From the NCBI GenBank assembly GCA_947646735.1, contig CANTFK010000990.1:1-64000 (forward strand): a stretch of DNA of 64,000 nt, read 5' to 3'. Under the pieces are notes generated by a model. That model did no database searches, had not been told where the DNA came from, and saw only the letters and a list, made by a program, of their open reading frames with translations. This document shows, one piece after another, positions 1-64,000 of this stretch. Made by a program: the position numbers and the translations under genes. Position 1 is the stretch's first letter. Each line of letters starts with the position of its first letter. Origin of the DNA: Peronospora farinosa (Eukaryota > Oomycota > Peronosporomycetes > Peronosporales > Peronosporaceae).

Positions 1-300
1 TATATTTAGTTATAATTAATTAAATATAGCTCAGTCTTGAATTTACTTAAACAAACGCACCACGCACGAGAAGTTGAAAAGCTTCTGCGTGACGTCGGTG
101 CCTTCTTGTTTAGAAGCTCGTTGCACTCTCGCTTAAGCGAGAGGCAACTGGTGGTACGACTGCTTAAGCAGTCGACCAACCTCCCAACCACCCTCGCACG
201 CGAAGGTAAGACGGTCTAACCGCTTCCTCGCTTGTGCATAAGGTGTGTGCTCGTAGTACGAGGCAACTTCGTAGAAGTGCCCGTCTACACTTGGTAGCAC
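1..300 (+). repeat. Gypsy-type LTR remnant (3' end of an LTR plus primer-binding-like site)
   Basis: The segment resembles the R/U5 part of the intact Gypsy LTR at 9300-9430 in layout: a run of short perfect hairpins, then a stretch ending in gtctaca followed by a ggtagcac primer-binding-like motif near 291-299 (cctggtagcac follows the intact 5' LTR). Perfect palindromic hairpins are at 127-142 (tctcgctt/aagcgaga) and 157-174 (cgactgctt/aagcagtcg). No open gag follows, so this is a scrap. The sequence is not an obvious copy of the 9-kb element, so it probably belongs to a different subfamily. The left edge lies outside the window. Confidence 0.5.
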
Positions 301-317
301 TACTTATGTAATAGGTT

Positions 318-548
318 GCCCGAGCTCATGATTCGTGAAGACAATCAATCGTGCATCAGGATGACGAAGAATCCCGTCTCCCACGGACGTGCCAAGCACA
401 TTGACATCAAGTACCACCATACTCGTGATGAGGCCAAGCTCGAATACTGCTAGAAGACTGTAATGTTGGTGGAGATCATGACGAAGGGGTTTCACGGTTT
501 GCGTCACAAGGATCAAATGGCGGCGCTCGGCATTCGTGCGAGTTCGGA
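318..548 (+). mobile_element. Copia RNase H C-terminal fragment
   Basis: Read in one frame, the segment gives a typical Copia RNase H tail: a DNQSCI block near 345, then NPVSHGRAKHIDIKYHH, then a DIMTKG-like block (EIMTKGFHGLRH). A stop interrupts it between the two blocks, near 450, and a second stop ends it near 544. The purine-rich gaggggag at about 549 could be the polypurine tract of that lost element. The fragment lies directly against the Gypsy LTR remnant, so two retroelement scraps are fused here. Confidence 0.6.
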
Positions 549-549
549 T

Positions 550-1174
550 TGAGGGGAGTATTAAGAGTTACCGGTACAGCCAAACTTTAAGGCTTAGTAT
601 CTTTTACAGCATAGTTCGTACGGTAATCATTCTGACTTAATTAATCAAGTAGGTTGATTAGATGGCTGTCATGATATGTATGAGGTCACGCAAATGATAC
701 ATGTAGTAGGAAGTAAGCTCCGATAAATCAATCACTTTCGAATCTTCTCTTCACTCCACCGCTATAGTTACATCAGAGACCATATGTGTCAACACCTCTA
801 ATCATTAAAACAAGCTGATCTTCCGCCATTACAAAAAGAACCATCTTGGACATAGACACCAACTAAAGCTTGACACCACCGTCTTTCTTATTGCCAATTC
901 TTCTTGTGTGTTGGATCACAACAACATAACCTTTCCTGCTACGCATGGACAATAATTGCGACTCTTGCTTGTTCCAGGGATGCATATGCTAGCTGCAAAG
1001 GGTTATAATAAGATGGAAGTTATCGACGGCCTATGAAAAAAGGGGGTGCCGAACATTCTGACCAATCAGATTTTGATAAATTTTGGGGTGGTTGATGGTT
1101 ACCAAAAAGCTGGTTGATACATAACGCCTCCCCAAAAATAATCAAAAAGCATATTGAATCAATTGACGAATCTC
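550..1174. other. Intergenic region upstream of SRP72
   Basis: No open frame with coding character on either strand. It must contain the SRP72 promoter; I see no convincing core element. Nothing else could be supported. Confidence 0.5.
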
Positions 1175-3985
1175 ATGGCGGTCGATGACGCGGTAGCCGC
1201 GAGCTTTTTGGAGCTCAACACTGCGCTCAAGCGCGAAAATTATACACGTGCTGTAGAAATCTGCAACAAGAGTGAGTCTTGTTTTGCAAACTCGAGTGCT
1301 GCATGAAGGGGGGGGGGGGGGTGGGTGGGTGGTGAATATCTGTCTGACGAATGTGTTTATGTTATAGTTCGTTCCAAGTTTCCAGATGACGTAGATGCTG
1401 TAAAGGTCAAATGTGTTGCACTTATTTATTTAGAAAAGGTTTGCTGGTCTTTGTATTGATAACTGAATGGGGGGGGGGGAGAAGGGAGACTACACTGATG
1501 CTTTTTTTGCATCTGGTTCGTCTTTAGTTCGATAAGGCGCTGGAATTGGCTGTCAAGTACGATTTTTTAAGCACGGAAAAGGCCTATTGCCTTTACCGTC
1601 TAAAGCAAGACGATGACGCGCTGAAGCTGCTAGATGGAGAAGAATTGGACACTCTGAGTGCAGCCCAACTGCATCTAGCAGCGCAACTGGCACGTCACGT
1701 GACGCAGCATGAGGAGAAAGATACAATAAGATCTGACTTGATTGTTGGGTTGTGTAGCATTTTCGCAAGGAAAATTACGACCAGAGCATCCGCATTTATG
1801 AAATGTTGCTTGCTCGTGCTCAGGAGGTGACATTTTTGGGGTTATTGAAATTGCTATTGGAGATATACCATCTAAAATACTGTTTTCTCGACTATAGGGC
1901 GATGATCTCTTGGAGCTACAGACAAATCGACTGGCAGCGTATGCGAGTGCTGGCAGGAGTCACGAATTGATGGATCGCGAGATTTTGGTGAGAGACAAGA
2001 CTAGAATATACTTTTTTTGGGAGGAAATATCGTCTAACTGGAATATGTTGCAACAGATCAATGCTGGTTTCGAATTGGCTTTTAACAAGTCGTTTGTGGC
2101 TATCCAGTCGGGCAATTGGGAGGCAGCCGAGCAACTTTTACTGACTGCCGAACGTAAGTCTGGTTCTTGGATTTGGTTTTGCTAGCCGGTACTTACCGTC
2201 TTTTAATGTGTTGGTTATATGGCAGGTATGTGTCGCGATGCCTTTGCTGCTGAAGGGGCTTCGGAAGCTGAAACTGCAGAGGAATTGGCTATCATTAAGA
2301 CGCAGCTTGCATTTGTGAAACAAATGCGCGGTGATGTGGACAGTGCTCTTTCAGATTACCGTAACGTTCTGAAGCTCAAGTATGTTGCTGTCGTCTGTCT
2401 GACATCGCAGCTGTAAAAGTTATTGGTGGTTGTTCTGTTTGCTTACTGTTGTTTTGCTTACTGCTTACTGCAGGCTGCGCAACCGTGCTGTGGGAGTTGT
2501 GGCTTCGAATAACATTGTGACGATCCGCAAGGACCGCGACGTATTGGACTCGTTAAAGCGGTTGAAAAATATTGATGCAACGGCGTTGTCGGACAAATTG
2601 ACCTCTGCGCAGCAGGAGGCTATCCTTGCGAACCGCACGCTAATACTGTGCCTCATGAACAAGGTGCGCACACAGAAAGTGCCAAGTTGAGTATCCTGTA
2701 CTTACAACTGTGTTCTTGGTAGACGGAGGAATCCCGTGAGAGCTTAGAGGCCTTAAAAAAGCAATTTCCTGCATCGAAGTCAATTGCCGATATATCGTTG
2801 TTGCTCACCATCAAGGATCATTCGCCTGCAGCGGCCATTGAGCAGCTTCAGGTTGGATACATCGCGCCTATCGAAATTGATTATTGACGGCAGGACTGAC
2901 TCAACCTTGTGTATATTCCACATTACCGTGTATGCATCTAGGGTGATGTGAGTGTAGGTGGTCGCCTTGGCCTTGCACATATGTATTTAAAGATAGGGAA
3001 GGTGCTGAAGGCAGCCGACTGCATTCGGTCCATTGAGCAGTTGGCGCACACGCCAGGTACTGTGGCAACCCTTGTTGCACTGTACGAGCAAGCCGGTGAC
3101 TCGGCATCTGCGCAAGCCGTACTGGAAAGTGCCGTGGCTCACCACAAGGCAATCGACTACACGTCCGAACAGGCCATGGCGATTCGCGAAGGTGACTGCT
3201 GGTACAAGATTCAGAAGAAGCAGTTCCGTAATGCCGCTGACGCGTACTTGGAGCTTTTGGAAGGCGAGACTGCTGGTGCTATGGAGTGCGATCTTCGTCT
3301 TCGTTCTATGGCCTCGCTGGTCGTTGCATTGTAAGGCATCCTAGGACCTGATCTAGCTCTTTTTTCTTATGTTGTTGTCTAACTCGCTTTGTGCGTGTGC
3401 AGATCATTTTGTGATGCTGAAGCTGCGGAAACGCGGTGTGCTATGCTTCCTGCTGTCGAGGAAAGCGGTGTTGATCCAAGTGAATTGGAGAAGCAGGCTC
3501 CGCGCTCGACTCGTCTAGCCGCCAAATTTGTGGACACTGGTGACAAGAAGAGCGAGTACGTGTTGCTTTAAACATTTTCTGTTTTTTTCCTCTATCGGAT
3601 GTGGAACTCATTAATTTTGCCTCAATGTAGACGGAAGCGTGCGGCAAAGAGCCCAGAAAGTATTGCTCGCAAGCGCGCAAAGCGAAGGGAGGCATATTTG
3701 GCCAACCTTCGCGCTCGTCCAGACTACAACGCGTCCATCGGACTGGTGAACCCAGACCCAGAACGCTGGATTCCGCGTAAGCAGCGCTCGCATGGCAAGC
3801 GTGGCCGTCGTGGACGCAACCGCTTTGTCGGCGCACAAGGAGCTGGCATGGGCACGGAGAAGGACGCTCTCAAGCTGGATGCAGCCGCACGTGCTGCACG
3901 TAAGGCCGAATCAGACAAGCCCGCTGTTGTCGTGGTGTCCAATGGCTCGGGCATTCGCAAGTCCAAGAAGAAAAAACGCAGATAG
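1175..3985 (+). CDS. SRP72: Signal recognition particle 72-kDa subunit
   Basis: SRP72 is the TPR-containing SRP subunit that binds SRP68 and 7SL RNA and helps target secretory nascent chains to the ER. Twelve exons can be joined in phase: 1175-1271, 1368-1438, 1528-1698, 1758-1826, 1898-1987, 2057-2153, 2226-2379, 2474-2663, 2723-2851, 2942-3330, 3403-3555, 3631-3985, giving about 654 aa (human about 671). The exon 3/4 junction is the least certain. Diagnostic blocks are VVASNNIVTIRKDRDVLDS in the middle, IRSIEQLAHTPGTVATLVAL in the TPR array, and the SRP72 RNA-binding signature PDPERWIPRKQRS near the C-terminus, followed by a Lys/Arg-rich tail ending KSKKKKRR. The frame is intact throughout. 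Introns 1 and 2 contain long G runs. Confidence 0.93.
1308..1479 (+). repeat. Poly-G runs in SRP72 introns 1 and 2
   Basis: A 14-base G run (1308-1321), followed by gggtgggt-type G tracts, lies in intron 1. An 11-base G run (1469-1479) lies in intron 2. In the sense transcript these could form G-quadruplexes. Run length may also be affected by assembly error. Confidence 0.7.
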
Positions 3986-4233
3986 AGGGAACACTAGTCC
4001 TGAACATGTCTTCGCCCAAGTGCAGTTACCTGGAGAGTTCCACGAGCTACCCTTTGCCAAAAAACGAACCTGTTTCTTTCTGCAGCGTGTGGTCTGTGAA
4101 TTGCTTCTTGTCGTCATTAGTCTTAGTGCTCTATACTGCTTTACTCCATCTATCCAGCGTCACCGTCTCTATCAAGTGTCTGCAGCTATAAAAACGACGT
4201 TGCTAGCACCAACGAGCCTGACACAACCACTGA

Positions 4234-4833
4234 CTAGACAGTAGTAAAGCTGGGCGCCTTCTCACGCAAATAGAAGAGCTTTGCACGACGTACGCGCTTC
4301 TTGCCTTTATGGATGAACGCCTCCTGCAACACCTTGACGCTCTGCAACAACGGCGAGTGCAGAAAAATCTTCTGCTCGTAGCCATAGCCACCAATGTGCT
4401 ATATCAAGACCACAACCAGTCAGTTACCAATTACAATTAACCTCAGCACTTGTCGTCACTACAAGCGACGTACGTTACGAATGACAAATGAGCTGCCCGT
4501 GCCACGGTTTCGTCGCGCCAACACAACGCCCTTGACACGTTGAACTCGACCACCAGTGCGACTCAGTAAATACTGCACCTCAACTGAGTCACCAGGCTTA
4601 AAATTATCAATATCCTTTCCATCTGAGGCTTTCATAACGGCCTCCACCTCCAATTGCTGCAGAAGTGACGCTGCACGTTTGGTCGGAATCTTGAGCTTCG
4701 TACGCTTCGGCTTCTCAATCTCGGGTGTCACGTTGTCAGTTGAGAAATAAACTTGCGCGTTCAAAAATGGGGCATGACGCGACGTAGCAGCGCTCGTGAC
4801 TCGCACGAAGCTTTTAGTGACGGCGGCCAACAT
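4234..4833 (-). CDS. MRPL19: Mitochondrial ribosomal protein bL19m
   Basis: bL19 sits at the subunit interface of bacterial-type ribosomes. Two exons on the minus strand (4474-4833, then 4234-4398) join in phase to 174 aa. The start chosen is the ATG at 4831-4833 because it opens a Ser/Thr/Arg-rich presequence (MLAAVTKSFVRVTSAATSRH) fitting mitochondrial import; the reading frame continues upstream only through a non-ATG codon. The family core is clear: FKPGDSVEVQYLLSR, VKGVVLARRNRGTGSSFVIRN, the splice, then HIGGYGYEQKIFLHSPLLQ and RRAKLFYLRE. The intron at 4399-4473 has a gtacgt donor. It is transcribed convergently with SRP72. Confidence 0.92.
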
Positions 4834-5355
4834 ATTGAACGAGATACAAGCGAGTTTAATGGCCAGTCGTAGATTGTGTACTGTACACAAAGACTTTCGC
4901 GAAGACTACACAAAAAATGATCAAATTCTTGGTCTTTGGTACTTATTTTTGTCATGCCATACGTATAGTATACGCCGTCATGATACATTTTTATTTTATT
5001 TTTATATTTTTTCTCATTTTGTTTTTATTTTTTGGCATTATTTAGTTTATTATCCCCAAGTATTCTTTAATTTTAGGCAGCCCCTCAGCATATTTAATTT
5101 TAGGCAGTCTCTCAACACTAGACACTTGAGTCTAGATACTTTTAGTAAAAAGTGTCTTAGAGATCAGTCAAGACTGATTTTTAACTACAAAGGATAAGTA
5201 GAAAAAGATTTCAACATCGACTATAGAATTCACAGTGGATATACTTCAGTTTGCAGCGTATCTCATGTAATATTGTTTATCCAGGTGTATCGAAAAATCT
5301 CAATGCTAGGCATCAATCACGAGCTGTAAGCAGGTGAGAGGATAAAAGCGGAGCT
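4834..5355. other. Intergenic, AT-rich, with a hairpin-rich segment at about 5075-5195
   Basis: 4980-5070 is T-rich with no coding potential. From about 5070 there are two copies of atttaattttaggcag, followed by short perfect inverted repeats at 5118-5135 (ctagac/gtctag) and 5163-5178 (atcagtc/gactgat). This style matches the Gypsy family at 8963-17053, so the segment may be a decayed LTR fragment. That assignment is inference only. Confidence 0.4.
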
Positions 5356-6795
5356 CTACACTTCTCGATCCAGGTCGTCGCTATTGTCCGTGTCGCTACT
5401 GATAAGCGGCTGGTTCAGTTCATCTACTGCTGTACCTGTATCAATGGCTTTCCGTTGCTTGTTCCAAGATGCTGCCACGTCCGCCATGAAGCGGTACACA
5501 AACAGTCCTAGCATTATGAATACTAAGCCCGCGATATCCCTCGCATGCAATGGCTGGTGCTCCGGCATGAATGGAAACGTGAACGCGACATTGCCAAGAG
5601 GAACCATAATGGTCATGGCCTGTTCAACAAATAGTTGTAAGATGAAGATTTAGAATGAGTAAGTACTCCAACAGCCGATTTAATCAATCCACGTACGAGC
5701 CAGAGGATATTAGCGCTGCCAAACTTTAGAATCAGGATGATCAACAGATTATAAGCCACGTTAAACAGCATATATGCCGTCACGTAGATGGTCGCTTTTT
5801 CGCAGTCATCCTTGTGGGCACCGTCGGTAATAGTATTTTGTCCTAAGTAGCACATCAATCCATCGTATAAATTTTCTGGAAGTTCACTGGGGCTAACTGG
5901 GTGATCTCCGACCGTGGACGCAGGGAATGTCAAGGGGATTGCAAACACAAACTGGAATAGTGCTATCCAGCCATTCAAATAAATAGCGTCTAGCTCAGTC
6001 TCCCCAAGAGCCTTTTCCTTGTAAACGCTCGACAGACACATGGGGACGCAGCTAAAGATCATGACGATGGACCACAGCACCAATATGTGCGAGTTCGTAC
6101 CAGTAGTGCTATTGGTATCCCCAAAACCCAGCACAATGAGTAGCCCCATCGAAACAATTATCGCACCCACATATTGGTAGCTTGAGTACTTTGCATTCAG
6201 CAGCAGTCGCGAGATAAGCATTGAAATGGGGATAGCAGCCTGACTTAGTAAAATAATAAGTGAGCCACCCAAGTAAGTAGCCGCAAACACTTGCAAGATG
6301 CCGGCGATAGAGTCAAGCCCTCCCATGATGGCAAACTTTTGCTTGGGAATACTGCGCTGTTGTCGAGTGATTGCAGTGCCATACTTGATCATTGGCAGGA
6401 TATACGCAAAACTGATGGGGATCTGCAAGTGTCCAGTAAAGATAACATTAGTGAAAGGGTACAAGTAATTCGACCGAATTGAAGAGCCGACAGCAACGTA
6501 CGTAGACGAACGTTGTCAGCAGGTTAAGGAACATTGGGTAGTTATGCATCGGAATGGTCTGTAGCCTATTACATATCACAAGTCAGACTCAAAGATGCAG
6601 CATTATTTACATAAAAGATATATACTAACTTTTGAAAAACTATTCATTCCAAGTGATGACAAAAAAGAAAACAATGCGTGAGTATTTCTTTGTGTCTATT
6701 CACAATCAAGAAGATCGCTTACTTTTATTGCCAAGACCTACAAAAACCATGGCGATGAAACTCACGAGGAGCTTCATATCACGCTCCGTGTTCAT
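5356..6795 (-). CDS. CRT-like (chloroquine-resistance-transporter-like) membrane transporter
   Basis: Members of this drug/metabolite-transporter clade (PfCRT, plant CLTs) move small organic solutes such as peptides or thiols across vacuolar or plastid membranes; the substrate here is unknown. Five minus-strand exons join in phase: 6723-6795, 6630-6639 (only 10 nt), 6502-6565, 5667-6422, 5356-5619, giving about 387 aa (PfCRT 424). Supporting motifs: NLLTTFVY spliced to IPISFAYILP across a clean gtacgt...ttgcag intron, AAIPISMLISRLLL, and the family-typical SSVYKEKAL loop. Multiple hydrophobic segments fit about ten membrane helices; the soluble tail is acidic (SSDTDNSDDLDREV). The last intron is only 47 nt. 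Initiation at 6795 or at the internal Met at 6777 cannot be separated. It is divergent from the acyltransferase 116 bp away. Confidence 0.85.
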
Positions 6796-6911
6796 TATTT
6801 TCGTCGTCGATTGATGCCTTCTTCAAAATGGAAGAATCTTCTACAGACGTTTGAGTTTGTTTTTCCTTAAGTAAGCCTTAAGTTTCGCATACTCGTCAGA
6901 ATAAAAAATAA

Positions 6912-8277
6912 ATGAGTATTGCTGGTGTTGGGGTAGTGTTTGTGGTCTCGGTAGTAGTCACGGGTTGGACAGCTCTGGCCTGGGTGCTGACCCCTTGCTT
7001 TTTGTTGGCAACACTGCCTCTGCCGGCGTTACTACAGACCAAACGCTTTTACCGCTGCGTCACTCGCTTTATGTGCGCTCCACATTTTCATTCCAAATTT
7101 TCATTCCAAATTTTTTTTACTAACTAATCGAGTTGTTTTTTATTGCTGTATTTATTATCAAGCAGTCAATGGGCATGGATGGGTCAAGTGGTTTTATTGC
7201 TTGGTATGTGAATACTGAGCCGCTCTTTTAGTGGTAAAGTTGCCACTGCCGGACGCTCACCATGAATTCTGTTATACAGAGAAAATGTTTCGGATTCAAG
7301 TGCGAGTCTACGGAGATGCAGAGACGAAAGCTCATGAGACTGACATGCCACATGATCGAGCCTTGTGGATATCAAACCATCGCACTCGTATCGACTGGAT
7401 GCTCCTGTGGACCGTCGCATGGCGGACAGGCACATTGCACCAATTGCGAATTGTCTTGAAAGCCCCGCTGCGCAAAATCCCCATCTTTGGCTGGGCCATA
7501 CAACACTTTATCTTCATTTTTCTTGTACGAATAGCTGTCCGTTTTTGTTTTTTGCTTTCGATGACAATGTTCTAATGGTTCTTCTGCCTGGTATAGCAAC
7601 GCCGGTGGGCAGATGATCAGGTGAACCTGCGTATGTTGCTGCCGTTCCTTACATCGGCAGAACCGGAGGCTTCCTACCTTCTCTTTCCGGAGGGCACAGA
7701 TCTCAGCGAGAGGAACCTAGAAAAGAGCCGTTCTTTTGCTAACAAGAACGGCCTCCCACCTCGACAATTTTCGTTGTACCCGCGCACGACGGGTTGGACC
7801 TTCATGTTCCCATTGCTGCGCTCACACCTCACGGCTGTATACGATATCACCATGTTCTACGTGGATTATGCTGCTAACGAACGTCCATCAGAGAAATCGC
7901 TGCTTACTGGGCGTCTTCCACGAATGGTTCATTTCTATATAGAGCGAGTGGACATCACGACCATGCGCGAGAAAAGTGAGAAGGAGCTTGCGGTCTGGAT
8001 GAAAGAACGCTTCGAACGTAAAGAGTCTCTCCTCAAGGCATTCTACGAGTCGAATGGGAAGCTTCCAAATGGAGCAGTACCTCTTTTTCAGGAAAATCAA
8101 GGACCCGTGTTCGCCGTGTTAGTCATGTTTTGGCTCATGTTGATTGGTACCGCCATCTTTTGCGGACTATTTGGCAATTTGAGCTCATTTATAGCAGCCG
8201 TGACGATAATGGCTGGTTACAGCATCATCACTGCTTACGGCTCGGGCGTTGATGGGTATCTGATAGCGAATTTGTAA
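6912..8277 (+). CDS. Lysophospholipid acyltransferase, LCLAT1/AGPAT8-like
   Basis: PlsC-family enzymes esterify lysophospholipids (lysocardiolipin, lyso-PI or lysophosphatidate) with acyl-CoA at ER or mitochondria-associated membranes. Four exons join in phase (6912-7072, 7163-7203, 7280-7524, 7597-8277) to about 375 aa, the same size as human LCLAT1. The catalytic motif I is NHRTRIDWM (HX4D), motif III is FPEGTDLSE, followed by the subfamily-typical SRSFANKNGLPP and PRTTGWTFMFPLLR. Membrane segments are at the N-terminus (about residues 4-35) and C-terminus (about 305-365). The ORF reading through 7204-7279 is intron, shown by the clean join LLLEKMFRIQVRVYGD. Substrate preference cannot be read from sequence. 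Confidence 0.9.
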
Positions 8278-8305
8278 ATTGACTCGCTTTCAAAAAGATA
8301 TAAGT

Positions 8306-8734
8306 CTACTTGATAATGTCCATTGCTAAGTGACGTGGAGGCAGACGTCCACATGCTTGATAGCGTGCGGTGAACCCCGCGTTGCTTATCATCCTGGTTG
8401 CATCCTGATAGTCATCCTGTTTTTGTGTGGCTTCCACTTGCACTTCAGCATGCTCGGTTTCAGAGTGCCTTCCCAACGTAGCGCCATGTAACACCGCCGA
8501 GATCAATGTCACGGTGCGCTGGTTCGTGGACTTAACCACACCAGTTAGGCTTTCGATCTCACTATAACTCCAACACGGAACGTCGTCGTCAAGGTGCTTC
8601 CCCAGTCGTATCGTAACTTTTCCAATGCTGCTGAATCGATACAGTAAGAAAACTCCGCGGATAGTTGCGTGAAGGCCCCATTCGGACGGGTACATGTTGT
8701 AATCTATGGCAAACATCCGATCAACGACCAGCAC
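8306..8734 (-). CDS. Unrecognised protein, 3' exon; 5' end disrupted or undefined
   Basis: An open minus-strand frame of about 142 codons ends at 8306-8308. It has balanced composition, no membrane segment, and blocks such as YPSEWGLHATIRG and IGKVTIRLG suggesting a beta-rich fold. I do not recognise a family. The first in-frame ATG is at 8716. A likely splice acceptor (gagctag) just upstream gives DGDETVLVVDRMF, so the real gene probably starts further upstream. That upstream sequence runs into the Copia insertion at 8847, so the first exon or promoter may lie on the far side near 23104-23200. It is convergent with the acyltransferase (28 bp gap). Confidence 0.5.
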   Translation of the reverse strand: MLVVDRMFAIDYNMYPSEWGLHATIRGVFLLYRFSSIGKVTIRLGKHLDDDVPCWSYSEIESLTGVVKSTNQRTVTLISAVLHGATLGRHSETEHAEVQVEATQKQDDYQDATRMISNAGFTARYQACGRLPPRHLAMDIIK

Positions 8735-8841
8735 GGTTTCATCTCCATCCTAGCTCGTAGTCCAAAAGACTCCAGCTTCGACAGCTTTGCCACTGCATAA
8801 TATAATTCATCACATCCATTTACGTGCTGCAGATTAATACG

Positions 8842-8846
8842 ACTCC
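8842..8846. repeat. Copia target-site duplication, left copy (actcc)
   Basis: The same five bases follow the 3' LTR at 23099-23103, marking the original insertion site. Confidence 0.85.
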
Positions 8847-8962
8847 TGTTGGAAGTTGATGTTGAAGATTATGAGTTCGATTAGCGCCAGCCGTCAATCC
8901 GGTCAGAGATAGTCAGTGCAAGATGGTAGCAGACAAGTTGGCCAGCAGCCATCTGTCGTTGA
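8847..8962 (+). repeat. Copia 5' LTR, first part
   Basis: Matches 22852-22967 with six differences. The LTR is cut after gttga by the Gypsy insertion. Confidence 0.92.
8958..8962. repeat. Gypsy target-site duplication, left copy (gttga)
   Basis: The right copy is at 17054-17058. The uninterrupted 3' Copia LTR has a single gttga at this point, which proves the duplication. Confidence 0.93.
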
Positions 8963-9421
8963 TGTAACGGGGTGAGCCCGTTACATAATATTGACACTTA
9001 TATGAAGTGTCAATAAAAATATTATTATAATTAATAATATTTTGTCAATATTACCTTTTCTAATAATATTGTTCCAGGATTCCTTGAAGTTGGAGATGCC
9101 CTCTCATTGGTTGATATGGGCCATCATATTAACCAACGCGCTGACCAATGACCGATGGACGCGCGCAATGAGTGGAGGGCAAGTCGTCAACATACATAGT
9201 TGTAGTTTATATAGTTAACATAGGTTCTAACAGATTAGTTTTATTAAGATAGTTAACTATATTTTATACAGTTTTCTTTTCCCCTACTTCTAAGCGTTTG
9301 TTTAGAAGTAAAGCTTCCTCTGCCTCTTGTGTAAGAGAGGTAATTGAGGCACCTTCTTTCACTGTAATCAGTGAAAGTAGACTATACTGTAATCAGTATA
9401 GTCGGAGGGTGCCCCAATACA
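8963..9421 (+). repeat. Gypsy 5' LTR (459 bp)
   Basis: Starts TGTAACGGG, which forms a hairpin with CCCGTTACA 5 bases later, and ends ccccaataca. Further perfect hairpins include cttcta/tagaag near 9290-9310, ctttcactg/cagtgaaag and actatactg/cagtatagt near 9357-9402. Confidence 0.94.
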
Positions 9422-9440
9422 CCTGGTAGCACTTCGTGGT
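9422..9440 (+). other. Gypsy primer-binding site
   Basis: The sequence directly after the 5' LTR, cctggtagcac, contains the expected tgg (pairing with a tRNA CCA end). The primer tRNA was not identified. Confidence 0.55.
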
Positions 9441-9469
9441 CCGTTCAGCGACCACCACACCATCCGCTA

Positions 9470-10644
9470 TGGAATCAGCGGGTGATGAACGTCATCACGC
9501 AACGCGTGATGATTTCCGCCATTTGAGTGACCTCGAATGGAATGCGGTTCAGCGTATGGCTGAAACCATCGGCAACCCTGCCGTTGGTGCCATGTTGCTC
9601 TCTCTTAGCGGAGACGACCAACATGCAACCATCGCCAAGTTCATACAACATGAACTTGACGAAGTTGTAAAGAAACTCACCTTGCTAGAGGAGCAAGGTT
9701 CTCAACAGGTTGAACTGTTGAGAGAACAAGGCGCTCAACAAGCTGACTTGTTGATGCAGCAAGGTGCTCAACATTTGAACTGTTGAGACAACAGCAGGCT
9801 GGTGCTGTTGCTGCCGGGTCGGCGTATGCACGTCGACCCGAGTCCTTGAAGATTGATGTCCAAGGCAGTCGAAAGCGACTCCTTGTTGAGATGGTTTGTC
9901 GAGCTCGACGATGCCATTGAGGCTCGTCGCATCGATGACGATGCGATGAAGGTCAAGTTCGCCATGTCGAACTTGGGAGGACGTGCCAAAGCTTGGGCCT
10001 TAGGGCTCAAACTTCACGACCCATACGTTTTCCCAACGTATGACGTCTTCAAGGCGCGGCTCAAACACACGTTTGAATCGCCTCGCGCCGAATTTAGGGC
10101 TCGGGCTGAGCTCCTGGATTTGAAACAGGGTAAGCGTGATATACACGCTTACGCCCAACACGTGCGATACCTCGTTAGCTGTATCGTACTTAACCCAATC
10201 GATGAACACACGCAGGTTACTGTGTTCATCAAGGGTCTGACAGATGGTCCTGTCAAGACCCACCTGTTCCGCTTGGAACTAGAATCGCTGGATCAAGCGA
10301 TCTCTGCAGCGGAACAGGAGGACTTTAGCCTACAACAGGCTCACGTCCACTCGGGATCCTATCGTCCACCGAGACGACAGGAGGGCGGAGGTCCAGAACC
10401 AATGGACCTATCCTATGTAGAGAGCGAGCGACCTCGCTCTACAGGGTACAAGCGATTGCAAAAGTGCAATCGCTGTCAGAAGTTGGGCCACTACGCTTAT
10501 GAGTGTAGTGCCCCACGCCCAGTGTCTCGTAACACTGGGAGTGACGATCGACCGTCTGCCAAGAAGGGCCAGAGACGTGGGTCCCACGCTGCTGCGAAAT
10601 CGCAACAACGTGGTGAACCATCAAAATACGGTCGGGGTCAGTAG
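9470..10644 (+). pseudogene. gag: Gypsy gag, frameshifted
   Basis: The first part (ATG at 9470; an upstream non-ATG frame begins at 9436) encodes an acidic N-terminus and a repeated Gln/Leu coiled coil built from about 33-nt units (EEQGSQQVELL, REQGAQQADLL, MQQGAQ) at 9690-9785. A one-base loss near 9776 and a second shift near 9860 move the frame. The larger part (9853-10644) gives a capsid-like LLRWFVELDDAIEARR, GRAKAWALGLK, and a zinc knuckle CNRCQKLGHYAYEC (C-X2-C-X4-H-X4-C) near 10465-10510. It ends at a TAG at 10642. Confidence 0.85.
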
Positions 10645-10689
10645 GGGCGGAGCGCTCTACTGATCCAGCAACGTCAAGAGAGTTCGCGG

Positions 10690-11391
10690 GACTCTTGACG
10701 AAGGTTGCTCCCAACACACAGTCACTGTGTGTTGCCGCTCCCAGTGATGCGGTATCCCTCATCACCTTGAAGATCGAAGTGACAGAGAACATGTCACTTC
10801 GCGCCCTAGTTAATTGTGGGGCTTCGAACAACTTTGTTCGACGCCAATCGCTGGATGATCATCGTAGTCTCAAATAGGTTGAGCGCGAGACCCCTCCAAC
10901 GAGGATGACGGTGCGCCTTGCGGCTGGCGCATCCGTAACAGTAAAGAAACGTGTAGTGGGAATTCACTACACGCTTGAAGGCAAAAAGTACGATGATGAT
11001 TTCATCGTACTTGATCTGGATGACAAGTTTTTGATGTCAACCTAGGATTGCCATGGCTCAGAGGTACGAGCCATGGGTCATCTGGCAGCATCGAACCGTG
11101 AAGATGCCTGCCGCTTGTTCATCAGATGACAATCTGATGAACGTCTTGGAGCGTTCACAAGCGTGTGAATGTACTACGAGTGAGTGTGATGGCCTCACTT
11201 GTGGTTCGGTCGTTAGTACGACTGCACAAGAACTCAGCGTGACAGACAGTCACGCTGTGGAACAAGCTGCCGGCGACTGTGCACAAGCACAGGCAGCGCC
11301 GAAGGTCCACCACTCGAATAAGTCGAGTGGAAAGGGACATGAATGCTCGCCTAGAGGGCAGCATTCACCGAAGAGTAAACCGGTTGCCTAG
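10690..11391 (+). pseudogene. pro: Gypsy aspartic protease region, inactive
   Basis: The segment LRALVNCGASNNFVRRQSL carries the protease active-site region, but the position normally Asp (D-S/T/C-G-A) is Asn (codon aat). A TAG follows at about 10875. The second half (KYDDDFIVLDLDDKF, then the LGLPWL motif) is present but displaced by two nearby compensating frameshifts around 11025-11060. The 11060-11391 linker is Ser/Cys/Ala-rich and probably a spacer before RT. Confidence 0.8.
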
Positions 11392-11502
11392 AAGCGGCAA
11401 CACGGTAATCCTAGATCAACTGGAGAGTTGATCGTAGAGGATCTCGCTGTGGTTGCGCCACCACAGCTAGAGGAAGTCGATGGAACAAGTTTCATCGAGC
11501 CT

Positions 11503-11573
11503 GCGGGAATAAGTCCCCAGGAAATAATCACTGCGGGAATAAGTCCCCAGTGCCGTGAGGGAATAAGTCCCCA
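11503..11573 (+). repeat. Three tandem copies of a gggaataagtccccag unit in the protease-RT linker
   Basis: Copies at 11503-11520, 11533-11550 and 11559-11573. Each is itself a small hairpin (ggga/tccc) and encodes GISPQ. Confidence 0.85.
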
Positions 11574-11597
11574 GGAAGTAACCGAGAGATAACTCAG

Positions 11598-13246
11598 TTG
11601 CCTACGCTAGAGCCTAAAAGGTTCTTGCGTGATCTGCGTAGTGGCAAAGTCAAGCAGATCTGTGTGCTCGTCGCAGAAGACGAGCACATGACTGACATTC
11701 GGTCAGCAACAGTTTTTGCCGAGAACGAACGGGTTCTCAGCAGCTCATCAATGGACGAAAGTGCCCTTGATGAGAAGACTCGGATTAAACGATATACATC
11801 GCAATCCTGGGAGTCGCTGAAGTCAAATCCTTTGTACAAGGATTTGGTCGAATTCAAGGATGTATTCCCTGAATCCGTTCCGTGCGAGTTGCCTAAGGAT
11901 AAAGGTACTCGACACGAGATCGACCTTGTTCCTGGCACAAAATATTGTGTCACAAAGCAGTGGTCACTGCCTCGGGAACAGGTCGAGACGATCGACAAGT
12001 TCTTTGCCGATCGCCTAGCAGCGGGCCATGTGAGGGAGTCAACTTCACCTCACAGCTCTCCGACCTTCTGTGTGCGCAAGGCCACAGGAGGGTGGCGGAT
12101 AGTGCACGCGTTCAATAAGTTGAACGCTGCAACGATACCGGCGCAAACGCCGATACCGAGAAAGGACGTAATCATAGATGGTATGTCTAAGAGTACCATC
12201 TTTTCGTCCATGGATCTGATGGATGGTTTCTATCAGATCCTAATGTGTGAACGGGAAATCCCTTACACGGCATTGAGCACCCCTAATGTATGCTCTGGGA
12301 ATGGTTGGTGATGCCGCAAGGGCTCAGTAATGCACCAGCCACATTCAATAGATGTGTTTCACATCTATTGAGACCGGTGCGCGAATTCGCACCGAGTTAC
12401 TTCGATGATGTGTTCGTCCATAGTCGAGCTATGGACGGGAAAACAGACTTGGAAGTCCATAGACTCCACGTCCATAAGGCTCTTACATCAATGCGCGAGC
12501 ATAAGTTGTACGCCAACCTCAAGAAGTGTATATTCGAAGCTAGTGAAATACCACTTCTTGGGTGCATCGTCGGGAAGAACGGCGTACGCCCTGATCCAGA
12601 GAAGATCAAGGCGATCACCGACTGGCCAGTGCCAGTCGATGTCAAGGGACTAAGGAAGTTTCTTGGGCTAGCGGCGTACTTGCACAAGTACTCGCGCAAT
12701 TATGCCGAAATGACAGTACATCTTTCTTGTTTACTCAAGAAAAATGTAAAGTGAAACTGGAACGCTGATTGTCAGCGTTCCTTTGAACGTATTAAGCAAA
12801 GCTTGATGCAATCGCCAGTGTTGGCGATTGCCGATCAAGACAGACCATTTCATGTGGTCTGTGACGCCAGTGATTTTGCAATCGGCTGCGCACTGATGCA
12901 ATATGATACAGACGGCGCAGAGCGTGTCGTCTGTTATCAATCGCGTCAGCTGCAACCAACTGAGCGCAACTACCCGGTGCATGACAAGAAACTCCTTTCC
13001 ATGAAATATGCACTGGCAAAGTTTCGCGTCTATCTTTTAGGAGATAGACCATTCATTGTGTATACAGACCATGCGTCATTACGCACGGATATAAACAGTC
13101 CACACCTCTCGCAACGAATGGCGAGATGGTTGTCGTTCTTCGCGGAGTACAACTTCTCCGTGGAGTATAAGCCGGGACGACTTAACGTCGTCGCCGATGC
13201 TCTTCCACGTCGGCCTGACCTAAGCCGACTGTCAATCCGACAGTGA
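11598..13246 (+). pseudogene. pol: Gypsy reverse transcriptase and RNase H, broken
   Basis: RT blocks in order: LPREQVETIDKFFADRL, SSPTFCVRKATGGWRIVHAF, SSMDLMDGFYQI, then a one-base loss near 12287 shifts the frame into VMPQGLSNAPATFNR and the catalytic box SYFDDVFVHS (YxDD intact). Thumb residues GVRPDPEKIKAITDWP and LRKFLGLAAYLHKY follow. A TGA where Trp is expected stops the frame at about 12752-12754. RNase H continues from 12755 with FHVVCDASDFAIGCALMQ, a YTDHASL block and YKPGRLNVVADALPRRP, ending at 13246. Confidence 0.9.
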
Positions 13247-13391
13247 TGTAAACACCACTGTCGCCACGCTGAGTACCAGCGTCTTGTCGTCGAGCTTACT
13301 CGACGACATTAGAAGAGCATGCGCACAAGATAATGATCTTGTACGCCTGATGGAGTATCTCAAGGACCCATCCACGCAAGCTAAGTAGCGC

Positions 13392-14306
13392 TTGCCTGCC
13401 ATGTATCGATCTTCTCTCGATCGATACACCCAGCGGAACGGCTTACTGTACTATACAGCCGTCAACAATGACACGCCTCGTGTCGTTGTACCGCCACAAC
13501 ATGATCTCAGATTACGGATCATGTTTGGATGTCACGATGCACCAATAAGTGGGCATCGCGGCCGTGAGAAGACCTACCTCACGGTCAGTCGCGACTTTTA
13601 ATGGCCACGCCAGTATAAGTTTGTGCGCAAGTACGTGCGTGCTTGCGAGGCGTGTCAACAAGTGAAGCCTAGTCCTTCACTCCGTGCACCATTGCAGCCT
13701 CTACCTGTTCCGGCAGAGTGCTGGGAGTCCGTATCAATGGACTTCGTCTTTGGGTTTCCCAAAGACGCTCACGGGAATAATGGTATTCTCGTGTTTGTAG
13801 ACAGGTTCAGCAAGATGGTACATCTTGTTGCTGTACCTGAGTCGATCACAGCAGAGGGCTGTGCTCGAGTGTTTATCGATACAATCTTTCGATTGCATGG
13901 TTTACCCCTTGAACTTGTGTCCGATAGGGACCCCCGGTTCACGGCTGAGTTTTGGCGTTCCGTGTTCCAAACACTTGGAACACGGCTCACAATGTCTACT
14001 TCTGACTATCCAGAAACTGATGGTCAGACTGAACGCGCCAATCGCGTCCTCGAAGAGATTCATCGAGGGTACGTCCACTCGTTTACGAGTTGGAGTGAGT
14101 TCTTGTCGATGGTCGAATTCGCCATCAACAACTCCGTGCATGCGTCTACGACGCATACACCGTTCTACGTGAATGACCTTCGCCATCCACGTGTCCCCAC
14201 CTTAGTAGAGGGTGACTCTAATTTAAGGGGGGGGGGACTCGCTCGAGCGAGAACCAATCTGGCTCTTGCTCATCACGCGACGACGTTATGGTCGACGCGA
14301 AAGTAA
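13392..14306 (+). pseudogene. int: Gypsy integrase, broken by one stop
   Basis: The zinc-binding HHCC module is visible: H-X-GHRGREKTY, then CEACQQVKP, with a TAA (13599-13601) in place of the usual aromatic codon just before WP. The DDE core has D in SMDFVFGFP, D in LVSDRDPRFT, and E in TDGQTERANRVLEE. The frame breaks again at a G-run near 14226-14232, after which the C-terminal linker is read in another frame. Confidence 0.88.
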
Positions 14307-15455
14307 CCGAAGTCGTACCATTCGACTTCGGTGAAGAGGAAGAAAGTAAGAGCGATGATGCTCTTACTGATAACGATGCTGACATCTTCAGAGGTATCAC
14401 AAGTGAGAACAGTAATGTTCTCGCTGCATTAGCAACCGATATCTCTGCAGTGCACTCACAATGCACTGCAGCCAAAAGCAACGAGTCAGCTGAGAATTTC
14501 CTGCTGACTCGTGAAGCGGTAGTCCGTTTCGTGCAAGAATCCATTGCGGAAGCGGTGGATAAGCAAAAACGAAACGCAGACAATAATGGAAGGGCAAATG
14601 CTCAGAAATTTATTGAAGATGATTTAGATTTACTGTCAACAGTAAACCTACCGAAACATGTAGTGACTAACGTGGGCAGCAATAAATTGTTGCCCAAGTA
14701 CATCGGCCCGTTTCGTGTATTGCGCCGCCTAGGCAACGCATACACGATCGAGTTGCCACGCAGGATGCGTACGCATCCTACGTTTTACGTGGGACGTCTT
14801 CGTCCGTACGTTCAGTACGCGGCTTCTTCGAACGACGAAGATAGCCATCACTCTCAAAAAATCCCCTTCAAATTCTTGTTTTCACGAACCAGATTCGATA
14901 CCTGGTCGTGTAGAGATGAGATCTTCCCATGATATTGGACGATCTCCTGACGAGCTGTCGCCAGCTCGTTACTTAGAGAATGAAGCCGCCGTTCATTCTC
15001 CAATAGTGCGACAGCATTGTTTGCCCGAGACTTCTCATGATCAAACTTAAGCTGTCGCACAATATCCTTAAAGCGGCGACGCTTATCCCGTTCGTGATCA
15101 ACATCACAACGTAGCTCACGAGTTACACGGGCAAACTCGTCTAACTCAGCAGCCAAATCCGATGAAAGAATCGGACAGGGTTTTCCCTCCACCACCGCAT
15201 CCGCTGGTGGACTCCCATGGTGGGAAGCGCTTCCTAGTCGTACGCTTACTAAATCACCGCGAGGTGAAGGGACGTCGGACGAGTTATCTCGTCCGAGGGC
15301 GTGGCTATCCGCCTTCGGCGGATAGCTGGGAACCTCGGGCCCAACTTATGGCCGACGTTCCCGACCTTGTCGAACAGTACGACAAGGGGCACCCGATGGT
15401 GAAGGACCATCGGAAAACGAGCGCCCAGTGCGCTCGTAAAGGGATTGCAAAGTAG
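14288..15455 (+). pseudogene. Gypsy integrase C-terminus and chromodomain, broken
   Basis: 14288-14932 gives an acidic linker and the GPFRVLRRLGNAYTIELP-type integrase C-terminal module, ending HPTFYVGRLRPYVQY. After frame disruption near 14860-15160, 15162-15455 reads a chromodomain: FLVVRLLNHREVKGRRTSY, LVRGRGYPPSADSWEP, then VPDLVEQYD. This places the element among chromodomain-bearing Gypsy elements, whose integrases are directed to particular chromatin. The 14854-15455 stretch overlaps the antisense ORF. Confidence 0.8.
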
Positions 15456-16498
15456 CAATCCCTTCACGCATCTCAGAAGAGATGCGAGCCCTCCACCATG
15501 GCTCAGTAAGGATGTACGCCTCCTTAGGCGCTCTTGACGAGGTGCTCAGGCACCCCGGGCATGGGTCGCCCCAAGAGAGGCATAACAGGCCTGCCTCTCT
15601 AGATAACCGGTGCAAACGATAGCATGCACCGGACGTACTTCGTTTATCAAACTTATTGCGGCTAGCAAAAAGTCTTTGAAACCAAGCCTCTTTCCCAACG
15701 TTTAAAACGTTGGTGATAAACGCGTTCCAAGATTTTAGGAACGCGTCGGCCTCACGCTTCTTGTGTGAGCCATACCATCGATGTTCAAGGAACACATCGA
15801 TGTAATAATCGTTCTCAGTGCGAAAGTTTTTCGCACTGGCGTCAAGGCCATGAAGCTTTGAAGCATCAAACAACGGTATGGGGAACCGTTCGTTGGTCTT
15901 TCCAGACCAACGATCAAGCAGATGCTTAGGAAGCATCCATGGCTTGCGATCAGGAGCAAGACGCAATACGTTGCGGTCTAAAGCCTCCTGCGTGGTGTCA
16001 ACAGAAGTACCGACACCACGAGCATTAGTGTCAACAGAAGTACCGACACTATGAGTATTGATGTCAGTAGAAGCACTGACATCACCCTTACGGTCCCCAC
16101 CCGAGTCACTATCCTTCGACTCGTTTAACGAGTCGTCTGATTCATCAGACGACCCGAACATTTCACGGTACATTGATTCACTCAATGTACCACGATCCCT
16201 CTTCGTAGCATTAGACGACGAGGTATCACCCCGGGGAGAGCCCGGGAGTGGAATAGGTGACTTTGAGCCGGATGCGTCGTCCGACTCACCAGAGTAGTCA
16301 ACGACTAACTCTGGGTCAACATCTTCACGTGGCGAAGCGCTACGTGAACCTGCAACAGGCGTTTCAGGCTGATGTTGACTTCCAGCAGACACATTAGAGT
16401 CGTGCTGGCTGAGGCTGTGAAGCCTCAGTAGCGGCTGCACACAGGCGTGCAGCCGAGCTCTTGACTGCCTTAGCAGCGACGCGCATTGACTTTGTCAT
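14854..16498 (-). CDS. Antisense ORF of the Gypsy element, unknown product (one frameshift, one stop)
   Basis: On the minus strand an ATG at 16496-16498, only 96 bp inside the 3' LTR, opens a frame (MTKSMRVAAKAVKSSAARLC...). It needs one frameshift near 16395-16440 to continue into a 364-codon open stretch (15346-16440). A single TAA at 15346-15348 separates this from a further open stretch to 14854. Features: Ser/Asp-rich disordered N-terminal third, a GTSVDTN tandem repeat at about 15990-16085, a basic/aromatic middle (KPWMLPKHLLDRW, FLEHRWYGSHKKREAD), and a C-terminal coiled coil (ENERRLHSLSNELATARQE). 15456-16498 has no competing sense frame, so that part is the best supported; the part overlapping the chromodomain could be a shadow. 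I recognise no domain. Confidence 0.55.
15985..16085 (-). repeat. Three degenerate tandem repeats (about 36 nt) in the antisense ORF
   Basis: Three units of the form gtgtcaacagaagtaccgac, each also a hairpin (for example ggtgtc/gacacc). They encode a VGTSVDT-type peptide repeat on the minus strand. Confidence 0.75.
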
Positions 16499-16578
16499 AG
16501 CGTAATTGTTGAATGAAAGAAAATATAACAAGTTCTCCTTTCCCATAGTCACTAAACAGTCAATAATGTGACTGTTGG

Positions 16579-16593
16579 TTGAGGAGGGGGTGA
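16579..16593 (+). other. Gypsy polypurine tract
   Basis: The purine-rich gaggagggggtga immediately precedes the 3' LTR start at 16594. Confidence 0.8.
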
Positions 16594-17053
16594 TGTAACG
16601 GGGTGAGCCCGTTACATAATATTGACACTTATATAAAGTGTCAATAAAAATATTATTATAACTAATAATATTTTGACAATATTACCTTTTCTAATAATAT
16701 TGTTCCAGGATTCCTTGAAGTTGGAGATGCCCTCTCATTGGTTGATATGGGCCATCATATCAACCAACGCGCTGACCAATGACCGATGGACGCGCGCAAT
16801 GAGTGGAGGGCAAGTCGTCAACATACATAGTTGTAGTTTAATATAGTTAACATAGGTTCTAACAGATTAGTTTTATTAAGATAGTTAACTATATTTTATA
16901 CAGTTTTCTTTTCCCCTACTTCTAAGCGTTTGTTTAGAAGTAAAGCTTCCTCTGCCTCTTGTGTAAGAGAGGTAATTGAGGCACCTTCTTTCACTGTAAT
17001 CAGTGAAAGTAGACTATACTGTAATCAGTATAGTCGGAGGGTGCCCCATTACA
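16594..17053 (+). repeat. Gypsy 3' LTR (460 bp)
   Basis: Same as the 5' LTR except for six differences (one of them a one-base insertion). It ends ccccattaca and is followed by the gttga duplication. Confidence 0.95.
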
Positions 17054-17058
17054 GTTGA
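17054..17058. repeat. Gypsy target-site duplication, right copy (gttga)
   Basis: Pairs with 8958-8962. Confidence 0.93.
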
Positions 17059-17189
17059 GGCGGTTGGAGCACAGACATTTAAGAAAACGAGTGGCTAGGA
17101 GGAAGACAGAAGAGATAACTAGTAAGTATCAATACAGAATCTTATTGTTAACCTACCGCTTCCTTCTCGCAACACGCATCTTGCCTATA
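17059..17189 (+). repeat. Copia 5' LTR, second part
   Basis: Continues the Copia LTR after the Gypsy insertion; matches the 3' LTR second half with five differences. It ends gcctata and is followed by ggttatgacc, the probable Copia primer-binding region. Confidence 0.9.
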
Positions 17190-17193
17190 GGTT

Positions 17194-18679
17194 ATGACCA
17201 CAATAGCCGGAGCCACCGAATCGACTACGAAGACACCAGGGGGTGTCCCGCGAGCCTCGCCTGGACGCGGCTCGCCAGCGCGTGCGCCCATCGCACCCGC
17301 AGTCGTCAACGATGGACCCACTCGCGAGAGCGGGCAGCGAGACGATAAGATCCTCTCCGCGCTCGCCGCACTCACCGATCGACTGGCGAGCCTCGAGACG
17401 TCGCAGAGAGTGCGAGACGAGGAGGAGCGCATGCTCAGGGCCGTGGAGAGCGGACTGTTCGCCTCGAAACTCGGCGCCAACATGCGCAGTCGACCGATGA
17501 CGATTGACGCGATCGGAGACGCGGAGGAGAAGGCACCGGCGCCGCGCGAGTACCAAAGCGCGACCGATCTGAGCGCGTCGAGATTCGCATCGCTCGAGCC
17601 ACCCCGCGCGCGCGCAGCATCGCAGCAGCGCGCACCAGCGTATGCGCCACCTCCGCGCGCATGCAGCCTCACCGACGCCGCAACAAGCCGCTCCACCGCA
17701 AGCTTATGTGCGCCCGGGCCTCAACGGATATGGAATGCCGTCGGCAAGCCAGCGTAAGTTGAACATACGCAAGTTCGATGGTACAGAGCTGTACCGCGGA
17801 CTCGGAAGCGGGTTCTTCGACTGGGGGCGCACGTTTCAGCGCGCGGTGAGCCTCGCGGAAGCGTCGTGTGGTTTCGGATGGACCGAAAACGTCAAGGTCA
17901 ACCTGCTTGGGCACTTTCTTGCCGGCACGGCTGAGAGGTACTATCACAAGCAGGTTGACACCTGGTGGATGCAGACACCCACACTGAAGTACATAATGGA
18001 GCAGCTCCTGCGCACGTTTAAGGCGTCAATCACTTCAAGCCAGGCGATGAAGCTTATCATGGCCAAGAAGGACGCACGAAGCACCTGGGCCGAGCACTTC
18101 CTGTATATGGTCGCCGTCAGCGAGGCGCGTGGTGGTGCCGACTCGCTTGTTCTGGATAACATCGTCCACCACGCTTCTCCGGAGCTGATGAACGTGATGC
18201 GTTCTAAGTATGAACCCATGCAAGTCGTCTACCTGCGCCACGCCGAGGATCTGGCGCACTTCGCGCAGTCCATTGAGTATGGCAGCAGCGCAGTGGGTCG
18301 TGAGGTCGTCGCCGCGCACGTGGAAGGCAAAATCAAGAGCGCGATCACGTGCTACCGATGCGGGCGATCGGGACACATCGCAGCTGACTGTCGCGCGCGT
18401 GTCGTGCACGACGACGAGACACCCGCAAAGGGTGGAGGCGCCAGCATGATCCTCGCGCTGACCGAGAAGCGTGTTGTGCCCACAAAGAAGCGCAACAGGA
18501 AAAAGAAGAGCTCGCGCAGCAAGGACACAGCAGCGAGCAATGCAAGAGACGGAGCGCGAGCCATGGACGACTCATGCGGATTCGTGCTTGCAACGAGAGA
18601 CGGAGCACGAGCCACGGACGGCACGCGTGGCTTCGTGCTTGAGGCGACCGATGCCACGGGGGCCGACCGAGGAGACTAA
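17194..18679 (+). pseudogene. gag: Copia gag, frameshifted
   Basis: 17194-17757 encodes an Ala/Arg/Ser-rich N-terminus with a short coiled coil (LAALTDRLASLETSQRV). The frame then moves to that of 17642-18679, which carries the capsid-like region (FFDWGRTFQRAVSLAE, LLGHFLAGTAERYYHKQ), a zinc knuckle CYRCGRSGHIAADC at about 18350-18390, and a Lys/Arg-rich tail. Two copies of a DGARAMDD/DGARATDG-type motif end the region. A TAA at 18677-18679 lies just before the protease motif. Confidence 0.85.
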
Positions 18680-19825
18680 ATCCTCGACAGTGGCGCGAGC
18701 CGGCATCTCGTCAACGACGAGTCACTGCTACTCAACTCGACGGCTTGCAGCCACGAGATCGCAATGGCAGACGGCGAGTCGCTTCACCTGACGCGTGTCG
18801 GCAGTGTGCGCCTTGAGGTTCTCGCGCGTGGCGCGAAGGCTGTCGTGACGCTTACGGACGTATACCTGGCTCCGCGACTGTCAAAGAACATTTTGTCGTA
18901 CGGCAAGCTCGAGAACAAAGGGTTTGCCTTCGTGTACGACGGTGACGAGCGCTCGCTCGCTCGGCGCAGCGATGGTGCAGTCGCGTTCAATGTCGTGATC
19001 GACAGTAACGTGCTGTATGTCGTGACGAAGGCCTCGCACGACAAGGAGGGTGCAGGCGGCGACGCGATCATGGCGGCGCTCGAAGCGCATGCAACGGAAA
19101 CCACCGCCGACGAGACGCAAGAAGCCTCGCTGTTGCATTGGCACCAGAGACTCAGCCACCTCGCATTCGACACGATCGAACGCATGACGCGAGACCCGGC
19201 ATCGGGCATTCGACTGAGCAGCAACAAACGCATGGCGTGCGTGTCGTGCCTCGAGGGCAAGCAGACGCACAACGCGTAGTCTCAACAGGAAAGCGGCGCG
19301 CACTCGCCCATCGATCGCATCGGCGGCGTCATCTGCTCGGACCTCAAGGATCCCATGACGCCGCAGGATCGGCTCGGCAATCGTTACCTTGTGAACTTCA
19401 TTGATCACAAGAGCAACTACTGCCGAGTCTTCCTCGCGCGCACAAAGGACGCTGCGGCGAAGCAATTTGAGGCATTCCTCGTTCCCTTCGAGAAGCTCTT
19501 CGGATTCAAGATTCACGTGCTCCGCACGGATGGCGGCGGAGAATACTCCAACGTGGACCTATTCTGCGAGCGCACGGGCGTCGCACGCCAAGTGTCGGAG
19601 GCGCGCAACCAAGCTTCAAACGGCAAGGCGGAACGAATGCACCGCACAGTGCTGAACCTCGCGCGTAGTATAATGTTTGCCTGCGCGCTTCCACTGACGT
19701 TCTGGGGAGACGCGGTGCAATACGCCGTGCACATCCTCAACCGGAGCCCCACGCGAGCACACGCAAAGAGTGCGTCGCCACTCGAGGTTCTGACGGGAAA
19801 GACGCCGGATCTGCGCGGAATCGTC
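18680..19825 (+). pseudogene. pol: Copia protease, pre-integrase and integrase
   Basis: The protease active site ILDSGASRHLV is intact directly after the TAA at 18677. The pre-integrase/zinc region reads LLHWHQRLSHLAFDTIERM and CVSCLEGKQTHN, followed by a TAG at 19277-19279. The integrase core continues with GGVICSDLKDPM, VLRTDGGGEYSN and ARNQASNGKAERMHRTVLN (D, D and E positions present), then NRSPTRAHAKSASPLEVLTG. The frame is lost at about 19826, where foreign sequence begins. Confidence 0.88.
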
Positions 19826-19972
19826 GTCTTCAGCGAGCAGGGTTTCGGCTTTGCCGATTTGAACGTTGCTTTTGCAACAGTAGTATAGTCTGGGATGATT
19901 TTAAAGATAATTAAATAATTATTAGATATTATTAAAAAATAAGAGTTAATATTCAAAAAAAATTAAAAAATT

Positions 19973-20191
19973 ATGGAATTAATAAAAAAATTACAAATAA
20001 AATTACAAACAAAATTAGCAGAAAATCTAAAAATTATTACAAGCATTCTAATAACTTTAAGTTTGAGTTCTATTATCCTTTATTTAGATCCTTTTGATTT
20101 AAATTTTTTTAACAAAAGAGATATTCTAGACTTAAAAGAAAATTTAGAAGAAAAAGAGGATTTAAATTTAGAAAAAAAGAAGAGGATTTAA
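19973..20191 (+). pseudogene. Mitochondrial-origin unknown ORF (72 codons)
   Basis: A Lys/Leu/Ile-rich frame with one hydrophobic stretch (SILITLSLSSIILYL) and a Glu/Lys tail, followed by a direct repeat of gaggatttaaa..agaaaaaaagaag. Codon use is AT-rich, as in oomycete mtDNA. I do not recognise it. It is presumably inert in the nucleus. Confidence 0.5.
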
Positions 20192-20720
20192 ACTTAGAAA
20201 AAAAGAAGAAAAGACTAATAATAATATCTATTATTATTTATTAGCAGCCAGATGCTGATGTAATTTTATTTGTATTTGCACCTATTTTAGCTTTTTTTTA
20301 AGTTTATTAAGTTGGACTGTAATACCTTTAGGTTTTGGTATGTTTTTTACCGAATTAAATATAGGTATTTTATATTTATTAGCAATTTCATCATTAGGTG
20401 TTTACGGTATAATTATTGGAGGTTGGTCAAGTAATTCTAAATATTCATTTTTAGGCGCATTAAGATCTGTAGGTCCTGAAGTTTTAGGTAGAGTAGTTGA
20501 TGCTTTAGGACAACCAATTGATGGTAAAGGTCAAATTAATAGTAAACTAGAAAGTAGAGTTGAGGTAAAAGCTCCAGGTATCATGCCTAGAGAAAGTGTT
20601 AAAGAACCTGTACAAACAGGTCTAAAAGCTGTAGATAGTCTAATTCCTATTGGCCGTGGTCAAAGAGAATTAATTATTGGTGATAGACAAACCGGTAAAA
20701 CTTCTATTGCTATTGATACA

Positions 20721-20755
20721 ATTATTAACCAAAGAGAACCTCTTTGGTTAATAAT
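20721..20755. repeat. Perfect 16-bp inverted repeat at the right NUMT junction
   Basis: Left arm 20721-20736 (attattaaccaaagag) is the atp1 end; right arm 20740-20755 is its exact reverse complement, with a 3-base loop. This looks like a fold-back (snap-back) copy made at a broken end before joining to Copia sequence. Confidence 0.9.
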
Positions 20756-20756
20756 T

Positions 20757-22769
20757 GTGTACAGGGACCCGGGCAAGAACTCGTTGCTGCAGCGCTCGAA
20801 ACGCGCCATCATTGTCGGCTTCAGCGAAGAAACCAAGGACTACAAGGTGCTACTACCGCGTGACAACAAAGTGGTCGTCACGCAGCACATCAAGAACATC
20901 AAGACGTTGACAAAGGCGCAAAACGCGCAACTTCAGCGCGCGATGGACGTCAACGATCGAGCCGTAGACATGGAAGAGTCAGACATACCAGCAGCAGCAT
21001 CGGTGAACGATTGTCGCGCAGAGGGAAGCAGACGCGGAAGAAGAGAGGAAAGCGATGGACGCGGGCGGCGCATGGAACACGCGGTGCGTCAAAACGCGCA
21101 GAAGCGGCTGCTCGTCAGGAGGAGGCAGCGCTAGCGGAGAGGTCGTAAACGCTGTTTTTGAGCACGATCCGCTTAACTACGGACAGGCGATGCGCAGCGT
21201 CAAGCGCAAAGAGTGGGAGAAGGCTATGCAAGAGGAGATTGCCGCGCTTGAGGCCAACGACGTCTGGACAATCACAAAGCGAACGCCAGGGACGCACGCG
21301 TTGCACACAAAATGGGTCTACAAGACCAAGACGGATGCGCAGGGCGACCACGAGCGGCTGAAGGCGAGATTGGTGGCGTGCGGCAACGAGCAGGTGCTCG
21401 CCGTCGACTACACGCTCACCTTCGCTGCCGTGATGGACCTGTCGACGGTCAAAGTGATCCTGGCGCTTGCGGCGACGTGGGGGGTGCCTGCCAAGCACGA
21501 CGACATCCCCAACGCCTACGTCAAAGCCGACAAGGAGCCACACCTCCGCATCTTTCTTCAGATGCCGCGCGGCATGCCGGTATAGGAGGAGACGCTGCGA
21601 GCGCATGGCGTTGCGAACGCGAGTGAGTTGTGCTGGAGCTGAGAAAGAGCCTGTATGGGCTCAAGAAGGCAGGCCGGCTATGGAGCCAGCTGCTGCACTC
21701 GAAGCTCACTGTTGCTGGTTTCACGGGGTGCGAGAGCGACATGTGCTTCTACTGGAAGCGCGACGGCGACGACCTCGTCGTGGTCGGCGTGTATGTCGAC
21801 GATCTCCTCGCGACAGGGACGAGCGCGGCAGCGGTCGAGCGGTTCTTCAAAAGCCTTGCTTCGTTGTCGATTAAGGACCTGGGGCGGGTTAGCAAGTTTC
21901 TGGGCATGCGCTTGACGCACAATGGTCAGCGCGGGTCCGCGCTCGATCAGGAGGAGGCCATCAGATACCTCCTGCGCGACAACGGTCTCTCAGACGCCAA
22001 CTCGACGTGGAAGCCGATCGACGACAGCTGCTACGAGCTTGAGGAGGGCGATGCGGATCTTCTTGGGACGCCAAGCGCGCGACTAGGACCGACAGTGCGC
22101 CAGTTCCAGTCGCTGGTCGGCTCGCTGCTCTGGGTGGCGCGTTGCACGCGCCCCGACTTAGCATTTGCGGTGCACAAGGTCACGAGACGAGCACACGCCT
22201 CGACTGAAAGACTGGAAGCTGGCGAAACGCGTCGCGCGATACCTCAAGGGTACGGCGGCGCTCAAGGTCGCGATGATTCCAGAAGACAACCCGGGTGCGG
22301 TGATGTGCCTGGAAGCATTTAGCGACGCGGATTTTGCCGCCGACAAGACGGACCGGAAGTCAATGACGGGTGGCATCGTAATGCTGAACGGGATGGCCGT
22401 CAGCTGGGGTGCGTGGAAGCAGGGAGGAGTATCCCTGTCGACGATGGAGCGGAGTTTGTTGCGGCGAGTGAGGTCGCGCGCGAGCTGCTCGGCCTGCGTG
22501 AGATGTTGCGCGAAGTGAACGTGGAGTCCAAACTCCCGATGCAGTTGCGAGTGAACAACCAAGCGGCAATCGCGCAGATCGCGGGCGAGGCATCGTCGCT
22601 GAAGGCGAAACACGTGGATGTGCGCCTCAAGTTTTTGTGCGACTACTCGCGTCGCGGCATTATCGTGGCGAGCTACGTCAGGTCGGAGCAGATGCTCGCA
22701 GACCTCCTCACGAAGGCGTTGGACGCGACGAAGCTCTCGACACTGCGCGCGCTCGTGCACATCATGTAA
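20757..22769 (+). pseudogene. pol: Copia reverse transcriptase and RNase H, broken
   Basis: After the NUMT, Copia resumes with [20 protein letters not shown]. The RT begins near 21160: EWEKAMQEEIAALEANDVW, LHTKWVYKTK, ERLKARLVACGNEQ. A TAG at 21583-21585 interrupts after LQMPRGMPV. The catalytic VGVYVDDLL is intact near 21790, followed by LGRVSKFLGMRL and LVGSLLWVARCTRPDLAFAV. Frameshifts at about 22230 and 22440 split RNase H (FSDADFAADKTDRKSMTGG; then RVNNQAAIAQIA and KAKHVDVRLKFLCDY), ending at 22767-22769. Confidence 0.88.
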
Positions 22770-22851
22770 GGAAAGATCAAGAACGATCAAGGGTGTTCAA
22801 GGACGTTTGAGGGTGGAGTAAGGGAAGAACGGAGGCGTAATCGAGGAGGAG

Positions 22852-23098
22852 TGTTGGAAGTTGAGGTTGAAGATTATGAGTTCGATTAGCGCCAGCCGTT
22901 GATCTGGTCAGAGATAGTCAGTGCAAGATGGTAGCAGACAAGTTGGTCAGCAACCATCTGTCGTTGAGGCGGTTGGAGCACAGACAGTTAGGAGAACGAG
23001 TGGCTAGGAGGCAGACAGAAGAGATAACTAGTAAGTATCAATACAGAATCTTATTGTTAACCTACCGCTTCCTTCTCGCAGCACGCATCTTGCCTATA
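22852..23098 (+). repeat. Copia 3' LTR (247 bp)
   Basis: Uninterrupted copy, used as the reference for the empty Gypsy site. A purine-rich tract (aatcgaggaggag) lies just before it. Confidence 0.93.
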
Positions 23099-23103
23099 AC
23101 TCC
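23099..23103. repeat. Copia target-site duplication, right copy (actcc)
   Basis: Pairs with 8842-8846. Confidence 0.85.
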
Positions 23104-23264
23104 TTCATCTTGAACGTAGTTGCGAGCAGTGCTGACTAATCGGCTTCGGCAATCTCCATGCTGGTCTTGGCGGTGGTGATCATGTTGAACCTCTCTTTGA
23201 TTGGTAGAAATGTTATTTTTCAATTCTGATCAGTTCTGACCAATCAAGAGATGTCAAAAGTATC

Positions 23265-25219
23265 ATGGAACTAGATCGAGCAGACGAAGAGATGTTGCTG
23301 GAGAAAGTGCCGCAGCAGCTTCATGCTGGACGACGTGATGAGCGCAAAGACTCATTCTTTGCCTTTGCCTTTGCAGTCAATTGTGGAGCTGTGAGCTTCA
23401 TTGCGGTGCGTTCTTTTTGTCACGAGAATTGCAGATTCAGATGTACCTTATTGAACCATTCCATGTGTTTTCTCTCTCTCTTCTTTTGGTTTATTTGTAG
23501 CTTTTCTTCGGCCTTCCAAACATCTCAAGCATTTATTTTACCGTGCACCACGAGGACGATTCGTCTCATGGTCTGAAAATTTTCTTAATCTTCTTGGCAA
23601 CGTCCTGCGTTGGTGGCGGTGTGTCGGCGCTATGGCTGCAAGTGCTACAGAACCATGCAGAACGCGTGATATCGTGGACATTAAGAGTCAGCATTGTTGC
23701 CTTCATCATGGCTTCACTAGCCTCCTTCTACGACTCTGGAATGGCTGGAAAAGCCATTGGTTTTTTCAATCTGTTCTTTGCCCTTATGATTATCACGTAC
23801 TACACCTCTGTCCGGCGTTCGATCGCTTTTGCAGCATCTAATTTAACAGCTGCTTCGAGGATTCTGCGGATGTTTCCTGGTGTTATCACATCGGCGTACA
23901 TGGCTTTGTTGGCCCAGGGACTGTGGGTCGTAATTTGGGGTACAGCAGTAGTGGGTGTCTTCGCCAAGGCAGTTGGCAACCTACATGACTCGAGCTCCTT
24001 TGGCAACACTTGCTTCTTCTTTATGCTACTGAGGTACGTATCATTGTTCTCTTAACAGACTTTTGTTTAGCGTCTTTTGACGCAATTGGGGTGTGGTTCG
24101 ACAACTTTGCAGTTTTTACTGGTTTATGCAAGTTGCCAAGAACGTAGTGCACTGCATCACCGCCGGTGCGGTCGGCGAATGGTGGTTTGGGGCTCACGAC
24201 GTTAATACAATCCAACGGGCTCAAACACGTGCGCTCACGACGTCTCTTGGCTCGATTTGTGTCGGTTCTCTAGTGGTTGCTGCGCTGAACGCACTGCACA
24301 CGCTTTTGCTATCGACCCCGCGGCGAAAGGCCAAGGGCAGCGCCAACGCGTGTCTGGAATTCCTGGTCAAGCTGGTCATGCGCAATATGCAGTACTTTAA
24401 TAAGTACGCGTTCTGCCAGATAGCGTTGTACGGGAAAGACTTTCGGCTTGCTGGATCGGACACGATGCAGCTTTTCCGGGATCGTGGATGGACGGCTTTG
24501 CTTAACGACTCGCTCATATCAAGTGTCCTTGCAGTAGGGTGCCTAGTTGCTGGTACGTTTTCTAGGCCTTGCACATGTCTGTAAACTCTACTAACTCAAA
24601 CCGGCTTTGGTAGGCGCCGTGTCTGGAGTCATCGGCTCGGCCTGGCTGTATCTAACCCTACGATGTACACCGGACGAGCTGGCCGAAAACCCAAACCAAT
24701 GTCGTGCGTGGCATGCTGTCTTGTATCTAAAGAAGGGGGGAATGTTTCTTGTGCTCATATGATGATTCCTTGTTGTGCCGCTTAGAGACTTTTAACGTTG
24801 TGGTATTGACCTTCGTGGCATGTGCTTCGATCGGTTACGCCATGTGCACGATCTTGTCAACCATCTTGGACTCTGTCGTCGCGACCATCTTCGTTTGCTT
24901 TGCCGAGGTACGTTTACATTCATTCGTGCATGGACGGTTTGTCAACCTGACGGTCTAAAGTCGCGCTTTCGAGCAAGTTAAGTGACGAACCGACTAGGAT
25001 ATACCTGGTCGGAAACTGGCCACCTCAGCCGACCTACCATTCTCTCACGCCTGCGGCAGAATCCCACCCTTCTCACCATGTGCATTGTTTACGTTGTAAT
25101 TGTATGATCAGGACCCTGCGGCACTGCAGCGTTCTCACCCGGACGAGCATGCACGTCTTGTCGAATCTTGGAGTCGCTTGCAGCCGGGTTTGTTGAGCTT
25201 CCCGACTCACATGGTGTGA
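23265..25219 (+). CDS. Choline transporter-like (SLC44/CTL/PNS1 family) membrane protein
   Basis: CTL proteins are multi-spanning plasma-membrane or mitochondrial proteins implicated in choline or organic cation transport. Six exons join in phase: 23265-23405, 23501-24033, 24113-24552, 24614-24750, 24788-24907, 25112-25219, giving about 492 aa. The start ATG opens an acidic cytosolic N-terminus. About ten hydrophobic segments follow. Family blocks: a YWFMQVAKNVVHCITAGAVG transmembrane region, MRNMQYFNKYAFCQIALYGK, the GWTALLNDSLISSVLAVGC region, and the C-terminal CFAEDPAALQRSHPDEHARL tail, which closely follows PNS1. The 24751-24787 intron (37 nt) is unusually short and its borders are the least certain. 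The gene starts 161 bp after the Copia insertion. Confidence 0.9.
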
Positions 25220-26186
25220 TGCGATTTAACACAGAAATAGGCCAACAAGTACATGATTTCATGAATCACAGACAGATCGCGATTATGGTAAACATTCGAC
25301 TTTGATTGTGACTCGTTTTCATTGATGGTTGATCGTGAGTCTCACCTTTTAATTTCGACGAGCTGTCAGGTGATGCCCGTTGTCATTATTTCCAGTATTA
25401 AACGCAAAGGCGACAAGTTCGTGCCAAGTCGGTAGCTTAAAAAGGTGCAGTCATTTCAGAGACGCGTAGCCAACGCTGGATTAAGGCCGTCATTAGTGAA
25501 GATCCAAGCAAATCTGAAGCTTTTACTGCTTGTGTCATCATCATCTCCATCGCTGGCGGTGCAGGTGATACGCTTCCGCTCAGAGGATAAGAAGTCAGCT
25601 ATACCACTGAGGAAAATGCGTTTCATGTACGAATTCGAAACGTGCCACAATGAGACTGATAATACGTTTCACACCGAGTGCAGCTTATGCGGATACGCGA
25701 GAGCGTATGCTGCTCAAATGCCGTCACTGCCGTGACTGCTACACATTTGCGGAAAAGCTCAACCAATCGCGCCTGCCAACGCGACGTATGGTCGTCTTGG
25801 ACGCAAACAAGTATGGCGCAACGCCTCGCGCTATGCTAGAGCTCATCTACTTCTTACGCAATCTGTGCTACTTGTGACGGAGTCTGCGCATCACTGCGCA
25901 CGTCACGGTACGCTTCGTAGTTCCACTTCCAATACATAATTTAAGTACTACTGTCTTATTTATTATATCCTTGGAAGTTTGCAAGATAAATCAGTTGCAA
26001 GTTGAGGACAGCAACATGAAAAAGACCTGTGACAACGGATAAGTCACACTTTCGCATTAGTGTCATCTGCAACCACCTCCCCCTTACGAAACGAAAGAAG
26101 AGCGTCGACTCAGTTCGCTTCTTTACATATTGAAACGTTAAGCAGTACTTCCAGCACGATCACGAGTCAATAATAGCAGCACAACC
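25220..26186 (+). other. Intergenic; possible unrecognised gene fragment at about 25440-25877
   Basis: Two overlapping plus-strand frames (25445-25735 and 25650-25877) and a third frame with protein-like stretches (RWIKAVISEDPSKSEAF, SYTTEENAFHVRIRN) cross stops within about 400 bp. Short introns (for example 42 nt ending tgcag at about 25693) could join pieces, but no product is recognisable. It could be a decayed gene or a short-intron gene. 25880-26186 shows only AT-rich upstream sequence of ARL8. Confidence 0.35.
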
Positions 26187-26982
26187 ATGGGAGGTATTCT
26201 ACAGAAGATGCTACAGGCATTTTACACCAAGAAGCTCGAGGTCGTGCTCGTTGGTCTTGAAAACAGGTGCGATCAAAGAAGAGATCTTCCTCAATCTGAT
26301 TCCTGATTCTCATTTGATGGTTATTTTTGCAATATAAATTGACTGTAGTGGCAAAACAACGTTGCTGAATGTGATGGCCATGGGTCACCCCGTTGAAACG
26401 TGTCCAACCATTGGACTTAACGTGAAACTCGTGAAAAAAGGAGGCGTACAGATGAAATGCTGGGATATTGGTGGACAGGCACAGTACCGAAGCGAGTGGG
26501 GCCGTTATACACGTGGGTGTGATGTCATTATATATGTAGTTGACGCCAATGCGGTACGTGCTGCTATTTGATTATTGTATACTGAAATTTATGTTCAAGG
26601 TCCCTGCTTATTGAGGTCCTTCTCTTGTCGGTACTGACTTTTAAACTACACAGTTTGATCAAATCTCTTTGGCCCGGAAGGAGCTGCATCGTCTACTAGA
26701 AGATCGGTACCATATAGTGATGTATATATTGACAACACTTGCTTTTCTTTTGCTGAGTTTCTATTTGTTTTGCTGTGTAGTGAACTGGCGACGACGCCAC
26801 TGCTGGTGCTGGCCAACAAGATCGATCTGGAACCTCATATCTCTGAGCCAGAGCTCATTCGTGAGTTGAACTTGGACTACATTGTAGACAATCCATGGCT
26901 GGTGATCCCCATCTCGGCGCTACGTCTCGTCAACATTGATCAGGTCATCCAGTGGCTGATGAAGCAGTCGGGCAAGGGCTAA
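26187..26982 (+). CDS. ARL8: ARL8-family small GTPase
   Basis: ARL8 GTPases position lysosomes/vacuoles along microtubules. Four exons (26187-26266, 26349-26553, 26654-26706, 26781-26982) join in phase to 179 aa. The P-loop GLENSGKT is formed across the first intron. Switch and effector regions CPTIGLNVK and WDIGGQAQYRSEWGRY are ARL8-like, as is IYVVDA. The G4 motif is NKID and G5 is ISAL. The C-terminus IQWLMKQSGKG matches ARL8 (QWLIQHS). The N-terminus (MGGILQKMLQAFY) is an amphipathic helix; family members use N-acetylation there rather than myristoylation, although a Gly at position 2 is present here. Confidence 0.92.
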
Positions 26983-27368
26983 ATCGTCTTTAGGTTGAGT
27001 GTGACGAGAGAATGAATCAGCCGAGACTTTATGCGATAAAGGTCAAAACCAATCGACGTTAAAACCTCCCGACAGCAAACGATCTGAGGACAGACAGAAA
27101 GCGATGAATGCATTTTGTAGAGTGCAGTGCAGTGCAGTTGACTTTGTCATGGACTTATGATTTGCATTTCTTACATGAGGTGTCTTGGTATTCTTTTTGT
27201 TGTCATGAAGTGCCAGCTAAGAGATAAAGTACTTTTCAATCAAGAATAGTATGCCACTGTAGCTTCTTCTCCATCGTCTATTGCTTCCGTAACGTGCTCA
27301 CCATTGTCTTGAATCCTCTTTCTACTTTCTTGCCAAAGTGACCGACTATCAAGCAGATTTAAATCGTC
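26983..27368. other. Intergenic between ARL8 and the phosducin-like gene
   Basis: Contains a small direct repeat (tgcag repeated at about 27121-27140) and a minus-strand open frame continuing over exon 1 of the next gene; that frame has no recognisable product and I treat it as a shadow. Confidence 0.5.
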
Positions 27369-28459
27369 ATGGAAAGCTTCTTTTTGCAGCACCATGTGCT
27401 CCAAAATCGTGACCCGGATGAAGTCGGTGGCCAAGTCAACTCGGACTCGGAAGCCAGGTGTGTAGCTACAACTATTTGCGTTATCAATAGCAGTTAAAAA
27501 TTGCTGTAAATCGTGTACTGTAGCGACGATCAGGAAGAATTTACAAATCAAGTTAGCTCTGTAGCTGATCCGACAGGACCATGGAGGCAAAGACTTGTGA
27601 ATGATGAGACATGGGGAAAGCCTACGCGGCGTTTCCGTGGTGGTAAGGGTCGTGACTTTGCTTCAGTGCACACTGGACCTAAAGGGGTCATCAACGACTA
27701 TAAGGCTCACAAACGCTATCAGAAGGAGGAGGTGTGTTGTTTTTAGGTGGAACATCTCAAAGAGGGAGCGGATAAAGTGCTCATATCGTCTTATGTCGGA
27801 CTGTAGCGCCTGAGGGAGGAAGAAAAACGTCAAGCAGTCCTCAACCGTATTACGAAAGGTGCCATTGTCCCTTTTGATCCTTCAACGGGGCGGAATGTAC
27901 GTGCACACTTTGACTTCGAGTGCGATGAAGGATCGGATTGGGAATGTGACAATAGCGACATGGAAGATGACACCTTCTTGGTGCAGTATGCTGAGATGCG
28001 TGTCAAGCAAATGCAACAAGTGGCTCGCAGTCGCACGGTCTACGGTGACTTGGAGTACATTACCCCCAAGCAATTCGTAATGCTCACTTCGAGTACGGGT
28101 GATCATGCTGGCAGCAGTATGCTCGTGCACCTCTACCACCCGGAAAATTACGCATGCGGTCTGCTGAACACTCAGCTAGAGCTACTGGCACGCAAACTTG
28201 TCCATGTCAAGGTAAAGTGCTTCATGGACGCAAACAGTAGGATGCAGGATGGATAACTGTTGTGTTATAATGCCTCTAGTTTGCAGCGATGATGGCCAAG
28301 GAAGCCGACACGTCCATTGAAGCGGCAGATCTTCCGGTAGTACTGATCTTTCGCAACCAGCAGCAGCAGGAAGCTGTCGTGGACGTCACACATCGTCTCG
28401 ATGGTGAATTCACGTTTGATCGAGTGGAAGCATTCGTGAGTGAACAACTTGAGCTGTAA
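27369..28459 (+). CDS. Phosducin-like protein (PhLP1 type)
   Basis: Phosducin-like proteins assist CCT chaperonin folding of G-protein beta-gamma and other clients. Four exons (27369-27457, 27524-27731, 27807-28211, 28280-28459) give 293 aa, against 301 in human PDCL. The start MESFFLQHHVLQN resembles the PDCL N-terminus. TGPKGVINDYKAHKRYQKEE is the phosducin signature (TGPKGVINDWRKFK-like). An acidic helix follows (DEGSDWECDNSDMEDD). The C-terminal thioredoxin-like domain includes GDLEYITPKQFVMLTSS, VLIFRNQQQQEAVVDV and no CXXC. A GTG-initiated frame at 27513 is intron-adjacent and not the start. Confidence 0.88.
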
Positions 28460-28583
28460 GCTTAGCCTGTCAGTCCACTTCCTATGAAGCAGGATGACGA
28501 TACAACGGACACACTTCGATAAGACATGGATTCGGATGCAGCCCAGCCATACGAGTTTATCATTTGGCGGTTCCATCGTGATA

Positions 28584-29378
28584 CTATTCTGCATCATGCG
28601 AGAAGAGACACTTGTCACCAAAGCGGCATTTCCTATTACGCATAAAGTTGTCACACACTTGATTGCGTGTCTTTTCAAATGCACGTCCAGAGCGCATGGC
28701 CTTTGTCTCTGTGTGTTCAAAGCTACAGCCATCACCCCATTTGCACTCTCCACGCATAAAATCATAGCAAACTTTGACTGTGTGTCTCTCCTTCTTCTGC
28801 TGGGCACGCTGCTTGTGCCACTTGCCTGCACGGTGTTCATCCACTTGGACTTGACTAGTAAAAGACTTTTTGCACAAAACACAATGCAACGCCTTATCTC
28901 CAGTCTGTACACGCTCCAAATGTTCCTTAGACGTTCGATGGGCTTGAAACTCCTCCATATTCTTTCCAATAAACTTGCATGACTTGCAGGCAAACGGAAC
29001 TTTCTTTGGGAACGTTAACGCGTCTCCCAGCAGCTCCAGTGCTTTCTTGGCTGCTTGCTCGTTTTCTTCCTGTTGCGTTTTCTTGCGTTTCTTCATGGCT
29101 AGTGGCAGATTCATTGATGATCTTGGAGCTGGTAACATACTATCAGGCAGCGATTCAATACGCTCCGAGTAAGTGGATAGATTCACGACTGCTTCAGTTT
29201 TGTCATTGTCAGAATCCGATTCGGAGTCGGAGTCGCTGGAGTCGCCATTTCCTTCACCTCCAAGCTCAGCTTCAAGACACCTAATACGTTCAGTAATATC
29301 TTCCTTCTCTTTTCCTTGTATTGTCAAGTGTAGAGCACTCTCGGCAGACTGTTTTAGACGCTTGGCAATGGGCTCCAT
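28584..29378 (-). CDS. C2H2 (U1-type) and CCCH zinc-finger protein, 264 aa
   Basis: A single-exon protein starting at the ATG 29376-29378. It has a coiled-coil/acidic N-terminus (Ser/Asp run about residues 47-60), two C2H2 fingers of the U1/matrin type (residues about 131-153 and 166-188), and two C-terminal CCCH fingers (about 204-222, C-X7-C-X5-C-X3-H with CYDFMRGECKWGDGC; and about 242-261, CDNFMRNRKCRFGDKC). This combination suggests an RNA-binding or splicing-associated protein. It is convergent with the phosducin-like gene; the gap is 124 bp. Confidence 0.85.
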   Translation of the reverse strand: MEPIAKRLKQSAESALHLTIQGKEKEDITERIRCLEAELGGEGNGDSSDSDSESDSDNDKTEAVVNLSTYSERIESLPDSMLPAPRSSMNLPLAMKKRKKTQQEENEQAAKKALELLGDALTFPKKVPFACKSCKFIGKNMEEFQAHRTSKEHLERVQTGDKALHCVLCKKSFTSQVQVDEHRAGKWHKQRAQQKKERHTVKVCYDFMRGECKWGDGCSFEHTETKAMRSGRAFEKTRNQVCDNFMRNRKCRFGDKCLFSHDAE

Positions 29379-29567
29379 GATGACTGGCCAGGAAGCTCAA
29401 ATGACGAGGGATAGGGAACGGCAATAGTGAAACCAAGTCAATGGCAGTTATGAGGCTCGCATTGTTCATTTGTTGAAGTTTAGTTGCATGCATGACTCCC
29501 AAGCTGCCAAATGAACAAACAAACCGCAGTGTTCATGTCTTTTAGCTTCTTCGCTCTTTTCTTTCAA

Positions 29568-30942
29568 CTAAAAGACCACATCGGCGTCCGCGGACAGCTC
29601 GTACTGGGAAAGGATGTCATGGTCCGACGCCACAACATCCGCGAACGGGTCGTCGTCCACAGCGACGGCGATATTCTTGTTGGCAGCCGCTTCTACAGTG
29701 AGGAATGAAGATAAATATGAACCTTTGACCCACACCTTTGTACATGCTTGTATTTCGCACCTTTTGCCTTGGCCAAGATGGCTTTCTCGATGACTTGCTT
29801 ATTCGCCTGCACCTTCTTGATACTGTCAATACCATACCAACAAACGGCATCGTGATTTTGTCGAAAGTATATCGAATCAGTTACAATCGACACAAAGTCA
29901 AAAGAGCAACAGTGTTCCATACCGCACGAAATCCTCGCGTTCCAGCTCATCAAGCTCCCTCGAAATGTACGAGATGGTCTTTTCAATACGGGGAATGGTC
30001 ACCTGCAAACGCAATACCATCGCCAGTCAACAACCCTCGATGCAGCAAGTTGCTTTATCACACGAGACGCACATTGTCCAATGCGTTCACGCGACGGTTG
30101 GTCACTTTTAGAGCCTCATCCAACGTTACGAAAGAGGTCTATTCCAAGATCAGACCCAATTAGATCCCACTCAAAACGACACAACATCAGCTCAATTTGT
30201 CACCTACTTGGAGCGATGCGAGCTTGATCAATGCTCGCAGCAACACGCGAAATTTCTCGCGGCAGTTTTGAATCTTGCCACCTCCACCGGCAAGACCAAT
30301 ATTTTCACTCTTTTCGCAGCTCACTTTCACCTCCGTGAATACCGGCAACTTGACACCGGCCACATTGTCAATGCGATTCTGCGTACGAATTTCCGCCGTG
30401 CTTACTGATTCAATGACCTTATTACGAAAGTCACCCGCTGCGTATTGCGCCTGTGTGAGTGAGAAAAAGGCCTCGGATGCTTCTCGTGACATGGACATCT
30501 TGGTCTGTCCAATTTTCAATTGGAAGAAGAAAAGATGACAACAAAACGTCAATACAATTGAAACGTCATGGCTATTAGTTATAAGGGGGTGATGCCAAGC
30601 CAAACAATGGAAACCTTTTGAATCTCACGTAACATTGCTTGGAATCGCATCTTCAGTGCATCGGCCTTTTTCTTCAATAGCTCAAACCCTATTGAAAAAT
30701 AGTAGACAATGGGATAAAAAAGCAGGACATTTACAGCAGCAAAACAGAAGACCAGAAAAAGAAGAAGAAGATTACTAAACCTTTCTTTGCTCCGACACTT
30801 TTCGTCTTGAAAGTTGTTAACGCCCTGTATATGATAAGAAAAGCAACCGTTAGTTTCTCTACCAATAAAAAAAGTCAGTATCAGTGTTGAAGTAGCTAGA
30901 TACAACGTACATGCGCGTAGGCGCCACTTGAACGGACGACAT
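29568..30942 (-). CDS. VMA8: V-type proton ATPase subunit D
   Basis: Subunit D is part of the central rotor stalk of the V1 sector that drives acidification of vacuoles and endosomes. Eight small exons on the minus strand (30911-30942, 30781-30824, 30615-30688, 30208-30504, 30073-30138, 29923-30002, 29761-29822, 29568-29692) join in phase to 259 aa. The start is MSSVQVAPTRM spliced to ALTTFKTKSVGAKKG and LLKKKADALKMRFQ. Then TKMSMSREASEAFFSLTQAQ, DNVAGVKLPVF, LDEALKVTNRRVNALDN and VTIPRIEKTISYI follow. The last intron could use either of two donors; the in-phase choice is given. It shares a 193-bp bidirectional promoter with the TBC gene. Confidence 0.93.
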
Positions 30943-30981
30943 TCTGCTTACAAGCTTGAGGCTCAAAGATTGCGTTTCTAT

Positions 30982-31090
30982 AAACCCTAATTAGCACACA
31001 AACCCTAATTAGCACACATACCCTAATTAGCACACATACCCTAATTAACACATAAACCCTAATTAGTACACATACCCTACTTAGTACACA
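30982..31090. repeat. Tandem repeat with telo-box-like AAACCCTAA motifs in a bidirectional promoter
   Basis: Six imperfect copies of a 17-18 nt unit of the form aaaccctaattagcacac. It lies between the divergent starts of V-ATPase subunit D (30942) and the TBC protein (31136). Plant-type telo-boxes (AAACCCTAA) act as promoter elements of growth-related genes; a role here is inference. Confidence 0.85.
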
Positions 31091-31135
31091 GTCTATACAA
31101 AAGACACATCCTACCAAAACTCAGTTTCGTCAAAG

Positions 31136-33843
31136 ATGCAGCAGTCGCGTGGGGACTGGTTTGTGACGTTTGGTGCTCGTGAGCTAAAGAGTAAAAGTAC
31201 ACTCGAGTATCAGGACTATCTTCATCTTAGTAAGAGCTGTACATCGTCTCAATTTGAGGAGGATTTACATCAAATTGAGCTCGATCTCGCACGTACAAAC
31301 GAGTCCATCCGTCTCTTCCTCTTACCTCAAGACGAACGTGAGACGGTCCAGGAGATTTCAAAAGACGCTAAAGATACAGAAGATCTGGAAACTCATGTGA
31401 TGGAGCAATTTGTGCCCGTGCTGAGAAATATTTTGACAGCATACAGTGTGGTATGAAGGAAGTAGACGCTAAAGAAGCAAACAAGTCGATGATTAACTCA
31501 AGTCTCTTGCTTATTGCATGGGGTTTTGCTACTACAATATACAGAGAAACCCTCGTGTTGGGTATGTACAAGGCCATGCAGACGTATTGTGTTTCCTATT
31601 GGGTCACGTAAATGACAAGCGTGACGAGGAAGAAACATTTTGGGTCTATGCCAATGTCATTGAAAGGTGCGATAGTGCGATACCTCTAGTGTTTATCGTT
31701 GACTATTGACTGTGTTTTGTGTCCAACTGTTTTTTTGTAGAGTTTTTCCAGAGGATTTCTTTGCACGAACGCCAAAGCTGCATGGCTTTCAAGTGGTGCG
31801 CTTTCTTTGCCGAGGCTTTTGCCATTTTTTAGCTGACAAATCACGGTGGATTTTTGTGACGGTGTAGGATTGTCAACTGTTTCATGAGATGATTGTGAGG
31901 AAACTCGTGCCACTACACCCAATCCTTGCCAAGGTAAAGAGTTTAATTGGGACTGCTGATGATAGTGCTGTCATCTCACTTCTACTGTCGTGGAGTTGTC
32001 AGATTGACCTGCCTCTCGTGACGACACTGTTGTCTTGCAAATGGTTCGTCTCACTTTGGGTTGGAGAGATGCCTCTGCCTGTGCTGTATATGGTATGGGA
32101 TACGATGCTCGGGGAAGACGATGGCACTATACTGCACCTATTGGTCGCACTGCACTTCTTTAAGCTCGCAATGGACAACATACAGCTATACATGGTAAAA
32201 CACACTCTGTTTGTGAACGGCAATGTAGCGCATGGTGGAAAATATGACATTGAGTTTTTCACAGGAAAAGGAGCAGTGGGACTCCAGTTACATCTACAAG
32301 ATCATCCTGGATCAGTGTCGGAATGCAGCTGAGCTATCTCCGCAGACGCTGCTTCAGCAAGCACACACATTATACGGTGTAAAAGCTGAATCTATTGAAG
32401 ACATGCGGGCAGCACTTCGTCGATTGCCTCTTTTGCGCAAGGCCGAGTTCATAGTGCTTGCAAAGCAGACGCATTTTGACCAGTTGGAAATGGAAAGACT
32501 TCAGGACGAGTTTGCGTTTCTTCGCTATCAAAGAAAAACGCATCGTCGTTCAAAGCTACGTGGTTTACGGCAGGATGATATAGAAAGTATACTTGCACGG
32601 GAATTTAACACGGTACGAAAGATCTAGAGATAGGTGTTGTGGCCATGGGATGAACAACTGACGTTTGTGTATCACCGTATTTGTCTAGTGGCCAGTCAAA
32701 ATACACGAGCCAATCTATCGCTATCTCAAGCCTGACGGATACGGAAATGTCTCCTATTACAGTTTGATTCAGGTTGGTGCTCCTATCTGTTACGATTGTC
32801 GGTGACAGGAGCGTAAAGACAATTTGATGTTGAGTGCATCTGTAGTTCTTGTCGGTTGCAAGTCGTGGAACACCGGAAGAAAAAGCGGACTTACTATTCC
32901 AGATACCAAACCAACAGTGTCGCGAACACCTTGACCAGCAAGGCATCCAACAACTTGCAGGTTAACTTGCTTGCTTTGGCGCTCATACGTGAGGGCGGCG
33001 TCTGACCAGATGTTGTACTGTATTGTGTATGGGTTATCCATGGTCAGATTTGCTGTGCTGTCTCCTGACGAATCGGATGGTAGCGGATGCTGGCGGGAGT
33101 CAGGTACACGAGTTGCGGCAAAGAGAGCACGGAGGATTTATCTCCAGTGCTGCAAAAAGCCCTCTTCTACGGAGACACTTTCGAAAAAAGTTGCTGTCGC
33201 TGGCAACATCAGATGGCCAGCTCCAGCTTGCTCAATGGCTCGAATATGCTCTCGGAGACAGCGAGATAGCTCAATTGATAGCGTGTGATGATACCCAGTG
33301 TCACTCAGGCAGGATGAAATCACGCTCGTTGAGTTTGAGGAACATGACCATGATTCAACCGACGCTTGGCCGGGCATTGTCAGACTCACTTCTGCACCAC
33401 ACTCATCACCCTCCCCAACACACATTGTCAAAAACCAGTGCAAGACATATTGAAGAAACTCTAGAGCATGTACCTGATGCCAAGAATTACGGAGTCAATG
33501 CTGCTCCATTTTTAAAGGCATCTGGTTTGACGGAGAATGCATGTACGGGAAAGCGTCAGATTGCTCTTCTCTCCAACAAGATGCAGAAGAAATTCAAGGC
33601 GTCTTGGTCATCTGCTGAGGATGAGGTCCGAAATGTATTTGGAGAGTCTTCCAAAGCAACGTACACTGGATCGCCATACGTATTCTGGTGTCAATGCACA
33701 GTAAGCTGAACAATTTAATAAAAAATGTCATGATATGAATTGCTGCACATCGTCTTTAGAGCCGAATTGATCACGTCGTCAAGCAGCGTGTCATTGAAAT
33801 GGAATGGCTATGTCTTGATGTAGCCATTCATGGAGACCACTAA
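31136..33843 (+). CDS. TBC-domain protein (Rab GTPase-activating protein)
   Basis: TBC proteins accelerate GTP hydrolysis by Rabs. Exons 31136-31450, 31545-31666, 31741-31795, 31868-31933, 32003-32194, 32265-32612 and 32689-32772 join in phase through the TBC domain: AYSVRNPRVGYVQGHADV (TBC B box, Gln finger), VFPEDFFARTPKLHGF, LPLVTTLLSCKWFVSLW and LPVLYMVWDTMLGEDDGT. I do not see the canonical IxxDxxR Arg-finger box with confidence, because the N-terminal half is divergent. Downstream of 32772 the exon map is uncertain; a long C-terminal exon (to about 33701) and a last exon (about 33760-33843) encode a Ser/His-rich region and RIDHVVKQRVIEMEWLCL. Confidence 0.75.
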
Positions 33844-34114
33844 AAGGGTCTATTTTTCGTAAATGGGTACATGTTTGATGTTTTTGGTAGGATATTGTAC
33901 TCTCCGTCCAGCATATCCGAAATATTAGGTAAAACCGTAAAATCAACCAATGAGCACTCAGATACTGGCTGCATTTGCAACCATAACATTTGACGCCGGT
34001 ACAACATATCAGATTTTTACTAGCCATTCAAATGTCGCATACTTATGTGGTACACTCACCTGATCCGACCCCTCAAGAGATTCCTTCATTTATCGAGCAG
34101 CTCCAATTGCAAAA

Positions 34115-35958
34115 ATGCTCAATAATACCGACCTTGACAAACAGCCAATCGTATCCAATCTCGATGGGGAGTCGTTACTTCCTGCAGATGTACATGACAT
34201 TACGGAAGAAGGATCCGATATGACACGTGATATTTTCTTTGCTATTCTTAAAGACACACAGGACGGTCCACCACGTCCAAAATCGTTACCGGATCACAGT
34301 GATATTCTTCACGAGGACATTGGTGCGTCTGTCTGTGTCTAGAAGTTCTACTCATACTCTTTTTCTGATGATAATAAACTTCATCTTGATGATATTTATG
34401 GACTGTTGATGCTCGTTAGGTAAAGCATCGGACATTGCACAACCCGGAGGATTTCGTCGAGATCACGTGATTACGAATCTTGGAGGCAATAGTCCACACG
34501 TACCGATTTACGTCCAGGACTCATTTTTAGAGTCCATTCAGCCGACTCCAGGCTTTCTACAGTCTGCATATGGAGACTTTATTGTCGCTACTCTTGATCG
34601 TGCAGCCGACGATGACGATTCAGATGTACGTGATGCAACTCATGACAATGCAAATGTCATGCAGCAAATTGATAATTACTTTTTATTGCTATTTGAATGG
34701 ATAGGACATAGCTACACCGTTGCTTAGTCGTGCGTGGAAGCGCAGACCCGAGAAGCAGCAGCCTGGCGCGAGCGTTGGAAAAACAGTGTTTACGATCCTC
34801 AAATCGTTCATTGGCAGCGGCATCTTGTTCCTGCCAAAAGGTTTTCAGAATGGAGGCATGCTGTTCTCACTGGCGGCATTGTGTGCCTCTGCCATCTTGT
34901 CAATCTTTTGCATGTTACGTCTGACTGCCTGCTCCAATGCTGTGCGTAAACGGAATCGGAGCAGCGTGTCATATGGTCTTATTGGCGAAAAAGCGTTCGG
35001 CAAAGTTGGTCGCGTGGCTGTGAATATCTCGCTCGTGCTCTCGCAGATTGGTTTCTGTTGCTCGTACTTGATCTTTGTGGAAAAGAATATCGGTGAAGTC
35101 ATTTTGGCTGCCTTTGGTATCCAAAGAACTACAGCATCTTCGTCATTGACGCTCATTATGCTCCAGATCTTGCTATACACGCCTCTGACGTGGGTGCGTC
35201 GCATCGAATACTTTGCACTCACGAATTTGTTTGCCGATCTCCTCATCCTATTTGGCATCGTCTACATCATGTCTTATACGATGCAAACGCTTGATGAAGC
35301 GCCGGTTGGCAGTGCTACGTGGGAAAATTTCAACTCGACGAGCTGGGCCATGCTATTGGGTACTGCTGTGTACTGCTTTGAAGGCATTGGACTGGTATTG
35401 CCGATCTATGACGCTATGGACGACGATATAAGGCATAAGTTCCCGCGTATTCTTTCTTACACTATGTTGTTCCTCGTCACTCTCTTCTCGGTCTTTGCTG
35501 GACTCGTGTACGCCGCGTTCGGCCAGGACACGCAATCCGTCGTCACGCTAAACCTACCCAGCGCTCAAGATAGCATTGCTACCATGACTGTTCAGATCAC
35601 GTATTCGCTTGCACTGGTGCTCACGTACCCACTCATGCTGTACCCAGTGGTTAAGATTCTGGAAGGCTACCTATTCTCTCATCACAGTCAGAAGGGTTAC
35701 TGGCGCTGGGAAAAGAATGGCTTTCGGTTCGCGCTGGTGTGCTTTACTGCTGCTATTGCGTATTTCGGCAAGGAAGAGCTAGACAACTTTGTGGCCCTCA
35801 TTGGTGGGTTCTGCTCCGTGCCGTTGGCTTTCATCTACCCATGTCTATTCCACTCCAAGCTTTTAGACGAGGGCCGCACCTTGGACAACATTGTCATCGG
35901 AATAGGCGTCTTCACGATGATCTTTGCTACGTCTCAGGCCTTGTCGACGTGGAATTAG
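34115..35958 (+). CDS. AAAP-family amino acid transporter (vacuolar AVT3/SLC36-like)
   Basis: Proton-coupled amino acid permeases of the AAAP family move amino acids across vacuolar or plasma membranes. Three exons (34115-34322, 34420-34625, 34705-35958) give 555 aa. The N-terminal about 150 residues are cytosolic and acidic/polar. The transmembrane core begins VGKTVFTILKSFIGSGILFL, the family-typical first helix (unwound GSGIL), then PKGFQNGGMLFSL. ALLGTAVYCFEGIGLVLP-type helix 6 is present (LLGTAVYCFEGIGLVLPI). About eleven helices can be counted. The start ATG at 34115 is the first in the frame; 33844-34114 has fragments only. Confidence 0.88.
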
Positions 35959-36116
35959 TACAAGCAGCAAACGTGTTGGAGCTTCTATACATACCTAGAT
36001 TTATATATAGCTCTCAAGTGCTGCTAATTGATCGTGAGCAGCTTTACAATTCAACACGCACCGGTCCATCACGCCACCATGAAAATCTACTGTCTCCTAG
36101 CAATCTTATCACTTTT

Positions 36117-36933
36117 TCAATCGTGTTTCTTGTGCTTCTTGTTGCTTTTGTGCTTCTTGTTGCTTTTGTGCTTCTTGTGTTTTTTCTTATGGCGCTCGGG
36201 TGACATCGATACCTTCGCTTCTACTGCTTTGACATCATCATCGTCAGACTCTTCACCACTAAAGTCAGGAGCGTTCTCCAGAGACACCATTCCTTCCGAA
36301 TGCATATTTTCCCATAGTTTGCTGACCTTTCCAGCTTTCTTTCGTGCCCAGTAGCTGCGTTCATCTTCAATCTTTCTCTTCTCATCAAGAAACTCATTGA
36401 CAGTGCTACGATCACGACTCCGACTGCGTCTCAACTGCTTTCGTTCCTGCCGACTTCGACTCCGACTTCGACTTGACCACGATCGACGTTTGCTTTCACA
36501 GATTCGTCTCTTATCTTTACTGCGACTCCGTCTACCAGCCCTTTGCCAATCTCTCGACGTATCCAACTTTCGTTCCAAGTGACGTAATTTCCAGCATTTA
36601 TCCTCTTCCTGCCGTCGATTATGCAAGTTCGCACTAGAACGTAAACTCTCCATCAATAAGTATCTTCCCTCGCGTATACAAACGCTTTCAACAACATAAA
36701 CAAACCTATGAATCGTACTGGCCAAGAAAGTTTTGTTCACATCCGTTCGTTTTTCGGCTTGCGTCTCGTTCTATCGACCATAATTTCACACTTTAAACGA
36801 CTATAGACACTATATAAACATATACACGACTCACCAGATACGCCAGGACACCCTTTGAACCTTTTACATGTGGTTGTAACGCCTTCATGTGCCTCGTAAT
36901 GTCTTCCGCGACAATATTATCGTCCATATTCAT
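36117..36933 (-). CDS. RS-rich, Lys-rich nuclear protein of unknown function
   Basis: Two exons on the minus strand (36835-36933 and 36117-36668) join in phase as HVKGSKGVLAYL|GRYLLMES to 216 aa. The middle is an Arg/Ser domain (WSSRSRSRSRQERKQLRRSR), followed by KIEDERSYWARKKAGKVSKL, an acidic stretch (EESDDDDVKAVE) and a tail of repeated HKKHKSNKK units. Such composition is common in splicing-speckle proteins. I cannot name the family. It shares a 59-bp divergent promoter with the CCA-adding enzyme gene. Confidence 0.65.
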
Positions 36934-36992
36934 AGTCGTCGTTTTTACTGGTTAAAAATTAAATTATTCAGTCAAACGAGCCAATCAGAAAC

Positions 36993-38674
36993 ATGACGTC
37001 ACCTCCAAGCAAGAAGCAGCGCGTCATCAAGATAAACTCCGACTCTAGCATGTCGAATGGTCATACTGAACTCAAGTCTATTAGTATTATAACACTCACT
37101 CCAAATGAAGAAGAGCTTTTTACGTTTCTATTAAAAGTAGCAGCTGCTCACGTACCGAATAAAATTATTCTTCGTGTAGCTGGTGGATGGGTCCGTGACA
37201 AACTCTTGGGTCGAGATAGTGACGATGTGGATATTGTAGTGGATTCGATGACAGGTCGTGCCTTTGCAGATCTTATAAACACGTACGAGACGTTACAAGG
37301 TCGTCCGATGAAAGCAGTGGGGGTGATTAAAGCTAATCCGGAACAGAGCAAACATTTAGAGACAGCTACGATGCAAATTGGACACGAGATGGGCTGGATT
37401 GATTTTGTTAACCTTCGAGCAGAGACGTATGCATCGGAGGATCATCGGATTCCAATGGTAACGATAGGAACTCCTTTGCAAGATGCTGAACGTCGGGATT
37501 TTACAATGAATAGTTTATTTTACAATTTGGCGACGAAACAAGTGGAAGATTTTACTGGACGAGGGATTGAAGACTTGAAAAAGAGACGACTACGGACACC
37601 ATTGGATCCTCGAGTTACATTGCTTGATGATCCACTCCGTGTACTGCGTGCAGTACGCTTTGCATCGCGGTTTCATTGTACTTTGGAGGATGAGCTGCGT
37701 GCAGCAGCACAATTGGAGGAAGTTCGAATGGCACTTGTTCGAAAAGTGAGTCGAGAAAGAGTGGGTAAAGAGCTCGCAAATATGCTCACGGGAAGAGCAG
37801 CGCACCCTGAACGGGCGTTGTGCCTGCTGCATGAGCTCGGATTATGTGAAAGTGTCTTTTTGCCCTCTACTCTGTTGGAAAAGATACCTGTATGCCGTCC
37901 AGACGGAGAAGTGCAGGAGGTGGACCAGAACGTATGGAATCGATCATACGCTTATGTGTCAGAGATGTACTTCTACTTGACTTCGGGTGGGGTTTTAGAC
38001 GTTGATAAGTTGGCGTTGGAGAAAAAGCATGAACTACAGGTTCGTATCTTGGCATGCGTGTTGCTGCCATTCCGGGATTTCTGTGTACGTGACAAGCGCC
38101 GTCAATCGGTCGCTACATTTGTCATCCAAGATTCGCTCAAGCTACCCCACCGCGATGCTAAAGATGTGAATAATGTTTTGGCTCACGTGAGTGAGTTTCA
38201 GGCAGCAACACTTGATGCATTTGACCGGGCAAAGGTGGGTCTTCTTCTTCGCAGTATCGGTGCTCAATGGGAAATCTGCCACGACGCAGCGCTAGTGCAG
38301 GAACTCACGGACTCTGGACCGGTTGACGAATCTGCTGACACACGCGCTACAGTATCCAAGCGTTATTTTACTTTTATCTCGCACATTCGAGATGCAGGTT
38401 TGGACGGCGTCTGGGAACTAAAGCCACTGTTGAATGTAAGATCCTGCAAATGTGTGACCTTGCACCTGCTTACTACGGAATTGACTGTTGTATGTGTCGG
38501 TTTTGCGCACACTGGTAGGGAAACGACCTTGTGAAGCTGCTAGGTGTAAAGCCTGGTCCACAAATGAAAGTATTGCTCGACCGTATTCTGGTGTGGCAAC
38601 TCTCAAACCCAAGGAAGTCGCGCGACGAGTGTATAATATACTTCAAGGCACTCGTCACCAATGAGGCCAAGTGA
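36993..38674 (+). CDS. TRNT1: CCA tRNA nucleotidyltransferase
   Basis: This enzyme adds or repairs the 3'-CCA of tRNAs without a template. Two exons (36993-38435, 38519-38674) give 532 aa. The class II nucleotidyltransferase motif A is RVAGGWVRDKLLGRDSDDVD (GGxVRD and DxD). Motif B/D follow as QDAERRDFTMNSLFYN and DPLRVLRAVRFASRF, with the ERxxxEL-like ERVGKELANML. The start MTSPPSKKQRVIKI is a basic leader. One gene usually serves cytosol, nucleus and mitochondria through alternative starts; a second Met at residue 20 is possible. Confidence 0.94.
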
Positions 38675-38769
38675 GATGCAGACATGCACGGAACGTAGGT
38701 AATTGATATAGCGGATACACAAATGCAGAGCCTTGACACTCAAATGCAGACCCTGCTACTTTATTCAGT

Positions 38770-39720
38770 CTAGATGACGACATTAAAGTCGTTGCGCTTA
38801 TCGCCGGGCACCAACAACTTTTGTGGAAATGAAGCCGTCTCGTCCATCGTCTCAGTCCGTTCCAAGCAAAAGAAGGCGACCTTGGGTGAGTCTTTAGTCT
38901 CACGTACTCGAAATCCAACAGCCATTAGGATCTTGGTGAATCGTGCGTACGTCATGAACTGTGAGTGACGTAGACACAACAATGGCAGCATGAGAAACAG
39001 CAGTCCGTCTTTTTTCAAGTGCTCCCGATACAGCCGCAACATTTCGCCACGTTTGTCAGCTCCCGGGACGCAATTAAGCACCATGCTTGACACGACAACG
39101 TGGAACTCTCCCGTGGGTTTGAGACTGAAGAAATCACACTGCTCAATATGTTTGTGTCTTGAATGAAGATCAATAGCTCGAACATCGAGCCATGGACATG
39201 AAAGTAGCTGCGTATTAATGGCTCCGACCTCCAAGACCTTTAGCGGCTGCTGCTTGGCTTTTGGTCGCATTTCAAAGCTCGTGAGGAGCTGAAAGACCCA
39301 CTTGGACGTCCGGTGGAAACTTGTGCTTAAAATACTGGCGTCCTGATAAGCCTGACGACCTCCAAGATCTTCTAATTGTTTGTTAATTGCTGCAATGCGG
39401 TCATGACGTTGCTGCTGCTGCTCTGCGTCCACGGGATTTTGCTTCTTGAGTCGATCCAGTTCGTGCGTTAAACGATGGAACTTTGTCGTCACTTGACGAG
39501 CTTTTCGACGCGATTTCATACGCGGTGGAGCGATATGCAACGCTTTGCGTGATTTCTTAACTCTCTTCATTTTTGTCCTCGTGGTGGTAGATAAGGCCGC
39601 AGACGTCGTGGTACAGCCGCCATTCGCCACTGCGAGACCCATTAGAAATGAGTGGCGATACGTTTCTATTAACCTCTGAATGAGCAACTTTGTTCTTTTT
39701 TTGTCGTCTTGATGATACAT
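38770..39720 (-). CDS. BMT2: 25S rRNA adenine-N1 methyltransferase BMT2-like
   Basis: BMT2 methylates an adenine N1 in large-subunit rRNA in the nucleolus. Single exon, 316 codons from the ATG at 39718-39720; an internal ATG at 39640-39642 (MGLAVANGG) is an alternative start. The N-terminal half is basic (KMKRVKKSRKALHIAPPRMK). The SAM-binding region is VLEVGAINTQLLSCPWLDVR, then AIDLHSRHKHIEQCDFF, and the family-specific VVVSSMVLNCVPGADKRGEM and LLFLMLPLLCL. The related SAMTOR proteins share the fold. Convergent with the CCA enzyme, 95 bp between stop codons. Confidence 0.9.
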   Translation of the reverse strand: MYHQDDKKRTKLLIQRLIETYRHSFLMGLAVANGGCTTTSAALSTTTRTKMKRVKKSRKALHIAPPRMKSRRKARQVTTKFHRLTHELDRLKKQNPVDAEQQQQRHDRIAAINKQLEDLGGRQAYQDASILSTSFHRTSKWVFQLLTSFEMRPKAKQQPLKVLEVGAINTQLLSCPWLDVRAIDLHSRHKHIEQCDFFSLKPTGEFHVVVSSMVLNCVPGADKRGEMLRLYREHLKKDGLLFLMLPLLCLRHSQFMTYARFTKILMAVGFRVRETKDSPKVAFFCLERTETMDETASFPQKLLVPGDKRNDFNVVI

Positions 39721-40077
39721 TTGTTTTGGCTATAATCAGTGCAATGAACAATTTATGGAATATTTATAGTCAAGGTAAATGGAATATACTATATTCCTTC
39801 ATAGAGGTTTTGTTTTGGCATGAAACGACTGGCCCCGTAACAGCTTCTTGCAGCTTCACGCTATTATCAGATTGACATTGATTGACACACCTTTTGTCTC
39901 GGCATCGGACGAAGCACTGCCTTTGTTCGCTCAATAAGTGTGATAAGTACAGCAAGATAAAACAGACGACCGCTGGAACCTTTTGCGAGCGTTTCAAAAT
40001 GCATTGAAAAGAATGAGACGTGAAAAAGAAAAACTACAATCGACACGGTTTGTCAGCCCTTGTTATTTGTTGTAAGC
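39721..40077. other. Intergenic between BMT2 and UBC13
   Basis: No coding feature seen. It holds the BMT2 promoter and the UBC13 3' region. Confidence 0.5.
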
Positions 40078-40817
<740 letters not shown>

Positions 40818-41656
40818 CGTTTCTTAGCACTGTGCTTTTGTATACTAATTAGAGATGATTATATATATGCAAAAGCGACGCGGTCTCTAGAGCAACATAT
40901 TATAGTCTATTACAAAGGTTCAGGAGTGATGATGATGTTGCAGCTTAATGAGAAAGAGCGCGGAAAAGCGACTGAATGCGGAAGGAGCGACGAGTGCTGA
41001 CGGATGCCGCAGGGATTAGAACGAAGCAAAGCTGGCAAAATTGACGACATCGATCACTTTACCGATTACGTGGTGCGGTGTCACTCCTCTCCATTTTCTA
41101 TAAAATGGACATGCTAATTTAATCAAAAGGTATATTGAAGACAGAGCTGTAGATATTTCTACGAAGCATGCTCGTCTATAGGAAATAGATGCTCACCTCG
41201 GTAGTGTGTGTGTTACCATTTATTAGTGCAGACCGCAATGAAAGTAATAAGCCCACGTCACATGTGGTTTAGCATATACTGGAGACTAAAGTGTTGGCGT
41301 CATCATATTCAAGCGACGATCTGATAATCTGATAACATGTTGACAACGTAGCTAATATTCAAGTCAACAAGCATTAATTTGTATCTGATACCGTTGGAAT
41401 GGTACGATACAGATAGCAATAAGACAGTCAACATGAAGCTAGACTTATTACATTGAAATACGACACTCTTTTTCATATTAAGGTATTAGATTATACAACA
41501 ACATATATAAATTACGTTTACTAAATTAAATCTTTGGATTTGTAGACTAAAACACCAAGCAAAGCCAAAAGCTGCGGCTAGAATGCATTCATTCGTAGAT
41601 GTAAATCACTCCCCCCTCAGTCTTTAATCCCTTTTAATTCCCAATTGTTGAACACG
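40818..41656. other. Intergenic between UBC13 and fumarase
   Basis: 839 bp with no supported coding sequence. AT-rich 41320-41550. Presumably two divergent promoters. Confidence 0.5.
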
Positions 41657-43126
41657 ATGTTATCCGCTGCTGTAGGAAAAGCCGCCGCTACTTCCAGTCG
41701 TCTGACTGTTGTTAAAGTGGTCCGTGCCGCCAGTACGTTCCGTGTCGAGACGGACTCGATTGGAGAGGTTAAAGTAGATGATTCCAAGTACTGGGGCGCA
41801 CAGACGCAGCGCAGCCTTGAGAACTTTCCAATTGGTGGTGCTCGTGAGCGTATGCCTATTCCTGTAATTAAGGCATTTGGTGTCGTGAAGAAGTGCGCAG
41901 CCAAGTACAATCTAGAGAAGGGAAAGCTTGAGGCGACAGTCGCTGAGAAGATCATTGCTGCAGCTGATGACGTCATTGCTGGCAAATTGGACGACCATTT
42001 CCCTCTCGTCGTCTTTCAGACGGGCTCAGGGACTCAATCCAATATGAATACGAATGAGGTCATCAGTAACCGTGCCATTGAATTGGCCGGCGGTGTGCTC
42101 GGTAGCAAGACGCCTGTGCATCCAAATGACCATGTGAATATGGGCCAATCGTCGAATGACTCGTTTCCGACGGCCATGCATATTGCTGCTGTACAGGAGG
42201 TTCATCGTGTGCTACTTCCTGGACTCTACAAATTACATGATGCTCTGGACGTTAAGGTGAAAGAGTTCGACGACATTATCAAGATCGGACGCACTCACAC
42301 GCAGGACGCAACGCCGCTGACTCTTGGACAAGAGTTTTCTGGCTATCGCGAGCAGATTGCTGTCTCTATTGAGCGTGTAGAGCGTGTTCTGCCTAATTTG
42401 TGCAAGTTAGCACTTGGCGGAACGGCTGTAGGCACGGGTTTAAATACGTCCAAGGGCTATGATGCTGAGATCGCCAAGATTATTGCGGAAGAGACCAAGC
42501 TGCCGTTCATCACCGCCCCCAATAAGTTTGAGGCGCTTGCTGCCCATGATGCCGTCGTGGAGGCCAGTGGTGTGATGAACACCATTGCCTGCTCCCTCAT
42601 GAAGATCGCCAACGACATTCGTTTTCTCGGTTCGGGCCCGCGCAGTGGTCTGGGAGAGCTCACACTACCCGCGAATGAGCCTGGCTCGTCCATTATGCCT
42701 GGAAAGGTGAACCCCACGCAGTGTGAGGCCATCACAATGGTGTGTGCGCAGGTCATGGGCAACCACGTCGCTGTGACGGTGGGTGGCTCGAACGGTCACT
42801 TCGAGCTGAACGTGTTCAAGCCCGTAATGATCAGCAACTTGCTGTCGTCAATCCGCCTGATTGGTGACAGCTGTAACGCGTTTACGGACAACTGCGTGGT
42901 AGGCATCGAAGCGAACCGCGAGAAGATTGATCAGCTTATGAAGAACTCGCTCATGCTCGTCACGGCGCTAAACCCGCACATTGGCTACGACAAAGCCTCC
43001 AAGGTGGCTAAGAAGGCGCACCAGGACGGTGCCACCCTACGTGAGACCGTCATTGCTCTCAGCTACTTGACTGGTGAGGAGTTTGATCGCTTTGTACGCC
43101 CCGAAGAGATGGTTGGCCCCAAGTAA
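41657..43126 (+). CDS. FUM1: Fumarate hydratase, class II (mitochondrial)
   Basis: Converts fumarate to L-malate in the TCA cycle. Single exon, 489 aa. The ATG at 41657 opens a typical presequence ([20 protein letters not shown]). Class II features: [17 protein letters not shown] near the start of the mature protein, [39 protein letters not shown], the [17 protein letters not shown] block, and the superfamily signature [15 protein letters not shown]. Catalytic His and Ser positions are all present. No introns, unlike most neighbours. Confidence 0.97.
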
Positions 43127-43258
43127 ATTGACCAAACGTCACATTAAAATCGCCACTAAACTTTTGATGACGTAGCTGTTCATACATGTGGTTTACTTAC
43201 TATAATTCTAGTTGATCAGAAATGCATGAACCTTTTTTATGAAACTAAAGAGTATTTT

Positions 43259-43339
43259 CGACAGCTGTGAGGTTTGAACTCACGCGGGTTACCCCAATGG
43301 ATTTCAAGTCCATCGCCTTAACCACTCGGCCAAGCTGTC
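43259..43339 (-). tRNA. tRNA-Ser (anticodon TGA)
   Basis: On the minus strand the cloverleaf begins GACAGCTTGGCCGAGTGG and ends with acceptor pairing AGCTGTC plus discriminator G. The anticodon loop is CTTGAAA, anticodon TGA (Ser UCA). It has the long type II variable arm (GGGTAACCC region) and GTTCAAACC T-loop. No intron. The discriminator is read from the base at 43259. Confidence 0.93.
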
Positions 43340-43690
43340 CGGATGATAGATTCCAGAACTTTTACTATATTATTTAAATAGTATACAAAGACTTTATAAT
43401 AAAAAACGTCTTACGCCGAGGATAAAAAGCGGCAGGTGGAATTGATTCTATCGGGCAAAACGCAATACAAAACATGGATATTCAAAGGTCTGTCCGTTGA
43501 GCTTCAGGAGTCGATACCGAATTCACCGTAGGCACCGATAGTGTCGTTCTTCTCTGGTCGTTACTTGAGCTCTGCATTTCATATATTGCTGCTTGAAAGG
43601 GCAAGTACAGGGCATTCTAGCCAAATTGACACATTAAATGCAAACGGAACATCAATTATCAGCCCTTTCGTCTTCTCTCATGTCACATGA
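43340..43690. other. Intergenic between tRNA-Ser and the DAD1-like gene
   Basis: No coding feature recognised. It contains the upstream region of the tRNA gene and the 3' region of the small gene that follows. Confidence 0.5.
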
Positions 43691-43970
43691 TCATCGCACC
43701 AGCTGTCTCTCTGCTGTTCCTAGCTCCTTGGAGAGCTCCACCGTCTGTTGATTAAGCTTCGTAAGCACCTGATTGAACTAAAAATCGAGGAAGAACCAAG
43801 TTACTTTATGTACCTAAATAAACAACATAAACACACAACTCGATTCGTCACAATAAGCTCATCTGATTGACCTGTTGCATTGATGTAGACACATTAGCCA
43901 TCGCTTCCAGTAGTCGCAATTCTTCTTCCGCTGCATCCTCGCCGTCCATCCAGCACTCACCGTCGTCCAT
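43691..43970 (-). CDS. Small coiled-coil protein (61 aa), DASH/Dam1 subunit Dad1-like
   Basis: Two exons on the minus strand (43872-43970 and 43691-43777) join in phase as STSMQQ|FNQVLTKLNQQ, giving 61 aa. The acidic N-terminus (MDDGECWMDGEDAAEEELRL) is followed by one helix with heptad Leu/Val/Met spacing. The pattern (E..L..SM..V...L..LN) recalls Dad1, a Dam1/DASH kinetochore subunit of 60-90 aa, but the similarity is short and could be generic coiled coil. It is too short for usual gene finders. It is divergent from the gene at 44135 (164 bp). Confidence 0.5.
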
Positions 43971-44106
43971 AATGTCGACCTTTTTTCTACTAAAAACAAA
44001 ACATATTTTTTCGACTACTTAATACAATTTTCTATTGGTCAAAAATAACTTGGATTACTTTCTACCACTGATTTTCAAGAGCAAAGAATCAGATAAAATC
44101 TCTGGA

Positions 44107-44120
44107 TCATTTCTTCACTA
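44107..44120 (+). promoter_or_regulatory. Possible oomycete initiator site
   Basis: tcatttcttcacta lies 15-28 bp upstream of the ATG at 44135. It fits the oomycete core promoter consensus (initiator TCATTYY followed by T-rich flank). No expression evidence. Confidence 0.35.
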
Positions 44121-44134
44121 GCTTTTAATCCAAA

Positions 44135-45823
44135 ATGTGGATGCAAAAATCCGTCGAAGGTTCGAGTTTCTCATCAAATGGCAATTTCCACGATCGAAAT
44201 CGCTTTGGTTCTCAGTATGCACAAGGAAGTTCGTATAACGGTAATCCTGCTCCTGTTGATACCGGTGATTGGAAGACGAAAATCTTGGAAAGCGGTCAAT
44301 GGCTTGGAGGAAAAGTGATTGAATACGGAGGAAAATTAGCACGTGGACCCACGTCGGATGCCATTCCAGACCATTATGCACAGCAAATGCCAAGGAATGA
44401 TGGTCGTGCAAATTGGATGGAAGATATTCGAACTTCCTCATCGTCGTCGTACGCTGGTGGTAATGGCTCGAGAGGTTACACTGGTGGATACCAAAATGAC
44501 TTTGTTACTGAGAGACCAAAAGCTTATTCGGATTTTAGTACGGGGTACACGAGTAACCCATCAGGTGATAAACCCTATGGGGGTTACGAGTCAAAGACAG
44601 TGAGCTCAACAGATCACCAGAAGAGTCGTCATGCTAAGAAGAAGAATGAAGGGAAAAAAAGTAAAAAGAAAAACAAGAAGAGCAAGAAGAAACGACAGAG
44701 TGAGAGTGAGGAAGAGAGCGAGCAAGACGAAGAGGCTATTTCTAAGTCGTCTGAACCTGAGTCGGCGGACGAACGACGTCACAAGAGTAAAGTGAAGGCT
44801 AAGAAGAAGAAGAGCTCGAAGAAACGCGATGAATTTTACTCGGAAGAGAGTGCGAGTGAGCAAGAAAGTGATAGAAAGAAGGCGTCGGAGGACTATTCAT
44901 TCTCATTTGGCCCGGCAAATCTGCCGCCTCCGCCTCCAGAAGACCAACAGAAGATGACGACGAAGAAAACGAAATCGAAGAAGAGCAAAGACAAAAGTGA
45001 AAAGAAATTACGTTCTTGTCGGCATACACGTGAGTCCACGGACAATGAGTCAACTTCAGAGAAGGAAAAGTCGCGGAAGACAAAGAAGCGCAGCAGCAAG
45101 AAGGTCGCTACGGCTGCTAGCAGTGCGAGTGTGGACTTGCTTGGTGTCGACTTGGATGTCCAGTCTGTGATGCAGCCACCTACTTCTGGTTGCCCTGCAC
45201 AAGAGTTGCGACCTTCGGTCTTTGATGCACCGCAGAGCCAGAACCCTTTGCAAGATCTGGCAGGTTTGAGCTTTGCAGCTCATGCCCAAGATCTTGCTCC
45301 AACGCAGCCATCTGTGTTCGATAGGAACGTGCCAGCAACAGTTTCTAACGAAGCTCAGGTGCATTCTCAGTCGCAGGTTCATGCGTTTCAAACGAGGTTG
45401 CTGCCAGAGAACAACCTCGTAGACTTGAGCTCTCTTGTGAGCGAAAAGAAGAAGACTTTGTCTGCTAACCCGGAGGAGAAACGAACACTAAACGACATGC
45501 AGAAGGCCCTTGGCGCCAACCAGCCGAAGTCTGTGATGGCAATGCCAATGCAGGGACAGCAACAGCAAGACACGTCGGGTAGCATGATGCAGCTAAACAT
45601 GAACCAGCTCCAAATCACGAACGGAGCTACAGGAATGCAGCGACAAATGTATCCGAACATGCAGCAGATGCCAATGCAGTCGCAATTGCAGGGCATGCCT
45701 ATGCAGACGCAGATGCAGCAGATGCCAATGCAGAAGCAAATGACCATGTTGACGCATCCTCAGATGACGAACCAGCAACACTTCGCGCAAGGCAGGTCGG
45801 ATCCGTTCCGCCAGTTTCCGTAA
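44135..45823 (+). CDS. 562-aa disordered protein with Lys/Glu-rich centre and Met/Gln-rich tail, clathrin-box-like motif
   Basis: Single exon starting at the ATG 44135. The N-terminal region contains a short folded-looking helix (DTGDWKTKILESGQWLGGK). Residues about 165-320 are a charged Lys/Ser/Glu domain with KSKKKNKKSKKKRQ-type runs. The C-terminal third has adaptor-type short motifs: DLLGVDLD, NPLQDLAGL, and NNLVDLSSLV (a clathrin-box-like L-V-D-L-S). The last 80 residues repeat MPMQ and QLQ. This motif set is found in epsin-like endocytic adaptors, but no ENTH domain is present in this ORF or directly upstream. Function is not established. Confidence 0.6.
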   Translation: MWMQKSVEGSSFSSNGNFHDRNRFGSQYAQGSSYNGNPAPVDTGDWKTKILESGQWLGGKVIEYGGKLARGPTSDAIPDHYAQQMPRNDGRANWMEDIRTSSSSSYAGGNGSRGYTGGYQNDFVTERPKAYSDFSTGYTSNPSGDKPYGGYESKTVSSTDHQKSRHAKKKNEGKKSKKKNKKSKKKRQSESEEESEQDEEAISKSSEPESADERRHKSKVKAKKKKSSKKRDEFYSEESASEQESDRKKASEDYSFSFGPANLPPPPPEDQQKMTTKKTKSKKSKDKSEKKLRSCRHTRESTDNESTSEKEKSRKTKKRSSKKVATAASSASVDLLGVDLDVQSVMQPPTSGCPAQELRPSVFDAPQSQNPLQDLAGLSFAAHAQDLAPTQPSVFDRNVPATVSNEAQVHSQSQVHAFQTRLLPENNLVDLSSLVSEKKKTLSANPEEKRTLNDMQKALGANQPKSVMAMPMQGQQQQDTSGSMMQLNMNQLQITNGATGMQRQMYPNMQQMPMQSQLQGMPMQTQMQQMPMQKQMTMLTHPQMTNQQHFAQGRSDPFRQFP

Positions 45824-47322
45824 GAAAACATTGTGAAAAAAGTTCATGTTTGGAGTGTGAACAATATGAAACCTACTTTATACCTCCTATTGATAGCTAT
45901 GTCTAAAGCATCGATGGTACAAGCCGATTGCAGCAGGAACCTCGTCTCCTATATACAATGTTTATGTTTGCCGACGCCCTGTAGAATCTCTTTTAATATC
46001 CCATTTTGCACGGCAAAGATACTTCCTTGGAAAGCACTCTTACTCGGTGTAAGTAGACCGAGCTGATGGTATTATGGCATGTTGGCAAGGATTTCTATCT
46101 ACCTGTTGCAAACTATCAAAGCACTACACCATACAGAAAGCGTTTTGATATATACATGTCCAGAGCGTTTCATGGTCCAAGCAAATTGCAGCAAGAACTC
46201 CACACAAATATCTCTAGGGATTTACTATCTGCCGACACCCAAGGAACTCGACTAAATGCCTGGAATTAGACGCAAAGTGCCGCTTTTCAGCAACTCCATG
46301 GTACATTCTAGAATTGTAGACAAGTGATCCTCGGTAGAACTCTTCACCCAACTAGAGGCACCTTGAAAAGAGGTGCAAGAAGTATCAAGTCCAAGTCGGC
46401 TACTAGACACAGATGCTAAACAATAAGAAACTATCTAGCTTTTACAGTAGAGCAATTAGCTCGTCGTGAAAAATGGGCACGTGATAGCCATTCGTTTTGC
46501 TTTATGAATATAGACAGGTATATTCATTCCTACAGGTAATATAATCCGCTGTAATCGGATATCACACCGAAGACCGTATTTGACAGGTGATCTTTTGGAA
46601 GGGCTACATGTATCCATGTAGCATCTAGTGACACTATAGTCAGCACTCGCGACGCCAGCACGTTTGTAAATTGGCTCTTGCTCTTTCCAAACGATGTGAT
46701 AGAGCCAAGCGTTTCTTCGAGGTCCAGATGTACTTTTGATGGCAGACGGCCGGCTCTCGTACTTCTGGCTGCGTTGTCGTACAAATTTGCCGTAGCGGTT
46801 TCTGCTTTTGTACGACAAGAATGCTTCGGTGATTTTTTTTACCATAGCCTTAGAGTTCTGCGAGCCATCACTCGTCGCGAAGGCGCTCGATGGCAATTTA
46901 TTGCATAACTTCTGTAACTTGGTCGAGCATTTTATCTAAAGTGCCTGCATTAACATCGCTCTTGGCCAGTTTGTTGGCTTTCTTGAGGCTTAATTTATCT
47001 TTTATACATGCAAATACTTTTGCGCTAACAACCGGAACTGGTTCAAGAACACGTTCTGATGCTTTTTCTAATACGTAGGTGCTATCTGCTTGACGACTCG
47101 AGCACTTGATATATAGCAGTGCGTCTTATACCACAGACGGATTCATTCATTCCACGGACCTGCTTCATGTTAGATTAAGACCCCAAGTACTGATGCATCA
47201 GCGAGGACATCCTTCTTCAGCTCAAAATTGTATGGTGATACAACGCGGGTGGGTATTTATCGCATAAATGCATCTATCGTCACCTGCCGCCCACAAGTAT
47301 TATAGAGACGCGGTGGAGCAAT
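45824..47322. other. 1.5-kb region without a recognised gene; decayed repeats and two open frames
   Basis: Two diverged copies of an about 95-bp sequence lie at about 45898-45990 and 46154-46250 (shared atgtc.a.agc and gccgac.ccc stretches). On the minus strand, 46456-46896 is open for about 147 codons with a TTG start. A second, ATG-less minus frame of about 70-90 codons (about 46906-47130: ASERVLEPVPVVSAKVFAC, KLAKSDVNAGTLDKML) ends upstream of it. An ATG (about 47175) could serve the latter only after a frameshift. Small, fast-evolving ORFs of this kind can be effector relics, but I see no RXLR motif and no signal peptide. Confidence 0.35.
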
Positions 47323-48912
47323 TCAGTGTCCGTAAAAGTGCTGAAGTAAACCATTTTGCGTAAATTCGAGGAACTGAATAACGCACGCTTGGGAGTCAGC
47401 ACCATCATCGGAATTGTGCGAGATGCTAGAGGCATCTAGCGATACAATAACAGGAGAAACCCCATCGTCACCGCTGAGCAAGCTCACTCGTAAGTCACTC
47501 ATGCAATTCGTAAAGAAATACGCCGTTGTAAACTCTAACCGCAAAACCATAATCCGCAAAGGCGCTTGCACATCTAACTGCTCCTGCAGCATGAAAAACA
47601 CCTGCGAGAAGTCCAAAGCATCGTATTCTAACACTAAGTTCCACATCAACAACATCAACACACGTTAGCTCCAGCATTATACAAGATGTCTGCACACTTT
47701 TGCTCCAACATGAAGAGAAGACCTACCTATAACACGACGGCGTAGTTCCGCAATAAAATTTTTACGCCTCCTCCATTGCTCTATGAACTTCTACACAATC
47801 CGACACTTTTTAGTATCCACCCTAATGTAGTTTAACCAAAAACAACAGTACTTACCTTCCTGCATGAGGCGATCAGCTCAACGAAAGATATGGCCTCACT
47901 TGACATAGGAGTTTGTGTCACCTGACTTGACAGCTGCAATTCAACGGGCCATTCAACAACCAGTGGCCACGTATTATCTAAACTACTCTTTTTCTCGTCC
48001 ATCATAGAGTATCCAATGAAGACCATCGGTCTATCCGTCGTGTCCGAAAAGTTGGGTGCATTGAAGCCGTCAGGAATGTACACCGAATCCAGCTCCCCCT
48101 TCTCAAGCAGAGCTTTGGGATCCCATTGAAAATTCTCATCAAGCAACGGAAGTGCAAACAGCACGTAAGAGTCACCAGTTCTCTGTCTCTTCACCACCAA
48201 AACTTCCAACTCTGGAAGATGTTGCAACAGTTCGTACTCAAACTTTGCTCGTTGCGACGTTGATGTTTGCAAAATCTACAAAAGTACAAACAACATACCA
48301 GCAATTGAATCCACTTTGCTGCAAAATGAAACTGATGTCATTCCGTACCTGCACTTGTACTGCTTTAAAAGTCTCCACAATTTTCTGGACCACATCTGTC
48401 AAAACTTCTGTCAACTCATCGGCAGTCAATGCCGGTAAATTTCCACGATCCGACATAGTGAATTCAAGTTTTTCAACTTGTTGCAATGTTTTCCATGCAT
48501 TGGTCGGTATCATCTCCAGTAAATCTTGGTTCACTTGGTCATTGTCATTGAAACCTTTGTGCAGATAGACAGTTGAAAATTTAACTGCAATTAATTATTT
48601 GAGCAATAATACAAAAATACATTAATACAATCCAATGCAATAATAAATTGCTACTAATTTACAAACCTCTCAAATCTTATAAAAACTACCTTGGCGATAA
48701 CAGATGTTTCTGCTCGTCCAGATGTCCACACGCACTGCGAGCCAAGCGTTGCGTGCGTACAAAACCTCGACTAGACCAGCGAATAGGGTTAACTTCTTCG
48801 TATTCGATGGTATCGCACCATTCCCATCGGTCCGAATAGTTTTATTACATGCATCTACCAATACAAACTCGGCTACGCGGACGTTGCGTCGACAGCGCCG
48901 TCGGAGTTCCAT
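47323..48912 (-). CDS. BABAM2: BRCC45/BABAM2 (BRE) homologue
   Basis: BRCC45 is a non-catalytic scaffold of K63-deubiquitinating BRCC36 complexes (BRISC, BRCA1-A). Five exons on the minus strand (48690-48912, 48349-48584, 47856-48275, 47727-47790, 47323-47633) give 417 aa (human 383). The most specific block is KFIEQWRRRKNFIAELRRRVI spliced to VLEYDALDFSQVFFML, which aligns with [33 protein letters not shown] of human BRE. The rest is divergent, with RWD/UEV-like blocks (NISFILQQ, PSYVLFALPLLDENF-type). The presence of UBC13 8 kb away is of interest because both act on K63 chains. Confidence 0.75.
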
Positions 48913-49231
48913 CAAGTAAGAAACTGATGATCTGCCGCGAAGAATCAGATGGTAGCTACAATGGACGTTTTTTGTTCAACTAGACTAATGACAAAACACG
49001 GTAGAAACACCTTTTTTTGTCAAAAGACGTGAGATGAACCCATCTCTCATCCCGTGCGTTTATCTATTGTCGCTTACCGTGTTTTGGTTCTTCAACCCTG
49101 TTTAAGTCAATATCAAAGTCTACCGTCCTTTTTCGCAGGTAAATAGGAGTGGAGCCGGGGTGGGGGAGGGGAGGAAAAAGGAAGAAAAACACGACTGACT
49201 CACGAGAGTGCCTGACGACGAATAGCTCCAA

Positions 49232-49240
49232 GCTCATTCA
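49232..49240 (+). promoter_or_regulatory. Oomycete-type initiator (gctcattca)
   Basis: gctcattca, 99 bp upstream of the PP2A-B56 ATG at 49339, matches the 5' half of the oomycete core promoter (GCTCATTYYNCAWTTT). The remaining 48913-49230 region shows nothing else except poly-G/GGAG tracts at about 49155-49175. Confidence 0.45.
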
Positions 49241-49338
49241 TTGTCGCTCAAAACGACTTTGGAAATACAATAGGCGTGGTGTTGGGTCCTCTCGAATCCG
49301 ATCAAACTACATTCCAATCACTTGGACGAGCTTTAGCG

Positions 49339-51013
49339 ATGAAGGGGATGCTACAGACAGTCAAACGAAAGCTTAGTACCAACGGAGAGCACATGCCTAT
49401 TGGCATAAACTCTCCGGATCGTATGGAAGTCGATGGAGGAGGTACAAAAAGTACAAATAACGGTGGAAACTCGCCAACAGGCGACGTTGCACGGTCGGAC
49501 GTTTCTTTACCAAAACGTGAACGTCGTCGCTCCTTTATGGCGAGGAATCAAAAGATTCAAGCATTAAAGGACTTGCCACATTTAAAAGACACGTCGTTGC
49601 AACGACGAGAAGCACTTTTTCAACAAAAACTCGAACTTTGTTCGGTTATTTTCAATTTTGACGACCCAACGTCGGATAAACGGTGAGTTTTTTCATATGT
49701 TTTGGAGACTATGGGGTGGGTTTGTTAGTAACTTGATGAGTGGGTTTTTATTTCTTTATATTGGTAGAGGAAAAGATTTGAAACGGCAGACACTTTTGGA
49801 ACTGGTAGATTATGTTAATAATCCTGGTGGTCAAAAGATCTTTACGGAATCACTCATGCCGGATATTATGGCCATGGTGTCCGTGAATATCTGTCGTGCA
49901 CTACCTCCACAGACTGAAGACTTTGATCCTGAAGAAGATGAACCGGTGCTTGAAGTTTCATGGCCACATCTTCAAGTGGTGTATGAATTTTTCTTGCGCT
50001 TTATCGTGTCGGGTGAAGTCAATGCAAAGGTTGCAAAAAAGTACGTCGATCAGAAGTTTTGTCTTTCGATCATTGACTTGTTCGATAGTGAAGACCCGCG
50101 TGAACGGGATTACCTCAAGACCATTCTCCATCGTATCTACGGCAAATTTATGTCGCATCGATCATTCATTCGCAAAGCCATCAGCAATGTCTTTTACCGA
50201 TTTGTGTACGAGACAGAGCGACACAATGGCGTGGGTGAGCTTTTAGAGATTCTTGGCAGTATCATTAATGGTTTTGCCATGCCTCTGAAGGCGGAACACT
50301 TGCAGTTTTTGGTACGCGCACTCGTGCCGCTGCATAAACCAAAGTGTGTATCAATGTACCACCAGCAGCTTTCCTATTGCATCACGCAGTATGTAGAAAA
50401 GGATCCTGATACGGCAGTGCCAATCATTCAGGGCATTGTCAAGTTTTGGCCGTGGTCGTGCTCATCGAAACAAGTGATCTTCCTGAACGAGCTGGAGGAG
50501 ATTCTGGAGCTTATGGGCAGCGAACAGCTGCAGCAGGTGCATAAGCCACTTTTCAACGGTTTGGCCAAGTGGCTCGGCAGCCAACACTTTCAAGTGTCGG
50601 AGAGGTCGCTGTTTCTATGGAATAATGAACACCTTGTCAACAACGGTTGCTTGAGTAAGCAGCACGCGCATTTGATTCTGCCAGTCATTTACGGCCCTCT
50701 TCATAGAAACTCGCTGGGACACTGGAATACTACAGTTGAAGGACTCGCTCAGGTATGCCTGGCCGTGCTTGCTTTTTTTACCTTAGCAGTAGATCGTTCA
50801 CTCATTGACGAGTTGTTGTTTTTGTTTTTGTTGCGTTGTTTTCAGAACGTATTGAAGCTCTACATGGACTATGACATGGCTCTATATGACCAGTGCGCAA
50901 AGGAATACTCACTGAAAGAACAAGCCATGGCTGATATCAAAGGCAAAGAGCAGGAGAAATGGCGAGAAATAGAGTCGATGGCAGCAGCGAAGGCTCCATC
51001 GTCAACGGCCTAG
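49339..51013 (+). CDS. PPP2R5: PP2A regulatory subunit B56 (B') - copy 1
   Basis: B56 subunits target the PP2A core enzyme to substrates bearing LxxIxE motifs. Three exons (49339-49682, 49768-50752, 50846-51013) give 498 aa. The HEAT-repeat core is well conserved: [110 protein letters not shown]-terminus EKWREIESMAAAKA. N-terminal 70 residues are unstructured and basic. Start chosen at the first ATG (MKGMLQTVKRKL); a GTG-initiated extension is rejected. Confidence 0.95.
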
Positions 51014-51680
51014 TTACAGAACGGATCGCGGCAAACTTTATACGTGGGTAAAAGCCTGCGAACAACAATAGCAGCAAACGATATCGATGGACCAAGTGGG
51101 TGGAGAACGAAGAGAGAATGAGGGGGACGGGATGGCGAAACTAAATCAAGGCTGTAGCTTCTGGTGTTTTAGCTGTGGACGGATGCCGCCAAGTCTCGTT
51201 ATCGTCGACTCATCACAGCACTCTTTGCACTAAGCACGGGAGAACAGCAGCACAGAAGAGAAGAGGTGGCCGGCAGACGGATAGGGTTTCATGAATGGTG
51301 ATTGCATTTAGATGACGAACAGCTGCGTTTTGCGAGCAAGCGAGCATGCACAAGGACAAATCAGGTGGACTTTTGCATGTCTTGAGTTTTTCATTACCAT
51401 TAATTTTGGCAGCAGGAACTTGAAGTGGATGACTCCAACTTGCGGCCAATCGTTATGTTTCAATGTGGTTCACATGGACTTCGCGTTGCACTGTGTGTGT
51501 GTGTGTGGTTTACATAAGTTGTCCATCAAGTTTACATAGAACTACTCTCGACCACAGGATTAAACCGCAAGACAAATGATGCGCGTGTGGCTTCGTCCGT
51601 GCGCGTCTGCAATCACTGGTGCGTCAATTGCTGTAGTTTCTACGCCGTTGCTAGTATTGATAAGATGTTCTGTACGTTAA
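51014..51680. other. Intergenic between B56 copy 1 and bS18m
   Basis: 667 bp. A short frame ATGATGCGCGTG... starting at 51576 is open for about 30 codons, but does not continue into the bS18m frame. A gt-repeat (gtgtgtgtgtgtg) lies at about 51492-51504. Nothing else supported. Confidence 0.5.
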
Positions 51681-52827
51681 ATGTATCCAGCATTCGGTCG
51701 TCGTGCTGGTCCGAGCGTCAGAAACGCCGTATTGCAAGCACTGATTCCATGTTCATTGGCTGTTCCAAATGACTCGTTGCTTGTGATTGGTGGAGTCCGT
51801 TGGATAACAATTAAGGGAAAAGATGATGGCAAAAAGCGTAAGTAATTTATCACGTGAAATATATGAGAAAATAAGCGAGACAGTGTGCTAAAGTAACATT
51901 TGATGGGTATTTTTTGCAGAGTTTAAGAAGAAATCGACGTTTGAGAAAGTGGAAGAGATTGACGACCCGACGGAACTTTCAGATGAAATCAAGTATCTGA
52001 GTCAGGAATTAGCTGACGATAAGCTGAAGGTAATGGAAGAACTGGAAGAAGAAGAAGACGAGGAAGACGAGGAAGACGCTGAACTCAGTCCTGCTGATTG
52101 GGCCAAGAAATTTGAGCACGATGTAGCAGAGTGGGATCAGGAAGAAGAAGATGACTATTATGATGAGGAAAATGGTGCCAAAGCTTCCGTGTCTTTGGAC
52201 GTTGAAGATGATCGACTGTACGTTGAAATGCCTGGATATGACGCCTCGCTGAGTTTGGCAGAGAGTCAGATTGGAGTGGATGAGGATAAGGAAGATACCT
52301 CTGACCCGTTTCAGCACTGGGATCAGGGCATGGCGTGAGTGCTTTGTTTTGCTGATTTGGATATATACTTGGTTGATAAACTGACTTTTTAGTCTGTTGC
52401 TGGTTGTTTCAGTATTACCCCGGAGATGCTTAACTGGATGTTACCTGCTGAAAAGAGGAAGCCGTTCAAAAAGAATACGACTAAGCCATGGAAGTACTTT
52501 GTAGCGGCCAATCACCCCGATGTGGTTGAGTTGGCACTTGATGTGGACCTATTACGTCTTTTCATTTCGCCTACGGGACGCATTCGTCCTCGCCGATTCA
52601 CTGGTCTGACGGCCAAGCAGCAACGCAAGCTAGCACGGGCAATCAAGATCTCTCGTCAGCTTGCATTGTTGCCGTACCTGTCGCGGTACCCGGAGCCGAC
52701 GCCTGAGCAGTGGAAGGCTATTGACGACGAAATAATCGCAGCCGCTGAACTCGAGGAAGACGATGATGTTGTGGATGACGATGATGAGGACGACGAGGAC
52801 TTTGACGAGGACTTCGAGTATGATTAG
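51681..52827 (+). CDS. Mitochondrial ribosomal protein bS18m with long acidic extensions
   Basis: bS18 binds the small-subunit platform. Three exons (51681-51837, 51920-52334, 52413-52827) join to 328 aa, far longer than bacterial S18 (about 75) and usual bS18m. The S18 core lies at about residues 230-290: [45 protein letters not shown]-terminal to it is a long acidic segment ([31 protein letters not shown]), and the C-terminus is another acidic tail ([17 protein letters not shown]). The first exon, [17 protein letters not shown], suits a mitochondrial presequence. Confidence 0.85.
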
Positions 52828-53216
52828 AAATAGAGGAATCGAAGTGGTCAACAAGGATTTTTCCTCTTTGTGGACTGCTATCGTGATTGTCATGAACCTA
52901 GAAAAAGCAGACGTGAACATTTGTTTTTGTTTCGATTTTGCTGTGCTCATTTCTCAGTACTAGACGACTTGCAAGGAACCTCCACCGAATATTTCATCCT
53001 CTGTCAAGTCGGTAAACATGTTAAGTTTGCATTGCTTTATTAAAAGGCAGGAGTTGCACATGCATCACGTTGAAATGGAACGAGGCTGAAAAAGAAGCTA
53101 GTGGACAGCTTGAGTTTCTTCGGTTACATTCCCAGTCTCACGAGCCGTACACTAGACGCCGCTTTCTTCGCTAAGAGTTGAGTTGCTTATCTGCTCTGCA
53201 TTTCGAACCAAGTAAC
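52828..53216. other. Convergent intergenic, bS18m / ATP2 3' regions
   Basis: No gene; both flanking genes end here. Confidence 0.6.
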
Positions 53217-54848
<1,632 letters not shown>

Positions 54849-55469
54849 CTCTTTAGATTCTTTCCTACAAGGTCGAATTGCTCCCGTCTGTAGCCAAAAG
54901 CGGAAATGAACCAACGAGGGGCGCAGAGCCATCGCAGCAGGGGGAGCCAATGAGGACCACACACATCTATTCACTTGATGTTTGTATAGAACCGGAGGGG
55001 TGAAGGACAGAAACGTACTTAATACCCATACTTCACATAGAATAAAAATATGGGCTGACGAGAAGACGGGTCTGCGGCCTCAGTTATGGACCCGTTTTCA
55101 ACTTTGCATTTTCATGCTTTCGGGAAAAAAATTACAATAAAAATCTAAAAAGTGGCAAAAAAGAGAAGAAAAATATATACACATCGCGATAGGACAATGG
55201 TAGCGGTTGAAAAAAAAGCGTTGCTCGTGCAAGAACGTTCGTGTCCGCAGTTCCAGTCGTACGAACCGGCCTAATTCTACCTGTGTAATCAGTCGTGATG
55301 AGCCGGTCATTCATTTGTGAAGCTGGACAAAACCCTCTTGCTTGCTTTAACTCCTCGATATCCGTCGTCGTCCACAATTGGCGAAGTGATGCGACGAGAA
55401 CGCTACCCGCCTTATTTGTGTACTTGTTATTGATCGATGGTAGCAATGACGGATTTTCTTGTGCAGCTT
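54849..55469. other. Intergenic between ATP2 and B56 copy 2
   Basis: A minus-strand frame runs on from B56 copy 2's last exon region (55132-55578), but in a frame different from the spliced protein. I consider it non-coding. Nothing else is supported. Confidence 0.5.
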
Positions 55470-57385
55470 TCACATCAGTCCTTGCGCCTGCAAGCGGTGT
55501 TCTAAGGCTGTCCACTTGAGCTGGCGTTGTTCCGTCGTCTGTTGCGCCCTGGAGTGACATGAAGGCACAAGGATACATACATAAACAGCGTTAGATCATG
55601 TTCGTTGCACGCTCGAAGCGGAGGAGAGGGGGTCAAACAAGTGTCCGCCTGTGCAAAGCAGGACTTGCAAGTGTAACACGAACACTCAATGTTTCCTCAC
55701 CTTCCTTCACGCTCTTCGAACTGTGCCGAGCACTGATCAAAAAGCTGCGAATCCATCTCCATGAAGAGCTTGAGTACGTTATACGTCAATGTTTGCACGG
55801 TATTGTGCCAGTGGTTCTCGCAATTACGGTACAGTGCCCCGAAGATTAACGGTAAAATCTCGGTTCGTCGCGCACTTACAAGTCGCACCAGTGCCTCATT
55901 ATTCCATAAATATAAGGCGCGCTGAGAAACCTGAAAGTGACTGCTGCACACGGCCTGCGATATTCGCAAAAAAAGTGGCCGCATCACTGCCACAAACTGC
56001 TCCATCTGAATCATCTCGATAATCTCCTCGAGCTCGTTCAGGAACAAAATCTATGACACCGACAAGACATGACACCAACACCACAAAAGCCAAATAAGTC
56101 GCTGAGGATGCAGCTATAACTAGCAAGCTGACAGACAAATACCTCTTTGGCACTTGCAGTCACAGGCCAGAACTTTAGCAGCCCCATGATAATAGGCTCC
56201 GAGGTCTGCGGGTCCTTTTCCACGAACTGCGTAGTGCAATAAGCCAGTTGCTGGTGAAACATTGCTAAATTTCCTGCCTGTATATCGAAATGTCAAAGCA
56301 GCAGTAAGCCTCTTTCTGGAATTCACACAATCGCGTACATCATATAATGTTTTACACGCACCGTGTGAAGCGGAATCAGCGCACGTTCGAGGAAGTTCTG
56401 GTGCTCCGGCTTAAGCGGTAAAGCGAAGCCGTTAATGATACTGCACGTACACGAAACATGCACGATTAGGTCACACCCAGCGCAACACAAAGACACAGCA
56501 AACTGAAATAATCACGCCGGATGTAAGCTTTTGCTCATTTTTAGACGTACCTCCCTAAAATCTCTAGTAGCTCGCCCACACCCTGCAGGGATTCCGTCTC
56601 GTAAACGAACGTGTAAAACATGTCATTGATCGAGCGACGAATAAACGAACGCAACGCCATCGACTTGCCATAAATGCGATGCAGAATCGTCTACAATAAC
56701 AAAAGCACACAATTCCACCCACGTACATGAATCTCCATTCTCCATGTACCAACAAAAGATACTAAACCCTTCTACATACCTTTAAGTAATCTCTCTCCCT
56801 CGGATCTTCTGAATCAAATAGATTCAGTAATTTAATCATGAACTTTTTGCTAAAATATTCCTTGGCCGTTCTAGAGTCCACCTCCTTCGACAGCACAAAA
56901 CGTAGTAAGATCTCATACACCAACTGCATATGTGGCCATGATAACTCCAGCATCGGTTCGTCATCTTCTGGTACAGCTATCAAGAGCAACATTATTACCA
57001 AAGTATTAGTCAAACAGCAACAGGGAGAGAAAAAAAGAGGGGGAGGAAGAGCTATGAAGCAACCTTCCACATTGCCATTGGCATTGATCGTCGCAGAGTT
57101 AGAACTGCGCCCCAAGTGGCGAAAAATGTTGGCACCCACACACTCAAGTAGATCAGCTACTACTGAGGGATCCCACGCGACTTTTCCAGCCGAAATGTAC
57201 TCGACAATCTGCAACAATGCGTTCCGTTTGGCCTCCTTCTCTCGCACTTGTTTGCGCATGTCCGTAAAGTCATACAATGCACAGCAGAGCTTGAGTTTCT
57301 GACGAAACAAACGCATGCGATCACTAGGAGGAACATCCTCCAATGCTGGCAGCTCCCCTAACTTCATCGACCCGTTGGACGTCAT
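55470..57385 (-). CDS. PPP2R5: PP2A regulatory subunit B56 (B') - copy 2
   Basis: Seven exons on the minus strand (57064-57385, 56780-56976, 56551-56690, 56362-56440, 56143-56277, 55701-56050, 55470-55548) join in phase to 433 aa. Core blocks: [102 protein letters not shown]. The last splice gives the B56-type tail [20 protein letters not shown]. Compared with copy 1 (49.3 kb), it lacks the long N-terminal extension and has more introns, so the two are old paralogues. Start is the ATG at 57383-57385. Confidence 0.94.
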
Positions 57386-58455
57386 GACCACAGCGCAGGA
57401 TCGGCTCGCGTCACGTTCTCCAGACCGGCTTTAGATTGGAAGACGGATTGCTGCTTCGGGTCACCTTTTTTATTAACAGCAACGTTCGCGCGACATGGTG
57501 GTAAAAAAGCGGGATGGGGTCTGAAGTTGCAGCAAGATTCCTTCAAATTTTTAGAAACACGACACTCGGTCGTGGCGAACAACACTACGATAATCGAGTC
57601 GTGCCTATTACTAACTATTGAAACGATCGAGGTGTGATCTACGGCAATGCAATGAAATACAGCAGCACTGTTCACTAGAATAGAAAGAAAAGTAAAGGAG
57701 TATTGCCCTGAAGGATACTACGACCGCTTTGATTTCAACTGCAGCATTATTTTCCTCCCTGAACTGCTGACTGCTGTTGCAATTCTTGCCGCGATTGTAG
57801 TAATAAGGCAGACGTAGACAAGGGAGAATCCTACTATTGTACCGATGAATCTATTGACGCTGGTCATCTTTACAGTCAGCTAATGTTCTAGCTTTAATCA
57901 GCGTGGCATGATGCACGAGCGTCATGCCCACGCTTCTTATTAGCGGGACTGGATTCAGATCGCGACTCGAGAACGTCGGCATCCAACGATATTCTACAAT
58001 TATGCTACATGTCCTCCTTACCACGGTCAACTCTACCATACTGTTGACAAGCAGCGTATAAGCAGTCCACAAGTGGATATCATTGAAGGCTGCTTGTAAA
58101 ACGTATGTAATGCATGGGGTTGGCAATCATTGCTTACTGGCGGTCATCATCTGTTGATTCCATCCATTGCACACGAAAGCTCATGTGTCCTATGGCACGA
58201 CTCAACCGCATGGTGATGAATAAAAACTGGATCTCAATCATTGAGCTCTCACGAAGGACAACAACTTTGTAGTTCCGTGCCTCTGACGTCAGCAATGTAT
58301 TCACCATTTGAAATGGTCCACCTCATCATCAGCTTTGAGAGGAATCCGGTCCGAAGTTCAAACAAACAAAGTGTTTTCTTTGAACATCCTTATCAAGTTT
58401 CGAAGGGAAATCGCAAAAACTCGCCTATTTGTCACCTCATTATCAAATTTGCGGT
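57386..58455. other. Intergenic, 1.07 kb, between B56 copy 2 and the PX-VPS9 gene
   Basis: A short minus-strand frame (57851-58126) has no recognisable similarity. Divergent promoters are expected at both ends. Nothing else is supported. Confidence 0.5.
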
Positions 58456-60291
58456 ATGAACCGCAGAGCAGACCCGACGAATCTGCTGTGTCCAGTACTG
58501 GATAAAGTATTGCACGATGAAGACTGTGCTGAGCTGGCGCTCGAGCTTACAGCAGTGGACCGCCTTATAAGTGGTCAGTGCCTTGTGGATCATTTGCAGG
58601 AAAGCACAAGACGTAAACGCTGCCGAGCACTTGTGGACTTGCAGGACGGGAACGTACAGGACCCAAGCGAGTCCAATAACGAGACGCTCTGCTACCTCAG
58701 TGATGTAGAAGAAAGCAGTGAATGTGAAGATGACAGCAGCGCTGACGCACTCATCGCTGCCTTTGGACCAGATGAAAATGAGAGCGACGAGAGGTCGAAT
58801 CAGATACGGGACCAGATGGAGCTACGCAGTAAAAAGTTACCACGCACATCATCCGCCTCTTTGAGGCGCGTTTGTCTCTGCAAAAAAGAACGTGTTAGCT
58901 TGGCTAGTGAAGACAAAACGGACGCTGGTAGACAGGAAGCTTTTGATTCGCACAATGCGTCCCAAGAATACTTGGACAATCATATTCGTTATGCCGTAGT
59001 GGTGCGTGTAGTGAAGGTCGAGACAATAAAGGGACAAACCATGTTTGTACTGAAGGTGTCGGATGCAGAAACGAATATGCGGTGGGAGACGAAGAAAACG
59101 CTCAAGGAGATGATGCTGTTCTACTCGCACATTGAACAGATAAGTCTTGTAAATGCGCCGGTAAAGAAGACATTCTGGGGAACTTTACGAGGGTTGCGAA
59201 GATTTAGGCTGCCAAAAAAACTGTTTGCTTTCCGAGGCTCATTGAACACGCAGAGACGAGTTGCATTTGATTCATTTTTGAGACAGACAGCGGCGTTGGT
59301 CGCGCCGGCACCGCTCGGACCACGACGGAGGAAGGCAGTTTTGTTGCTGCAAGAGTTTGTCGGCGTACCTCGCCATTGCGACGTAATTGATCGTGATGGA
59401 TGCACGTGCTTTTTTCTTCGAAACAAATTGAACGCGTCGGAGCTCGTGTTGAAAATCTTTGGCGCACCCGAGCATAACGTAACCCGTGTGTGTCAATCAT
59501 TCGTGTTAGCACTCACTCTGAAGAGCCTCGATGATAAGCACGCATTTATGCCGGAGCGGAAAGCGCGAACGATTCTGAGTACGGTGTCTAGAAAGATGGG
59601 GGAGATCAACACCAAGATGCTGAAGGACGATGTGTTGCTGGGTCAGCTTGGAGCTGCACATTTGGAGCGCTCGGAGCCGGACTATGACGAGTTTCTGGAC
59701 GAAGTGAAGCATGCAGTATGTGGATTTGTACAGGAGCGTGTGTTGGTGCCGCTGGAGGACCACGTTCATGAGGCATTAGACACGCTTACGAACTGGGATG
59801 ATGAGATTGCACTAAAACAAAAGATCGAGGTACTTCGTACGAAGCCTGGGTCTTTTTTCGGAGTGCCTCCGCATATCGTAGCTGGCTCTGGCAGTGATTG
59901 GGAAGATGCACGCCGCGAGCTACGCCGCGTGAACGAGTATGCACTACCTCTGGACAAGTTGAAGTGTTTGGCGCGTGCTGCGGGAGCCATTTTTCAAACA
60001 TGTGGATCGTCCTGTTCCTCCTCGTCTGTAGACACGACGAGTCTCACTTCGATTGAGGAACTGGACATGGTGTTACGGCCTTCAATGACCACGGACGAGT
60101 TTATATCGGTGCACTTGTTTGTACTAGTCATGAGCAATATGTCGCAATTGCTGAATACACGCAAGTTTTTGCGGGTGATGTGCGACCCTTTGAATACCAC
60201 TGGTGAGCTTGGTTATTACCTCACAACGTTTGAAGTGGCAGTGGACTTGCTCATTCGACATGCGGACCCTCAGCAACCAATGCTGTCGTAA
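58456..60291 (+). CDS. PX-domain and VPS9-domain protein (Rab5-family GEF)
   Basis: VPS9 domains activate Rab5-type GTPases; PX domains bind PI3P on endosomes. Single exon, 611 aa, ATG at 58456. The N-terminal 160 residues are acidic and low-complexity. A PX-like module follows (about residues 175-305: YAVVVRVVKVETIKGQTMFV, TLKEMMLFYSHIEQI, LNTQRRVAFDSFLRQT). The C-terminal VPS9 domain spans about 440-600: LPLDKLKCLARAAGAIF, TTDEFISVHLFVLVMSN, and the diagnostic NTTGELGYYLTTFEVAVD. The VPS9 Asp/Tyr pair is visible (D in the middle helix; YYLT). Confidence 0.85.
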   Translation: MNRRADPTNLLCPVLDKVLHDEDCAELALELTAVDRLISGQCLVDHLQESTRRKRCRALVDLQDGNVQDPSESNNETLCYLSDVEESSECEDDSSADALIAAFGPDENESDERSNQIRDQMELRSKKLPRTSSASLRRVCLCKKERVSLASEDKTDAGRQEAFDSHNASQEYLDNHIRYAVVVRVVKVETIKGQTMFVLKVSDAETNMRWETKKTLKEMMLFYSHIEQISLVNAPVKKTFWGTLRGLRRFRLPKKLFAFRGSLNTQRRVAFDSFLRQTAALVAPAPLGPRRRKAVLLLQEFVGVPRHCDVIDRDGCTCFFLRNKLNASELVLKIFGAPEHNVTRVCQSFVLALTLKSLDDKHAFMPERKARTILSTVSRKMGEINTKMLKDDVLLGQLGAAHLERSEPDYDEFLDEVKHAVCGFVQERVLVPLEDHVHEALDTLTNWDDEIALKQKIEVLRTKPGSFFGVPPHIVAGSGSDWEDARRELRRVNEYALPLDKLKCLARAAGAIFQTCGSSCSSSSVDTTSLTSIEELDMVLRPSMTTDEFISVHLFVLVMSNMSQLLNTRKFLRVMCDPLNTTGELGYYLTTFEVAVDLLIRHADPQQPMLS

Positions 60292-60731
60292 AGTCCAAGA
60301 AGTAGCAAAGTTAGCACAAAAGGTGCTTGGGTAGAAATGACGTCGTATGTTGTCGTACCATGCAAAATGTGAGCGTATGGATGTGAACTGTAGTTGCCGC
60401 AGTAGTAGTATATATAACACAACCACTAGTTTGCGTTATTCAACTCTTGCCATTCTTCTAAACATCTCACAGCAATCGTGCAACTCCTTTTCTATTTCGT
60501 GTCCTGATGGCTTCGAGTTTATTGACACCTCCATCATCAAGAGAAACAAAACACTGCAATATACGTCAAGATAAGGCAAGTTCATCTGTCATATATGACG
60601 TATGTTTGACTCTTTGTGACAGCTCAAACCTGCCACAGAATGATGTCTTTTTACTCCGTAGCAGGACGAGACTACTAGTCCTATGTCAAAAGGACTTTCA
60701 CATAGCATCCTCTAGGCCTCACCTACATCTT
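60292..60731. other. Convergent intergenic region
   Basis: 3' ends of the PX-VPS9 and HIG1-like genes. No further gene seen. Confidence 0.5.
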
Positions 60732-61334
60732 CTACTCCTCATTGTCCTCAATCGTAAACTTGCCACGCTTGGCCATATAGTCATGAAAAGCCATAGAGCT
60801 CAGCAGCAATACAACCACTGACGCCTGGCCGTAAATACGTGTGTGCATGATCTGCTGCGAAACCGAAATGCCCTTGTTCAAATGCTGGTAGCTATAAATG
60901 CCACCAACAAGAGGCACACCCACTGTGATCAGAGCACGATACGGGTGGTCGTACAACAAGTTGGCACTTTTCTGCCATAATTTAAGCTGCGACGCCTCTT
61001 TCTTCGGTGCCACGTACGTGCCGTCAATAGTAGCCAAATACATGTCAGGGTTCCGAGCGCCATGCACCAAATGATTTTCAGCCACAATCGTAAAAGCACC
61101 AAGAAAAGGCGATACGATCAGTGCCGTCTTCCCACTTACGCCTAAACGGTTTCGAAATGCTGGCCAGTACTTGTTGCTCGTAACTACAGCTGCAGCAGCA
61201 AAGATGGCAGTGATAGTACCGGCCTTCAAGCCACTAGTGTAAGCGTGCCATGAGATGGCATCACGTGCCTGATTTGGATTGTCTCTCTTCCACGACGAAC
61301 GATCGGAGTTGGTGGGATCAACTTTTGTGCTCAT
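60732..61334 (-). CDS. HIG1-domain-like mitochondrial membrane protein
   Basis: Single exon, 200 aa, ATG at 61332-61334. Four hydrophobic segments: GTITAIFAAAAVVTSN, TALIVSPFLGAFTI, PYRALITVGVPLVGGIY and ASVVVLLLSSMAFHDY. The C-terminal pair (RALITVGVPLVGGIYSYQHL followed by QQIMHTRIYGQASVVVLL) has the spacing of HIG1 domains, as in Rcf2, which associates with respiratory supercomplexes. The assignment rests on pattern, not on alignment. Confidence 0.6.
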   Translation of the reverse strand: MSTKVDPTNSDRSSWKRDNPNQARDAISWHAYTSGLKAGTITAIFAAAAVVTSNKYWPAFRNRLGVSGKTALIVSPFLGAFTIVAENHLVHGARNPDMYLATIDGTYVAPKKEASQLKLWQKSANLLYDHPYRALITVGVPLVGGIYSYQHLNKGISVSQQIMHTRIYGQASVVVLLLSSMAFHDYMAKRGKFTIEDNEE

Positions 61335-62300
61335 AATATCGATTGATATGTCTCAAAGCTAATGGAGCTCCTGATGGGAATTTCGATTATGAACGACTTT
61401 TACCTGCTGATGACAACTGCGTTTCTCTGAGACGAGGTAGTGAGACGAAGATGTACCTACTAATACTCTTCTTCATAGAAATGGGTAACGGTTGAATGGT
61501 CTCACGTAGACAAATACTATTCTTAGCAGTACCAATGTGCAGCAGCTGAAATAATTCATTAATAACGTGAAACTTTAGGCATGAGTCATTGCTAAAGCTT
61601 TCAACTGTTCTTCATTACTGCGTCAAAGCACGCGAAGAGCCAATTTCTACGGCGTCTATACATCCACATCGTGTTGATTCGTAGCTAGTTAACTAGGCGT
61701 TAATAATGAATAGGTGATAACACCTATAGATGAAATCCCTTGTGAGCGATCTGTCGTACGATTTTGCATAATGTATCGTACCATGGCGTCATATTACTTG
61801 CAGCTTGTACTCCTGGCGCAGATTAAGCCAAAGAAGGATGAGAAAAAGAATGAGCCTGGACACAAACTGAAGTTGTCCGGATCGATAGTGTAGCTGCACG
61901 TCAACTCTGTGCACGCTTCGTAGACTGATCCGAGTTCAATCAAAGGGATAGTATCGCGTTGGAATGGCAACGTATTGCGTGGTCTCAACTTTCTACGCAT
62001 GTTGGATCATTCCAGTACATTGAAAAGCCGGAACGTTGGATCTCCAATCATTTTCTTAGCATCATTCAAAACTACTATGCACCTGTCTGATGTAGGTATG
62101 TATGTATATCCATCGTTTGGCCTGGATACCCTTGTCATACCAATACCTTGTTTCAATCAGTTTTGTTGCTTGTATAAACTCTTTATCCGCTTTCCATACA
62201 AAAACGAAATTGATTCGATTTTCATTTCAATCGATTGTCGTAGGTCAAGCAGATGTGACAGCCAAAATGGCGTCCTGCCATCACGAACAGCTCAACTTGA
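61335..62300. other. Intergenic, 0.97 kb
   Basis: Divergent promoters of the HIG1-like and FUSC-like genes. Short frames at 61794-62000 (-) and 61975-62313 (+) have no coding character I can support. Confidence 0.5.
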
Positions 62301-64000
62301 ATGCTCACTTTGAATCACATTGAATATCTCCAAATGCAAAGCATACCTCTTCGTCCTAATAACTCGAACGCAGCAGGTGTTGAACCATTGATGCCATCGC
62401 ATAATGACCATGTGTCCGTGAATGTGAATTCGTCCGAAATGCCATCAACGTTCACCACCAGCACGGGGGGCGACTTTTATGTTGATTTACAATATCCGCC
62501 GCCTCAATCGCAGTCCATGCGTTTACGTCTCCGAAAACGAGCTTCTAGTAATCCATCTCTATCGAATGCAGTGGCCGAGAACCTCCGTCGACGAGTCGAT
62601 CGTGTTAAAAAGAACAAGCACCCGAAAGAGATGCGAATGTTCAAACAACGTTTGCAATTGGCAGTCCGTATTGCAATCGGAGTCCTGTTGGCTGACGTGG
62701 TGCAAACCCGTGGAAGTGATCGGGAATGGCTCTTGTTGCCATCCAATTACTACCTTGGAGGCCTCACGGTCGCCTCGATGATGGTCATCTACGCTGCCTC
62801 CAATACAGTAGGTGGCGTGCTGGAACAGGTGTGGCAGATTGATGTGGGCGTTGCCATTGCACTATTGTACAATTTTGTGGTGTTCGCATGTGTCCCGATA
62901 ACCCAAGGCAACCTTATGACTGTCTCCAAAAACCTGAAAGGCAGCACGTATTACGTTAGTCTGCAAGATTGGGGTACGACCCTCCCGTTGCTTGCACTCT
63001 TTACACTAGTAGTACTGCTGTTACCTATCGTACGTCGAGTGAGATACAAGTTTCATGTTGTGGTGCTCATGATGGACTAACGTGCTTGTTGTGCGGTATT
63101 CAAGCAAAGGAACGTGAAAAAATTTGCTGTCAGCACCAACTTGTATTTCAGTACGTTTTCCAGTAGTCAGGAAGGATTTCGGTTTGATGCTACGAGTAAT
63201 CACAACTTCATGCTTATTGCTTTGTTGTCACAGCATTGACAATTGTCAACCCAATGAATCCGATATTCACCACAGCGCTCAAAGACAACTCGGATGGCAA
63301 TAGTTATTATGGCAAGAATAACCTGCTCAAACAGCTAGCCATCTACAGCGCTGTGGGCGTTGTTGGCACTTTGATCGCGCTCGTAATCATGATACTTCCT
63401 TATCCGATCTTGTACGTCAGATAACAGCATTGGATAGGTACATCCATCACTGTTTGAGTTACGACGAGTACTTACCATTGGTATGTTAGTGCGATGCGAA
63501 AATTACGGAGGCACATGGCTGCGTCGCCGCATGATATCCGTGATATTCTGAACCTGATAGTCGATTCGTATTGTTTCCGCGCCAAGGATATCAAGAAAAT
63601 GGACTTCTTTAAGCTGAGACTTGATCGGCTGCTGGAGAATGCACATGAGCGTCTCGCGACTATGGAGTCACTGTTGAGTGACTGCTGGTGGGAAGAGCTT
63701 GTTGGGTTCGGCGCTTGCTTCCACTTCAACAAGACTGTGGCCAAGCAGCTTGTACAACTGTATGCAAAGCTTCTTGCAGACTTGCACTCAATGAAATTTG
63801 CCATTGAAGCAGAGACATGCCATTGGACGCATGTTGTACTGCTCAAGAAGATGCAGACGCAATTCTACGTGCTGCAAATTGAAGCAAACGATTTGCTTGA
63901 GGACATCTCGCTCGAGATCGTACATTCATCTCGAAGTAAGTACCTGTTTTTGTTAATGTCGTTTCTTGTGAGCTAACATCTTTTTTGTTTGGTTTGGTGT
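62301..64000 (+). CDS. FUSC/ALMT-like membrane transporter, 5' part (runs off the window)
   Basis: Exons 62301-63029, 63105-63195, 63234-63411 and 63490-63935 join in phase; a gtaagt donor at 63936 starts an intron that continues past the window end. The first about 110 residues are polar. Basic residues (KKNKHPKEMRMFKQRLQL) precede a hydrophobic bundle of about six helices (AVRIAIGVLLADV, YLGGLTVASMMVIYA, VGVAIALLYNFVVFACV, LPLLALFTLVVLLLP, and AIYSAVGVVGTLIALV-type after the introns). A soluble helical region follows (ENAHERLATMESLLSDCWWE). This layout resembles FUSC or aluminium-activated-malate-type transporters. Intron 63196-63233 is only 38 nt. Confidence 0.65.

Follow-up and report, generated by a model that had tools for sequence, protein, structure and literature searches.

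Serial short hairpins from LTR to LTR in a Ty3/Gypsy retrotransposon of Peronospora farinosa

The window analysed here is a 64,000-nucleotide stretch of Peronospora farinosa DNA, and at positions 8960-17053 it holds a Ty3/Gypsy chromovirus whose two LTRs differ by 5 substitutions over 462 positions. The assignment follows from the LTRs, from gag, protease, reverse transcriptase (RT), RNase H and integrase lying in this order, and from a chromodomain; domain order and chromodomain come from copy L015 of the same family, in which the pieces were searched apart and the chromodomain sits in a separate overlapping frame. Oomycete Ty3/Gypsy proteins from Peronospora and Phytophthora have an integrase of the same kind, at up to 98% identity (protein level, best 120 of 1753 matches); for P. 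matthiolae the top entries reach 80-81%. Because the reading frames are interrupted in the window copy itself, the codon shuffles described below were run on L015 and L010 instead. The sequence-only reading of this DNA had described perfect inverted repeats recurring throughout the element, coding parts included, and all seven of its named examples that were looked up ("named earlier" in the list) were found at most one base from where it had placed them. No perfect arm in the window copy exceeds 12.

8960-9421, plus strand: 5' LTR (LTR pair comparison)
8962-8986, 8989-9015, 9016-9043, 9046-9071, 9285-9310, 9356-9377, 9380-9403: serial hairpins of the 5' LTR, the first beginning 2 bases in
9436-9786, plus strand: gag, first piece, frame broken in the window copy (ORF; gag domains detected in copy L015)
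9853-10644, plus strand: gag, second piece, zinc knuckle by eye (ORF)
10712-10734: hairpin, arms 11, loop 1
10950-10973: hairpin, arms 9, loop 6, protease part, named earlier
10986-11012: hairpin, arms 11, loop 5
11117-11142: hairpin, arms 11, loop 4
11598-12311, plus strand: pol piece, start of RT by eye (ORF; domains run on L015)
11663-11688: hairpin, arms 10, loop 6
12290-12754, plus strand: pol piece, RT by eye (ORF; domains run on L015)
12345-12371: hairpin, arms 12, loop 3, named earlier
12676-12691: 16-base palindrome, named earlier
12759-12781: hairpin, arms 10, loop ttg, named earlier; loop exactly inverted in copy L014
12803-13246, plus strand: pol piece, RNase H by eye (ORF; domains run on L015)
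12808-12831: hairpin, arms 10, loop 4
13285-13308: hairpin, arms 10, loop 4
13402-13428: hairpin, arms 10, loop 7
13623-14306, plus strand: pol piece, integrase, used as the family query (ORF; domains run on L015)
13745-13767: hairpin, arms 10, loop 3, integrase part, named earlier
13960-13985: hairpin, arms 11, loop 4
14288-14932, plus strand: C-terminal part of integrase in another frame (the matching L015 ORF has SH3_Tf2-1 and a chromodomain)
14306-14332: hairpin, arms 10, loop 7, end of the integrase frame
14445-14512: hairpin pair, arms 10 each, 9 nt between
15304-15326: hairpin, arms 10, loop 3, named earlier
15346-16440, minus strand: antisense ORF with dense hairpins (ORF); no Pfam match, searched in copy L015
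15393-15486: four consecutive hairpins (15393-15413, 15417-15437, 15439-15464, 15467-15486)
15890-15913: hairpin, arms 10, loop 4, named earlier
16117-16191: three close hairpins (16117-16135, 16132-16153, 16167-16191)
16591-17053, plus strand: 3' LTR (LTR pair comparison), with hairpins corresponding to those of the 5' LTR and an extra one at 16738-16767, arms 12

Perfect inverted repeats with loops of 3-15 were counted in the element and in dinucleotide shuffles made in 400-nt blocks (n = 30). With arms of at least 7 the element has 116 vs. 6.6 ± 2.4 expected, and the figures become 88 vs. 1.5, 58 vs. 0.3 and 32 vs. 0.0 for arms of at least 8, 9 and 10, which rules out chance or composition as the cause. 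The neighbourhood had been read as lacking the pattern, and repeat counts near expectation bear this out, also for the stretch after 17054 (the neighbours had been named as a Copia element, fumarase and ATP2): six element-free 8-kb blocks of the window contain 2-10 repeats at arms of at least 7 vs. 5.6-6.7 expected, block 16001-24000, which includes the element's tail, has 35 vs. 9.3, and the rest of the window (~56 kb) holds 23 repeats with arms of at least 8 and loops of 0-15. The comparison with protein-preserving codon shuffles proposed alongside that reading (100 shuffles each, arms of at least 8) puts hairpin density far above the null in L015 gag (19 vs. 0.66), pol (41 vs. 1.21) and antisense ORF (28 vs. 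0.88), ruling out codon usage or protein sequence as the cause. Arm lengths in L015 are humped at 8-10 (25, 34, 37, 23, 9 and 5 at arms 7 to 12), and when mismatches are allowed this copy contains 198 non-overlapping hairpins vs. 37-44 in five shuffles, with 60% of the copy covered. More than 100 small hairpins are predicted in the element's RNA across its whole sequence, protein-coding parts included; the pattern is genuine, and stronger than it had been judged.

There are at least dozens of copies of the retrotransposon among the matches listed for the integrase query, and the array is present in all 22 family copies fetched as regions (4 of them partial), so that a peculiarity of one copy is ruled out. 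The 18 long loci carry 54-120 repeats each and four 4.5-kb pieces 36-39 each (arms of at least 8); a perfect arm of at least 14 occurs in 2 of 13 family loci. A sister family in the same genome (L022-L028) is without the array, and its gag-pol in copy L025 has 3 repeats vs. 0.83 in codon shuffles at arms of at least 8. At the same places it retains residual complementarity (35% of 301 pairs vs. 21-27% when slid), which we read as reflecting shared protein constraint. A second, more distant Gypsy family, H2, bears a weaker array (16 vs. 0.95 at arms of at least 8) that is placed differently, with 3 of 24 mapped hairpin centres within 1.5 nt of this family's (a raw count). One-arm differences between two H2 copies were considered as signs of arm copying and rejected, since 9-nt windows with at least two differences are common anyway (~6%). 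At one differing H2 site, the hairpin-bearing copy has what we take to be the usual residues of the protease motif, so loss of the hairpin is as likely as its gain. A search for relatives in viral contigs gave six stretches that fitted a pattern, none of them confirmed.

The folding energies agree with the repeat counts. MFED is 48.4% in L015 and on average 42.3% in the window copy, vs. controls of 1.8% for a host stretch and 0.6% and 0.8% for two other retroelements; all 45 L015 fragments have an MFED of at least 33.7%, and the lowest fragment of the window copy has 21.5%. The folding comparison suggested by the sequence-only reading thus came out positive, with L015 48% more stable than shuffled sequence. 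Both strands fold about equally well, and the GU share of predicted pairs is 5.1% in L015, 8.2% in H2 and 10.7-14.3% in five other stretches. The element's MFED of 42-48% is about twice the top virus value in the excerpt of PMC7642675 (23.4%; SARS-CoV-2 about 15%), our fragments and shuffles resembling that protocol without copying it. As in the GORS viruses of PMC3950689, to the extent of the portion consulted, MFED is raised, stem-loops follow one another genome-wide through coding parts as well, and pairing positions differ between relatives (here, 3 of 24 H2 centres within 1.5 nt). Unlike them, the element is an LTR retrotransposon and not a positive-strand RNA virus, and its stems are short, nearly perfect and GU-poor, with equally stable strands.

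Variants among 26 aligned sequences were divided into shared (in at least three) and private (in one), with stem and pair counts taken over 112 stems. Taken without polarity, shared variants are less disruptive on the sense strand: their absolute ddG is 1.27 kcal/mol (154 variants), that of private ones 2.05 (1648 variants; p = 9e-8). The difference holds for third-position transitions in gag and pol (1.07 vs. 1.71; 52 vs. 212 variants, p = 5e-4), is weak for transversions (1.69 vs. 2.30, p = 0.055), and appears on the antisense strand too (1.39 vs. 2.09). One-sided changes from Watson-Crick pairs comprise 13 GU, 2 AC and 2 other among shared variants (13 of 17 GU) vs. 110 GU, 89 AC and 177 other among private ones (Fisher, GU vs. 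rest p = 1.2e-4, GU vs. AC p = 0.027), a GU:AC bias that fades at a cut-off of at least two sequences (28:12 vs. 110:89, p = 0.11). Relative to private variants, shared ones are rarer in stems than in loops (odds 0.42, p = 0.004), as would fit the lower diversity at paired sites that is a GORS feature; between stems and linkers there is no significant deficit in the 26 sequences (.0143 vs..0183, p = 0.47), the first 21 sequences having given.0082 vs..0146. These data suggest that purifying selection keeps the RNA folding. Private variants fall on stems at nearly the rate seen in linkers (.191 vs..204 per site), a sign that copies resident in the genome enjoy no protection. Because fixed single stem mismatches are more often AC than GU (23 vs. 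11) and the two strands are about equally stable, selection cannot clearly be assigned to the sense RNA alone. That synonymous positions are tuned to pair, as had been proposed, fits the protein comparison: in the arms, amino-acid identity with the sister family amounts to 0.519 and 0.485, not clearly lower than the 0.532 ± 0.046 of random places, and of 31 single internal mismatches in gag/pol stems, 20 join two first-or-second codon bases. No concentration of amino-acid change in the arms or in one arm, as a donor/recipient footprint, was seen vs. the sister family.

Exact loop inversions occur at five places in the 26 aligned sequences, each in one or two copies and each enclosed by complementary arms of 5-11, while the control for loops that are only reversed gave 0. 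In a minority LTR haplotype, both arms of two hairpins are changed together, with an indel. Over the 112 stems, shared two-sided Watson-Crick changes, the compensatory kind that was to be looked for among aligned copies, are confined to two adjacent pairs in a single LTR hairpin, and one such change is private. No concerted change of both arms was counted in gag, pol or antisense stems, so these parts give no sign of ongoing arm correction. Clustered private changes in arms are not above the level outside arms. Beside the 1648 private substitutions, inversions are also rare (5 places); template switching that acts on resident copies would hardly suffice by itself to keep the stems perfect. The excerpt of PMC8794818 describes the same footprints, loop inversion and multi-base compensatory change, for template switching that creates and maintains RNA hairpins. 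Its proposal concerns DNA replication and RNA genes; the present case is an entire retroelement with ~200 stems, for which reverse transcription is a candidate step. Both causes put forward in the sequence-only reading therefore have direct support, selection on RNA structure in the milder shared variants (third positions included) and the 13 of 17 G-U changes, template switching in the loop inversions and the LTR haplotype. Template switching is a probable source of the arms, and the roles proposed for the structure in that reading (packaging, silencing escape, translation) are candidate functions.

We consider it probable that the RNA of this LTR retrotransposon has genome-scale ordered structure maintained by selection, with arms that were probably written by template switching. 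From one end to the other, the full-length RNA would form one short, nearly perfect hairpin after another, with arms mostly of 8-10 and loops mostly of 3-7. Snap-back template switching, most simply in reverse transcription, would write the near-perfect Watson-Crick arms; hairpins that spare the proteins would then be retained because a compact, folded RNA is favoured. As a guess, the benefit may be that host small RNAs or RNA-dependent RNA polymerase gain little access to the RNA, the stems perhaps being too short for Dicer. A bolder version, which we hold only tentatively, is that the element rewrites its own genome: RT would stall near hairpins, snap back and write new, perfect ones at a short, preferred distance, the array thereby extending through the element, and selection, for example for escape from small-RNA silencing, would keep it. 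This would have happened separately in two Gypsy families of one genome, now hairpin-built to different extents.

The footprints could also mean that mutational drive does everything, with RT snap-back perfecting chance quasi-palindromes in each cycle, only protein-damaging events being purged and the hairpins having no function. The loop inversions at five places, the two-arm LTR changes with an indel, the low GU share and strand symmetry, the different hairpin positions in the two families and the mismatches sitting where codons are fixed are all expected from such a process. We nevertheless think it unlikely, as shared stem variants favour GU over AC (13:2) and are less destabilising, and two-sided changes are nearly absent, with no arm correction visible in gag, pol or the antisense part. 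Spacing bears on a packaging or assembly code, in which hairpins would be repeated Gag/nucleocapsid binding sites with short single-stranded linkers between them: the modal gap is exactly 9 nt (24 of 197), in excess of neighbouring gap lengths at P = 6e-7 for the loosest and 7e-4 for the strictest threshold. However, gaps divisible by three are favoured generally, which accounts for part of this excess, the gaps are clustered and not even, and 35 four-base loops have no common motif by eye, making such a code improbable. A function at the DNA level, exerted by single-stranded cDNA or by cruciforms that the integrated copy would form, would go with nearly pure Watson-Crick stems and equally stable strands, but sits badly with the GU excess among shared stem variants and with private variants striking stems about as often as linkers, and we regard it as very improbable.

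The folded RNA proposed here has a counterpart of sorts in Ty3 genomic RNA, also a folded Ty3/Gypsy RNA and probed by SHAPE, which the excerpt of PMC11381356 presents as a mosaic with stable regions in up to 30% of the RNA, whereas the array predicted for the present element spans everything between and including its LTRs. Among the matches listed from the open PMC literature, at the level of titles and the starts of abstracts, we found no report of a hairpin-built retrotransposon. Within one retrotransposon family, decayed resident copies can be compared with the variants that were passed on, and this contrast offers a way to test which of the two, selection or template switching, gives rise to RNA structure in genomes. 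The array also suggests a possible route by which a retroelement may evade small-RNA defence.

The hairpin array of the H elements, the hairpin-rich Ty3/Gypsy family represented in the window by one copy, is real. In that copy, perfect inverted repeats with loops of 3-15 nt greatly exceed expectation (arms of at least 7 nt, 116 vs 6.6 expected; at least 8, 88 vs 1.5; at least 9, 58 vs 0.3; at least 10, 32 vs 0.0), bearing out the serial hairpins described in the sequence-only reading. Synonymous positions had there been taken as tuned for pairing, and the excess indeed vanishes when synonymous codons are shuffled within each ORF (100 shuffles each, arms of at least 8 nt). In L015, a better preserved copy, repeats fall from 41 to 1.2 in pol, 19 to 0.7 in gag, 14 to 0.4 in ORF3 and 28 to 0.9 in the antisense ORF, and in pol of a second copy, L010, from 39 to 1.5. 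Each L015 LTR holds 8 repeats, and arms of 7, 8, 9, 10, 11 and 12 nt account for 25, 34, 37, 23, 9 and 5 repeats in this copy. With mismatches allowed, L015 has 198 non-overlapping hairpins, which together span 60% of its length, vs 37-44 hairpins in five shuffles. Adjacent hairpins in L015 most often lie exactly 9 nt apart (24 of 197 gaps; distances 8 and 10 occur 8 and 4 times), a mode kept at stricter thresholds (17/164 and 11/140), and gaps divisible by three are generally favoured. Outside the element, at 20718-20758, the window has a lone perfect hairpin whose 19-base arms enclose a loop of 3 bases.

The features of the element are as follows.

8960-17053 of the window: LTR retrotransposon, LTRs of 462 and 463 nt
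15346-16440 of the window (6123-7895 in L015), minus strand: antisense ORF, 590 aa long in L015, located between pol and the 3' LTR
14288-14306 of the window (5624-5670 in L015, 47 nt there): frame overlap at the end of pol

The two LTRs of the window copy are separated by 5 substitutions, and its gag and pol frames are broken. Pieces of L015 match Retrotrans_gag, Ty3_capsid, aspartyl protease, RVT_1, RNase H and the integrase zinc-binding and core domains in Pfam, with SH3_Tf2-1 and a chromodomain in a further, overlapping frame; judged by this domain set, the element is a Ty3/Gypsy chromovirus. L010 and L015 retain long open frames, and in both the SH3/chromodomain part of the integrase sits in another frame overlapping the end of pol, explained either by recoding at this site or by a frameshift that became fixed. 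The antisense ORF of L015 has no Pfam match, and no meaningful BLASTP similarity to the two antisense ORFs of L025, a locus of the sister Gypsy family. Directly 3' of the 5' LTR and directly 5' of the 3' LTR, L015 has what we take to be a primer-binding site and a G-rich tract; anecdotally, these lie mostly in gaps of the hairpin map. Among the best 120 database matches, those at the top (98 and 97% identity) belong to Peronospora effusa, and P. matthiolae proteins show 65-89%. The source genome is thus most likely that of P. effusa or a close relation. One protein filed as Aeromonas veronii, encoded on a contig of 1189 bases, shares 66% identity with the H integrase and is probably contamination.

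Across the genome assembly (46.85 Mb, 274 contigs), the 13 H loci fetched first hold 67-120 repeats with arms of at least 8 nt, five additional loci 54-107 and four 4.5-kb pieces 36-39; these counts take in some flanking DNA, and the lowest come from incomplete elements. In the sister family, which follows H among the matches listed (63-66% identity in the integrase stretch), seven loci have 7-16 repeats per 9-kb locus, few of them in interior bins, and gag-pol has 3 vs 0.8 after codon shuffling (arms of at least 8 nt). Of seven control stretches from other retroelements, five lack an array (0-1 repeats per 4 kb, arms of at least 8 nt), and the remaining two, with 16 and 9 repeats, are both copies of a more distant Gypsy family, H2, whose array is weaker and differently placed.

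G000:C48: H2 copy L041, within an open frame of 2209 aa
G000:C266: H2 copy L044

H2 is 55% identical to H over 1158 aligned residues and has 16 repeats vs 0.95 expected (arms of at least 8 nt). Only 3 of 24 mapped H2 hairpin centres fall within 1.5 nt of an H hairpin, so the arrays had more than one origin or shifted position completely.

The folding energy difference from shuffled sequence (MFED; 350-nt fragments, step 175, 10 dinucleotide shuffles each) is 48.4% for L015 (lowest fragment 33.7%; antisense strand 50.2%) and 42.3% for the window copy, vs 5.9% and 1.8% in window stretches 17100-25100 and 40001-48000. H2 reaches 10.2%, the sister family 12.4%, and the control retroelements L039 and L042 0.6 and 0.8%. 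PMC7642675 gives about 15% for SARS-CoV-2, with 23.4% the top value there, well below the H elements, under a protocol near ours but not identical. Codon-shuffle folding z-scores (201-nt windows) are -4.99 for H pol and -5.05 for the H antisense ORF, -1.12 for H2, -1.52 for the sister family, whose extra folding is thus mild, and -0.24 to 0.17 for five other retroelement ORFs. Of the predicted pairs, GU accounts for 5.1% in L015 and 8.2% in H2, vs 10.7-14.3% in L039, L042, the sister family and both window stretches.

The hairpins are accommodated within the proteins. Compared with the sister protein, the two arms show identities of 0.519 and 0.485, vs 0.532+-0.046 for randomly placed arms (34 of the 39 pol hairpins could be used). 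Pairing registers in pol, from best to poorest use of third positions, number 18, 15 and 6; the preference is weak in gag (8, 6, 4) and absent in the antisense ORF (8, 9, 11), which may therefore not be a constraint on its region. Within gag and pol stems of at least 8 Watson-Crick pairs, we counted 31 single internal mismatches, of which 20 involve two bases that each occupy a first or second codon position.

The folding of the array looks to be under selection, one of the causes proposed from sequence. We aligned 26 sequences to L015 (the window copy, L001, plus 25 fetched, including L015 itself; L002, L003, L006 and L007, duplicates of L009-L012, were excluded), masking stretches below 75% identity in most rows, and assumed that private variants (one sequence) mostly reflect post-insertion decay and that variants in at least three sequences were mostly passed on. 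Per-site frequencies in stems, loops and linkers are.0143,.0382 and.0183 for shared variants and.191,.215 and.204 for private ones. The shared/private contrast is significant for stems vs loops (p=0.004) and not for stems vs linkers in these 26 sequences (p=0.47). Where a Watson-Crick pair is altered on one side, the changes comprise 13 GU, 2 AC and 2 other in at least three sequences, 15, 10 and 9 in two sequences, and 110, 89 and 177 among private variants. A clearer signal comes from folding 121-nt windows of real copies, independently of hairpin annotation: shared variants disrupt folding less than private ones (mean |ddG| 1.27 vs 2.05, p=9e-8), also among gag/pol third-position transitions (1.07 vs 1.71, p=5e-4). 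On the antisense strand the corresponding means are 1.39 vs 2.09 overall and 1.25 vs 1.86 for third-position transitions. Fixed stem mismatches (23 AC, 11 GU) count against a sense-only reading; the AC surplus may be due in part to second-position base composition.

Template switching, the other proposed cause, has also left traces, and the array is a substrate for it. Scanning the same alignment for exact reverse-complement replacements with at least three differing bases yielded five places (L015 element coordinates), all at hairpin cores.

2364: inversion in L019, 8 flanking pairs
3898: inversion in L014, 10 flanking pairs
4607: inversion in L036, 11 flanking pairs
5309: inversion in L037, 5 flanking pairs
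7531: inversion in L018 and L037, 11 flanking pairs

Reversed-only replacements gave 0 matches and complement-only ones 9, all repeats of the 5309 and 7531 cases; the loops there read the same backwards, so those two inversions rest on their hairpin location. A separate scan of annotated loops recovered three of the five places plus a two-base inversion at 2533 (L021). Among 35 LTR sequences, a minority haplotype differs in both arms of hairpin 325-350 and of the adjacent hairpin and also has an indel. The L018 3' LTR, joining the left arm of one haplotype to the right arm of the other, is either a recombinant or an intermediate. The LTRs of L014, L017, L035, L037, L018, L015 and L011 show two haplotypes as well as mosaics whose breakpoints fall within hairpins, suggesting recombination between element RNAs.

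Arms written by template switching would account more easily for the nearly pure Watson-Crick character of the array, and selection would be required for its persistence because inversions are rare. Small RNAs, some matching transposable elements, are described for oomycetes (PMC3522703 and PMC3804510), which makes shelter from silencing a sensible candidate function of the array.
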